Shown piece by piece: positions 1-40,736 of a DNA stretch of 40,736 bases. The notes under the pieces were generated by a model. That model did no database searches, was not told the origin of the DNA, and saw only the letters and a list, made by a program, of their open reading frames with translations. Position numbers and translations under genes: made by a program. Source of the stretch: a virus; IMG/VR virus record IMGVR_UViG_3300024517_000038, positions 1 through 40,736 of that record; one strand, written 5' to 3'. Numbering within the stretch: the stretch's first letter is position 1; every line of letters starts with the position of its first letter.

Positions 1-143
1 TCAACAAACGTTACCCCGTGTATTGTCGAGAAGTTATTTGCCAGGGTAATCATGGGCTCATTGATGTCCTGGTCTCGGACTAGCCGGGTGGCCCCTGGAC
101 ACGCCGCGTAGATATGCACCTTCTTTGTGGTGGTGATACCGCT
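1..143. repeat. Terminal direct repeat, left copy
   Basis: These 143 bases recur at the right end of the window (40594-40736). Aligned by eye there are two differences: T at 12 against C at 40605, and G at 135 against A at 40728. A beta-helix reading frame runs uninterrupted through both copies, so the contig closes on itself. This is either an assembly overlap of a circular or circularly permuted genome, or a short true terminal redundancy. The two mismatches suggest the reads came from a mixed phage population. Confidence 0.93.
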
Positions 144-422
144 CCGCATGACCCAGTTGCCCTCCGATAAGATGAGCCTCCCGCCGCCCTTCGGTAGCGT
201 GGCTATGGCCTCATAGATTGATACGTCTGGCGTTACGACCGGCCCGAGGTTGGAGATGTGCATCTGTAGTGCGCGGATCTGACTGTCTCTTCCCATGTGT
301 CTCATCGAGCCCTGCGCCGCCGGAGAGACCAGCGGTACCGAGGGGAACAGGTAGCCCTGCGGGTTTCTCCTGACCTTGAATGTCTTTGAGGTCACGTATG
401 ACGGGCTCCTCAGAAAGCTCAT
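1..422 (-). CDS. Beta-helix (pectin-lyase-like) virion protein, N-terminal part
   Basis: This is the first 140 codons of a 272-aa protein whose remainder lies at 40197-40593, across the window joint. The start is ATG at 422, whose ATGA overlaps the TGA of the upstream nozzle-like gene; a G-rich Shine-Dalgarno precedes it. After a basic N-terminus (MSFLRSPSYVTSK) comes a VSIYEAIATLPKGGGRL segment, which resembles the capping helix and first strand of phage right-handed beta-helix proteins. Such proteins are usually tailspikes or fibre-associated enzymes or adhesins. At 272 aa it is short for a complete tailspike, so it may be a small spike or accessory adhesin. The fold is inferred from sequence pattern; the position among tail genes agrees with it. 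Confidence 0.75.
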   Translation of the reverse strand, partial: MSFLRSPSYVTSKTFKVRRNPQGYLFPSVPLVSPAAQGSMRHMGRDSQIRALQMHISNLGPVVTPDVSIYEAIATLPKGGGRLILSEGNWVMRSGITTTKKVHIYAACPGATRLVRDQDINEPMITLANNFSTIHGVTFV

Positions 423-2509
423 CGCTGGTCCCCCGCATCCGATTCAAGGGAAAACGATTGGATGACAAGCCCTGACGGTATCCAACCGGCTGCCGTGTTT
501 GCTGGCCACGCAAAAAACCCGACCCTGCACGAGCGCGAGCGCACGCTGCCGCACTGCGGGGTGGAGGAGAACCAGTCCCTCTCCATCCATTTGGCTGTAC
601 CCCATTTCATGGGCGGTGGGGCTATGCCATTGTCCCCATACGTGACAGCGCCGCTCAGGGTCACCCCCGTGGCTCCGCTCGACGCAGCGGTGGTTGCCGA
701 CTGCACGGTACTCATGTCGCCCCAGAATGATGTGGACATCGGGTTCGGGTGCATTGGTATCCCGGCTGTCGTTTGCTGCCGGTCTGGGTCTGTAACAGCA
801 TCAACTGCCGTTGGCCCCTCCACGTCGTGGTCGCAATGCCCCTCTTCGCCCATGGCCATCATCACGGGGGTTGAGAATGTTCTATTTGCAGGGCCCATGG
901 CCGAGGTCCCCTGGAAGCTCCTGCCTCTAGAGAGCATCTTTATGCGAACTGGTCTAAAGACCGTTGTCACATCGCTTTCCTTGAAAAGCCGCCCACTGAG
1001 CCAGCATGTTGGGATTGCGTGGTTGTTGCTGTCCAGGGCTTTTGAGTGGTCGTATTCCAGCCCATACTCCTGAAGCTCCGAGTCTGCGCTGGTTGTAAAC
1101 ACCCTCTCAACATTGCGCTCCCTGACGACACACCCGCTGAACATGCACGAGCCAACCTGCTTCGGGCTCTGGCCCCCGGTGTACCCTCCATAAATGGCAG
1201 AGCCCTTCATGTAGAAGGTCCATGCGGATAGCTGGTAGTTATACACAGCAGTAAGAGCGAAGCTGAATGTCGCATGCATCTGGCACTGGATAGAAAACCA
1301 GACCTCGTTTCGACCGGGGATATGGAGGGCTTGGGTCAGTTGCTGCCCACCGCCAGCTATTTTGAATGGCCATCCAGCATTTGATAGAAAATGCGACATG
1401 TATCTCGGGGCAGCATGGGCTGCTGTGGAGTCGCCCCACAGTGAGCCAATTGGGTCACTTATCTTCTGGACCATGCCCTTTGTTTTTTGCAGCCGACTTG
1501 TCCCACCCATGAAGGCGTATATGCCATCGTGAGACATGAAGAGTATCGAGTCGCCAATGTTCACCACGCTGTCTGGGGCAACGCATCCCACGCCATGCAC
1601 GACCTTGTGCATTGCTAGCGGGGATTGGGATCCAAGGATGCCGACAAGGAGGTAGATTGCCTTGTCTGAGAAAATCACCAGATTGCTCTGAAACGGGATC
1701 ATCCCCGTGATCTTCTCTCCGGGGTCAATCGCCGCGAAGCTGTCCCTCTGAATCGCAAAGGGGTCGTACAGATCTGACCACGCCAGGAAATCTGGCTCAA
1801 GGGACTTCATCGACTTGTCGTGTTTTCCTGTCGCCCCCCCCGCAAGGTCGGGGGCATCCTCAAGCGGGTCTGACAGAGTCACTGTCTCCCCCCGCCGGAA
1901 CCCGGCGTAGAAAACAGCCTGCTGATGCACCACAGCGATATCGCCCCTTGGGGGGGATATCCAATACGCCTGAGATATGGCAGCCTGCTGCCTCGTGAGC
2001 ATTGTATTGGTCAGTTCAAATTCAGAATAATACGTTGGATCGAAGACATACGTGGCATATTGGGTTGTCACAAGACATACGTTTGCAGCCGTATCAACTT
2101 CTCCATCCCCATCGGTATCCTCCGGGCCGAGCATATCAACGAAGCTACACCGAAACTCCGGGTTGTTCGGCTCACCAAGCGTTGATGTGAGATTTTGCCC
2201 GGCAGTGAAGTTTGAGCCATCCCTGATAAGGTACTGCCCGTTTTTAGACAAAGGCAAAAACATGATATCGCCATTTGCCTTCGGACCCACAAGCAGCAAG
2301 TACTCTTCGCCGTGAGATGAGGTGAAGTGATGTATCTGCGCTCTTTTGACTGCGATGCCATTCAGGCGATTTTCAAACCCACGTCGCGACTCAATGAACC
2401 CTCGGCTGTAATCAATGTTGATCGAGACGGCGGCATGCTCCGGCTTCTGTGCGTTTTCGCGCTCCTCAACCCCTGGGAACGGACCACGTATGGGGATAAC
2501 CTTCGGCAT
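419..2509 (-). CDS. Tail nozzle / tail-tubular-B-like structural protein
   Basis: A 696-aa protein read after the adaptor gene and before the beta-helix gene. It opens with PFPGVEERENAQKPEHA and a segment SRGFIESRRGFENRL, then many short beta-rich stretches with repeated aromatic and Gly motifs (for example LLLVGPKANGD, SILFMSHDGIYAF). This pattern resembles the propeller-like nozzle or stabilisation proteins of podoviruses (T7 gp12-like in role). The start ATG at 2509 has an AGGAG Shine-Dalgarno at good spacing, and the gene follows the adaptor by 8 bp. No catalytic motif is visible. The assignment rests mainly on gene order (adaptor, then this, then fibre genes), overall size and beta-rich composition, so the exact virion role is inferred. 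Confidence 0.6.
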   Translation of the reverse strand: MPKVIPIRGPFPGVEERENAQKPEHAAVSINIDYSRGFIESRRGFENRLNGIAVKRAQIHHFTSSHGEEYLLLVGPKANGDIMFLPLSKNGQYLIRDGSNFTAGQNLTSTLGEPNNPEFRCSFVDMLGPEDTDGDGEVDTAANVCLVTTQYATYVFDPTYYSEFELTNTMLTRQQAAISQAYWISPPRGDIAVVHQQAVFYAGFRRGETVTLSDPLEDAPDLAGGATGKHDKSMKSLEPDFLAWSDLYDPFAIQRDSFAAIDPGEKITGMIPFQSNLVIFSDKAIYLLVGILGSQSPLAMHKVVHGVGCVAPDSVVNIGDSILFMSHDGIYAFMGGTSRLQKTKGMVQKISDPIGSLWGDSTAAHAAPRYMSHFLSNAGWPFKIAGGGQQLTQALHIPGRNEVWFSIQCQMHATFSFALTAVYNYQLSAWTFYMKGSAIYGGYTGGQSPKQVGSCMFSGCVVRERNVERVFTTSADSELQEYGLEYDHSKALDSNNHAIPTCWLSGRLFKESDVTTVFRPVRIKMLSRGRSFQGTSAMGPANRTFSTPVMMAMGEEGHCDHDVEGPTAVDAVTDPDRQQTTAGIPMHPNPMSTSFWGDMSTVQSATTAASSGATGVTLSGAVTYGDNGIAPPPMKWGTAKWMERDWFSSTPQCGSVRSRSCRVGFFAWPANTAAGWIPSGLVIQSFSLESDAGDQR

Positions 2510-2517
2510 TCAAGCTC

Positions 2518-3216
2518 CTAGTGGTGCCCAATATAGCGTACTTGCCGAGGCTCGTCTGCATTGATTTCCTCTGCGTGCTGCTCAATCTCCAGTTTCGAGC
2601 TTTCCCACAGCCGGTCTATCGTGGGGTTCTGGCCATTCTGCTTTGAGTTCATCAGCCACGCCAAACAATACGCGACCGAATCATGAAAGCTCTCCGCCAT
2701 CCCGCCCAGGCACTCGGTTGCATCGCTCGTCACCTTGTCTAGCATCTGGACGTAATAGATGGTGCATTGCAGCGCCTCGCCTGGGAGTGGTGCTACAAAC
2801 AGCTTAGTGCCCCTCAGGCAGTAGTAGCGCCCCCTCGGGACCCAGTACGGCGACGAGTCTTGCAGGAACTTCGTTCTGTCCTGGAACATCATCGGCTTCC
2901 ATTTGGCTGGAAGGTTGGCCGAGGTCACACTCCCGGCGGTTTCCTTGCTCTCAATGCCAAGGATTTTGTATGGCACAGCCGCGACTCCACAATCGGAGAC
3001 GATGTCCTGGATTTCCGTGTCCGCCGGCCAGGCAAAATTCGTGCTGGTGTGGTAGTGCCCCGGATTGGCCTTGACCAGCATCCGCCACACGATTCGGTTC
3101 GCCTCGTCGAACAGGGCGTTCATCTGGGTGTCGGTCCAAAAGAGCGCACCCTTCTCGTCCATCAGGGTCTTCGCAAGTGTCTTTGCCTGGGCCCTGGTTA
3201 GACTTACCGTTGCCAT
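2518..3216 (-). CDS. Head-tail adaptor (connector) protein
   Basis: A 232-aa protein with an alpha-helical N-terminus (residues 5-50; SLTRAQAKTLAKTLMDEKG, then DTQMNALFDEANRIVWRML) and C-terminus (residues 165-220), flanking a short beta-rich centre with YWVPRGRYYCLRGTKLFVAP. Helical adaptor proteins of this size join the portal to the nozzle in podoviruses, and this gene sits directly before the nozzle-like gene. Its ATG at 3216 has a GGAG Shine-Dalgarno that lies inside the end of the upstream gene (3-bp gap), so translation is probably coupled. The call is inferred from context and secondary-structure pattern; a minor tail protein is the alternative. Confidence 0.6.
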   Translation of the reverse strand: MATVSLTRAQAKTLAKTLMDEKGALFWTDTQMNALFDEANRIVWRMLVKANPGHYHTSTNFAWPADTEIQDIVSDCGVAAVPYKILGIESKETAGSVTSANLPAKWKPMMFQDRTKFLQDSSPYWVPRGRYYCLRGTKLFVAPLPGEALQCTIYYVQMLDKVTSDATECLGGMAESFHDSVAYCLAWLMNSKQNGQNPTIDRLWESSKLEIEQHAEEINADEPRQVRYIGHH

Positions 3217-3219
3217 GTG

Positions 3220-3726
3220 TTATCTCCAGGAGGTCGGCCCGAACCATTTTGTGGATGCGGGGTGTTTGGGTATGTATCCAACCTTGTTCTTTACGAGCGG
3301 CTTGATTCGATCAAAAGCCTGCTTGGCGGCGTACTCAAGCTCATCGCCCTCGCTTTTCTCTTTCGTCTCTTCAATCCAATTTGCATGATCGAACTGAAGC
3401 ATGTACTTCTGACCGCCCTGCCGCCATAGATCGCACCGCTGGATATATGGTATAAGTCTTGGATCTCGAATGTGGAGCGCCAACCCATCGTCGGTCTCCC
3501 ACCGCTTCCAAATGAAGGGTGCTTGCTCGGAGGTAGCGATTGTCTTTGCACCATACTTCATATGCACAGTCGCAGGAACCACCCGAGCAAGCATCCATCG
3601 CTTCTCTTTTCCACACCAACCGACAATAAGTTTGTCATCATGCACACGCTCGCGGATACGTCGAGTCTCCACGTCGTTCCACTTGATGCGCTTGATGTCG
3701 CGCCATTGTCGCTCAGTGAGTACCAT
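3220..3726 (-). CDS. Unknown late protein, 168 aa
   Basis: I do not recognise this protein. It is basic and rich in Trp and Arg, with segments such as KLIVGWCGKEKRWMLARVVP and DDGLALHIRDPRLIPYIQRCD, and a charged helical C-terminal third (residues 115-145). The mix of short strands and aromatic residues suggests a compact alpha/beta fold. Its ATG overlaps the stop of the previous gene (TAATG) and it ends 3 bp before the adaptor gene, so it is in the middle of a coupled head-tail gene run. A head-completion, neck or assembly-chaperone role is possible from position alone. No signal peptide or membrane segment is seen. Confidence 0.6.
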   Translation of the reverse strand: MVLTERQWRDIKRIKWNDVETRRIRERVHDDKLIVGWCGKEKRWMLARVVPATVHMKYGAKTIATSEQAPFIWKRWETDDGLALHIRDPRLIPYIQRCDLWRQGGQKYMLQFDHANWIEETKEKSEGDELEYAAKQAFDRIKPLVKNKVGYIPKHPASTKWFGPTSWR

Positions 3727-4322
3727 TATGCATCCGTAGGATCGGCTAGGTCGCTAACCTGCGAACCGCTGGTCAACTTGGGCAGGTACGCCCACTCAAT
3801 ACCAACCAAAACCGGATCCATGTCGTTGGCGTCCGCTGCAAGCTCCACGTCCACCGTGAGGTAGTCCGTAGTCGATGCAATCGAGTCAGCACTAATCGCG
3901 CCCCACTTCGTGGCGTGGATGACATCCGCCACGCCTGTGTGAGCATCTGCCGCAATCACGTTGTCCAGCGCGGTAGTTCCCATCGCTGCTGTCGGAGCCG
4001 TGCTGTATGCCTTCTCCTGATACCATACAGCCCACGTCACCTCCATGCCTGCGGTTGCCCCCGTCCCATTGTCAGACCAGATGCAGCGCACAAAAATATT
4101 GTTTTCCGTGTCCCAATAGCTTGGAACCGGGAACGTCAATCGGGCGAAGTCATTTGCGTCAGTAGGCTTCACACCCACCACGCCTAGGGCGCCAATTTCT
4201 GACAGCTTTGAAGCGCCGCCGATGGTTCCCTTGATGTGCGTTGCCAACTCGTAATAGTTGAAGGTGTACGCCGACATAAATTCGGTCTTGTACTTGTATC
4301 CGATATTTCGGTCTTTAATCAT
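3726..4322 (-). CDS. Unknown beta-rich virion-associated protein, 198 aa
   Basis: The protein is acidic, rich in Ala, Thr and Asp, and has alternating hydrophobic stretches such as NDFARLTFPVPSYWD, NIFVRCIWSDNG, MEVTWAVWYQEKAY and DYLTVDVELAADA, which look like strands of a beta-sandwich. It sits just downstream of the capsid gene and its terminator, where decoration, head-fibre or capsid-associated proteins often lie. The start ATG at 4322 has a GGAG about ten bases upstream. The stop TAA overlaps the start of the next gene (TAATG). I infer a structural role only from composition and position. Confidence 0.6.
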   Translation of the reverse strand: MIKDRNIGYKYKTEFMSAYTFNYYELATHIKGTIGGASKLSEIGALGVVGVKPTDANDFARLTFPVPSYWDTENNIFVRCIWSDNGTGATAGMEVTWAVWYQEKAYSTAPTAAMGTTALDNVIAADAHTGVADVIHATKWGAISADSIASTTDYLTVDVELAADANDMDPVLVGIEWAYLPKLTSGSQVSDLADPTDA

Positions 4323-4365
4323 GGCTCATCACTCCACAGTTTTCCCCCCGAAGGGATACTGAATG

Positions 4366-4392
4366 AAAAGGAAGGGGGGCTTCATGCCCCCC
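4366..4392 (-). terminator. Intrinsic terminator after the capsid gene
   Basis: Read on the minus strand there is a perfect 7-bp stem GGGGGGC/GCCCCCC (4386-4392 with 4374-4380) and a 5-base loop, followed by TTCCTTTT. It lies 10 bp past the capsid stop and before the next start. Such a site would make capsid mRNA more abundant than downstream tail mRNA, as in many phages. The T tract is interrupted by CC, so partial read-through is likely. Confidence 0.75.
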
Positions 4393-4401
4393 AAACCTAA
4401 A

Positions 4402-5709
4402 TTAGAAAATGGTATTGCTGATTGCCAGGTCTTTGAGAAGGACGTGTGTGTTACGTCGCTCGCAGCCCAACTCACCGTAGAAGCACATGAATGCTTCCCA
4501 GGCGTCTTTATCGACAACACGGCTCATCATTGAGCCATCCCGGTTAGCCCAGGCCCAGTCCTTTTGGACATAGTATTTAATGTCCGCAGTATTGACAAAG
4601 TACAGCGCACCATACGTGCAGTGCTTGTCAAACTCAATTGGGATCGGGTTAGTCCCGCCGGCATACGACAACTTCTGGAAACCACCGCGCAATTGCTCGG
4701 GAGCATATCGCACGTCAGATGTCAGAAGGTTGATGTACTCACGCCGTGCGCTGTGGTGCCCCATAATCAAACCGGGCTCCGCACCGCCAACCTCATCAGC
4801 CGTATCCACAGCCAACTGCATCAATTCCAAGCTCAACGGGCGGGCTGTCCCGCTGTTTGCAAGCTCAGATGCAGCCCACTCCGGAAAATCCGTCGTACTG
4901 ATTGCCTGGAACGAGCCCGACGATTGGGCTTGAACGATATTGGCAATACCAGTCAACTCGGCATTCATGCTGTTGGATCCCGAACTATCGCCACGAACAA
5001 AAACATCATCTTGCGTAACGGCAGTTGAGGCGTCCAGCACGACCTGGGAGTTTGCAGAATCGACGGACTCGATAAACGTGGACCCGCGATGGGTCCCGTC
5101 TGACGCCAAAATGCTTACTTTCATCCCAGGCTTGAGATAGCGCGTTCCCGCCTTGCCGTTCCCGGAATCTAGGGTCTGCGTTTTGCTCGTCGTGGTGCCC
5201 GCAACGCTCTTAACGCCTAATACGCCAGTGAGATCCATCACGGAGTTATCTGATGCCTTGCGCGGCAATAGCCCGAAAAGCTGACGGTTCAAATCGTCAC
5301 GCAAGTCACGGCGCATGCCTTCGACCTCAGAGCGCAATGCCGAAGCAAAAGCTCCTCGATCTCCACGGGATGCCTCGATGACCGGACCGGTTAATTCGAT
5401 TCGACCGTAAAGGTATTTCGCGGAAATGTTGACATCATCGTATCGTTGGCGATCTGCCGCTGGCAAAGTTCCGTTCTCTCCGCGAGCACCAACGCCAGAA
5501 GTCCGACGAAGATTCACAGGGAAGACGATCTTACGACCAACAAAGCTACGCTTTGATTTTTCAATGTGCTGTAAAAGGGTTACCTGAGTATTGAGATGGT
5601 CTCGCACCGTGCCTTCAAAGAAGTCTTTGAGGACGGCATTAAAACCGTTAGTAAAGGTGGTATCCGCTGCTCCCGAGGGAAGTGGAAATCCACCGCCTTG
5701 ACCTGCCAT
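4402..5709 (-). CDS. Major capsid protein (HK97-fold type)
   Basis: At 435 aa this has the usual size of an HK97-fold coat protein. The N-terminal helix LKDFFEGTVRDHLNTQVTLL, the following K-R-rich strand region with VFPVNLRRTSGVGARGENG, and the segment ISAKYLYGRIELTGPVIEAS match the E-loop and spine-helix pattern of phage coat proteins of this class. A long helix (EVEGMRRDLRDDLNRQLFG) follows near residue 130. The C-terminus carries a typical P-domain-like region ending in GELGCERRNTHVLLKDLA. It follows the scaffold gene and is followed by a terminator, the classic arrangement. The start ATG at 5709 has a GAAAGG sequence a little far upstream (about 12 bases). Confidence 0.88.
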   Translation of the reverse strand: MAGQGGGFPLPSGAADTTFTNGFNAVLKDFFEGTVRDHLNTQVTLLQHIEKSKRSFVGRKIVFPVNLRRTSGVGARGENGTLPAADRQRYDDVNISAKYLYGRIELTGPVIEASRGDRGAFASALRSEVEGMRRDLRDDLNRQLFGLLPRKASDNSVMDLTGVLGVKSVAGTTTSKTQTLDSGNGKAGTRYLKPGMKVSILASDGTHRGSTFIESVDSANSQVVLDASTAVTQDDVFVRGDSSGSNSMNAELTGIANIVQAQSSGSFQAISTTDFPEWAASELANSGTARPLSLELMQLAVDTADEVGGAEPGLIMGHHSARREYINLLTSDVRYAPEQLRGGFQKLSYAGGTNPIPIEFDKHCTYGALYFVNTADIKYYVQKDWAWANRDGSMMSRVVDKDAWEAFMCFYGELGCERRNTHVLLKDLAISNTIF

Positions 5710-5724
5710 GGTATTTTAGCCTTT

Positions 5725-6453
5725 CTATTCGATTGACAGTAAGTATTCAATCGCGGCTTCTTCGGCTAGATCGAGGTCATCTCCAATGTCTACAGGCTTG
5801 ATTGCTCCCTTGCGACCAGCAGGCGCGAGTCGGCGTCCACGGGGTTTATACCCTCGCTTGGATGCCCACTCCTCAAAACGCTTGTGGGTCCCGGAATGGC
5901 TCTTTTTGGCCAAATCCATCACCCGTGCGTTTGGGTTCCTGGCAAGTGCATCGAGGACAAACAGATCGTTCATATCCGGGTATTTGCTTCGCGCCGAATC
6001 AAGCTCTCCTCGAATTTGCCTTTCGGCATCTTTGACTTGAGATTGACGGCTATTGCTCTCTTGTCGAGAGTGAAGCGCCCGAATAATCTTCTCCAGCTTG
6101 GCGACTTTGCCTTCAAGCGGGTCTGAATAGGCGTCCTCTTCTGCCTCACTTTCCTGGTTTTGGGAACTCGCTGCGCGCTGCATGTGTTGGACATATTGCT
6201 CCATACTTGCCTGTCGTCCGCGAAGTTCGCTGAACTGCTGCATCAACTCATCACGCTCGGTCCTCAGGTCTCGCAATTGCTCGCGGGACTTTTTGAACCG
6301 TTTGTAAGGAATTGGTTGCGGCTCACCATCGTCTCCAATTTCAGGCTCATCGTCGATATCGTCCGACGCAAACGAAGTGTCCTGATCTTCTTCGACGCTA
6401 TATTCCGAGGACGGCGTCTCCTCGTGACTGTTATCGCCCGCATAATCTTCCAT
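5725..6453 (-). CDS. Capsid scaffolding protein
   Basis: A 242-aa, very charged protein between portal and capsid genes. The N-terminus (residues 1-48) is acidic and disordered in appearance; residues 50-100 and 120-160 form probable coiled coils (for example QLRDLRTERDELMQQFSELR). The C-terminal region is basic (KRGYKPRGRRLAPAGRKG) before an acidic helix. Scaffolding proteins commonly have a coiled-coil body and a basic C-terminal end that binds coat protein. The ATG at 6453 has an AGGAGA Shine-Dalgarno six bases upstream. No protease gene is nearby, so scaffold is probably released intact, as in P22. Confidence 0.8.
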   Translation of the reverse strand: MEDYAGDNSHEETPSSEYSVEEDQDTSFASDDIDDEPEIGDDGEPQPIPYKRFKKSREQLRDLRTERDELMQQFSELRGRQASMEQYVQHMQRAASSQNQESEAEEDAYSDPLEGKVAKLEKIIRALHSRQESNSRQSQVKDAERQIRGELDSARSKYPDMNDLFVLDALARNPNARVMDLAKKSHSGTHKRFEEWASKRGYKPRGRRLAPAGRKGAIKPVDIGDDLDLAEEAAIEYLLSIE

Positions 6454-6492
6454 GAAGCTCTCCTGGTTTATCGTCCCAGTTTACGAAGTTGG

Positions 6493-8709
6493 TTAGGCTT
6501 CAAACCCAAACTCATAGTCCGCTACGCCAGGGCCCCGTGTCCCAATCGCTTGATTAAGCTCCGGAGTGCCCCCACCCATTAGACCACCCTCACCCATGCC
6601 TGCTTCTCCCGGAGGAGCCATCGGCATGGCTTCAGTTCCTGGTGCCATTATAGCGCCTTGTCCTTGCGCCATGTCAACACCTAGTTCATCTCCGATCATC
6701 CCAGCGGGCATTTCAGGCGGCGGCATGTCTTTGCCTCCAGCCTCTACATAGCTCGACCACCAGGGAACACCCTGTGCATTTTGGCTTTCCATGTAGTAGT
6801 GCCAGGCTAAATGTCGGACAAAATTCTCTTGTACCTCTGTCGGCAAGATTCGATATTCCACGCTCTTCATGAACGCCATGTGAACATCGATGTGAGTGAG
6901 GTGGTCTTCCCACGGCTGCACATCAGACCATCCGCCGTTTTTGATTAGTTCCACTTCCTCTTTCGAGTAGTTTCTGTCTCTGGAGTCGTCGCCTTCCAGC
7001 AGGTCTGTGTCGCCAAATTCCATCATCTTGCGGGCCATCATCTTGGCCTGCGGGTCTGCCGGATCTCCAAGCAGCCCAACCTGGAACGCTTGCATCACTT
7101 GCTCGCGACGATACGAGGGATGCTTCGGTAGCATCGAGTTTGCGACGATGCGGACATCGGTGCTCTGGATATCAGATGAATAAAAGTCAAATACATCGAT
7201 AGCCTTGTTTTTGCCCACCGCGCGAATCGTCATGGGAATCGGCATATAATCGCGCCAGAATCGAAGCAAGCAGGCGCATAGGTCCTCGATTGCCCGCTCC
7301 ATCTCGCGCACCGTGGGCCCGAGCTTTGTTTGATCTAAGTCAGACAAAAGGCCAATGGCGCGGCCAGATGTTGCCGCAGAGGCAAGCCCCCTGGTGATGT
7401 CGCTGACGCCGCTGATTGCCTCGATGTGGCCAATCTGCTCGTCCTGAATAGCGCGATGCTCCGGAGACAGTGGAGGTGGGGGAAGAGGTTGTGGGGGCCT
7501 TGTGGCGGTGCGCGAGTACACAATCACTTCCCCCGGCTGGTCGGTGATTTGATGCTTTTCTATTGACCCCTTCTCGGCTAACCATTTAGGCGAGGCGTGG
7601 ATGTTTTTGTTTTCAATTCGCTGGCTTACCGCCTTATTTAATTCCTTCTGCGGAGCGATTATTGACTTGACGACTCCCTCGCCGGCAAACTTTCCAGGCG
7701 AGGTGACGTGCCGGGCCATTACAAATGGCATCATCCCATAGGGAAGCTCGTTGGATTGCTCCAGCAAGATATCTCCGGCCACAACCAGATATCGTCCGTC
7801 TGGGAAGCGGGGGGATGGGCGCTCGAAATACTCCAGGACAACCACTCGGTCCACGTACTTCTCATCCAGGCCCTCGTTGCCGCTGAACTCTTTGATGATT
7901 TGCGCGCTCTGGGTGTCGGCATGATAGGAATCGGACTGGCTGACGTACTTGCCCTTGGGCCAGTTGTCTTTGATTTGGTCGATATGCAGCGAGTTCGCAT
8001 GCACAATCCACCGGGCGCTCTCCAGGTCCTTCGCTCCTGGGTCCCACGCCACGTCCAAAACACTCAAGACATCGACAACAGGGAAGCCGGTCTTTTCGGA
8101 CTTGCGCTTTTTCTTCGCCTTCGGCTTGGGCTCGCCCTCCATCTCTTCGGCGCTCTCACCGACGACCCCTTCCAGGTGCTCTACGATGGGCTGCTCTTCT
8201 TCAAACTCATAATCATGCCCAGCCGTTGGATCCCACCACACGCGAAAGAATGCTGTGCCTGTCGTGGCCATCCACTTGCAGAACTCATGCATCTTCACTT
8301 GCATGTTTGTCTCGTGCCAGATGTGGTTCAAAAGCTTTTCAGATGCCCTGGCCCGATCTTTATCATCATCGTCATCGGTCGCTGGCATGACCATGAAACC
8401 GGGGCGGTTTTCAGTCAGCTTGCCCACAAGGGTCTCGACCGTAGGCATGATGTAATTCAAAGTCATCCGCACGCGCCATGGTGGCGGGGATGGCTCTTCC
8501 AGCATCTGGGTCACACGGTTCCAGCGAGTCCACTGCTTGCCGGTGTAAAACGCTGTGCCCAGCCAGGCATGCTCAATGACGCTTTGTTTCGCTTTTTCGG
8601 ATAGCTCATACTGCTCACGCACGAAAGAGGCCAGCTTCTTTTCTTTGCTTTTCGGCTCGTAAGAGGCCTTTTTGCCCTCTTCGTACTCTCTGGTGATCGG
8701 GCCATCCAT
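6493..8709 (-). CDS. Portal protein (P22-like)
   Basis: At 738 aa this is close to the size of P22-type portals (about 725 aa). Key segments are RVRMTLNYIMPTVETLVGKL with NRPGFMVMP (residues about 80-108), the core FCKWMATTGTAFFRVWWDP (about 145-165), VVDVLSVLDVAWDPGAKDL, and a helical stem region after residue 400 with QIGHIEAISGVSD and SGRAIGLLSDLDQTKLGP. An insertion of acidic and Lys-rich residues lies near 180-215. The C-terminal 90 residues are rich in Met, Pro and Gly and may be flexible. The portal forms the dodecameric DNA channel at one capsid vertex. Its ATG immediately follows the TAG of the upstream gene, so translation is probably coupled. Confidence 0.85.
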   Translation of the reverse strand: MDGPITREYEEGKKASYEPKSKEKKLASFVREQYELSEKAKQSVIEHAWLGTAFYTGKQWTRWNRVTQMLEEPSPPPWRVRMTLNYIMPTVETLVGKLTENRPGFMVMPATDDDDDKDRARASEKLLNHIWHETNMQVKMHEFCKWMATTGTAFFRVWWDPTAGHDYEFEEEQPIVEHLEGVVGESAEEMEGEPKPKAKKKRKSEKTGFPVVDVLSVLDVAWDPGAKDLESARWIVHANSLHIDQIKDNWPKGKYVSQSDSYHADTQSAQIIKEFSGNEGLDEKYVDRVVVLEYFERPSPRFPDGRYLVVAGDILLEQSNELPYGMMPFVMARHVTSPGKFAGEGVVKSIIAPQKELNKAVSQRIENKNIHASPKWLAEKGSIEKHQITDQPGEVIVYSRTATRPPQPLPPPPLSPEHRAIQDEQIGHIEAISGVSDITRGLASAATSGRAIGLLSDLDQTKLGPTVREMERAIEDLCACLLRFWRDYMPIPMTIRAVGKNKAIDVFDFYSSDIQSTDVRIVANSMLPKHPSYRREQVMQAFQVGLLGDPADPQAKMMARKMMEFGDTDLLEGDDSRDRNYSKEEVELIKNGGWSDVQPWEDHLTHIDVHMAFMKSVEYRILPTEVQENFVRHLAWHYYMESQNAQGVPWWSSYVEAGGKDMPPPEMPAGMIGDELGVDMAQGQGAIMAPGTEAMPMAPPGEAGMGEGGLMGGGTPELNQAIGTRGPGVADYEFGFEA

Positions 8710-9105
8710 CTACCGAGGCCCCGCCCCACCAGTTCCCATCATGTTGAATAAGGCTTTCAGCTTGGCACCCCTGTCACCCCCGCCGGGAGGGCCTGCCATT
8801 CCACCACCCCCGCCGGGAGACGTGTATCCTGGGTGTGGGGCCATGCCTTGTGTGAGCGGTTGTGCGGGCATGTTTGGTGGCCAGCCCGATGCGCTGGACC
8901 CAGAAAGCCCCCGGCCCATACCTTCTGTGAGTGGTTGTGCAGTCATCGGGCCCTGGGGAGGGGGCCCCTGGGCGCCCCTTGCAATCGCGCCTGGATCCTG
9001 CATCAACGCCAAGAACTCATCGGCCTTCAGCGTCTTTAGTATTTTTTGGATTGCCTGCTGCATAATGTCAGTGGGGTCTCCACCTGCCCCATTGGCGTCT
9101 CTCAT
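8710..9105 (-). CDS. Gly/Pro/Met-rich small protein, 131 aa
   Basis: An unrecognised protein with a helical N-terminus (DIMQQAIQKILKTLKADEFLALM, here split by sense as residues 13-35) followed by a long low-complexity region rich in Gly, Pro and Met. Two copies of AQPLT(E/Q)GM occur about 26 residues apart, followed by a run of Gly. The ATG overlaps the previous stop (TGATG) and the stop abuts the portal start. The C-terminal composition resembles the C-terminal tail of the adjacent portal protein, which hints at shared ancestry or binding. It may be a minor virion or assembly factor; this is inference. Confidence 0.6.
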   Translation of the reverse strand: MRDANGAGGDPTDIMQQAIQKILKTLKADEFLALMQDPGAIARGAQGPPPQGPMTAQPLTEGMGRGLSGSSASGWPPNMPAQPLTQGMAPHPGYTSPGGGGGMAGPPGGGDRGAKLKALFNMMGTGGAGPR

Positions 9106-9386
9106 CAGACTTCTCCTTGTGGGATGCGCTTACGAAGGTTCATGGTCGCTCGTATTCTTGCATCAATTGGTTTGTAAATGGAAGGGCTTGTTGGATTTAT
9201 TACTGTCTGGGGTGATTGTGGCACCAGCGTGGATAAACCACGCATCGCCATTTTGGCAGCCTGCGCTCGAACATCTGCCGAGGGAATCATTGGCGAGAAG
9301 GTGTGGATGAGCCGGTCTCGAATCTTCTCGAATACGGGGTCGATCGCCGTTCCCCTCTCGACGCTCCTCTGCCCGTATGCTGCCAT
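9105..9386 (-). CDS. Unknown small protein between terminase and portal, 93 aa
   Basis: The protein is helical in its first half (VFEKIRDRLIHTFSPMIP and ADVRAQAAKMAMRGL) with a Pro-rich linker (SPQTVINPTSPS) and a basic C-terminus (RATMNLRKRIPQGEV). No known domain is evident. Its ATG overlaps the stop of the preceding gene (TAATG) and its stop overlaps the following start (TGATG), so it is embedded in a tightly coupled run from the large terminase to the portal. A role in packaging or head assembly is possible from position only. Confidence 0.6.
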   Translation of the reverse strand: MAAYGQRSVERGTAIDPVFEKIRDRLIHTFSPMIPSADVRAQAAKMAMRGLSTLVPQSPQTVINPTSPSIYKPIDARIRATMNLRKRIPQGEV

Positions 9387-9706
9387 TACGAAAGGCCACT
9401 CCGGATGTTTTGAATGGCCATCAGGTTCGCAACTCTGTCGTGGCGCGGGGTTTCGCCGCCACGCGGGTACGGGATATTCTGGCGCGCTGGCAGCATGAGC
9501 CGAGTGTCATATGCACCCCCAACATTAGCGAGGGCTTGCCCGTACCCAGCGCCGACCGCCTGCGGGCGAGCCTTCCCCGGCTTCATTGGGCTTCCCCCGA
9601 ATATTTCGCCTGCGATGCCCGAGCCAATGCCGCTCCCAGCGCCGCTCGCAAGCCCACCGAAGAACATCGCTGCCAGCCCGCCGGCTGTTAACGTAGCGGG
9701 GTCCAT
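9386..9706 (-). CDS. Small protein with glycine-zipper N-terminus, 106 aa
   Basis: Residues 8-38 are rich in Gly and Ala with small residues at regular spacing (GGLAAMFFGGLASGAGSGIG), a pattern typical of glycine-zipper membrane-inserting segments. The rest is Gly- and Arg-rich without clear structure. In podoviruses such segments occur in proteins that insert in membranes during DNA ejection, but a role here is inference. The start ATG at 9706 has an AAGGAG Shine-Dalgarno that overlaps the end of the upstream gene. A 143-codon open frame on the other strand here (9414-9845) looks like an antisense shadow. Confidence 0.6.
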   Translation of the reverse strand: MDPATLTAGGLAAMFFGGLASGAGSGIGSGIAGEIFGGSPMKPGKARPQAVGAGYGQALANVGGAYDTRLMLPARQNIPYPRGGETPRHDRVANLMAIQNIRSGLS

Positions 9707-9708
9707 GC

Positions 9709-9921
9709 CTACTCCTTCCGGCCCGCGATTACCGCCTCGAGGCCATCTCTTTGGTACATGTCAAATGAGTCCCACTGCTTTGCCTTGTCAGACTCAATTC
9801 GCAGTTTTTCAAGCGCGTCTCTGCGCGTGGAGTCTTTGTGCATAAGCCAGATGAGCGCAACCTGCATTGTCATAGTAAAAATGTAGCACAACAAAAGAAA
9901 GAAAAGTAAATAAGTCTGCAT
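9709..9921 (-). CDS. Small single-pass membrane protein, 70 aa
   Basis: Residues 3-27 form a clear hydrophobic segment (YLLFFLLLCYIFTMTMQVAL), followed by a positively charged turn (HKDSTRRDALEK) and a short amphipathic helix. The topology would be N-out or a signal anchor with the charged tail in the cytoplasm. Its ATG overlaps the stop of the large terminase (TAATG), so it is translationally coupled to packaging. Membrane proteins at this place are not standard; it could be a lysis regulator or ejection factor. No function can be assigned from sequence. Confidence 0.65.
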   Translation of the reverse strand: MQTYLLFFLLLCYIFTMTMQVALIWLMHKDSTRRDALEKLRIESDKAKQWDSFDMYQRDGLEAVIAGRKE

Positions 9922-11711
9922 TACCAGTATTCCGATGAGCCCAAATGTGGGTCCGTTCTGGGTGTGTCCCCTGTCATCAGGTCTTGCACATACACCGCTC
10001 CGCGTTCTCGCTTCGGCTTTGGTGTAATGTCAATTTCCGATGTCATCCTCTCTGAAATTTCTGAATCAAGGTAAAGGGCGATAGCCATCGCCATTACCGC
10101 ATCATCGTGCTCTCCGGGCATCGCCTCGGATTTCCCTGTCGATGATTCGATAAAGACCTGGCATTCGCTCAGAAGGCGCAGCGAGTAAAAGTCCCACGAT
10201 TTGTCGCGAATGGCTTTTGCAAGCGCAGCAATCGCCGCATCCCTTTTCCCCTGGGCCCCGGTTCTGAATCCAAACCTTTGCGTCCAGTTACCGCTCTGGG
10301 AGCGAACGTACAGGTTTTTGTATCCGTCGCCGCCGTTCATATCCAAAAGCTCACGCACCACAGCCAGCCCTGGGCCATCGACTTCTGGGACAACGATTGC
10401 GAAGTTGTAGGCTGTGGCGACCGCCGCAGCTTCTCTGGCAACAACATCGGGCGGAACTCTGGCATAAAACTCCGCCACCTGGCAGCGGTCAGTGACATCG
10501 AGGACTTGCACGCAGCTAAAATCCCCGTCATCGATACCATGGGCCGAGTCGATTGTGGCGACGTACTGGTGATTGGGGTCCACCTCTTTGTAGACTTGCC
10601 AGTTATCTTGCCCCGGGAACAGGGCGAGCTTGAACCCATCGTATGAAGCGGCTGAGCCCACGGTCATCGGCGGTGGGTTGTCTTTCAGTTCATCGATTCT
10701 ATTGGACACAATGACTTGATCGAACGGGCTTTTCCCGCTGGACGTGAACGCGATTTGCGCCGAGAGGGGGTATTCGGTATCGAACCGGGTCATATCGCCA
10801 TCGAACTTTGTTTGCAGCACTTGCTGTGCCCACCGCACCTGGCATGGCTTCAAGTCGTATTCGACAGCCCGCTCGGTCCACATCTCGTTATAGCCCATCT
10901 GCCGGCCCATATCGAAAAAGAACTCCATGTCCTCTCTTTCATATGCTTTTACCAGTTGCTCGTGTAGCTCCTCGTCGCCTTTTTGCTCGTCTAGTCTGTA
11001 GCGGTCGTGCTCTTGCCACCCGAAGAACAGGGCTTCAAACATATTGCCCGGCTCACTGCGGTGCGCTTTCCAGAACCGGTTGTAGAATGCGCCGGAGGCT
11101 CCATTGGCTGTGGACTCGATAATGATATAGGTGCCGGGCTTTGGGTCTACCGAGCCCATCTGCGCCTGGAGCACATCCTCATCTGTTGTGGAGCGGCGTC
11201 GTTTCCACCAGAGCGCAAGCTCTGAGATATGAACAAACGATGGAGTGGACCCACGGGCCGCATCGGTGGAGCCCTGGGTTTCCACAGAAAAGCGGGACCC
11301 GTGTTTCCAGGAGATTGAGGCACCGACAGCCTTACCGGGGGCTATCGCAGCAACGGCGCTGGGCAGGTTTTCCTGGTAACGCTTGGCGATTTGAAAAACT
11401 TCTTTGGTCGATTCCTTCAAGTGCGCCACAACCTTGGCGTTTGCATGCGGGTGGAACTGGCAATAGTGATGCGCCATGGCCTCTATCAACGTAGAGCAGC
11501 CCATCTTACGAGCCTTGAGGATAATGATGCGTACTGGCTTGTTCTCAAACTCCTGGTTCTCAATGGTCTGGAGGATTTTCTCCTGCTCTTCGTTCAGGAT
11601 AAAGGGCACCAGCTTGTAATAGCCGTCTGTGAGCGCACGGATTTTCAGGCAGTGTTTGAAATAAAACCGCCTATCGCGCTTGCATCGATCCCAAAATTCC
11701 TTAGATTCCAT
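9921..11711 (-). CDS. Terminase large subunit
   Basis: The packaging motor ATPase and nuclease, 596 aa from ATG 11711 (GGGG Shine-Dalgarno five bases upstream). The Walker A variant LKARKMGCST is at residues 65-74 and the Walker B SFVHISE at 158-164, matching the LKARQMG and hydrophobic-SE forms of phage terminases. The RNase H-like nuclease domain shows its first acidic motif in VATIDSAHG, a middle acidic motif in VVPEVDGPG and a C-terminal EHDDAVMA. A longer open frame begins with TTG at 11783, but that extension runs through a terminator-like hairpin and has no homology pattern, so I reject it. The gene is followed by coupled small genes and the portal gene. Confidence 0.93.
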   Translation of the reverse strand: MESKEFWDRCKRDRRFYFKHCLKIRALTDGYYKLVPFILNEEQEKILQTIENQEFENKPVRIIILKARKMGCSTLIEAMAHHYCQFHPHANAKVVAHLKESTKEVFQIAKRYQENLPSAVAAIAPGKAVGASISWKHGSRFSVETQGSTDAARGSTPSFVHISELALWWKRRRSTTDEDVLQAQMGSVDPKPGTYIIIESTANGASGAFYNRFWKAHRSEPGNMFEALFFGWQEHDRYRLDEQKGDEELHEQLVKAYEREDMEFFFDMGRQMGYNEMWTERAVEYDLKPCQVRWAQQVLQTKFDGDMTRFDTEYPLSAQIAFTSSGKSPFDQVIVSNRIDELKDNPPPMTVGSAASYDGFKLALFPGQDNWQVYKEVDPNHQYVATIDSAHGIDDGDFSCVQVLDVTDRCQVAEFYARVPPDVVAREAAAVATAYNFAIVVPEVDGPGLAVVRELLDMNGGDGYKNLYVRSQSGNWTQRFGFRTGAQGKRDAAIAALAKAIRDKSWDFYSLRLLSECQVFIESSTGKSEAMPGEHDDAVMAMAIALYLDSEISERMTSEIDITPKPKRERGAVYVQDLMTGDTPRTDPHLGSSEYW

Positions 11712-11721
11712 GAAACCCCAT

Positions 11722-11780
11722 AAAAAAAGGAGGTGACCAGCGCGCCGAACATCGGAACGGCTAGGGGACTGGCCACCTCC
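11722..11780 (-). terminator. Terminator/attenuator-like hairpin between small and large terminase genes
   Basis: On the minus strand GGAGGTGGCCAG (11780-11769) pairs with CTGGTCACCTCC (11740-11729) in a 12-bp stem with one G-U, enclosing a second small hairpin CCGA/TCGG, and is followed by seven T (11728-11722). This is a strong intrinsic-terminator shape just 11 bases ahead of the large terminase start. The 3' arm also reads like the 3' end of 16S rRNA (CACCTCCTTT), and the 5' arm like a Shine-Dalgarno. Confidence 0.75.
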
Positions 11781-11809
11781 CAATAGGAAGAATGACTGTC
11801 AGGAGATTA

Positions 11810-12343
11810 TCACTGGCTGCCGCTCGGAGCAACTCTATCCTTTTTCCGAGCCGTCTTCACACCAGCCCTCTTCAGCGCTTTGCGTATCTGGTACATCGAT
11901 AGACCTGTGTTTTTACTGACCGCCCCCATCGTCAACCCTGTCTTATACAAACGCACCGCATCTCTTTCGACTGGAGTGTTATCTCCCTGGGTGTGGGATA
12001 TCCCCAGGCTCACCGTCTCTGCACTAACACCGTCAAACTGTGAACGAGCCTCACTCTCATCGAGCTTGGCCTCCAGCGTATCTTGCCCAAATGGGTCCCA
12101 CCCCACATCACCAGATACACTGACCGCCTTTTCCACCATCGAGCCTATCTTCTCGCGCACCTTCACATAGCTCTCCACCCCACGAACCAGCCGGCCCAAC
12201 TCCACAATATCGCCGTCCGCCTCCTGAATCGCCCCCTGCAACAAACGCTCCGCGCTCACAGCAGCAGATAGCCAGTAGCTCGCCAGGTCCTTCTCAACTA
12301 CAGAAGCCGGTATCGGTTTTGTTATTGATTTCTCATCTGTCAC
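11810..12343 (-). CDS. Terminase small subunit candidate with C-terminal HTH
   Basis: A 177-aa protein directly upstream of the large terminase on the same strand. Residues 20-75 look helical (oligomerisation-like), and residues 128-163 form a helix-turn-helix: AVRLYKTGLTMGAVSKNTGLSMYQIRKALKR, here cited as one HTH spanning AVRLYKTGLTMGAV then SKNTGLSMYQIRKAL. The C-terminus is basic (KTARKKDR). Most small terminases carry an N-terminal HTH, so the reversed order is unusual and a regulator is the alternative. It begins with GTG at 12343 without a visible Shine-Dalgarno, only 17 bp from the divergent ribbon-helix-helix gene. Confidence 0.55.
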   Translation of the reverse strand: MTDEKSITKPIPASVVEKDLASYWLSAAVSAERLLQGAIQEADGDIVELGRLVRGVESYVKVREKIGSMVEKAVSVSGDVGWDPFGQDTLEAKLDESEARSQFDGVSAETVSLGISHTQGDNTPVERDAVRLYKTGLTMGAVSKNTGLSMYQIRKALKRAGVKTARKKDRVAPSGSQ

Positions 12344-12352
12344 GATGATAAT
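12325..12352 (+). promoter_or_regulatory. Rightward sigma-70-like promoter, RHH gene
   Basis: TTGATT (12325-12330), 16-bp spacer, GATAAT (12347-12352). The predicted transcript start falls at about 12359-12361, on or next to the ATG at 12361. The gene has no Shine-Dalgarno, so a leaderless mRNA is likely. The promoter overlaps the start of the divergent terminase gene. TGTCA (12338-12342) and TGACA (12355-12359) form an inverted pair around the -10 box, a plausible operator. Confidence 0.55.
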
Positions 12353-12360
12353 CTTGACAC

Positions 12361-12768
12361 ATGAAAACTAAAACTCAACAAGTATCTGTAGCTTTGGACG
12401 ATGCGTGTCACGAACTGGTTCGCAGGACATCAGCCAGAACGCACCTGAACATCCAGACCCTACTTGATATCTCCGTGGAATCATTCATCGGCTCTTTGGA
12501 GAGCTACGGCTTATCTGCTCCCGTGACAGACAGGAAGGCACCTAAAGGGCAGGGTCACGAGAAGCGGTCTGTCATGAGCAAGGACCTTCATTCCAGGCTC
12601 AATCAGATCGGGGTCTTTCTCAACGTACCCATCAGCGCCATGGTGCGAGACGCCATCCTCGGCCAAAGATTCAATTTCCAAAGGTTCCAGCCCGTCAACG
12701 CAAGGGCAATGGGCTCTGTAAGGCAAACGCTTTTCAAATTGGAGCAGCAGCCACCCCCGGCTTCCTGA
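12361..12768 (+). CDS. Tandem ribbon-helix-helix-like regulator, 135 aa
   Basis: Two segments look like RHH (CopG/Arc-type) DNA-binding units: residues 7-45 with strand QVSVALDDACHELV then two helices, and residues 72-105 with MSKDLHSRLNQIGVFL and VPISAMVRDAIL, which match the usual strand-helix-helix pattern. A basic linker (RKAPKGQGHEKR) joins them. One polypeptide could thus supply a whole RHH dimer. There is no Shine-Dalgarno; the predicted transcript begins at the ATG. The divergent start of the terminase gene is 17 bp away, so binding here could regulate the leftward late block as well as its own gene. The call comes from pattern, not from a profile search. Confidence 0.6.
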   Translation: MKTKTQQVSVALDDACHELVRRTSARTHLNIQTLLDISVESFIGSLESYGLSAPVTDRKAPKGQGHEKRSVMSKDLHSRLNQIGVFLNVPISAMVRDAILGQRFNFQRFQPVNARAMGSVRQTLFKLEQQPPPAS

Positions 12769-12846
12769 TCACACACACACACTTCTCACGCGGGGGTGCG
12801 CGTATGTATATACACGCGCATAACAAAGGGGGGTGTGTGTGTGTGA
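12769..12846. repeat. Large nested inverted repeat (hairpin), possible bidirectional terminator
   Basis: A perfect 14-bp inverted repeat of alternating CA and GT (12769-12782 with 12833-12846) encloses a second perfect 7-bp one, TGCGCGT/ACGCGCA (12797-12803 with 12814-12820) around an AT-rich loop. It starts at the stop codon of the RHH gene. The alternating purine-pyrimidine arms could form Z-DNA or a cruciform when supercoiled. A terminator for the RHH gene is the simplest reading, although there is no T tract. Confidence 0.75.
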
Positions 12847-13008
12847 TTAAGTGTGTTTGTAAATACCCCAGATTTGTAATGTGGATATTTGCAAGCATAT
12901 CGCGCGCATGCATTTGGAGCGCCAGAAGTACTCCCCCCCAAAACGGACAATGCGGACATGGCACAATACTTGCTTGTGTGTCGGCCCAAAAATCTCATTC
13001 TGATACAG

Positions 13009-13025
13009 TGTGTCAAAATGACACA
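13009..13025. promoter_or_regulatory. Operator-like palindrome TGTGTCA-AAA-TGACACA
   Basis: This is a perfect 7-bp inverted repeat with a 3-base centre, the form expected for a dimeric repressor site. The same half-site TGTCA/TGACA flanks the -10 box of the RHH gene at 12338-12359. This suggests a shared regulator, possibly the RHH protein itself. Confidence 0.55.
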
Positions 13026-13055
13026 TGCATAGGTCCCCAAACACCCACGTGCATG

Positions 13056-13069
13056 GGTCATAATTGACC
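13056..13069. promoter_or_regulatory. Palindrome GGTCA-TAAT-TGACC
   Basis: A perfect 5-bp inverted repeat with an AT-rich centre, 31 bp from the end of the previous palindrome. It contains a TGAC core like the neighbouring site and may be a second operator. No matching -10 box was found at a proper distance. Confidence 0.4.
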
Positions 13070-13147
13070 GACAATTTCGTTAGTGCACACAAGGCAAACA
13101 AAACAAACGTTCACATTTAAAAACGGACGTTCGTTATGTTATAGGGC

Positions 13148-13175
13148 AAAAAAGAACACACGTTCGGAAGCGTGT
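13148..13175 (-). terminator. Intrinsic terminator of the solitary leftward gene
   Basis: Read on the minus strand, ACACG (13175-13171) pairs with CGTGT (13162-13158) across an 8-base loop, followed shortly by six T (13153-13148). It lies 13 bp past the stop of the gene at 13188-13502 and ends its transcription before the operator region. Confidence 0.65.
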
Positions 13176-13187
13176 CCTTGATTCCGG

Positions 13188-13502
13188 TTATCGGATCCGA
13201 GCTTTCAGCGCCGCGTCATCCGCCGCCCATTCCACCCGACGCTGGGCCAATTTCTCCACCCGATCCGTCCGCATCCAAAGACCAGCTATCAACTCCCGGG
13301 TCCGTTCTCGCCTCTTGAGGGCGTCCGCCACTTCCTCAACGGTCACGCTGTCATACTCACCCGGCACGTACGGTCTGTCCAGGTCACGCAATCGCTCCCG
13401 GTCTCGCTCAGCATTGGCAAACGACCACCGCTGAGCCTGCTCCCGTCTCCCCTGCGCCTGATTGTCGCGGATTCTCCCGACCCATTCTCGCCTGTCATTC
13501 AT
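13188..13502 (-). CDS. Solitary charged helical protein, 104 aa (moron-like unit)
   Basis: I do not recognise this protein. It is almost wholly helical and very rich in Arg, Glu, Asp and Ala (NDRREWVGRIRDNQAQ, then NAERDRERLRDLDRPYVPG), with a Val-rich turn (SVTVEEVADALKRRE) and a basic end. It could be a coiled-coil or nucleic-acid-associated protein. It is alone on this strand between rightward genes, with its own good promoter (13536-13564) and terminator (13148-13175), which is the layout of a phage moron. I chose ATG 13502 over 13508 because the GGGGA Shine-Dalgarno is then properly spaced; the leader GGGGA-ATG-ACT-ATG fits the cassette seen before many rightward genes. Confidence 0.7.
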   Translation of the reverse strand: MNDRREWVGRIRDNQAQGRREQAQRWSFANAERDRERLRDLDRPYVPGEYDSVTVEEVADALKRRERTRELIAGLWMRTDRVEKLAQRRVEWAADDAALKARIR

Positions 13503-13535
13503 AGTCATTCCCCTTTATTTAAACTGTGCACCGTT

Positions 13536-13564
13536 TTTATACCACATTCTGCAAACTAAGTAAA
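13536..13564 (-). promoter_or_regulatory. Leftward sigma-70-like promoter for the solitary gene
   Basis: On the minus strand TTTACT (13564-13559), 17-bp spacer, TATAAA (13541-13536), with TGG directly before the -10 box, an extended -10 arrangement. The expected transcript start is near 13529, about 27 bases before the ATG at 13502. Confidence 0.7.
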
Positions 13565-13577
13565 CACCTATTATAAA

Positions 13578-13765
13578 ACACATGGCACACGTCTTGCTTG
13601 CCCTGCATCTATCATGCCAACTAAGATTACAAGCAATGTTCGTGCCAACATAGCCAACACACATGGCACACACCTTGCTTGTGCATGCATCATACGTGCC
13701 AACATAGCTATCATATCACACCACAACAATGCACGTGTTTTGCGTGTTTCACGTGCCAACAAAGC
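13578..13765. repeat. Iteron-like direct repeat cluster
   Basis: Two 23-bp copies (13578-13600 and 13659-13681) beginning ACACATGGCACAC and ending CTTGCTTG differ at two bases and are 81 bp apart. TGCCAAC occurs four times in the same direction (13615, 13643, 13697, 13754), the last three within CGTGCCAACA(T/A)AGC. The 23-bp copies also contain TGGCAC, the inverse of the GTGCCA core. No gene is convincing here. Iterons of this kind mark replication origins or multi-site operators. Confidence 0.7.
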
Positions 13766-13796
13766 CCCGCAGAACCACAAAACAACGCAAGTATAA

Positions 13797-13810
13797 CCGC
13801 AACACTGCGG
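13797..13810. promoter_or_regulatory. Small dyad CCGCA-ACAC-TGCGG
   Basis: A perfect 5-bp inverted repeat directly followed by TACAAT, which resembles a -10 box but lacks a -35 partner at normal spacing. It may be a protein-binding site between the iterons and the rightward promoter. Confidence 0.35.
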
Positions 13811-13840
13811 TACAATCTGCACACTAAATGTCGATTATGC

Positions 13841-13869
13841 TTGCTATCATAGTGGGCATCCCCTATAGT
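13841..13869 (+). promoter_or_regulatory. Rightward early promoter candidate
   Basis: TTGCTA (13841-13846), 17-bp spacer, TATAGT (13864-13869). The expected transcript start is near 13876, giving a leader of about 165 bases before the first rightward gene. It is the best sigma-70-like match upstream of the rightward block, so it probably drives the 14.0-22.6 kb genes. Confidence 0.6.
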
Positions 13870-14040
13870 AAGAACATCCCAGGAAGGGACTGGCCGAAAG
13901 GGAAGCCAAGTAGGCGCAACGCAGGAAGCAATAGCTCATTGAAAACTGAATACTAGAAAGGGAAGCCCTGACGGGTAGACCTAAGAAAGCGCGTTCCGCT
14001 TACTGTGTCCACAAGTCAAACCAAAGGAATGGTGACGACT
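13870..14040 (+). other. Structured 5' leader of the early rightward operon
   Basis: This segment has no convincing gene. GAAAGGGAAGCC occurs twice, 60 bp apart (13896-13907 and 13956-13967). A hairpin AAGCG/CGCTT occupies 13987-14001 and a short CCC/GGG stem lies near 13966-13975. A TTGAAAACTGAATAC stretch (13939-13953) resembles spacer sequence next to rRNA processing and boxA-like signals in Gram-positive bacteria, though this may be chance. A regulatory or antitermination leader is possible. Confidence 0.4.
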
Positions 14041-14451
14041 ATGGGACAACGTAGCAAAGCGATACGGAAGCAACAACGGCAAGGCAAAGCACGACGACGT
14101 GCCAGCCAACACTGTCAACAGGCGTCAACGTCAACCATGCGGACTGACAACGAACATGCCGCAAACCTGGCGACGCAAGACAGCGAATGGCACAAGGGTT
14201 GCTCTATCTTGGAGCAAGTTATCGAGCTTTTCCAATCTGTTAGCGTTCCATTCGCACACAATAACGGGCGGTGTCCACGGTGGTTACAATCACGGGTCCG
14301 AAAGGATGACTGGTCATACAGGCCTGGACGCAGTCCGCGACGACGTATCAGGAAAGCGAGCAACAAACCACGAGCAAGCAAGAAAGCTGCAAAGCGACCG
14401 TTGGAACGTCGGATTGTAGCAATGGCGCAGCCACGGCGATTGACAATGTAA
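14041..14451 (+). CDS. Basic Arg-rich protein, 136 aa, first gene of rightward block
   Basis: The protein starts MGQRSKAIRKQQRQGKARRR and ends in another Arg- and Lys-rich tract, with a short helical middle (SILEQVIELFQ). It is not recognised; a nucleic-acid or ribosome binding role would fit the charge. The ATG at 14041 lies in GGA-ATG-GTG-ACG-ACT-ATG, so an upstream in-frame ATG (14029) is also possible. A competing 106-codon frame (14099-14419) overlaps it. I favour this frame because it is the longest and begins where the leader ends, but codon use is not decisive. Confidence 0.5.
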   Translation: MGQRSKAIRKQQRQGKARRRASQHCQQASTSTMRTDNEHAANLATQDSEWHKGCSILEQVIELFQSVSVPFAHNNGRCPRWLQSRVRKDDWSYRPGRSPRRRIRKASNKPRASKKAAKRPLERRIVAMAQPRRLTM

Positions 14452-14508
14452 TCTAACCGGCTTGTGGGCACTGTTGGCGGAATGACTTTTAACCAATGGA
14501 GAATGACA

Positions 14509-14661
14509 ATGAAAAAGCGAGCAAAACGTTTTTGGCTGGTTTCAATTGGTGATGACCTTAAATTAGAGGTCCATCAGTGGGGCAAAGTAGATCCACGGAC
14601 TGTATATCCATCTTACCGCAACAACCACGGGGCCTGTGCCCTCGTTTGGATGCCCACTTGA
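14509..14661 (+). CDS. Small basic protein, 50 aa
   Basis: An unrecognised protein with a basic start (MKKRAKRFWLVSIGDDLKL), then a mixed region rich in Tyr, Trp and Asn. The start lies in GGAGA-ATG-ACA-ATG, where the second ATG at 14509 has the right distance from GGAG. A further GGAATGAC copy lies 20 bp upstream with no good frame. The next gene starts 19 bp past the stop. Strand-like stretches FWLVSI and LEVHQW suggest a small beta-rich fold. Confidence 0.6.
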   Translation: MKKRAKRFWLVSIGDDLKLEVHQWGKVDPRTVYPSYRNNHGACALVWMPT

Positions 14662-14680
14662 GGCAATCGGGAGAATGGGC

Positions 14681-14917
14681 ATGACTGAGAAACAACTGGA
14701 CGCCATTAAGGCGCTGGCCAGTCGCTACAATAGCGACCTTGACCACACGGACGTCTTGCACGGTACCGATGACTTTGGCCCACACGGGCTACCCGCCGGA
14801 TGGGTGGAGGTCGTTGTAATGGTGCCCGGCGAACACTCCGCACAGGGAAACCCGCACAGGGAAACACGGGTGGCCGTGGTCGCTGGCGTGTCACCCGAGG
14901 GGAATGTCCATACCTAG
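14681..14917 (+). CDS. Unknown early protein, 78 aa
   Basis: The protein has a helical start (TEKQLDAIKALASRYNSDLD), an acidic His-containing linker (HTDVLHGTDDFGPHG) and a beta-rich end (WVEVVVMVPG and VAVVAGVSPEGNVHT). No family is recognised. A short tandem direct repeat (CACAGGGAAAC twice) lies inside the coding region. The start was set at ATG 14681, seven bases after GGGAG in GGAGA-ATG-GGC-ATG; the upstream ATG 14675 is too close. A terminator-like hairpin follows six bases after the stop. Confidence 0.6.
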   Translation: MTEKQLDAIKALASRYNSDLDHTDVLHGTDDFGPHGLPAGWVEVVVMVPGEHSAQGNPHRETRVAVVAGVSPEGNVHT

Positions 14918-14922
14918 AATCG

Positions 14923-14950
14923 AGCCCGTCACACTGTGGCGGGTTGCTTT
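14923..14950 (+). terminator. Terminator or attenuator inside the early block
   Basis: CCCGTCAC (14925-14932) pairs with GTGGCGGG (14936-14943), eight pairs with one G-U and a three-base loop, followed by TTGCTTT. It directly follows the 78-aa gene. The T tract is broken, so it likely attenuates rather than stops transcription, leaving the membrane microproteins and later genes at a lower level. Confidence 0.55.
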
Positions 14951-14986
14951 GTGGGAATGACCTCACGATTTGACGGGAGAATGACA

Positions 14987-15067
14987 ATGAATCCATCAGA
15001 ACTACTTTCAATTATCTATTTTGGTGCGGTGTTCACGCTGGTCTACGGATTCACGTGGGCAGTGTAG
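14987..15067 (+). CDS. Membrane microprotein, 26 aa
   Basis: MNPSELLSIIYFGAVFTLVY then GFTWAV: after five polar residues the whole peptide is hydrophobic, a single membrane-spanning segment. The start is set by GGGAGA-ATG-ACA-ATG, the same cassette as before other early genes, which is the main support that so short a frame is expressed. It is followed after two bases by another hydrophobic microprotein. It could act on the host membrane or in lysis timing or superinfection exclusion; none of this can be read from sequence. Confidence 0.5.
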   Translation: MNPSELLSIIYFGAVFTLVYGFTWAV

Positions 15068-15069
15068 TG

Positions 15070-15138
15070 ATGAACTGCGACGAAGTGATATTTACAGTGT
15101 GCTTTGTTGGCCTGTTCATAGTGACGGGCCTTTTATAG
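15070..15138 (+). CDS. Membrane microprotein, 22 aa
   Basis: MNCDEVIFTVCFVGLFIVTG then LL: a polar four-residue start and a hydrophobic remainder, enough for one membrane helix. It begins two bases after the previous stop and lacks its own strong Shine-Dalgarno (GTGATG), so it would depend on translational coupling. The next gene has a perfect AGGAGG-like site overlapping this stop. Pairing of two adjacent tiny hydrophobic peptides argues against chance, but expression is unproven. Confidence 0.4.
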   Translation: MNCDEVIFTVCFVGLFIVTGLL

Positions 15139-15146
15139 GAGGGGCG

Positions 15147-15287
15147 ATGGAAGAGCAATTAACAGGATGGCGAATGCTTGGCTACCTTATGTTCCGGTTC
15201 AATTTGAGCCTGGCGCAAGCGGTAGAGTCAATGACCCAAAACGGCCAGGACATGGCCTTTGTGTATGAACTGATAGGAGGGGAGTAA
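15147..15287 (+). CDS. Small helical protein, 46 aa
   Basis: The peptide MEEQLTGWRMLGYLMFRFNL with a following amphipathic helix (SLAQAVESMTQ) is mostly helical and has no recognised domain. The ATG at 15147 has an AGGAGGGG Shine-Dalgarno. An upstream extension to 15021 is rejected because it would cross two other small genes and lacks a ribosome site. The stop overlaps the next start (TAATGA). Confidence 0.6.
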   Translation: MEEQLTGWRMLGYLMFRFNLSLAQAVESMTQNGQDMAFVYELIGGE

Positions 15288-15547
15288 TGATTTTCACATT
15301 TACTGAGGACCCAGGACACGCATGGCTTCCGGTCAAGCGTAGCCTGTTGAAAGAATTGGGAGTCGCTAGCGACATCAGTTCCTACTCATACCAGGAGGGC
15401 GATACCGTCTGGTTAGAGGAAGACTGTGATGCTGGCGTATTCATTAGAGCTTGGAAGCAAGCCAATCCAGACCAGCATGCAAGCTACGGCTCTGAGTATG
15501 TGGAGGACACGCATATTCGGGGCCTGCAACCGTATGGGGGGGAGTGA
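15287..15547 (+). CDS. Conserved-looking small phage protein, 86 aa
   Basis: The sequence FTEDPGHAWLPVKRSLLKEL followed by GVASDISSYSYQEGDTVWLE and EDCDAGVFIRAWKQA looks like a small uncharacterised protein found in many phages and plasmids (pattern: E-D-x-G-H-x-W, then S-Y-S-Y, then E-E-D-C-D-A). I know no function for it. The acidic ED-CDA segment and His could bind metal. It is translationally coupled at both ends (TAATGA before, TGATG after), placing it in a tight four-gene group. Confidence 0.7.
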   Translation: MIFTFTEDPGHAWLPVKRSLLKELGVASDISSYSYQEGDTVWLEEDCDAGVFIRAWKQANPDQHASYGSEYVEDTHIRGLQPYGGE

Positions 15548-15903
15548 TGAAAAAGATTGAGTACAGCCAAGCTGTCAATCCAGCGCACAAGGATGCTGAA
15601 AGCATACCCGTAGCCGTTACAGGGTATGACTTCGGCGTGCCTGGCTTGGCAGTCCGTAAGGCATGGGGGTCATGGCAAATTGACCACGTGCCAAGCGGTT
15701 ACCGTGTAATCACTTACTACCATACCACTCGGAGGGAATGCGTAGGGTGTGCATTGCGAGCACAAGAGCAGGTCCCAGGCATTGACTGGACGGCCAGCAA
15801 GGAAGCGATAACAAGCGACCTCCTTGTGCTTGCCACTAGGGACTGGCGGGACGTGTTCGAGAGGGGGCATGTTTACCACACGAAACGTGAAAGCACAGCA
15901 TAA
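15547..15903 (+). CDS. Unknown early protein, 118 aa
   Basis: The protein has a strand-rich first half (VTGYDFGVPGLAVRKAWGSW, then YRVITYYHTTRR) and a helical second half. ECVGCALRAQEQV carries a CxxC pair, and a His and Arg rich patch precedes it, so metal binding is possible. The start is ATG 15547, overlapping the previous stop (TGATG), rather than GTG 15544. A 47-bp gap with two copies of GAATGACA follows before the next gene. No family recognised. Confidence 0.6.
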   Translation: MKKIEYSQAVNPAHKDAESIPVAVTGYDFGVPGLAVRKAWGSWQIDHVPSGYRVITYYHTTRRECVGCALRAQEQVPGIDWTASKEAITSDLLVLATRDWRDVFERGHVYHTKRESTA

Positions 15904-15950
15904 CGGTATGCCACGGATGGAAGGCAAAGGGAGAATGACAAGGAGGAAGA

Positions 15951-16661
15951 ATGACAAATTCCGTAAAGGCTTGGGAGGGACCAAGCGCGATTAATGGCGA
16001 GCCTATATTCTGTCTGATTACGGCTGTTGAGCGTGAAAGCAAAAACACCAAGACAGGGGACATGCTACAGGTCGCCACTATGCACGCCACAACACCGCCA
16101 CAGCAGGCTGCCAATGAGGGTCTGGATGAATCGGTGTGTGGCAATTGTAAACTGAGGCCAATCCTGAAGGACCTACGTCCCGAGGGGCTGTACTCCTGCT
16201 ACGTCAAGAAGTGGAGGATGAAGGCACTGTGGGGGTTTGTGAAGGACCGCGTGCCCATGTCGGGATTGGGCGTGAAGGAAGTGCTTACCAGTACCGACAA
16301 GGCGGTGCGCTTTGGGATGTATGGCAACATGTCGTCCATGCCTAAGCTGGTGGCTGAGTGGATGCTGCTCGCAGTCAAGAATGCAGGGAAGAAGTGGACG
16401 CTGTACGAGCATCTGTGGCGCGAAGCAAGGAACCAGTGGCTGGCTGAGTTTGCAATGGCATCGGTCGAGTCTCTGGAGGAAAAGGAGGAAGCCAAGGCAC
16501 TGGGCTGGCGCACATTCAGGCAGCTAAAGCCAGGGGAGGAAATGCAGAGTGATGAGGTGATGTGTCCCTTTGTAACCAAGGGCATCCAATGCAAGGACTG
16601 CCGACTGTGTAGCGGTAACTCCATTGGAGCCAAGAGCGTGGCGATACCAAGCCACACATAG
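15951..16661 (+). CDS. DUF7227-like cysteine-rich protein, 236 aa
   Basis: I believe this belongs to the uncharacterised DUF7227/gp88-like group of phage and plasmid proteins. Supporting features are CGNCKLR (residues 63-69) with a later GLYSCYV, a central RFGMYGNMSSMPKLV, the helix-rich TLYEHLWREARNQWLAEFAM followed by ASVES, GWRTFRQL, and a C-terminal CPFVTKGIQCKDCRLCSGN ending near a His. The two cysteine clusters suggest a zinc or iron-sulfur site. The function of the family is unknown to me. The start ATG at 15951 has GGAGGAAG upstream. Membership rests on remembered motif order and should be tested with a profile search. Confidence 0.6.
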   Translation: MTNSVKAWEGPSAINGEPIFCLITAVERESKNTKTGDMLQVATMHATTPPQQAANEGLDESVCGNCKLRPILKDLRPEGLYSCYVKKWRMKALWGFVKDRVPMSGLGVKEVLTSTDKAVRFGMYGNMSSMPKLVAEWMLLAVKNAGKKWTLYEHLWREARNQWLAEFAMASVESLEEKEEAKALGWRTFRQLKPGEEMQSDEVMCPFVTKGIQCKDCRLCSGNSIGAKSVAIPSHT

Positions 16662-16671
16662 GAGGATGATG

Positions 16672-16884
16672 ATGAGTAAACGCAAGGCCGAAGTCTTTAG
16701 GATTCCAAATGGCAGCATAACGGGTGAGCCCTATTACGCGATCAATGTGGTGGTGGATAACTTCGAGATAGAAGGAGTTACCCTTCAACTGCCGTGTGCT
16801 CAGTACGAGTGGCTAGAGATTGAGGGGTTCGACGTGGAAAGTCTACTGAAGGGGGTAACCGGGGAGGATGATGATGAGCGATGA
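16672..16884 (+). CDS. Small acidic protein, 70 aa
   Basis: The protein begins MSKRKAEVFRIPNGSITGEP and continues with strand-like YYAINVVVDNFEIEGVTLQL and an acidic end (LKGVTGEDDDER). It looks like a small beta-rich fold; no domain recognised. The start lies in GGAGG-ATG-ATG-ATG; I chose the third ATG at 16672 because it is six bases from the Shine-Dalgarno. The GEDDDE tail is encoded by the next gene's GGAGG-ATG-ATG-ATG cassette, so the protein end is shaped by that signal. Confidence 0.6.
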   Translation: MSKRKAEVFRIPNGSITGEPYYAINVVVDNFEIEGVTLQLPCAQYEWLEIEGFDVESLLKGVTGEDDDER

Positions 16885-17014
16885 AGGGATGAGAATGACT
16901 GACGAGGAAGTATTGCGAACGATGGAGCTTCTCTTGAGGTTCTGGGATGAGGGAGGGCAGGAGCTTTGCGAGGCCCTGCTCAAGGAGGATGATGATGGCA
17001 ACAGCGACAATTGA
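16874..17014 (+). CDS. Acidic microprotein, 46 aa
   Basis: MSDEGMRMTDEEVLRTMELL followed by LRFWDEGGQELCEALLKEDD: an acidic, amphipathic helical peptide without a known domain. It overlaps the previous gene by 11 bases and the next by 20. Its third ATG in GGAGG-ATG-ATG-ATG gives a proper Shine-Dalgarno distance. The strong ribosome site is the main evidence; the acidic character could suit an inhibitor or DNA mimic, but that is speculation. Confidence 0.55.
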   Translation: MSDEGMRMTDEEVLRTMELLLRFWDEGGQELCEALLKEDDDGNSDN

Positions 17015-17330
17015 GTTCACCCTCCCTCGCGATAGCTACAACTCCATCATTGAGATGGCTGGCTATGGCGTAGGGTATTGGGCCAGCTACATGGAGAGCA
17101 CCAAAAAGGGGTGCCACTTCACAGAGGAGAGGTCTGGAAACAGCTTCTTCATCACCCCCGGAGCCCTGGAGCGAGCAGTGCTCGAATTGCACGCGGAGGC
17201 ACCTCTCAACGACTACTACATGTCGGCAATCCGGGACTTAGTATCGACGGGGCTGACTGACAGTGTCGGAAGCGACATAGCAGATGCGATTGTACAGCAG
17301 GCATGCTTTGGCAAGGTTATATACGGATAG
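16995..17330 (+). CDS. Unknown early protein, 111 aa
   Basis: The N-terminus has a strand ATIEFTLPRDSY, then a helix (NSIIEMAGYG) and YWASYMESTKKG. A middle FHTEERSG-like segment (HFTEERSGNSFFITPG) is followed by two helices (ALERAVLELH and YYMSAIRDLV). It looks like an alpha/beta small domain; no family recognised. The start is the third ATG (16995) of the GGAGG-ATG-ATG-ATG cassette. A gene with the same start cassette lies before and after it. Confidence 0.6.
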   Translation: MATATIEFTLPRDSYNSIIEMAGYGVGYWASYMESTKKGCHFTEERSGNSFFITPGALERAVLELHAEAPLNDYYMSAIRDLVSTGLTDSVGSDIADAIVQQACFGKVIYG

Positions 17331-17340
17331 GAGGATGACG

Positions 17341-17556
17341 ATGAGTAACTTTTACATACTAATGGACGCCATAAGGGACGAGCGGAAAAGGAATGAAAAG
17401 AACAGAGTCTATCCAACAAGGGAAGAGACAATTCAAGCGCAGTCCATCAGAGATGGAAAGCTTTGTAAAAGGCAGCAAGGGCAGGGAATGGTGCCAATCC
17501 ATGACGGTAGCACCTGCCATGTCTGCGAACAGCTTGAGAAAGCAAGGGGAGGATGA
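17341..17556 (+). CDS. Small protein with CxxC motif, 71 aa
   Basis: A charged helical N-terminal part (LMDAIRDERKRNEKNR) precedes a compact end with KLCKRQQGQGMVPIH and CHVCEQLEKA. The Cys, His and CxxC arrangement suggests a single zinc site. Start ATG 17341 lies in GGAGG-ATG-ACG-ATG, seven bases after the Shine-Dalgarno. The stop overlaps the next gene's start cassette. No domain recognised. Confidence 0.6.
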   Translation: MSNFYILMDAIRDERKRNEKNRVYPTREETIQAQSIRDGKLCKRQQGQGMVPIHDGSTCHVCEQLEKARGG

Positions 17557-17558
17557 TG

Positions 17559-17762
17559 ATGGGACAACTAGCAACGAGTAAGTACGACCAGTGGCTGGAC
17601 GCGCCACTGCCGAAACGGTTCTGGTGTGAGGGTTGCCGTAAGGAAACCGACCACGCCGGTACTGATGAAGGCCTGTGTGTTGATTGCAATACATGGCGCA
17701 ACGTCGAAAGAGTAGAGCAGGCAAGGCAGGAATTACAATCAATGAAAAGGGAGGGGAAGTGA
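17559..17762 (+). CDS. Zinc-ribbon-like small protein, 67 aa
   Basis: The core has FWCEGCRKETDHAGTDEGLC followed by VDCNTW, two CxxC pairs separated by about 13 residues, which is a zinc ribbon arrangement. A helical tail follows (VERVEQARQELQSMKREG). Such proteins often bind nucleic acid or host RNA polymerase in phages, but no direct evidence exists here. The start is the third ATG (17559) of GGAGG-ATG-ATG-ATG. The stop overlaps the next start (TGATG). Confidence 0.65.
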   Translation: MGQLATSKYDQWLDAPLPKRFWCEGCRKETDHAGTDEGLCVDCNTWRNVERVEQARQELQSMKREGK

Positions 17763-18088
17763 TGACAGTACATCTATCGGATGTGAATATTTTTGATGTG
17801 TCTAAGATGGTGGTCAAGAAGATGGATGACGGGTACAGGGTCGAGCTATGGGACGACAGCTTCATCCCAACATCCACCGTCAACGTTTACCGAGACCTCC
17901 AGAGCGATAAGCAGGTCGAACTGGTGACCGAGGAGGCCAACGCTCAACTGATAGCAGCGGCACCAACGATGCTCAAGGTGTTGGAGGACTTTGCGACAGC
18001 CAGACCGGAGGACTTGGCCACAATGATGATGGTGCGGCTAAACGCCATGAACATCATCGCCATGCTGAAGGGAGCAGGGGATGAGTGA
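17762..18088 (+). CDS. Phage protein with ANAxLIAAAP motif, 108 aa
   Basis: The central EEANAQLIAAAPTMLKVLED closely matches a short helix-turn motif (ANAxLIAAAPxLL) that recurs at the ends of many phage early proteins of unknown function. An N-terminal strand-rich region (YRVELWDDSFIPTSTV) precedes it and a Met-rich helix ends the protein. The function of the motif is not known to me. ATG 17762 overlaps the previous stop (TGATG) after GAGGGGAAG; the stop overlaps the next small gene by eight bases. Confidence 0.7.
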   Translation: MTVHLSDVNIFDVSKMVVKKMDDGYRVELWDDSFIPTSTVNVYRDLQSDKQVELVTEEANAQLIAAAPTMLKVLEDFATARPEDLATMMMVRLNAMNIIAMLKGAGDE

Positions 18089-18188
18089 GGAGGACTATGC
18101 TGCATCTGTGACAATCATTGCCGTGATATTCGCGGCCTTGTTTTTAATTGGATACTGCACCGGCTCGGTGTCGCATATCCACCAATAG
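18081..18188 (+). CDS. Membrane microprotein, 35 aa
   Basis: MSEEDYAASVTIIAVIFAAL followed by FLIGYCTGSVSHIHQ: an acidic N-terminus, a 17-residue hydrophobic helix (residues 9-25) and a short polar tail with two His. It is a probable single-pass protein. GGGAGCAGGGG precedes the ATG and the frame overlaps the previous gene by eight bases. The next gene starts with the GGAGA-ATG-ACT-ATG cassette ten bases later. It is the third tiny membrane protein in this block. Confidence 0.55.
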   Translation: MSEEDYAASVTIIAVIFAALFLIGYCTGSVSHIHQ

Positions 18189-18198
18189 GAGAATGACT

Positions 18199-18393
18199 AT
18201 GACTTTGATGCAAGAGGTAGGGCTGGTGCTGGATTGCGTATTAAAAATCCACGCCGAGGCCGATAAAGCAAAAATAATTATACAACACATCAAGGAAAAG
18301 TACGAGTGCGAAGCATGCTACGGGTCAGGGAGGAACTCCCCAATATCTGACGATGCCTGCATGGGATGCAGTGGTAGTGGCGTCCAGAATTAA
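18199..18393 (+). CDS. DnaJ-type CxxCxGxG small protein, 64 aa
   Basis: A helical N-terminal half (VGLVLDCVLKIHAEADKAKI) is followed by two zinc-finger repeats of the DnaJ central type: CEACYGSG and, 16 residues later, CMGCSGSG. The two repeats together could bind one zinc ion, as in the cysteine-rich domain of DnaJ. DnaJ has four such repeats; stand-alone proteins with two are common in phages. The start at 18199 is the second ATG of GGAGA-ATG-ACT-ATG. Confidence 0.65.
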   Translation: MTLMQEVGLVLDCVLKIHAEADKAKIIIQHIKEKYECEACYGSGRNSPISDDACMGCSGSGVQN

Positions 18394-18406
18394 CACTTGA
18401 CAGTGT
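18393..18406. promoter_or_regulatory. Operator-like dyad ACACT-TGAC-AGTGT before HTH genes
   Basis: A perfect 5-bp inverted repeat with a four-base centre, 30 bp ahead of the first HTH gene. It contains a consensus -35 hexamer TTGACA (18397-18402); the matching -10 (GAAGAT) is weak. The TGACA core is the same as in the sites at 12355 and 13019. Autoregulation by the downstream HTH protein is plausible. Confidence 0.45.
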
Positions 18407-18435
18407 CTAACCAATAACCGAAGATGGAGGATATT

Positions 18436-18798
18436 ATGCCAACAATTAATGGCAAGAGAATTGAAGAGTTTACACCACTGCATGCCGCTCGTGCAAGGAA
18501 GGCTGCGGGCGAGTGGTTGTGTCGCAAGGTCACGCAAACAGAGTTTGCTCAGATGCTTGGGTACAGCCGCAATTCGGTGGTGTGTTGGGAGAACGGCGCC
18601 CGCAATCCAGATCCAGGAATCAAAGCTCTCCTGATGATGGTCATCGAGTCGCCTTCTTTCATCAATAATGTACTGAGTTTTACAGGAGGCTTAGATGTCC
18701 AGGCGACTAGAGACAGACACACCGTTAGCGGTCCTTCGGGAGGCGAAGGGGCTGAGTCGGGAGGCGGTGGCAGCAATGGCACAGGAGGCGGGCTATAG
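18436..18798 (+). CDS. HTH (XRE-like) transcriptional regulator, 120 aa
   Basis: Residues 30-65 form a helix-turn-helix: VTQTEFAQMLGYSRNSVVCW followed by ENGARNPDPGIKALL, the standard XRE pattern. A helix follows (MMVIESPSFINNVL). The last 36 residues are low complexity (Gly and Ser rich) and overlap the next gene by 104 bases in another frame. A TAG lies in the +1 frame directly before the next ATG (TAGATG), so the ancestral end was probably there and an indel near the TTTT at 18679-18682 may have extended the frame. The start is ATG 18436, five bases after GGAGG. It is probably a repressor of the rightward block. Confidence 0.7.
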   Translation: MPTINGKRIEEFTPLHAARARKAAGEWLCRKVTQTEFAQMLGYSRNSVVCWENGARNPDPGIKALLMMVIESPSFINNVLSFTGGLDVQATRDRHTVSGPSGGEGAESGGGGSNGTGGGL

Positions 18799-18919
18799 CC
18801 TGTCGTATGACGGACTGACTAAATACGAAAGAGAGGAGCGGGAGCCGCGAGTTCGACTGGGTCTGTGGTTGGCCCGATTATACGAGGCGGAGCCTGATGA
18901 GTTATGGGAGATACAATAA
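18695..18919 (+). CDS. Second HTH (XRE-like) regulator, 74 aa
   Basis: A compact Cro/CI-type domain: TPLAVLREAKGLSREAVAAM (helices 1-2), a Gly-containing turn, LSYDGLTKYEREEREPRVRL (recognition helix and turn), and LARLYEAEPDELWEI. At 74 aa it is the DNA-binding domain alone, like Cro. An AGGAGG site lies seven bases before ATG 18695. It overlaps the upstream HTH gene and the downstream nuclease gene by 16 bases. The pair resembles two opposing switch proteins, but no lysogeny genes are present to support that. Confidence 0.75.
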   Translation: MSRRLETDTPLAVLREAKGLSREAVAAMAQEAGYSLSYDGLTKYEREEREPRVRLGLWLARLYEAEPDELWEIQ

Positions 18920-19854
18920 ATAAGGTACTCACACAGAGTTCAATCGGTGCAGTGCAAGCCTGTGCCTTCCGGTACAACCTCAAATATAATGAGGGTCTAG
19001 CGCCGTTAGACAAGGCTGTTCACCTGCACATTGGATCTGTATTTCACCTGGGTGTGGAGTGCTTCCGAAAGAGGCAAAGCATCGGCAAGGTGGAGGACTT
19101 CCGAGAGTTGGAGCAGGCACTGGATGACATGGGCGGTGACGCCGCTTGCATCACAAGAGCCATGCTCATCGCGTACTTTGAGAGGTACCAGGATGATAGC
19201 TGGGAGTTTGTTTCTGTGGAGAAGAAGTGGGAGACTGGCCCCCATCCCCTGGGCTTCAACATGCAGGGAGTTGTGGATGCTCTGGTGGATGACGGCAATG
19301 ACGGAGTGCTTCTGGTGGAGACCAAGACCACCGCTCGGCTGGATGGTTCATATCTGGAGGGGCTGTGGTCAAGGCGACAGACACTGGTCTATGACATGGC
19401 GATGAGAACGCTGGGCTACAGCGTCTCTGGTATTGTGTATGACATTGTCCAGAAGCCCTCGATTCGCAGGCTCAAGGCAACGCCAGAGGCGAAGCGTAAG
19501 TACAAGAAAGATGGTGAGCTTATCGCACGGCACAGGGCTGTGGATGAGAGCGATGAGGAGTACATGGTGCGCCTGAGCGCATGGTATGAGGACCACCCGG
19601 AGTCTTTCCATAGGGAGCCGGTGCTCCACACCCAGTCGCAACTGGACGATATGGCCAGGGACGTCCTCGGGGTGATGAGTCTCATCAACCACTACGCAGA
19701 GCAGAACTTCTGGCCTCGGTCTTTGACGTCTTGCTATGCGTACAACAGGGCATGTGAGTTTGTTCCGTACTGTCAGAGTGGGCGCAACCCACTGGTCAGG
19801 GAATCACATTATCGGGTGGACGAAATCCATCCAGAACTGAAGGAGAAAGAATGA
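18904..19854 (+). CDS. Cas4/RecB-like PD-(D/E)XK nuclease with Fe-S cysteines
   Basis: A 316-aa nuclease. GSVFHLGVE near residue 48 carries the first His motif, GVVDALV gives D125, and LLVETKTT gives E139 and K141, which is the PD-(D/E)XK core. Cys20 (VQAC) and the C-terminal CYAYNRACEFVPYC (C277, C284, C290) form the N- plus C-terminal four-cysteine pattern of Cas4 and AddB iron-sulfur nucleases. Such phage proteins likely process DNA ends for recombination. It is coupled by ATGA to the ATPase gene that follows. It is not linked to any CRISPR array here. Confidence 0.85.
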   Translation: MGDTINKVLTQSSIGAVQACAFRYNLKYNEGLAPLDKAVHLHIGSVFHLGVECFRKRQSIGKVEDFRELEQALDDMGGDAACITRAMLIAYFERYQDDSWEFVSVEKKWETGPHPLGFNMQGVVDALVDDGNDGVLLVETKTTARLDGSYLEGLWSRRQTLVYDMAMRTLGYSVSGIVYDIVQKPSIRRLKATPEAKRKYKKDGELIARHRAVDESDEEYMVRLSAWYEDHPESFHREPVLHTQSQLDDMARDVLGVMSLINHYAEQNFWPRSLTSCYAYNRACEFVPYCQSGRNPLVRESHYRVDEIHPELKEKE

Positions 19855-20513
19855 CAACACCAACGCTAAATGAATGCATCACGACTGTCAGCGGTCGGCC
19901 TAAGATTGGCAAGTCCACCTTTGCAAGTGGGTTTCCCAACGCAGTGTTCGCTGCGACCGAGGCTGGCCTGAACTTTTTGGATGTGACGGAGGTCCAGGTT
20001 CGAGAATGGCCGGCGTTCAAGGCGCTCATCGATGAGCTTACCCGCACGCCTGGGCTTGTGGAGACCCTGGTGATTGACACCTTGGATAACCTGCACATGA
20101 TGTGCGAGGAGCATGTGTGCCAAGCCAATGGCATCTCCCATCCGTCTGACCTGTCGTATGGCAAGGGATTTACCATGGTCAAAAACCAGTTCCGGCTGGC
20201 GCTGACCAAGGCATCCATGCTCAAGACCAAGGGCGGCAACCGTGTCGGTCTGGTCATGATAAGCCACGCCAAGGAGGTGGAGGTGGAGAGTCGTACCGGT
20301 AAGTCGGTTTGCTGGAGCTTGTCTCTGCCGAACTCGGCTCGCCAGGTCGTAGAAGCGATGAGTGACCTTCTATTGTTTGCGGACATTGAGGGTGACACGC
20401 GGGTTCTCAGAACGAAACCGCATCGTAACTGGGTAGCGGGGGACCGCAGTGGCAAGCTGCCTGAAACTATTGAATTGTCTTATGACGTGCTCAAGAAGCA
20501 CTTGGAGGGATAG
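19851..20513 (+). CDS. Sak4-like RecA-fold ATPase (recombination)
   Basis: A 220-aa ATPase. Walker A is GRPKIGKST (residues 15-23) and Walker B is TLVIDTLDNL (about 72-80, D76). A later GLVMISHAKEVEVES fits the sensor or DNA-binding region of Sak4-like, single-domain RecA relatives. These act as single-strand annealing or exchange helpers in phages. The ATGA overlap with the Cas4-like gene and the following ssDNA-binding gene forms a three-gene recombination set. No C-terminal extension for oligomerisation is evident. Confidence 0.75.
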   Translation: MTTPTLNECITTVSGRPKIGKSTFASGFPNAVFAATEAGLNFLDVTEVQVREWPAFKALIDELTRTPGLVETLVIDTLDNLHMMCEEHVCQANGISHPSDLSYGKGFTMVKNQFRLALTKASMLKTKGGNRVGLVMISHAKEVEVESRTGKSVCWSLSLPNSARQVVEAMSDLLLFADIEGDTRVLRTKPHRNWVAGDRSGKLPETIELSYDVLKKHLEG

Positions 20514-20515
20514 AG

Positions 20516-20965
20516 ATGAGTGACATTGATTTCACACAGGCCGACAACCTTTGGAAGGATAGCGCAGGGGAGTCGCCCGGCGGACAGAAGACCTACGATG
20601 ATACGCCAGTGCCTGACGGTGTGTACCAGGCCCATGTAAACCGGGTCGAGTGGCGTGTATCGAAGGCCGGCAACCCGTACCTGTTCTGGGTATTGACTAT
20701 CGGCGATGGGGCGCACGCTGGGCGCTCTCTCTTGAAGCGCAACATGCTTCAGACCGAGAAGAACGTGCAGTTCCTCAAGCAAGACCTAGCGGTGTGCCAG
20801 GTTCAGATGCCGGAGGCCATCAGTCAATTGGACCTGAACTTTCTGCTGGACAAGCGACTTCGCGTGAAGAAGCAGACCAGTGGCGACTTTGAGAATGTGT
20901 ATCTTGACCAGTGTCTTGGTGATGCTGTGCCGAGCCCAACCTATAACGATTCGGGGATGTTCTAA
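20516..20965 (+). CDS. ssDNA-binding-like protein (DUF669-type)
   Basis: A 149-aa protein with the pattern of phage DUF669 proteins: PVPDGVYQAHVNRVEWRVS (residues 30-50), KAGNPYLFWVLTIGDGAHAG, and LLDKRLRVKKQTSGDFENVY, which fit an OB-like beta-barrel. Proteins of this type occur beside Sak4 and Cas4-like genes and are considered single-strand DNA binding. The acidic start (SDIDFTQAD) is less typical than the acidic tail of classical SSB. It begins three bases after the ATPase stop, with GAGG overlap. Confidence 0.7.
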   Translation: MSDIDFTQADNLWKDSAGESPGGQKTYDDTPVPDGVYQAHVNRVEWRVSKAGNPYLFWVLTIGDGAHAGRSLLKRNMLQTEKNVQFLKQDLAVCQVQMPEAISQLDLNFLLDKRLRVKKQTSGDFENVYLDQCLGDAVPSPTYNDSGMF

Positions 20966-21192
20966 TGGTAGACAAGAAAGTTAACGGGCATATCCAGGAG
21001 CTTCAGAAGAGGGTCGAGGACATGGAGAACAACGTGACAGTTCAGATCCACCTGACAATGGGTGTTATCCGGATGATTACGGAGATGCTCCACGCCCAGG
21101 AGTCTCTGGCCAAGACATGGCGAGCCCAGCTAACAGAGGCTGGCTTCGGCTTCGGCGAGGAAGGGGGCCCGCAGGATGCCATCAAACAATAG
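20965..21192 (+). CDS. Coiled-coil small protein, 75 aa
   Basis: Residues 6-32 form a heptad-like helix (NGHIQELQKRVEDMENNVTV) and residues 33-60 continue as an amphipathic helix (LTMGVIRMITEMLHAQESLA). A Gly-rich tail follows. The ATG overlaps the previous stop (TAATG). The protein is probably oligomeric; its link to the recombination genes suggests an accessory role, which is inference. Confidence 0.6.
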   Translation: MVDKKVNGHIQELQKRVEDMENNVTVQIHLTMGVIRMITEMLHAQESLAKTWRAQLTEAGFGFGEEGGPQDAIKQ

Positions 21193-21370
21193 GGTGTGCC
21201 CGCATTGCGGGCATATCATTGCGTCACTCAACAACTCGTACGGCCAGCGGCATGTCAACAAGTGCAAGGACTCTCATCCGGCGATGAGAAAGTACTTCAA
21301 GAAGATGTGCCACTGGCCGAGAAAGCCGTACCCCAAGTGGGTGCGGGAGGCGATGGCTGAAGATGGCTGA
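21176..21370 (+). CDS. C2HC zinc-finger protein, 64 aa
   Basis: CPHCGHIIASLNNSYGQRHV then NKC: two Cys four residues from a helix with His and Cys at the end, a C2HC-type zinc finger (residues 8-30). The remaining C-terminal half is basic and aromatic (YFKKMCHWPRKPYPKW). A DNA- or RNA-binding role is likely. It overlaps the previous gene by 17 bases and the next by eight; the region is GC-rich with AGGATG near the start. Confidence 0.65.
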   Translation: MPSNNRVCPHCGHIIASLNNSYGQRHVNKCKDSHPAMRKYFKKMCHWPRKPYPKWVREAMAEDG

Positions 21371-21704
21371 GAACAACAAGGAGAACAGGGCGCGGCTAAT
21401 TTCGGCATACCTCCATTTATTCACCCATGATGACCTCATTGAGTTCGTGAGGAGGCGCATGGACTGGGAGTTTAAGTTTGACTCCGAGGAATTTGAACTG
21501 ACCTGGGATATGACAATCGGCAATCTGCCCATACTGGAACAGTTGCAGAAATACCCCGAGGGAACCCGGAGCGGGGGCAAGGTTCGGAGTGCGATTGCGT
21601 TCGCGCGGGAGGAGGCAAAAACCCTGAACCTCGAAGAAAAACTCCGGCTAAGGCGCGTGGCCCCCAAGTGGGATATGCAGAGCACATTGAGGGATGATAA
21701 CTGA
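21363..21704 (+). CDS. Unknown early protein, 113 aa
   Basis: A charged, mostly helical protein: RARLISAYLHLFTHDDLIEF, a Trp-containing acidic region (DWEFKFDSEEFELTWDM) and a C-terminal helix (REEAKTLNLEEKLRLRRVAP). It lies between the zinc-finger gene and the resolvase-like gene. The stop is followed after two bases by the next ATG. No domain recognised; acidic patches could bind metal or a protein partner. Confidence 0.6.
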   Translation: MAENNKENRARLISAYLHLFTHDDLIEFVRRRMDWEFKFDSEEFELTWDMTIGNLPILEQLQKYPEGTRSGGKVRSAIAFAREEAKTLNLEEKLRLRRVAPKWDMQSTLRDDN

Positions 21705-21706
21705 AG

Positions 21707-22057
21707 ATGGGCGGTAAGCATTCAAGAGACAAAGGCCATCGCAACGAGCGGATGGTAGCCAAAGACCTGGGAAGGGTACTGGGGTTTGATGATGGGGAAG
21801 TTCAACGCACACTCCAGTCAAGGGGAGGAGCTTCGGAGGGCGCTGATGTGGTGGTTGAACCCTTTGCGGTCGAGTGTAAGCACTACAAGAAACTCGGTGG
21901 CCTCATTGTCAGAGCGTATGAGCAGGCCAAAAGAGATGCCAAAGAAGGCTACATCCCGATCTCCATCTGCAAGGGGGACAGGCAAGAGCCGCTCGTGACT
22001 ATGGGCTACGCTGACTTTTTAGATTTTGTGAAGGAATGGAGAGAGAGGGGCGAGTGA
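21707..22057 (+). CDS. Holliday-junction-resolvase-like PD-(D/E)XK nuclease, 116 aa
   Basis: The compact domain has SRDKGHRNERMVAKDL (first Glu in helix 1), GGASEGADVVVEPFAVECKH with D47, E53 and K55 forming the nuclease core, and YEQAKRDAKEG later. This order matches phage resolvase or nicking-type PD-(D/E)XK enzymes of about 120 aa. Its likely job is to resolve branched recombination or replication intermediates before packaging. The downstream gene overlaps by TGATG. Confidence 0.75.
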   Translation: MGGKHSRDKGHRNERMVAKDLGRVLGFDDGEVQRTLQSRGGASEGADVVVEPFAVECKHYKKLGGLIVRAYEQAKRDAKEGYIPISICKGDRQEPLVTMGYADFLDFVKEWRERGE

Positions 22058-22341
22058 TGGAAAAAGAACTGGTATGGGTGGAGAGCCCAAAAGACTACAG
22101 GTATGTGCGAGAGAGTTACGTTTACCTGCGAACGAGAGTCAACCCACCGGCCAAAGATGCCTACAGTGGGAAGCTCGTGGGATACACAACGCTAAAGCCC
22201 GATGTGGCAAGGGGTCCGGGAGGTCAGTTTAGGCGACGCATCTTCCGGGTATACCCTCACGATATTTGCGAAGATGGCCCCTATGGGGAGACCGGTATGC
22301 CATGCGAAGGATTGGCACCATCAGATATTGAGCTTCAATGA
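22057..22341 (+). CDS. Unknown early protein, 94 aa
   Basis: A beta-rich small protein: LVWVESPKDYRYVRESYVYL, then RTRVNPP and GGQFRRRIFRVYPHDICED, with a Gly/Pro/Cys-rich end (GPYGETGMPCEGLAP). It is coupled to the resolvase-like gene by TGATG, the start being 22057 rather than 22036. No domain is recognised. A short acidic segment and basic strands could support nucleic-acid binding. Confidence 0.6.
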   Translation: MEKELVWVESPKDYRYVRESYVYLRTRVNPPAKDAYSGKLVGYTTLKPDVARGPGGQFRRRIFRVYPHDICEDGPYGETGMPCEGLAPSDIELQ

Positions 22342-22354
22342 GGGGGGTGGTCAG

Positions 22355-22597
22355 GTGAGGAAGAGAAGTCAAGAGGATGTGGCGGGATCGCTGCTTATGG
22401 AGTTTTTCAGGGAATTGAGGGGCGGCAAACACAGGCGAGTGCCAGCACGCCAGTACGCAGGGCGGGTGTTGGGCGAAATGGCGCACGGCATCACTCTTCC
22501 GTGGGAGAAGCTGCGAAGTGTGGATGGGTTCGGGGATTGCACTGAGGCAGATCTCCTTGAGTTTTGCCGCGATGAGTTGTTAGATCTCAGGATCTAG
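22355..22597 (+). CDS. Unknown basic helical protein, 80 aa, last rightward gene
   Basis: A helical, charged protein: RSQEDVAGSLLMEFFRELRG, then RVPARQYAGRVLGEMAHGI and a C-terminal acidic helix (TEADLLEFCRDELLDL). I chose GTG 22355, eight bases after GAGGGGGG, because the longer frame from 22202 runs wholly inside the previous gene. It is the end of the rightward block: its TAG and the TAG of the transglycosylase on the other strand share one CTAG. Confidence 0.5.
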   Translation: MRKRSQEDVAGSLLMEFFRELRGGKHRRVPARQYAGRVLGEMAHGITLPWEKLRSVDGFGDCTEADLLEFCRDELLDLRI

Positions 22598-23082
22598 CGA
22601 GCCTCGCACATCCCACCCTCCACGTAGCCCTGATAGCGCCTGAAGTACCCACGGGTCACCTTCGTGTGGCCATACCACCGACCCTTCTTCTTGCACCGAT
22701 GTCCACAGTTGTAGGCTACTGCTGCATTCTCTCTTCCCACCTTCTTGATGAGGTAGCGCCACAAAAGGCCAGCTATCACCGATGAGAAGTGAGGGTCGAA
22801 CAGGTCCTTCTTTTTACACCGAGCGTACAACCCCCTGCACGTGCCGACATTCATCTGCCACATCCCGAACGAGTGACACTTGCCATCACGGCAATCACCC
22901 TTGGCGTCCGGGTTGCCCCTGGATTCGGTGGTCACCACGGCCATCAGAAAGTAGGGGTCCGCATCTGCAATCTGTCCAGCCAGCATTGCCCACTCAGCGG
23001 GCGGGCAGTCTGGGTAGCGGGGGCCCTCGAAGTGGGGCACTGGCGGGTGGGCTATCATGATGGTTGCAATCAGACTAAGCAT
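22594..23082 (-). CDS. Lytic transglycosylase-like lysozyme with signal peptide
   Basis: A 162-aa protein of the SLT family. A short hydrophobic N-terminus (MLSLIATIMIA) suggests export. The catalytic region is MAVVTTESRGNPDAKGD with E53, followed by SFGMWQMNVGTC and AVAYNCG, which match the SLT motifs I to III. Eight Cys (C26, C64, C69, C82, C89, C125, C129, C158) could form disulfides in the periplasm. Such enzymes cleave peptidoglycan during ejection or lysis. It follows the primase-helicase gene with an eight-base overlap. Its exported, disulfide-rich nature fits a Gram-negative host. Confidence 0.85.
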   Translation of the reverse strand: MLSLIATIMIAHPPVPHFEGPRYPDCPPAEWAMLAGQIADADPYFLMAVVTTESRGNPDAKGDCRDGKCHSFGMWQMNVGTCRGLYARCKKKDLFDPHFSSVIAGLLWRYLIKKVGRENAAVAYNCGHRCKKKGRWYGHTKVTRGYFRRYQGYVEGGMCEAR

Positions 23083-25390
23083 TGGCCTTCTCCTGTTGAG
23101 CTTCTGCGGGGGTAGAGAGGTCTCGAATTGAGTGGACTGGCAGGCCCTTCAGGCCGCGCATTCTTCTTCTGCCTACCATGCCTATGTCCGGGCCCTCCGC
23201 AGCAGGAATAACCTTGCGAATCGCCGCATACAGGGCGGGCAATCTCACTGGGTAGTGGATGCCGACCTGCTTGCACCAGAACTGGTAGCATTCCATCAGC
23301 GTCTCGCCACCGATAAACCCGGTACTCTCGTTGTAGTAGCGACCGCTACGACCGCGTCGATCCATTTCATCTGTGAAGTCCATCACAACCGACGCCAGGC
23401 CAAGGTCTCTGACCGTCTCGGCAAATACAATCTGCGACGGGGTGCCAGCGTCAAGCAGGCTGTCCCTGTCATCGTTGGTGAATGGTACCGCCAGGTCTCG
23501 AATAATCTTACGGTCCAGCAGCTTCTTCAAAAAGTACTTAGCCGTTGGCCATCCGGCGTCTCGCTCCTCCACAAGGGGAGGTATCATCGCCGGGTTGAGC
23601 TTCCGGTCCTGCTTGAACACGGAGTACCGGCGGTCTCCTGGCTCCAGGCGCAGCGGCATGGCATCGTTCGACAGCATCACCATGTTGAACCAGATGGGAA
23701 ACTCCTCGCTGGTTTTGCGCATCTTTCGGATCTGAATTGTGGGCTCGGTGACCCATGCCTTGAGCCGGTTGAGGGTCTTGGAATCCCTGTACCCAGAGCA
23801 CGCCACCTCGTTGGCTGTAAGCAGCAGAGTCTCGGTCAATTTGCGTGGCTCAAAGTGGTCCTCCATCTGGTTCTGAAGTATCTCACTCATGGTGTTGCCG
23901 TATATGGCTCGCATAAAGCCGTCTGTACCGAACACAAAGCCCTTACCCGTCCCCTGGTCCCCGTGGAAGATCAAGGACGTCTTGTTGCGGTACGCACCGC
24001 GTCCTGAGTAGATGTTCTGGAGGGGTCGAGCCAGCCAGTCCAACACATAGCCCAGCGCATTGTCTTCTTCGTTGCACAGCCAGAACAGGAGCCATTCGAT
24101 GAGCCCGCTATCCCCCTCTTCCGCTATCAGCGGTAGGCCACGGAACTGATTGAGGAATGTGTTTGAGTTTCTTACGACAACGGCCTCTGTTGTGGTGGGG
24201 TTGAACACCACGTCTCTGGCCGGCGGCAGTGTGTCTGTCAGTCCCTTCGCCTCTTCATCGTGGTAGCCGGCGGAGCGAAGCCGAGCCAGGAGGGCCTCCC
24301 TTCCTGTTCCAATGTACCAATACCCACCACACAGGTAGGCAAACTTGCCACTGTCGAGGCGATAGAACCTGTAGTGCGCGGTCTTTGCTGCGTCCAGTAG
24401 GCTGACCGCATCCCTGTGTCCATGTCTTGCGACCACGTCTGTGAGGTCGAAGCCGTCTGGAAGGAAGACTCTGTTTGCGTTTGGGAATGCGTGGGCTGAT
24501 TTCTGCCAGTACTTATCCCCTGCTGCATCGGCATCGAGGCACAGCACAACGGAGCGCGGGGGGTCCTTGATGTGCTTGGCTGTGGCCTCCCACCACGCCT
24601 TGCTGTGCGATGCTCCTCCTGGTGAGCCCAGGATTCCTCCGCTGATGAGCCCTTTCTCTCTCATGGAGAGTAGCAGCAGCGTATCGATTTCACCTTCTGC
24701 GATGTAGAGTGTAGCCCCCGCTGCGTAATTTGCTGCCGCAGGCGGTGGGTCACCGAACCAGACCGGTGTTCCGGATGGTAGTCCGACCGCGTCGTTGGGT
24801 ATCCGGAGGGACTTGAGGCTGGATGTGGTGAGGGTGGTCTGTCGCCGCACGCCGCTGACGATGGACCCGTCCTTATCATGCAATGGGATGAGGAGATTGA
24901 AGTTCTTGTATTTCTTCCAGTACTCCTGCTTGAATCCAGAGGTCCAGCCGACGTGCTTCACCGCCTCTGTGGCTAGTTCTTCGTTGTTCCATCGGCGGAC
25001 AAAGTATTCAAACGCATGCCGGGACTGTGCTGTTGTGGCCAGTGCCTTGATCCAAGTGTCTCGGATGTCGATGGGCTCGACGGGCTCTTTGTCCTTGGTC
25101 TCTTGTTTCATCTGGCGAGGAGGTACATACCTCTCTCTGCCGGCCAGCACTTCCTTGGTCACCGACAACTCTCTCGCCGCCTGTTTGGTTGACCAGTTCT
25201 GGCCACAGTTCAGGCAGGTTACACCGCCTGGATCGTCTGACTTCGGGGGATAGATTCGTGCTGGGCCGTACTTGATTCCCTGCTTTTTGTGCTCAACAAA
25301 GGGGCACGGCATGTTGTCTATGGATTCAGTGCCGTGAACCCTATCCAAGGCAGCGTATCCTGCCGCCGACAATACTTCTCGGATGTTCAT
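23075..25390 (-). CDS. Primase-helicase (zinc finger, TOPRIM, D5-like ATPase)
   Basis: A 771-aa replication protein. An N-terminal zinc finger (C29, H34, C59, C62) precedes a TOPRIM primase domain with IAEGEID (E232) and LCLDADAAG (D286, D288). The C-terminal half is a D5/DUF5906-like helicase with Walker A GDQGTGKG (477-484) and the following LLLTANEVACSGYR. It would prime and unwind phage DNA for the host polymerase. The gene is placed at the end of the leftward late block rather than with the rightward recombination genes. Its start ATG 25390 follows CGGAGAATGACGCC and a TTGACA promoter. Confidence 0.9.
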   Translation of the reverse strand: MNIREVLSAAGYAALDRVHGTESIDNMPCPFVEHKKQGIKYGPARIYPPKSDDPGGVTCLNCGQNWSTKQAARELSVTKEVLAGRERYVPPRQMKQETKDKEPVEPIDIRDTWIKALATTAQSRHAFEYFVRRWNNEELATEAVKHVGWTSGFKQEYWKKYKNFNLLIPLHDKDGSIVSGVRRQTTLTTSSLKSLRIPNDAVGLPSGTPVWFGDPPPAAANYAAGATLYIAEGEIDTLLLLSMREKGLISGGILGSPGGASHSKAWWEATAKHIKDPPRSVVLCLDADAAGDKYWQKSAHAFPNANRVFLPDGFDLTDVVARHGHRDAVSLLDAAKTAHYRFYRLDSGKFAYLCGGYWYIGTGREALLARLRSAGYHDEEAKGLTDTLPPARDVVFNPTTTEAVVVRNSNTFLNQFRGLPLIAEEGDSGLIEWLLFWLCNEEDNALGYVLDWLARPLQNIYSGRGAYRNKTSLIFHGDQGTGKGFVFGTDGFMRAIYGNTMSEILQNQMEDHFEPRKLTETLLLTANEVACSGYRDSKTLNRLKAWVTEPTIQIRKMRKTSEEFPIWFNMVMLSNDAMPLRLEPGDRRYSVFKQDRKLNPAMIPPLVEERDAGWPTAKYFLKKLLDRKIIRDLAVPFTNDDRDSLLDAGTPSQIVFAETVRDLGLASVVMDFTDEMDRRGRSGRYYNESTGFIGGETLMECYQFWCKQVGIHYPVRLPALYAAIRKVIPAAEGPDIGMVGRRRMRGLKGLPVHSIRDLSTPAEAQQEKANA

Positions 25391-25396
25391 GGCGTC

Positions 25397-25425
25397 ATTC
25401 TCCGATAGGACATCTGAGGTGTCAA
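25397..25425 (-). promoter_or_regulatory. Leftward promoter candidate for primase-helicase
   Basis: On the minus strand a consensus TTGACA (25425-25420), 17-bp spacer, GAGAAT (25402-25397). It lies directly before the primase-helicase ATG, and the -10 overlaps the GGAGAATGAC ribosome-site element, so transcripts would start close to the start codon. It could express the replication gene early, separate from the late block. Confidence 0.5.
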
Positions 25426-25432
25426 GAATTAT

Positions 25433-25657
25433 TTATGGACGGGTCAGGTGTTGGCGCAACATATCTATGATGTGTTGATTCGACCGGCGGTTCCGCATGA
25501 TGTGGTCCGGTTCCCCGGGGTAGGCGTCTGGCCCTCTCATCCAGGCGGGTTCGGCCTCTTGAGACTCCACCCAACGCGCACGCTCTTCCGCTGCCCTTCG
25601 GACCAGGTCGTAAACAGACGGCCCCTGTCCCTGCCCCTGTCTTTGGATCGTCGCCAC
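25433..25657 (-). CDS. Unknown small protein, 74 aa
   Basis: The protein has a Gln/Gly-rich start, a helix (SVYDLVRRAAEERARWVESQ) and a Pro/Asp-rich turn (PAWMRGPDAYPGEPDH) with a helical end. The pattern WMRGPDAYPGEPDHIMRN is distinctive but I do not recognise it. It directly follows the 77-aa gene and precedes the primase-helicase. A virion or assembly role is as likely as a replication one. Confidence 0.55.
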   Translation of the reverse strand: MATIQRQGQGQGPSVYDLVRRAAEERARWVESQEAEPAWMRGPDAYPGEPDHIMRNRRSNQHIIDMLRQHLTRP

Positions 25658-25891
25658 CTACTCCCCCCAGTCTATCTCGGCTGTGGCACTCCCCTTGGCC
25701 TCGACCAGGACTCTGATCTGGTCTGGCTTGATTTGTCGCACTACCCACAGCATGGCTCGGGCTACCGCCTGCTCTGCCAGAGACCGGATTTCCGGCGAGA
25801 CAGAAACTGGAATGGCAGACATCCCAACGGTAATGCCAGCGTCCATAAGTGTGATGAGAGTATTATCAAGTGTAGTTTTGTCATCGCTCAT
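25658..25891 (-). CDS. Unknown small protein, 77 aa
   Basis: A mostly helical protein: TTLDNTLITLMDAGITVGMS, then an amphipathic helix EIRSLAEQAVARAMLWVVRQ and an acidic end. The hydrophobic stretch GITVGMSAIPVSVS is too short and polar for a clear membrane segment. Its start overlaps the preceding stop. It sits after the holin/lipoprotein gene, so a lysis-related role is possible but not shown. Confidence 0.5.
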   Translation of the reverse strand: MSDDKTTLDNTLITLMDAGITVGMSAIPVSVSPEIRSLAEQAVARAMLWVVRQIKPDQIRVLVEAKGSATAEIDWGE

Positions 25892-26289
25892 TAGTCTTCA
25901 CACTTGCAGCAGCCCGTGATGGCCAATGGCATGGGCCCCGTCTGGGTGTAGACCTCTTTGCCGTCGATGGTGCAGACAACCGAGTGAGGAGCTTGGACTT
26001 TGAACTTGCAGTCGGCGCTCTTCTTGGCGCTCACCGAGAGGGTCGAGCAACCGGCCAGGAAAAGGACCAGGAAAATACACGAGCCTGCTGTGAACCTTCC
26101 TTTTTTGTCACGTTTAGGTCCAATGCTGACCGGCTGCGTCGTTATGATGCGGAGTCCCACAATCAGGGCTCCAATTACAATGAGTGCCCACCGTGGTATC
26201 TCGGGCACTTGTTCCAGGTACACCAGCACCCCGAGGGCCGTGGTCATTGCGCCCATCCAGAGTGTCTTGCTTGCGAGTGGGTTTTTCAT
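25891..26289 (-). CDS. Holin-like protein fused to lipobox segment, 132 aa
   Basis: Residues 9-26 and 34-50 are two membrane helices (MGAMTTALGVLVYL and WALIVIGALIVGLRII) like a class II holin. A basic loop (GPKRDKKGRF) leads to a third hydrophobic stretch with a lipobox, SCIFLVLFLAGCS (LAGC at 78-81), and a Cys-rich tail. A lipobox inside a polytopic protein is unusual; it looks like a holin fused to an outer-membrane spanin-type lipoprotein. The slippery AAAAAAG at the junction (near 26102-26107) could allow frameshifting. It follows the spanin-like gene in the lysis cassette. Confidence 0.6.
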   Translation of the reverse strand: MKNPLASKTLWMGAMTTALGVLVYLEQVPEIPRWALIVIGALIVGLRIITTQPVSIGPKRDKKGRFTAGSCIFLVLFLAGCSTLSVSAKKSADCKFKVQAPHSVVCTIDGKEVYTQTGPMPLAITGCCKCED

Positions 26290-26600
26290 CGGTCTTTCCT
26301 TTGCAGTATTCGGGACATTTTCTTGTCGAGCTTATCGACACCGTTTTGAATGGCTGTTTGCTGGGTCTCGATCTTAATCATCGTTTCCTTGAGCGGGGTC
26401 ACCTTCTCGGCCACCCCATCGACACGCTTGTGAAGCACAAGGTCTTCACTGTGCAGGCGCTGACGGTCTACCGTCGCATCATCGACGCTATGTAGCAATT
26501 CAGCCCGCATAGCGCCCATTGTCCAAAGGCTCTGGCCCACAAAGACAACCGCCAGAATGGTCCCGGTAATCACCGGCCAGTATTTAGCTATCCATTTCAT
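26286..26600 (-). CDS. Membrane-anchored coiled-coil protein (i-spanin/XhlA-like), 104 aa
   Basis: A single N-terminal membrane helix (ITGTILAVVFVGQSLWTMGA, residues 11-30) is followed by a long coiled coil (residues 40-100). This layout fits an inner-membrane spanin or XhlA-like lysis protein with a periplasmic coiled coil. It overlaps the amidase by 17 bases and the holin-like gene by four (ATGA), so the three are co-translated. Whether it pairs with the lipobox segment of the next gene is inference. Confidence 0.65.
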   Translation of the reverse strand: MKWIAKYWPVITGTILAVVFVGQSLWTMGAMRAELLHSVDDATVDRQRLHSEDLVLHKRVDGVAEKVTPLKETMIKIETQQTAIQNGVDKLDKKMSRILQRKDR

Positions 26601-27393
26601 CGAATACTTCCTTCACTTTCGATACAATGTACGACCCGTCTGCGTGCCCGAACCCTGAATGAGCCCATATGCCCGGGCTCGGCTTTCGGTTGGGGTAGCG
26701 GCTCATATATACCGTGCCATCCTCTTTTGCTCCAGCAAATTTCATCGGAATCGAAGGCATGGCCTCGCATACCAGCTTGATGAGCTTCGGAGCCGTCTTC
26801 AAAAGGGGCTCGGTGGGCAGGACGTATTTGCCCTTGTGTGCCCAGGATGCGGGTATCCATGGCTTGCGTGGGGCCAGGTGAGAGTAGTAGATGTTTTGGC
26901 ACTCCAGACCGATGGCGTAACTATTGTGCGGACCCGCGTGCGGTAAGCGGTCGCAAAGGTCTGCGTGCTGTGTTACTGTCCCGTCCTCATGGACGATCAA
27001 GTGAACGCCAAGATGGCGACGAGTGAGGATTCTAACGGTCCTCTCCCAGCCCGATGTAACCGATTCGTGGACGACGATTTCGGAGGGTTCTATGCGCCTA
27101 CGGGACTTGAACCTGTGACAATTCCGGTTCAGGAAGTTGACCAGTTCGATGTCAGGCGCAGCGACGAGTTCATCATCGATTATTAGATGGTGCTGGTACT
27201 TCTTGACGAATGCCGCAACGCTCTTTGAGTAGAACAATCCATCAATGACAGAGTCGTAGTGGGGCAAATCCTCTTGGATTTTCTTGAACCCCTCCCTGTC
27301 ATCCCATGTGGATAGGCCAAGCATTGGCAGGGATACGTTCGCATCCTCGCAGTAGTGCTTGGCCTTCTGCCCTGCGACAGTCCTTGGCTTCAC
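26584..27393 (-). CDS. N-acetylmuramoyl-L-alanine amidase endolysin
   Basis: A 269-aa endolysin. The amidase_2-type core has EIVVHESVTSG (zinc ligand H109), LGVHLIVHEDGTVTQHAD, and HNSYAIGLECQN, then GIWAHSGFGHADGSY with His and Asp positions expected for the other ligands. It cuts the bond between N-acetylmuramic acid and L-alanine in peptidoglycan. An N-terminal region of about 95 residues without a signal peptide may bind the cell wall. It heads the lysis cassette, with the holin and spanin-like genes following. Confidence 0.88.
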   Translation of the reverse strand: MKPRTVAGQKAKHYCEDANVSLPMLGLSTWDDREGFKKIQEDLPHYDSVIDGLFYSKSVAAFVKKYQHHLIIDDELVAAPDIELVNFLNRNCHRFKSRRRIEPSEIVVHESVTSGWERTVRILTRRHLGVHLIVHEDGTVTQHADLCDRLPHAGPHNSYAIGLECQNIYYSHLAPRKPWIPASWAHKGKYVLPTEPLLKTAPKLIKLVCEAMPSIPMKFAGAKEDGTVYMSRYPNRKPSPGIWAHSGFGHADGSYIVSKVKEVFDEMDS

Positions 27394-27611
27394 ATCGCCG
27401 CCTTTGCGGCTTCTTCGGGAGTGGCCCCGTCCTTGATGGCCTCTCGGATGTCAGACTTCTCGCCATCGGTGAGGTCAAACCCAGTCCATCGCTTTCGCTC
27501 TTTGTACTGGATTGCTGCGCCCAGGAGACGGGAGGGTGTCTTGACGGCGGTCAGCTTCACTGCCCCCGCTGCCACGGGAACCGGCTTGTGGTGTGTTACT
27601 GTGATTTTCAT
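27390..27611 (-). CDS. Unknown small protein, 73 aa
   Basis: The N-terminus is strand-like and basic (KITVTHHKPVPVAAGAVKLT), the C-terminus a helix with DGATPEEAAKAAM. No domain recognised. Its stop overlaps the start of the amidase gene by four bases (ATGA). It is placed between the last structural gene and the lysis cassette, so it may regulate the latter, but no evidence is seen. Confidence 0.55.
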   Translation of the reverse strand: MKITVTHHKPVPVAAGAVKLTAVKTPSRLLGAAIQYKERKRWTGFDLTDGEKSDIREAIKDGATPEEAAKAAM

Positions 27612-27620
27612 CTCTTCTCC

Positions 27621-28133
27621 TTATGCCACGCTTACGCTGTTGGCGCTAAAGTTACTATCGGGCGTGACCTCCACGAACTCACGTCCCTTTGCTCGCGCCT
27701 TCACTCGTACCGTCAGGGCCCTGGATGCGTGCTCAGAGGCCACTGCCAGCGTGACCTTCAGGCTGGGGAAGTGCGCGTCCTCGATCTCGACTGTTGCCTT
27801 TGCGTCAACACCGATTGTCGTGTCGCCTGGGTCGTCATCTCCGCTCGAATCTTCAACCTCGGTAGCCGGCGAGGCCCACTCTTGGTCGTCCTCGTCCAGG
27901 AAGATGTAGGACAGCACCGCGCTGTCTTCGCCGCCATCCACAATGTGCTCGAACCGTAAGATCCATTGGTCTGGGACAAAAGGTGGGGAGAAGGTGGCGC
28001 TCTTGCCGTCCAGGGCGAGCCCAGACCACACAGCCTTGGCAAGCCAGGTGTTCTGCCGCCCCTCGCTGATCACGCTACCTACCCGATCTGTCAAAGTGAT
28101 GGTTCTATTTGGAACCTTGAGTGTTGATGGCAT
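27621..28133 (-). CDS. Beta-rich virion protein, 170 aa
   Basis: The protein is strand-rich, with NRTITLTDRVGSVISEGRQN, WILRFEHIVDGG, AVLSYIFLDEDDQEW, a Ser/Asp-rich loop (VEDSSGDDDPGDTT) and two C-terminal strands (VTLAVASEHAS and LTVRVKARAKG). It probably folds as a beta-sandwich, fitting a minor tail or virion protein. It follows the giant protein gene by nine bases with AAGGAG before its ATG at 28133. Confidence 0.55.
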   Translation of the reverse strand: MPSTLKVPNRTITLTDRVGSVISEGRQNTWLAKAVWSGLALDGKSATFSPPFVPDQWILRFEHIVDGGEDSAVLSYIFLDEDDQEWASPATEVEDSSGDDDPGDTTIGVDAKATVEIEDAHFPSLKVTLAVASEHASRALTVRVKARAKGREFVEVTPDSNFSANSVSVA

Positions 28134-28142
28134 TGTACTCTC

Positions 28143-31100
28143 CTATCTCCTTGGTGGAATAAAATCAGTCCGCACTGGCTTCCGTTCAGGCGGGGGTGGC
28201 CATTCTGTTTTACCACTTTCCGGCCCTGGAGAAAACTTTTCTGCGGCCTTCTTGAGGTCAGCCGCCGCCTCCTCCTCCAGTCGCCTGAGTTTTTCTGGGT
28301 CGGTTGTCTTGGCTCGGATGTACTTGTTCCACTCATCGGCATCTTCCCGCATCATGGACAATAGCCTGACTGCCCTTTTCTTGAAGGGCTTCGCCCCCAT
28401 GCTAGAGGTGAGCAAGTCTTCCAGCATGCGGCGGATGATAAGATGCTTCTCAGATGAGCTGCCAAGGCCCATTATATCTGCCTGGTATTGCGCCAAAAGC
28501 TTTCTCATTCGGTCGTGCTCTATCTGCTCAACAACTTCCCTTAGCTTCTTGCCGGACCCCTCGTTGGTTGCCTCTAGCATGTCTGCAACCTCGTCAAACC
28601 CCATTGTCCGGAGACCCGCTTCCTTTGTCTTCTTCCGCCAGTACTGCGTCATTCCCTTGGTGTCATCGGCAACAATCAGGAGGAGTTGTCTCGTTCGGAT
28701 CCTGAATTTGTCCTCTGTTGTGTGAGTGTCTGTCCTTTGGCCCGTGTACCTTTGCAGATACCGGTCTTTGTACGGACGCCCGAGCCAGTCCGCCTCGCCG
28801 CTATCTACCCGCGCATAGTCCTCGATCATGTTGCCGACAATCCCGAGGTGATCTCTGACGAACGTCCACCCGAACTCCTTTATCTGGCTCCAACTGGAAT
28901 CATCAACGGTGGATGTGGGGTCCAGGGCAAGCTTGCCTGTGGTCGGGTCCTGTCCGCCGAGCGCCATGTACAGATACTTTATCGGCCAACCCTGCGGAGC
29001 CATGAAGAACTGAGCCCAGTCCGCCGCCGTCTCTCGCTCCCCAGGCTTTGTGGGGGAAACGAACTCGGACCCCGGCGTCATCCATCGGACGTTGGGGAAC
29101 GTGCCCTTCAGCGGAACGGTGTCCAATATCCTCTTGCGAATCCGCTCCGCCTTACCGCCACTAAGGCCAGTTAGGGCCTCAAAGGCATCCTTGTTTCCAA
29201 TCTGCTTGAACGTCAACCAGACTCCCGTTTGCCTTACCTTTCGCTCTCCGCCATAGGCCGGGCGCTCCCCAGTCAACCCCTCCGGGTCGAACCCAGGGGC
29301 AGTCTGGACATGGAACTCCGCCTCCCCAGCGCTATTGAGGCGCACCTTGCGGCCAGCAACCTCCTTTGGTGGGCGGTATGTCTTCCGTCCAATCCTGACA
29401 GGATCCCGCCCACCCAGCAGCAACTCCTTGTCCACAGACAGGTCCCGAGGGAAGGCACGCACGAGCCGATTGTACTTTGTATTGACATCAAGGATGGAGC
29501 CAAACCGATCCATGTCCAGCCCGACGCCCTCTGAAAACGCCTCCGTAAGCGCATCCATGCCCTGCGTCGCAAGGGATGAGAGTATCGGATTCCGCCATGT
29601 CATCTCAATGGTTTGCGGGATTGACCATGCCATAAACTTCATGAACTGGTTGGGCGATACCAGGCCCAGGGCCTTTGATACGCCAGCCGTCAGGCCAGGA
29701 ACGTGCATTGGCGTGGAAAACATATCCGTGAACCGGGGCGTTTCGTAATTTCCGAACTGGTCGATGGACTTGTTGGCAAACTCCTGGAAAAGAGTCGTCG
29801 TCCCGGTGAGATCCCCGAACTTCCGAGTCTCCTTGTTGTAAAGCTCCAACCGCAGGGTGTCAGGGTTCTTCTTCAGCCAGCCCTCCTGCTCTAGATACCG
29901 GAGGAACCTCACATACTTAAACGATGAGTCCATCCACCCATACAGCATTCCCGGGTAGTCCTGGAAAAGCTGCTTGAACGCGCCGGCACGCCCCGCTCGC
30001 TTCTTGATGAACTTGTTGCCAATCGATGCCTCCAGCAGTGCATGCAAGAGCCCCTCGCCATTCTGGAAGATGCCCCGCATGGCCATCCCCTGGGCCTCCA
30101 CAAGGCCCTCGACGTTGGCGAAGTTGCTCTTGAATATCCCCGTCTTGTACGCTGCCTCGTACAGCGGGCCTTTCTTTGCAACCGCCGTATCGCGAAGCAT
30201 CACCTCATAGAGCTTCCACCTTGCCGGGTTCATTGGGTTGATGTCACCATATGGCGCAAACACCAGGACGTTATAAAGCCAGTTTCTCGCTGTAACCCCA
30301 GGGTGCCGGATGGTGAAATTGCCCTTCATGAAGCGCACGTATCCAGCAAGCCAATCCTTTGAAGCCGCCTGGATTGCCTCCGTCCACTGGATGTCCCAGT
30401 AGACATCCTCCAGCACATGCTTGTTGGCGAGGTCTGCAAATCGCCTTTGCTTCGACTCAATCTTGACGAAGTCCTTGGTCTCCCAGTACGCCTTCCCACT
30501 CGCATCCACCTCCTTCGTCCATTTGGCGAGATTTGCGGGCTCTTTGTGAACTCGCCTTTTCCCAAGGTATTCAAACAGAGCCTTGTTCGGCATCTTTTTG
30601 TAGCCTGGAGCGGGGGTCGATCTAACAATCACCCTTGGCTTCATCCATGGCGGCGCACCTTGCGGCAAGAAGGACTGGTCAGTTAGTTTGTTGATTTTGT
30701 TGTACGTCTTCATCGCCTCGACAGAGTTCTTTATCGAGGTAAAGCCGCCATAGACTTCCTTGTTCAGGTCGGCTATCTGCCCGTAGTACTTGATTCGCTT
30801 CTCTATGGGCACGTTCTCTTGGCGCAGCTTGTTTGTCAGCGAACGAACCGTGGTGTTCCTCTTCCCTTCAAGCTCTCGGAAGGCCTTTGCGACGTAGTCT
30901 GCGGCAGCCTCCGCCTCCTTTCTCGTCTCTGGCTTGCTTTTGTTGTGCTTTTTCCTGAACCACGTCTCTAGATTTCCCTTGATTTCAAAGATGGACGGCC
31001 AGTACCACTGCATTGCAGTGTTTGGGTTGTCAACAATCCCAAGCTCGTGGGCCTCCTTGATGACCTCGTGCATCCGGCGGCTCAGTGGTCTGCCGTATTC

Positions 31101-34100
31101 GTTTGCGAACTTTATCTGGTCCTGGATGTCCTTGAATCTCTTCTTGTCCGTTACCTGGAGGAACTCCTTTAGCTCTGGATCTATCTCCCATGCCCCGCGC
31201 TTCCCGTCCTTGGTCAGCTTGTCCGGGTTGTACCTGTACACGTCGATCCGGCCATTGCGAGAGTTGGCAAGGCGAGTCTCCAGCCGCCCAATCATCCCAG
31301 ATATTGCCGGGGCGCTCTTTACCCGGGCCCCGAGGTCGCCTCCGAGCATCGCTCCGCCCGGCTTCCCGTATGGTGGCAGGGCTCTGCCTCCCTTCATCTG
31401 CTGTATTTGTGTGGCATTGAGCGAGTGAATGAGCCTGAGATCGTCCCATGTGAATGAGGTGTTTCTGTACTCCGTCTTGAAGTGCTGGCTCAATCTGGGC
31501 CGAACATCGTATGACTTACCTCCCCATTCCACGGTCTTCGGGAGGTCCTTCATGAGGGAATCCACTTCCCACTCATATGCCCACTTGTTCTGCTTGCCCT
31601 CCTCGATGATGGCCTGAACGGTCGCCGGAAGAAGCTTTCGTGGGGACCTGACCACGGACCGCATGTACCCAAGGCCAGGGGCATCTCTTATGAAGCGGTT
31701 GTACAGAATCCCTGTCATCTCAAATGCAGACCATGGGGTCGCTATTGGCATGAGCTTGGATGCCGACAGGAGTGCCCGGGGGAGGTCTGTGTGAATCTTG
31801 TTGACCAAGACCTGGAAGTCCTTCGGGAGGTTCTTCCAGCGGTCCACCATCCACTTCCTTCCCCACTGTCCAACCTCATGGACCGGCTCCCTGAGCCATC
31901 GCACCATCTTAACCGGGTCGTTACCCGCCATGAAGCGGTACGGCCCCTCTCTCATTGTGCGAGGAACGTCGAGGGTATTTCTCCCATACCGAAGATGCTC
32001 GATGTCGTATCGGGCAGTCTCCCGGACCCAGTACTCCCTACCCACCTCGTTCGTTGACTTAACCCAGCCAGGCTGGCGCGCGGGCGGCTCCGCAAAGCGA
32101 ACCTCTGCGCCCCACGCCGGCTGGCCCGCTCGTCTGGCACCGCCGATCGGCTCAGTGACGCGCTCAACAAATCCCCGCTCTGCCACCGACAGTACCCCCG
32201 CCCCCTCCGGCACTGTCTGTGCGCTGGTCTTGGGCCGGATTGGCTCCAGCGTTTCGCCCACAAGTCGCGACCTCACTGCAGGGGCAGGGGCTGTGGGGGG
32301 TGCCTCGGCCCGAACGACGGGTTCGGCGGCAGCGCGGTACTTCCCCTCGGCTGCCATAAGGTTTGTCTCAGCGGCCTGCCCCACATCATGCACTGGCCGC
32401 TCACCGCGAACCACGAGCCTCTCGATTGCCTTCTCCCTTAGCAGGGCAGCCTTCGTCTCTAAGGCGCGGAGGTCCTTCTGGAGCTTGGCGAGGATGCGCC
32501 TTTCACGGCGAGCGAATCCCTTGGACCGCATCACCTTGGCCTGGTTGTTCGCTACGGCCCGCCTCTTTGCCTCTATAGCGTCACGAAGCGCCGGCCAGTC
32601 CTTGTGCTTGGCTAGCTCCGCAAACTCCTGGTCTAAAATCGATCGAGTCTCACGGTGTTTGACCGCAGCCTCTACCTGCTTATAAGCCTCCGCAACCTCA
32701 AGAAGCTCTGGCGGGGCACCGGCCCCCTCCTCCATCTTACTCAGCGCCCTCATCTCCTCGATGACTGCCCGGTCAACAGTGGCCTTCTTGTACCCCTTCC
32801 TGGCCTTGAGACCCTTGACGACTGGCTTCACCGTCATGCCAAAGATGAGCGCAGCGGCAACTGGGTCATGCGGGATGGCCACCCTTGGGTCCATCAGGAC
32901 GCCGTAGCCGATGTGGCCAATGGCTCCATACATGTCGCCAAGCGTCTGGCCGAGGACTTTTGACTTCTCGTACGCATGCTCTGGCTTGCCGGTTCCATAC
33001 GCGCCCTGCCACGCCATCGTCGCCAGCCCGGAGATTAGGTGCCACCCGCTTTCCGGAGTGTTCTTGACGGTCTCCAGGAGGGCTTCGCCCAGGCTCAGGT
33101 CAGACTTGGAGCCGCCGGTAAGCTCGATCATCGTTGGGTCAAAGCCATACAGGTCGTAAGCAGCGCCGAACTGAACATCGTGCGGAAGTCCCCCGCGCCA
33201 ATACTTTGCTTGCGACCCGCTAAGAGGCAACCCGGCCCGCATAATGACTTCCGATTCCGTCAGGGACGGGAGGAACTGAACGGCCCATCTGCCAAAGTTC
33301 GCCATCCAGTGCGGGCTCTGCTCTCTCGGGTCATAGTGGCGAGCGCCGTGGCGCTTTCTCAGCAGGTCACCCTCCTCGTCGCCCTCCACGCCCCGGCCAT
33401 AATCTGAAAGGGTAGTCCCAGCACCCAAGACTGCGGCCCCTGGGTTGTAGGTGAGCATTAGCTCGTGGTACAGGCTCTCTGCTGGGTGGAGGGCCCCGGC
33501 AACCCGATACCCACCGTCCATCTGGGCTTCGACCATCTCGCCGCGAGTTACCCTCCCGAACGGGTTCATCGGGTGGAGACCCAGTATCACTTCCTCTGGC
33601 GGAAGGTTGCCGCCCCTCTTCGATAGATAGAAGTCCGCATCATGCGGGGTTAGCCAGACCTCATGGTTCCCTGGGGCAGTTACCGTTATGCCGAGTATCG
33701 GCAGGTAGTATTCGGTATCTCCCTTCACTTGAACGCTTTTCGCGTATTTCAACTCCTTACCTGGCCGGACATTCATCAGGACATCGCCTGGCCCCTCCTC
33801 CTCCTGGAGGATGCTCATCTCGGCTGCCTCTATCTGGCGGTCGAACTCCCGGAGGCGGCCCATTGCGTAGGGGTTGTCTGGGAAGCCCTTCAACTCCTCC
33901 GTCTGTAGCTCGGGCGGGCGGGGCGGCGCGGCGTATTCAGTGGGTGGAACGCCCGCCAGGTCGCCTACGGCATGCGCAGTGAATATCGTCCTCCCCTCAG
34001 TGGACAGCGGGTTTTTGATATACTCTGCCCTGGCGGCCACTAGCTCATCGAGCTTGGCCTGAAGGCCCTGTACCCTGCCCTCTTTCTTGTGTTGCTCTGG

Positions 34101-35372
34101 GAGTGACAGGCGGATGCCTGTGTCTTTGTCAAACACCCACTTGACGTCCGGGTGAACCTGTGCCTCGCTTGTGAGGGCGGTTGGGGTGATCTCCTCTGTC
34201 ATTACCTTTGGCCCGAAAGTCGTCTGGGCCGTCCACTCCCTCACCTTGAGCGGAGCACCAATCTCAGGGCCAACATCTGTACTCAACTCCAGTTCGTCCG
34301 GGATAAACTTCGGCGGGGTGGCTACCCGGTACTCGTCTACATCGGTGTTGGGGAACTTCTGAATTTTCCCTTCGGCGTCACGTACCGGGACTACGACCCT
34401 CGCCGCGTGTTTTCTGCCTGGCATCCCGTGGACAGACACGCCGAATGTATTGGTGAGCATGTCCGTGTATTTTTGCCGGTAACTCAGGGTGATGGTCCGC
34501 TTCTTCTCGCGATACAGGTCCCACGGAAACGGCTTCCTCTCCCAGCGCCACTTCTCCAACTCACCCAGCTTGTCCCGAAACTCCTGCATCAGGGCTCCTG
34601 GATTGTTCCCGGCAGCTTTCCATCGCAGGTCACTGAATAGCTTCTCGATTTCCCTCCCACTCTCACCTGTCCTTGTCGGTGGGCTCTTGATATCCGATAT
34701 GGCCTTTGAGCGGGCTGCCTTTACTGAGGCATCCCTATACTCACTGCGGCTCATTTTGCCTCGATCTCTATCGACGATCTGACCGACCTCGCGCATGGAT
34801 AGCCCGCCCTGGACCCCGCCATCCGCATCAAATGGCCAGCCTGCGCTTCGCGCTGACTTATCCGGAGGGCCCGCCCCGCCCGACTCCTCCACCCACCTGG
34901 GGATCTGGTCCCCTGCCCACTTCACGGCTTTCCTTATCCCCAGCCTTAGTGGAGACTCCGGGACTTTGTAGTCAGTGGTGCCCTCAAGTGACGGCTCGCC
35001 GTATGTCCACGCCGGAGGCTTGGCTGGAGGGGGCATCTCGCCAGGAAGGTGCTGGGTTGGATCTATCGCCTTGGCAGCCGCCTTGGCTGACTCAGGGGCA
35101 AGTGGCAGCAATCCGCCGCCCGGCTTAAACTGCCCCGCAGCCGCAAGGATGTCTTTGCTTGTTGCCGCAGGCAGGCCCCTCCCGCTGCGCTTTTGCCTCT
35201 CGGTGGGCGGCGGCTTGCCCATCCAGAGCGCCCTCCAGGTCGGGTTCGTGAAAAGGTCTGCGGCCTTCTCGACGTCTCCTGTGCCCGCCACGGGGGTGGG
35301 AGTTGCCTCCGGGGGCTGATTCTTTGACCCCCACTCGAACTCATCCCACCAGGATTTGCCGTTATCTGGCAT
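28143..35372 (-). CDS. Giant virion protein, 2409 aa, probable DNA-ejection protein
   Basis: The largest gene, about 18% of the genome. The N-terminal 200 residues are Pro/Gly-rich and variable; residues about 870-985 form coiled coils rich in Lys and Glu (ILAKLQKDLRALETKAALLR is one segment). The rest is mainly helical with charged segments, and a hydrophobic patch near residue 1690 (IRHPGVTARNWLYNVLVFAP) could contact membranes. No protease, transglycosylase or kinase motif is seen. Its size and its place after the 493-aa and 753-aa genes and before the lysis genes suggest an internal core or ejection protein as in podoviruses (T7 gp16 or P22 gp16 in role). No sequence family is recognised. 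Confidence 0.6.
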   Translation of the reverse strand: MPDNGKSWWDEFEWGSKNQPPEATPTPVAGTGDVEKAADLFTNPTWRALWMGKPPPTERQKRSGRGLPAATSKDILAAAGQFKPGGGLLPLAPESAKAAAKAIDPTQHLPGEMPPPAKPPAWTYGEPSLEGTTDYKVPESPLRLGIRKAVKWAGDQIPRWVEESGGAGPPDKSARSAGWPFDADGGVQGGLSMREVGQIVDRDRGKMSRSEYRDASVKAARSKAISDIKSPPTRTGESGREIEKLFSDLRWKAAGNNPGALMQEFRDKLGELEKWRWERKPFPWDLYREKKRTITLSYRQKYTDMLTNTFGVSVHGMPGRKHAARVVVPVRDAEGKIQKFPNTDVDEYRVATPPKFIPDELELSTDVGPEIGAPLKVREWTAQTTFGPKVMTEEITPTALTSEAQVHPDVKWVFDKDTGIRLSLPEQHKKEGRVQGLQAKLDELVAARAEYIKNPLSTEGRTIFTAHAVGDLAGVPPTEYAAPPRPPELQTEELKGFPDNPYAMGRLREFDRQIEAAEMSILQEEEGPGDVLMNVRPGKELKYAKSVQVKGDTEYYLPILGITVTAPGNHEVWLTPHDADFYLSKRGGNLPPEEVILGLHPMNPFGRVTRGEMVEAQMDGGYRVAGALHPAESLYHELMLTYNPGAAVLGAGTTLSDYGRGVEGDEEGDLLRKRHGARHYDPREQSPHWMANFGRWAVQFLPSLTESEVIMRAGLPLSGSQAKYWRGGLPHDVQFGAAYDLYGFDPTMIELTGGSKSDLSLGEALLETVKNTPESGWHLISGLATMAWQGAYGTGKPEHAYEKSKVLGQTLGDMYGAIGHIGYGVLMDPRVAIPHDPVAAALIFGMTVKPVVKGLKARKGYKKATVDRAVIEEMRALSKMEEGAGAPPELLEVAEAYKQVEAAVKHRETRSILDQEFAELAKHKDWPALRDAIEAKRRAVANNQAKVMRSKGFARRERRILAKLQKDLRALETKAALLREKAIERLVVRGERPVHDVGQAAETNLMAAEGKYRAAAEPVVRAEAPPTAPAPAVRSRLVGETLEPIRPKTSAQTVPEGAGVLSVAERGFVERVTEPIGGARRAGQPAWGAEVRFAEPPARQPGWVKSTNEVGREYWVRETARYDIEHLRYGRNTLDVPRTMREGPYRFMAGNDPVKMVRWLREPVHEVGQWGRKWMVDRWKNLPKDFQVLVNKIHTDLPRALLSASKLMPIATPWSAFEMTGILYNRFIRDAPGLGYMRSVVRSPRKLLPATVQAIIEEGKQNKWAYEWEVDSLMKDLPKTVEWGGKSYDVRPRLSQHFKTEYRNTSFTWDDLRLIHSLNATQIQQMKGGRALPPYGKPGGAMLGGDLGARVKSAPAISGMIGRLETRLANSRNGRIDVYRYNPDKLTKDGKRGAWEIDPELKEFLQVTDKKRFKDIQDQIKFANEYGRPLSRRMHEVIKEAHELGIVDNPNTAMQWYWPSIFEIKGNLETWFRKKHNKSKPETRKEAEAAADYVAKAFRELEGKRNTTVRSLTNKLRQENVPIEKRIKYYGQIADLNKEVYGGFTSIKNSVEAMKTYNKINKLTDQSFLPQGAPPWMKPRVIVRSTPAPGYKKMPNKALFEYLGKRRVHKEPANLAKWTKEVDASGKAYWETKDFVKIESKQRRFADLANKHVLEDVYWDIQWTEAIQAASKDWLAGYVRFMKGNFTIRHPGVTARNWLYNVLVFAPYGDINPMNPARWKLYEVMLRDTAVAKKGPLYEAAYKTGIFKSNFANVEGLVEAQGMAMRGIFQNGEGLLHALLEASIGNKFIKKRAGRAGAFKQLFQDYPGMLYGWMDSSFKYVRFLRYLEQEGWLKKNPDTLRLELYNKETRKFGDLTGTTTLFQEFANKSIDQFGNYETPRFTDMFSTPMHVPGLTAGVSKALGLVSPNQFMKFMAWSIPQTIEMTWRNPILSSLATQGMDALTEAFSEGVGLDMDRFGSILDVNTKYNRLVRAFPRDLSVDKELLLGGRDPVRIGRKTYRPPKEVAGRKVRLNSAGEAEFHVQTAPGFDPEGLTGERPAYGGERKVRQTGVWLTFKQIGNKDAFEALTGLSGGKAERIRKRILDTVPLKGTFPNVRWMTPGSEFVSPTKPGERETAADWAQFFMAPQGWPIKYLYMALGGQDPTTGKLALDPTSTVDDSSWSQIKEFGWTFVRDHLGIVGNMIEDYARVDSGEADWLGRPYKDRYLQRYTGQRTDTHTTEDKFRIRTRQLLLIVADDTKGMTQYWRKKTKEAGLRTMGFDEVADMLEATNEGSGKKLREVVEQIEHDRMRKLLAQYQADIMGLGSSSEKHLIIRRMLEDLLTSSMGAKPFKKRAVRLLSMMREDADEWNKYIRAKTTDPEKLRRLEEEAAADLKKAAEKFSPGPESGKTEWPPPPERKPVRTDFIPPRR

Positions 35373-35375
35373 GTG

Positions 35376-37637
35376 CTATGCCCGATCCGCTTGACCGAGG
35401 AATCTCCGCTTTGCGCTCTGCCACGAGATTTCACCCCGCTTGGCCATGTCCATAAGGCGTGCGTGAAGCGCCTGATTCCCCTGGCTTAGTCTCCTCACTG
35501 GGTCGTCGCCCTGCCCTGGGGCTGGTGTTCGCATGGTTGTGGGTGGGGGTGGGGATGCCCAGCCCTTTAGCTTGGTGCCGTATGTAATGCCCTGGCCCTC
35601 AAGGAACGCCCGGATATCTTTTAGAACGCTTTCCTGCACCGGTTTTTCGATCTTTACCTTTTTCTCCGTGGATCTGGTCTTATTCAGGTGCTTGGCCCAC
35701 GCCTGCTTCTGGTTGTGCCTTTCTGCGGCAACCAACTTCGCAAGGGCTACGGACACCTTTAGCACCCCGTCTTGATTTAGTTGGTTTTTGAAGGTGAGGT
35801 TAAACTTTGCGGTAACATTCCCCCCCCTAACCTTGGTCTTTCCAAGTAGCGCCTTCAGCGGTATGTGGCGCGGGGACCCGCCCGGCGGAGTCCAGGGTAT
35901 CCCGGATTCCCCAGCAAAGTTCGTGCTTGCACCCTCGGTTATCCGCGTAGGCACCCCCTTGAGTATCTCCGAAACCCAAGCTGTATCCGATAGCCTCGAC
36001 TGCGCCCCGACCTGTGTCTCCACTCTTTTCTCTTCCGTTGCCGCTGCTGTTACCGGCGGCGTGGGCGGTGGTGGAGCATCCTTTTTGGTTGTATTGTTAT
36101 ACTGTATCACCTCAATCAACTTGTTGCGGAGAGCGCGTCTTCCCCTCCAATGCTTTCTAATTTCTTTGCTTAGCTTGTTTGCGTCCTTATTTTTCCCAAC
36201 ATCCACCGCCCTCTTCATGGCATCCCACTTTTTGACGACCGTTTTGATGTCATCCACCTCGCTGTCTGTAAATGACACGGACACATCAAACCATTTCTTC
36301 TTATTGCGATCCCATCTCAGGCCTTTGGCGGCTGTTCCCTTCGAGTGGTCATCTACGAGGTCAACAAGGTTCTCGATTGTGAGGTGGTGTTTTCTCTCGC
36401 TCGACCTCGCTGTTGCTGACTTTGCGCCTTCGGCCTTGACGTAGGTATGCACCCCCTTCGAGACCGTGAACGGGCCCACTGCTTCCACGAGATCGACCCT
36501 GGCCGGGGGCGTGCCGCCAAGTAACACTGTCTCCGGGCCAGCCTTTTTCATGGCCTCCTTCATGCTGCGCAAGACGTTACCTGGCAATTGGGCCTTGAGG
36601 TTACTATCGAGCCCAGTACGCAAGAAAATCCCAAGCTTCTGCTTAGCTTCCGGGGTCTTGATATATACCGAAGTAAGGAGATCCATCGTCTCCTTGCTGA
36701 CCTTTTTCCCGTTAGGAAAGCTCGGAGTCTCAACCCCATTCTCCATTTTCGGTACCCATTTGCCATCTGGGCCTCGTTCGTAGACCAAAGAGGCAAACCA
36801 CTTCGTGCCAACCATCCACACCAAGCCTTCGAGGCTGTGCGTTGGCGCACCTCTCCCGGTCCTGGCAGTTGCCTTGGCGTTGTTATCCTCCCGTTCCTGC
36901 TCGACGTTCAAATTATGCGCCTCACGGCCCTTTTCCGAGGTCAGCATATCTTGAATTTCTTTTTGCTCTGCACGCCGAGTCAAAGCCACATTCTTTTGCC
37001 AGAGATGCTTGGCCTTCGCGCTTGTAAATCTACGTCCTTGCGGTGCTCTGGTTGGATTTCTCGGGTCTACCACCGCCGGGTATAGTTGCTGGTGAAGCTC
37101 CTTTTGCCCCTTCTTTGTGCCAGCCTTCTTCTGCATGGCGAGAATGGCCCTGTTCATGGTTGTCATTCTGCCAGGCCCCTCGACCTCATCGGGAGCCTCG
37201 GATCTCAGCCTGGTGCTGCTGACAGCGCCCTCCATGCCCTGGCCATAGTCTGTAAACCTGCCCCCGCGCATTTCCTCCCCCAGGGCTTGACCCCGGCCAG
37301 TGCCAACGGTACCGGCCGGTGAATCCGCTAGTAACTCATCTAGCCTGCGCTGTAAGCCCCCTTGGCTTGAGGTCTCTGGGTCTGGCTCCGTGAACACCTC
37401 GATGTCCGCGTTGGGCTTGTTTGACTCCTTTGTGAGCCAATCTAGCTCGTCATCCTCAAATAGACTCTTTGCATAGCCCTCACCAAGCGCACCAAGACCG
37501 CGACCAAGGCCTTGTGTCATGGCCCCCTCAAATATGCGGCCAATCATAGAGCCGCGCTCTTTGTCTCTTTGCCGGTTCTCTGCAACCTGACGGAGATATG
37601 AGCCGCCTAAACTCGGTACACTAGGTATATTTGCCAT
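35376..37637 (-). CDS. Large late virion protein, 753 aa
   Basis: The N-terminal region has a Gly/Ala-rich helix (IFEGAMTQGLGRGLGALGEG) that could be membrane-active, followed by charged helical stretches and a Pro/Thr-rich part around residue 530 (APPPPTPPVTAAATEEKRVE). The C-terminus is helical. It is read between the 493-aa and 2409-aa genes, the order expected for podoviral ejection proteins. ATG 37637 has AAGGAGG upstream with five-base spacing, better than the GTG at 37640. No enzymatic motif is visible. Confidence 0.6.
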   Translation of the reverse strand: MANIPSVPSLGGSYLRQVAENRQRDKERGSMIGRIFEGAMTQGLGRGLGALGEGYAKSLFEDDELDWLTKESNKPNADIEVFTEPDPETSSQGGLQRRLDELLADSPAGTVGTGRGQALGEEMRGGRFTDYGQGMEGAVSSTRLRSEAPDEVEGPGRMTTMNRAILAMQKKAGTKKGQKELHQQLYPAVVDPRNPTRAPQGRRFTSAKAKHLWQKNVALTRRAEQKEIQDMLTSEKGREAHNLNVEQEREDNNAKATARTGRGAPTHSLEGLVWMVGTKWFASLVYERGPDGKWVPKMENGVETPSFPNGKKVSKETMDLLTSVYIKTPEAKQKLGIFLRTGLDSNLKAQLPGNVLRSMKEAMKKAGPETVLLGGTPPARVDLVEAVGPFTVSKGVHTYVKAEGAKSATARSSERKHHLTIENLVDLVDDHSKGTAAKGLRWDRNKKKWFDVSVSFTDSEVDDIKTVVKKWDAMKRAVDVGKNKDANKLSKEIRKHWRGRRALRNKLIEVIQYNNTTKKDAPPPPTPPVTAAATEEKRVETQVGAQSRLSDTAWVSEILKGVPTRITEGASTNFAGESGIPWTPPGGSPRHIPLKALLGKTKVRGGNVTAKFNLTFKNQLNQDGVLKVSVALAKLVAAERHNQKQAWAKHLNKTRSTEKKVKIEKPVQESVLKDIRAFLEGQGITYGTKLKGWASPPPPTTMRTPAPGQGDDPVRRLSQGNQALHARLMDMAKRGEISWQSAKRRFLGQADRA

Positions 37638-37650
37638 CACTACCTCCTTG

Positions 37651-39132
37651 CTACGCTATGGGCTTGTTCGAACCATAGTGCGGGTGCGGGTGGTTGGTGT
37701 ACGCCATTCCCGTGCCCTGCGGGTGCTCATGCTTCTCATAGACTGGGTCTGATGACCAATGCCCGCCAGGCTCATTCTGGTCCATTAGTGGAGCGTTCTG
37801 CGGCGGCGGTGGTTGAGCATCCTCGGTCAAATGCCCCTCTTCCTTCAGCTTGGCCATGATCTCATGAGTCCCAAGCCCCTGGTCCCACATCTCAAAGTAC
37901 CTCGCCATGCCCTCTTGGCTGAACTGGTCCTTCTGAGTCAATGCAAGCAACCACTCTGCAACCGAGAACTTGTCGGCATCCTTCTGGAGCGCAACCAGTT
38001 CGTCATGAAGCTCGCGCTGCTGATCCAGCGTCATTTCCTGGCCCTGCATGGCTATGATGTTCTTGATCTTCTCTTGCTCGGCATTCAGGTTGGCTATCGA
38101 AGTATCCAGAATGAGCTTGCCCTGATCGGCAAATCGCTGTGCCGTCAAAGCAGTCTGGGCTTGCATGTGCTGGCCAGAGCGCCCCATCCCAAGGCCACCC
38201 ATCATGCTGGCCAAGTTAGTGCCCGCCTGGGCTTCCGCTTGCTCCATGCCATACATCTGGCCGAACATGTCTTCTGGGTCAATGCCAGGCGAGTCGTCAG
38301 CCATGTACTCATCTATGATCTGCTCTTTAGTCTTCGGCTTCTCGCTCTCATACATGCCAGCTTCCGGGCCCCATTCGTCCTCGGAGATATTGCCGCCAAT
38401 CGGGGAGATCGGATTACCGTTCATATCATAAACAGTGCCGTCCACACCAACAAAGCCAGTAACATTGCCATCAATGTCATACGTCGCCCGCTTAGCGGCC
38501 ACCCCAGCCTTCTTTACGGCAGCAGCAAAGGGGGCCTCCGTCTCAAAGTGCGCCTCCCCCGTTGTCCACCCGGTAAGGTTCCCGTCGTCATCATACATCG
38601 GGGCCGCGTCCTCGGATGGGCGCGGGGTCGCCCCCCACCCAGCCGCCTGTGCAATCGACTCTTGACTCCATTCCCCCGCAGTGCCCGCCTCCTTCATCTT
38701 CTGGTATTCGGCGTAGATGTTAGTATCTTCCTCTCCGCCCCCAGGCTTCATGCCTGGCTGCTGGCCGCTCCGCGCATACATGGACTCAAACTCAGGAGCA
38801 GGAGCACTGGGCATTCTCGGTAGCGCCGTCCGCGCCTGTCCTGGGGCCTGGCCCTCGCCACGGATACGCGCCACAGCCGCGTTTGCAATGGCCCCTGGCC
38901 CAGCCTGCTCAACCCCCCTGGTAAGTGCAGTCTCCGCTCTTTGCCGGGTAGATACCGGCGGGCGTGTGTATGGAACTGGAGGAGCCCCTCGGTGCCGGCG
39001 GGCCTCTGCCGCTGCTTGCATCACCCCACCCTGGCGCATTGGCGCTGAGATGTTCCGAGCCTGCCCAGTTAGCCGACCATCAGCCATCGTGGCCCGGGGA
39101 TTCTTATATGCCTTTTCAGTTCTTGTAACCAT
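37651..39132 (-). CDS. Late virion protein with YD-like repeats and His-rich tail, 493 aa
   Basis: The first 120 residues are Ala/Arg/Pro-rich. Residues about 178-245 carry three short Y-D-x-x-G-N repeats (YDDDGNLTGW, YDIDGNVTGF, YDMNGNPISP), similar to YD/RHS-type repeats of tail proteins and toxins. A Met/Gln/Ala-rich helical region follows (residues 270-400, including AEAQAGTNLASMMGG). The last 25 residues are His-rich (EKHEHPQGTG and NHPHPHYG), which could bind metal. It precedes the 753-aa and 2409-aa genes and is probably the first of three ejection-type proteins; a fibre role is the alternative. Confidence 0.6.
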   Translation of the reverse strand: MVTRTEKAYKNPRATMADGRLTGQARNISAPMRQGGVMQAAAEARRHRGAPPVPYTRPPVSTRQRAETALTRGVEQAGPGAIANAAVARIRGEGQAPGQARTALPRMPSAPAPEFESMYARSGQQPGMKPGGGEEDTNIYAEYQKMKEAGTAGEWSQESIAQAAGWGATPRPSEDAAPMYDDDGNLTGWTTGEAHFETEAPFAAAVKKAGVAAKRATYDIDGNVTGFVGVDGTVYDMNGNPISPIGGNISEDEWGPEAGMYESEKPKTKEQIIDEYMADDSPGIDPEDMFGQMYGMEQAEAQAGTNLASMMGGLGMGRSGQHMQAQTALTAQRFADQGKLILDTSIANLNAEQEKIKNIIAMQGQEMTLDQQRELHDELVALQKDADKFSVAEWLLALTQKDQFSQEGMARYFEMWDQGLGTHEIMAKLKEEGHLTEDAQPPPPQNAPLMDQNEPGGHWSSDPVYEKHEHPQGTGMAYTNHPHPHYGSNKPIA

Positions 39133-39136
39133 GTCA

Positions 39137-39682
39137 CTACCTTACATGCTTGGCCTTGAGCCATAAATGCGCCGCAAACCCGTCGCAACCAGCCCCACTG
39201 CTCGTTGCTGAAAACTCAAACACAATCACCCCGCCACCCGGAAGGGGTGAGAACCATTCGCCCGGGTAGTCCTCTCCGAGTTCCTCGGCTACCTCGCTGT
39301 CCGCGTCCACGGTAAGCTGGTCAAGTATCTGTGTGCCGCTACCTATCCCAGCCCCCCGCGTTGACCTATAATATATATCACAAAATGCATCCGCAGCCCC
39401 GCTATCGTAATCTGCACAACTGAACTGAGCCCTTACAACCTGCACCATCCCAATGCCAGTCGGGAGTTTGACGGACAAGTGATGCGTATCCTTGTGCCGC
39501 GCCCCTTTCCACGACGTTACCGAGACACAAAACATCGACTTTTGTTGCAGCAGGTTGTCGTGATCTAACTTCGTCGTTGCGACCAAAGAGCGCAACTCCG
39601 CGAAATTCATATTCACATCATGGGCAGAAGCTGCCACACCATCTGTGAATACCGACCAGTTCCTTAGGTTTACATCAACCAT
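39137..39682 (-). CDS. Fibre-like virion protein, paralogue 2, 181 aa
   Basis: The protein shares with its upstream neighbour (39684-40193) the segments NFAELR/NFTELR, KLDHDNL/KLNHENL, FCVS and KLPTGIG/KLPTGEG in the same order, so the two arose by tandem duplication. The N-terminus is probably helical, the rest beta-sandwich-like with a Gly-rich loop (RGAGIGSGTQ). It lies after the beta-helix gene. A head-fibre, tail-fibre or host-attachment role is inferred. The start ATG 39682 is four bases after the previous stop and has a weak GCGG. Confidence 0.65.
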   Translation of the reverse strand: MVDVNLRNWSVFTDGVAASAHDVNMNFAELRSLVATTKLDHDNLLQQKSMFCVSVTSWKGARHKDTHHLSVKLPTGIGMVQVVRAQFSCADYDSGAADAFCDIYYRSTRGAGIGSGTQILDQLTVDADSEVAEELGEDYPGEWFSPLPGGGVIVFEFSATSSGAGCDGFAAHLWLKAKHVR

Positions 39683-39683
39683 G

Positions 39684-40193
39684 TCATGCCGCGTCCGTGT
39701 GATAACCCTTCATCCATACACCAAAAGAAATTTCATCTCCGCCGCCAGATGCCCCGTCAATGGAAAAATACAGCCGCTCCCCCGCGTTGATAGAAGACTC
39801 CGCAAAAGACGTATCCTCCACAGGCACACCCACGACCGAGCAAGTGGCCTGGGCAAGTTGCACATCAGGACTATCGTCCCTCCAAAGCGTCGCGGCCACA
39901 GTTCCGGCCAAAGAGCCCGCAGCGACATAAATACTGACTGGGACATATGTGGCCCCCTCGCCGGTTGGCAGCTTGAATGTGAACTGCTTGCCGCCTGGGT
40001 CGAAGTCCGCCCCCTCATACATGCTAAATGACACGCAGAAAAGAGAGCGCGGGTACTGTAAGTTCTCGTGATTGAGCTTGGTGGATGTCAGCAGATTCCG
40101 TAGCTCTGTGAAATTCGTATTCAGGTGAGCCGCCTCCGCTGTCGCTGCGTCTGAAAGGGTTACCCAACTGCCCGTCACATCTGATGCTGCCAT
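39684..40193 (-). CDS. Fibre-like virion protein, paralogue 1, 169 aa
   Basis: The N-terminus (SDVTGSWVTLSDAATAEAAH) and a helix with NTNFTELRNLLTSTKLNHEN precede a beta-rich body containing KLPTGEGATYVPVSIYVAAG and GERLYFSIDGASGG. It is the more complete match to the paralogue at 39137-39682, both starting with a short helix plus strands. The ATG 40193 has GAGGAG at eight bases, overlapping the stop of the beta-helix gene. A receptor-binding or fibre-like role is inferred. Confidence 0.65.
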   Translation of the reverse strand: MAASDVTGSWVTLSDAATAEAAHLNTNFTELRNLLTSTKLNHENLQYPRSLFCVSFSMYEGADFDPGGKQFTFKLPTGEGATYVPVSIYVAAGSLAGTVAATLWRDDSPDVQLAQATCSVVGVPVEDTSFAESSINAGERLYFSIDGASGGGDEISFGVWMKGYHTDAA

Positions 40194-40196
40194 CTA

Positions 40197-40736
40197 CTAG
40201 CTCCTCGTAATGTTAGCGAGTTTCACCGAGTTGCATGATTCAATCTCTGCCCTCGTTTGATTGTCACCCGATGTAAATGCAATCGTCCCGGCATCATAAT
40301 CAAACACATTCCCGCATATCAGGGCATTGTCAACTCCGGATGCCATGTTCAGCCACCCTCCGGATGCGGGGCTGCAGAGAATGAACTTGTTGTTCAGGAT
40401 TGAGTGCATGACTGGTGAGCCGGTGACGCTAACCCCATATTCTTCGCATGCCTGGAAAATGCAATTCGACACGGTGTTCCAGAAACTTCCGACCATCTCA
40501 ACCCCGGTGCCCACATTTTCAAATGTGCAGTCATCCACCGTGCAGTAGTCTCCGGTGATCTTCACTGCCGGCACAAGGTTAGTGTCATCGGAATCAACAA
40601 ACGTCACCCCGTGTATTGTCGAGAAGTTATTTGCCAGGGTAATCATGGGCTCATTGATGTCCTGGTCTCGGACTAGCCGGGTGGCCCCTGGACACGCCGC
40701 GTAGATATGCACCTTCTTTGTGGTGGTAATACCGCT
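40197..40736 (-). CDS. Beta-helix virion protein, C-terminal part
   Basis: This is the C-terminal part of the beta-helix protein; the N-terminal part is at 1-422 and the frame continues across the joint (40736 is equivalent to 143). Strands repeat with a spacing of about 22 residues: MITLANNFSTIHGVTFVDSD, VKITGDYCTVDDCTFENVG, VEMVGSFWNTVSNCIFQAC, and VSVTGSPVMHSILNNKFIL. This is the ladder of a right-handed beta-helix as in pectate-lyase-like tailspike domains. No clear catalytic triad of Asp was identified. The stop is TAG at 40197-40199. Confidence 0.75.
   Translation of the reverse strand, partial: SGITTTKKVHIYAACPGATRLVRDQDINEPMITLANNFSTIHGVTFVDSDDTNLVPAVKITGDYCTVDDCTFENVGTGVEMVGSFWNTVSNCIFQACEEYGVSVTGSPVMHSILNNKFILCSPASGGWLNMASGVDNALICGNVFDYDAGTIAFTSGDNQTRAEIESCNSVKLANITRS
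40594..40736. repeat. Terminal direct repeat, right copy
   Basis: The same 143 bases as at 1-143, with differences at 40605 and 40728. The beta-helix frame stays open in both copies. Confidence 0.93.

Follow-up and report, generated by a model that had tools for sequence, protein, structure and literature searches.

How phages swap single genes without damage to the neighbouring ones is debated, with random breaks followed by selection set against short shared borders. In the T4-type phages, PeSLs are promoter plus stem-loop elements located in intergenic regions. They are regarded as repeated, mobile regulatory cassettes that mediate modular shuffling (work cited in PMC4503421). For lambdoid phages, short conserved boundary sequences have been proposed, homologies at module borders that would permit exchange by general recombination (PMC3029335). 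Cluster K mycobacteriophages have start-associated sequences (SAS, extended form ESAS), and Microbacterium cluster EF phages have similar motifs; these are short and highly conserved, occupy the RBS position of genes from different families and occur in many copies, mostly in one orientation (PMC3203893, PMC7302621). About half of the cluster K SAS copies are linked to imperfect 17-bp inverted repeats upstream (PMC3203893). Cluster O mycobacteriophages (Corndog gene 14) carry 17-bp repeats at gene junctions. Here we report a locus of an uncultured phage that is related to the boundary sequences, the cluster O junction repeats and the start-associated sequences, and in which the translation start signal appears to be also the seam of gene exchange.

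The window, by which we mean the entire 40,736-nucleotide record analysed, contains nine exact matches to GGAGRATGNNNATG, confined to the plus strand from 14.5 to 18.2 kb (starting at 14498, 14670, 14976, 16661, 16863, 16984, 17330, 17548 and 18188) and all nine at gene starts; outside this interval the record holds no exact match, and the reversed pattern used as a control gave none. The nine plus-strand starts named in a preliminary description of this DNA (14509 to 18199) coincide exactly with these matches. A tenth copy proposed there at 13502 on the minus strand is a near copy with one mismatch in its Shine–Dalgarno (SD) sequence (GGGGA), and three copies without a good gene (14480, 14953 and 15932) exist in partial form (GGAATGAC; GGAGAATGACAAGG). 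The two cassette forms recognised at the time were too few: the spacer codons are ATG (four), ACA (two), ACT, ACG and GGC, and there are therefore more than two. The copies are as follows.

14498..14511, plus strand: cassette GGAGAATGACAATG before gene B (14509-14661); identical in L009, with an ACT spacer in L021 and L061
14670..14683, plus strand: cassette GGAGAATGGGCATG leading into gene C (14681-14917), which only the window has
14976..14989, plus strand: cassette GGAGAATGACAATG before gene D (14987-15067), a 26-aa membrane protein
16661..16674, plus strand: cassette GGAGGATGATGATG leading into gene I (16672-16884); it is the left repeat of unit I-J
16863..16876, plus strand: cassette GGAGGATGATGATG before gene J (16874-17014); left end of the L021 homology block
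16984..16997, plus strand: cassette GGAGGATGATGATG leading into gene K (16995-17330); it is the right repeat of unit I-J and also the left repeat of unit K-L
17330..17343, plus strand: cassette GGAGGATGACGATG leading into gene L (17341-17556); it is the left repeat of unit L
17548..17561, plus strand: cassette GGAGGATGATGATG leading into gene M (17559-17762); it is the right repeat of both unit L and unit K-L
18188..18201, plus strand: cassette GGAGAATGACTATG before gene P (18199-18393)
13500..13513, minus strand: near copy GGGGAATGACTATG, one mismatch, before the minus-strand gene 13188-13508
15930..15957, plus strand: partial copy GGAGAATGACAAGGAGGAAGAATGACA where gene H (15951-16661) begins

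The junctions are compact; the TAG stop of gene H ends at the first G of the cassette at 16661..16674, and the TGA stop of gene L falls within that at 17548..17561. Codon-position bias is weak in some of the small genes (J, K).

Dinucleotide shuffles of the sequence gave a mean of 0.10 matches to GGAGRATGNNNATG and a maximum of two, and the nine observed were never reached, which bears out the suspected enrichment. A second null retained GGAG in every SD leader and permuted the rest of each leader. Near-identical leaders form a family of up to six members in the window, whereas the largest family under this null averaged 1.8 members and did not exceed four (0/1000 runs), so that the excess goes beyond the mere presence of a Shine–Dalgarno sequence. 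The window leader consensus is GGAGRATGAYNATG. Background frequency was taken from an unselected survey that excluded loci chosen via the cassette itself; exact TAGGAGGATGATGATG is rare, with a single copy in each of 22 IMG/VR contigs, and multiplicity is therefore a trait of the window's clade. Among the leader sequences compared, neither a common upstream element nor linked 17-bp inverted repeats like those of cluster K were seen, and the direct repeats extend no further upstream than the SD or 3 nt beyond it. Between 13.4 and 18.5 kb promoter-like sites occur at chance level and terminator-like sites at nine versus 4.1 in shuffles, none of either at a cassette; a promoter role for the repeat was rejected, since no copy carries a promoter-like match. 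The clustering of copies within one operon would suit an origin in which a gene and its leader were tandemly duplicated in place and the coding parts then diverged, yet the encoded proteins lack similarity to one another (best E 0.34), on which ground paralogy of the cassette genes was rejected, and other phages contain separate distant homologues of H and of K; we regard this origin as very improbable.

Relatives were sought by scans with Sak4, HTH, gene M, gene K and terminase, and the usable early regions were those of L009, L021 and L061 only; with the window these make four genomes, all metagenome contigs. No known phage with similar DNA was found, and the bacterial genomes scanned yielded no further relatives. 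Homology blocks between the window and the three relatives start and stop on leaders, and the suggested link to mobility is thus upheld in that breaks of synteny coincide with the leader. Whole-gene units have been gained or lost exactly between leader copies. As with boundary sequences, a short homology flanks the exchanged segment: in five clean presence/absence events a direct repeat of the SD leader stands at both ends and a single copy where the gene is missing. The repeats measure 15, 14, 16, 19 and 8 bp; three belong to the tandem-ATG cassettes, another is the related TGGAGAATGACTATGAAAA and the last is ATAGGAGG. The units and repeats located in the window are these.

16672..16983, plus strand: unit I-J, missing in L009, where a single cassette joins H to K (15-bp overlap)
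17341..17547, plus strand: unit L, missing in L009, where a single cassette joins K to M (14-bp overlap)
16995..17547, plus strand: unit K-L, missing in L021, where a single cassette joins J to M (16-bp overlap)
15136..15143, plus strand: ATAGGAGG, the left-hand repeat of unit E (gene E, 15147-15287; missing in L021)
15274..15281, plus strand: ATAGGAGG, the right-hand repeat of unit E

In two additional differences, gene C of the window and gene X of L009 and L021, one end lies inside a neighbouring gene. H and an unrelated H' have been exchanged in L021 and L061 behind a common leader plus first codons, the shared core of the start being AATGACA-AGGAGGAAGAATGAC, and the order of E and G is reversed in L061, each block beginning at its SD. 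ORFs I and J have no stop before the following cassettes (16863..16876 and 16984..16997, respectively); both read through (EDDD) and end inside the next gene, such that the C-terminus of J is GNSDN in the window, where K follows, and GTTTK in L021, where M follows. ORFs ending in whichever gene follows are expected if the joins are made inside the leader.

The leader resembles the cluster K and EF elements in its RBS position before multiple non-homologous genes and in its single orientation, and to this extent the likeness to SAS drawn in the preliminary description stands; its sequence is unrelated, the consensus differing from GGGATAGGAGCCC (K) and GGGAAAGGACCCC (EF) and not matching the 13-bp consensus. 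Unlike SAS, it spans both SD and start codon; it also sits on the ends of gene indels, whereas the simple cluster K1 indels examined do not lie on SAS. The cluster O repeat is genome-wide, palindromic and not linked to starts, whereas that of the window is an RBS leader recurring at successive junctions; and unlike the PeSLs, it is a 14-nt translation leader and not a promoter with a stem-loop. Lambdoid boundary sequences are reported to be unidentifiable at most mosaic borders, whereas the single-small-gene borders of the window have an identifiable sequence.

The cluster K proposal provides the pattern for another explanation, namely that GGAGRATGAYNATG is selected as a whole as a signal tuning initiation, be it an upstream AUG loading or standby site or the binding site of a phage factor. 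The position and orientation before starts, the excess beyond chance and the conservation in relatives of GGAGRATGAC ahead of B and P are all as such a signal would have it. The tandem ATG itself behaves otherwise. The first ATG directly adjoins GGAGR and the last has the spacing suited to the SD, which makes the last the likely start codon; among the leaders of gene P and its orthologues (GGAGAATGACTATG, GGAGGATGACCAATG, GGAGAGGATGACGAATG), those of the relatives keep GGAGRATGAC but lose the frame, and the ATG-NNN-ATG register is therefore not maintained there in either L009 or L021. These two observations speak against the earlier notion of an in-frame tandem ATG as a selected signal. The leader assigned to the primase gene (GGAGAATGACGCCATG, 25403, minus strand) is a relative, although its first ATG lies in another frame. 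Different spacers occur at other starts of the operon, and genes can do without the cassette altogether: D has another leader (GAGGTG...) in all three relatives, where gene C is missing, and the homologue of K in the unrelated phage L058 (49% identity) has GGAGGTGAGTGATG, from which it follows that the leader goes with the genome and not with the gene. L009, the nearest relative, retains three cassettes and has a second leader family, GGAGGRGTGATG, in five copies; repeated leaders occur also in L058 (GAGGCAAC-ATG, 13 copies) and L019 (AAGGAGTACGACATG, five copies). A selected signal also leaves unexplained why synteny breaks and read-through ORFs fall on the leader, and we consider it unlikely.

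Illegitimate recombination, the favoured view for most mycobacteriophage mosaics (PMC3029335), could act on ordinary SD sites, with selection leaving the breaks at gene boundaries and the leaders being alike through convergence on a good RBS. Breaks near leaders are indeed predicted by selection alone, because compact junctions force viable gene-unit events near an SD; beyond this, only the length of the repeats and the read-through ORFs argue for leaders as boundary sequences. Convergence, however, requires SD and start alone, yet the spacer is common too, and no such convergence is seen among the genome's core leaders: in other parts of the window, those preceding conserved genes have at most nine bases common in register (595 pairs, none with at least ten), while 14% of variable-region pairs have at least ten. 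In four cluster K1 phages, examined as a control, the overlaps at distinct simple gene indels are 3–7 bp, with one of 18 bp, and no such indel lies at an SD leader or on SAS; the 14–19 bp repeats of the window are longer than most of these. Cluster K1 indels that seemed to be bounded by SAS were not counted, being pairings of paralogous ESAS and not clean events. On balance illegitimate recombination at converged sites seems rather improbable, slightly more so than the selected signal.

We thus favour, with some confidence, the explanation that homogenised RBS leaders serve as short boundary sequences for the exchange of small early genes. The repeated leader would be an ordinary functional one (SD, 6-nt spacer, start) copied before many small early genes, the in-frame ATG-NNN-ATG being a by-product of the copied spacer. 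Two leaders, or a leader and an incoming fragment ending in one, would recombine and whole genes would be added or removed, leaving translation of the following gene undisturbed because neighbouring junctions have near-identical leaders of 8–19 bp. We infer that leader pairing causes the gains and losses, probably helped by the products of three adjacent genes.

18904..19854, plus strand: PD-(D/E)XK exonuclease gene, possible exchange helper (Pfam PF12705, E 1.1e-16; PHROG exonuclease, E 7e-29)
19851..20513, plus strand: Sak4-like ssDNA-annealing protein gene (PHROG 124, E 1.1e-39; AAA_24, E 6.7e-37)
20516..20965, plus strand: ssDNA-binding protein gene (DUF669 / phage SSB), a weak match (E about 5e-6 to 5e-8)

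Red-beta recombination has a minimum of about 30 bp (PMC3945230), relative to which the 14–19 bp repeats are short, and this counts against the boundary function. The evidence base for the latter is four genomes and five clean events. Cause and effect could also be reversed, with insertion copying the leader. More tentatively, RBS leaders may be interchangeable adaptors of which each lineage homogenises one or a few (GGAGRATGAYNATG and GGAGGRGTGATG in this clade), and which phage recombinases use as homology to add, drop or reorder individual accessory genes that are immediately translatable; such an integrase-free gene-cassette system is conceivable but doubtful.

In the window the shared border is directly legible: it is the very signal that starts translation, so that an incoming gene comes with the ribosome site of the next gene already in place. 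If this is general, repeated start-associated sequences would be explained as traces of gene traffic, and leader identity on either side of a variable gene would provide a simple sequence test for existing phage genomes.

A search of the whole 40,736-base virus record with GGAGRATGNNNATG, in which a Shine-Dalgarno (SD) sequence is followed by ATG-NNN-ATG, returned nine matches, all on the plus strand at 14498-18201 and none in the rest of the record. All nine copies end in the start codon of an ORF.

Cassette-led ORF starts (the end of the cassette is the start codon)
14509, plus strand, gene B
14681, plus strand, gene C
14987, plus strand, gene D
16672, plus strand, gene I
16874, plus strand, gene J
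16995, plus strand, gene K
17341, plus strand, gene L
17559, plus strand, gene M
18199, plus strand, gene P

The enrichment expected by the preliminary description is borne out (nine starts against a mean of 0.10 in shuffles). It counted ten copies; the nine on the plus strand are exact, but the tenth (13502, minus) reads GGGGA for GGAGR, and the relative noted before the primase gene is present with its first ATG out of frame. A set of paralogues is ruled out by the absence of detectable kinship among the nine proteins (best E 0.34), and the mere fact that genes have an SD by a stricter null, in which the GGAG of each leader was fixed and the remainder permuted (0 of 1000 reached the observed value). 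Given also its position at starts, the cassette is therefore a repeated leader, near-identical before unrelated genes. Across 35 genes outside the region, leaders have at most 9 bases in common in SD register (595 pairs), whereas 14% of variable-region pairs share at least 10; such small control figures serve as contrast, with no probability attached.

The window belongs to an uncultured tailed phage with a portal gene (PHROG 156; 24% identity to Arthrobacter phage Jasmine-type portals), a primase gene and a terminase gene assigned by position and conservation. No similar DNA was found among GenBank phages; the close relatives were drawn from IMG/VR. At 28143-35372 (minus) lies a 2409-aa protein matching no PHROG. 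The intergenic region between the divergent operons (13560-13860), with repeated CATGGCACAC and GTGCCAACATAG words and a similar counterpart in L021 and L061, is a possible origin or operator region.

Close relatives of the window phage
L009, 13-kb contig (L028 carries more of the same phage)
L021, 18.7 kb (whole version, L027)
L061, 27 kb

In pairwise alignments with these relatives, homology blocks stop at leaders, and gene units have come and gone exactly between two copies of a leader. Gene order is H-I-J-K-L-M in the window, H-K-M in L009 and H'-J-M in L021. The H-K join in L009 is a single AGGAGGATGACGATG, against two copies flanking I-J in the window; its K-M join is a single GGAGGATGACGATG, with two copies flanking L in the window, and the J-M join in L021 a single GGGAGGATGATGATGG, with two flanking K-L. 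An extra gene before B in L021 is flanked by TTGGAGGATAACATGAAAA and CTGGAGAATGACTATGGAAAA, L061 having a single TGGAGAATGACTATGAAAA there, and gene E lies between two ATAGGAGG in the window, with one copy in L021. A uniform scan recovers these five events and gives their single-copy overlaps as 15, 14, 16, 19 and 8 bp; the joins leave the downstream gene translatable. Distinct simple gene indels in four cluster K1 mycobacteriophages, with repeated pairings of the extended start-associated sequence set aside, show overlaps of 3-7 bp, apart from a single 18-bp case, and no such indel lies at an SD leader, again as a small contrast only. E and G are reversed in order in L061, each block beginning at its own SD. 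Genes C and X are less clean, with one end inside the neighbouring gene. The cassette before D, beside gene C, is absent from all three relatives, which suggests that a gene can bring a cassette along; either the repeat or the insertion may have come first.

Many unrelated phages (Mycobacterium, Klebsiella, Gordonia, Roseobacter) have homologues of gene H (15951-16661; PHROG 2554, function unknown) at about 33-35% identity, yet in L021 and L061 gene H is replaced at the same place by the unrelated H', the leader and first codons being common to both.

One cassette frame is open (GAG GAT GAT GAT, Glu-Asp-Asp-Asp). With no stop ahead of the cassette, ORFs I and J read through it and terminate inside the following gene; because J runs into whichever gene follows, its C-terminus is ...KEDDDGNSDN in the window, where K follows, and ...REDDDGTTTK in L021, where M follows. 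Such endings would be expected if the genes had been joined within the leader. The TAG stop of H, K and O falls right at the SD (TAGGAG), and L stops at a TGA within the cassette.

That the tandem ATG is a selected translation signal, one of the two readings first suggested, is not supported. The first ATG abuts GGAGR with zero spacing and the last lies 6 nt from the SD, the usual distance to a start. At P the relatives carry GGAGGATGACCAATG and GGAGAGGATGACGAATG, retaining ATGAC with the frame between the ATGs lost; D is preceded by a different leader in all three relatives, as is K in the unrelated 72-kb phage contig L058. The best reading is therefore that the two ATGs came along when one spacer was copied, and that they are no conserved device for initiation.

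In the most likely mechanism, leader-leader pairing would drive gene exchange. The plus-strand operon with the cassettes is made up of very small genes and continues into two HTH genes and those for a PD-(D/E)XK exonuclease, a Sak4-like annealing protein and an SSB-like protein; this exonuclease/Sak4/SSB set may assist. Phage Rad52-like recombinases recombine short and diverged sequences; since the Red-beta minimum is about 30 bp, leader overlaps of 14-19 bp count as short, and relaxed fidelity of Rad51-type proteins such as Sak4 has been called an open question (PMC3945230).

Repeated leaders also occur elsewhere. L009 has a second family, GGAGGRGTGATG, five times (L028 7443-8744), in which the upstream TGA stop overlaps the start (TGATG), before genes not present in the window. 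L058 (3315-14687) has 13 GAGGCAAC-(0-2 nt)-ATG leaders, against 0.03 expected, in front of diverse genes; they differ from the window leader and are even more uniform. Others are AAGGAGTACGACATG in phage contig L019 and GGAGATGAGACCATG in L011, with four in T7 and three in TM4. Repeated leaders as such may therefore be general. L019 also has 47-74 nt direct repeats ahead of several genes (4622, 5632, 5908, 8906), perhaps promoter plus RBS modules. At the gene junction after D2, L061 carries a tRNA-Met-like sequence (1272-1464, minus) whose anticodon loop contains a 99-nt insertion; ARAGORN detects it only with introns allowed, and an Rfam search gave no convincing match.

The suggested likeness to the start-associated sequences of cluster K holds in position and multiplicity but not in sequence, and so does that to the similar sequences of EF phages (PMC3203893, PMC7302621). 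The closest mechanistic precedent is in cluster O phages, where a gene has a 17-bp repeat on both sides and relatives have one copy (PMC4351075). Short conserved boundary sequences were proposed long ago; at most borders, by one account, they could not be identified (PMC3029335). The window case unites the start-associated and the boundary sequence: here the border is the start leader.
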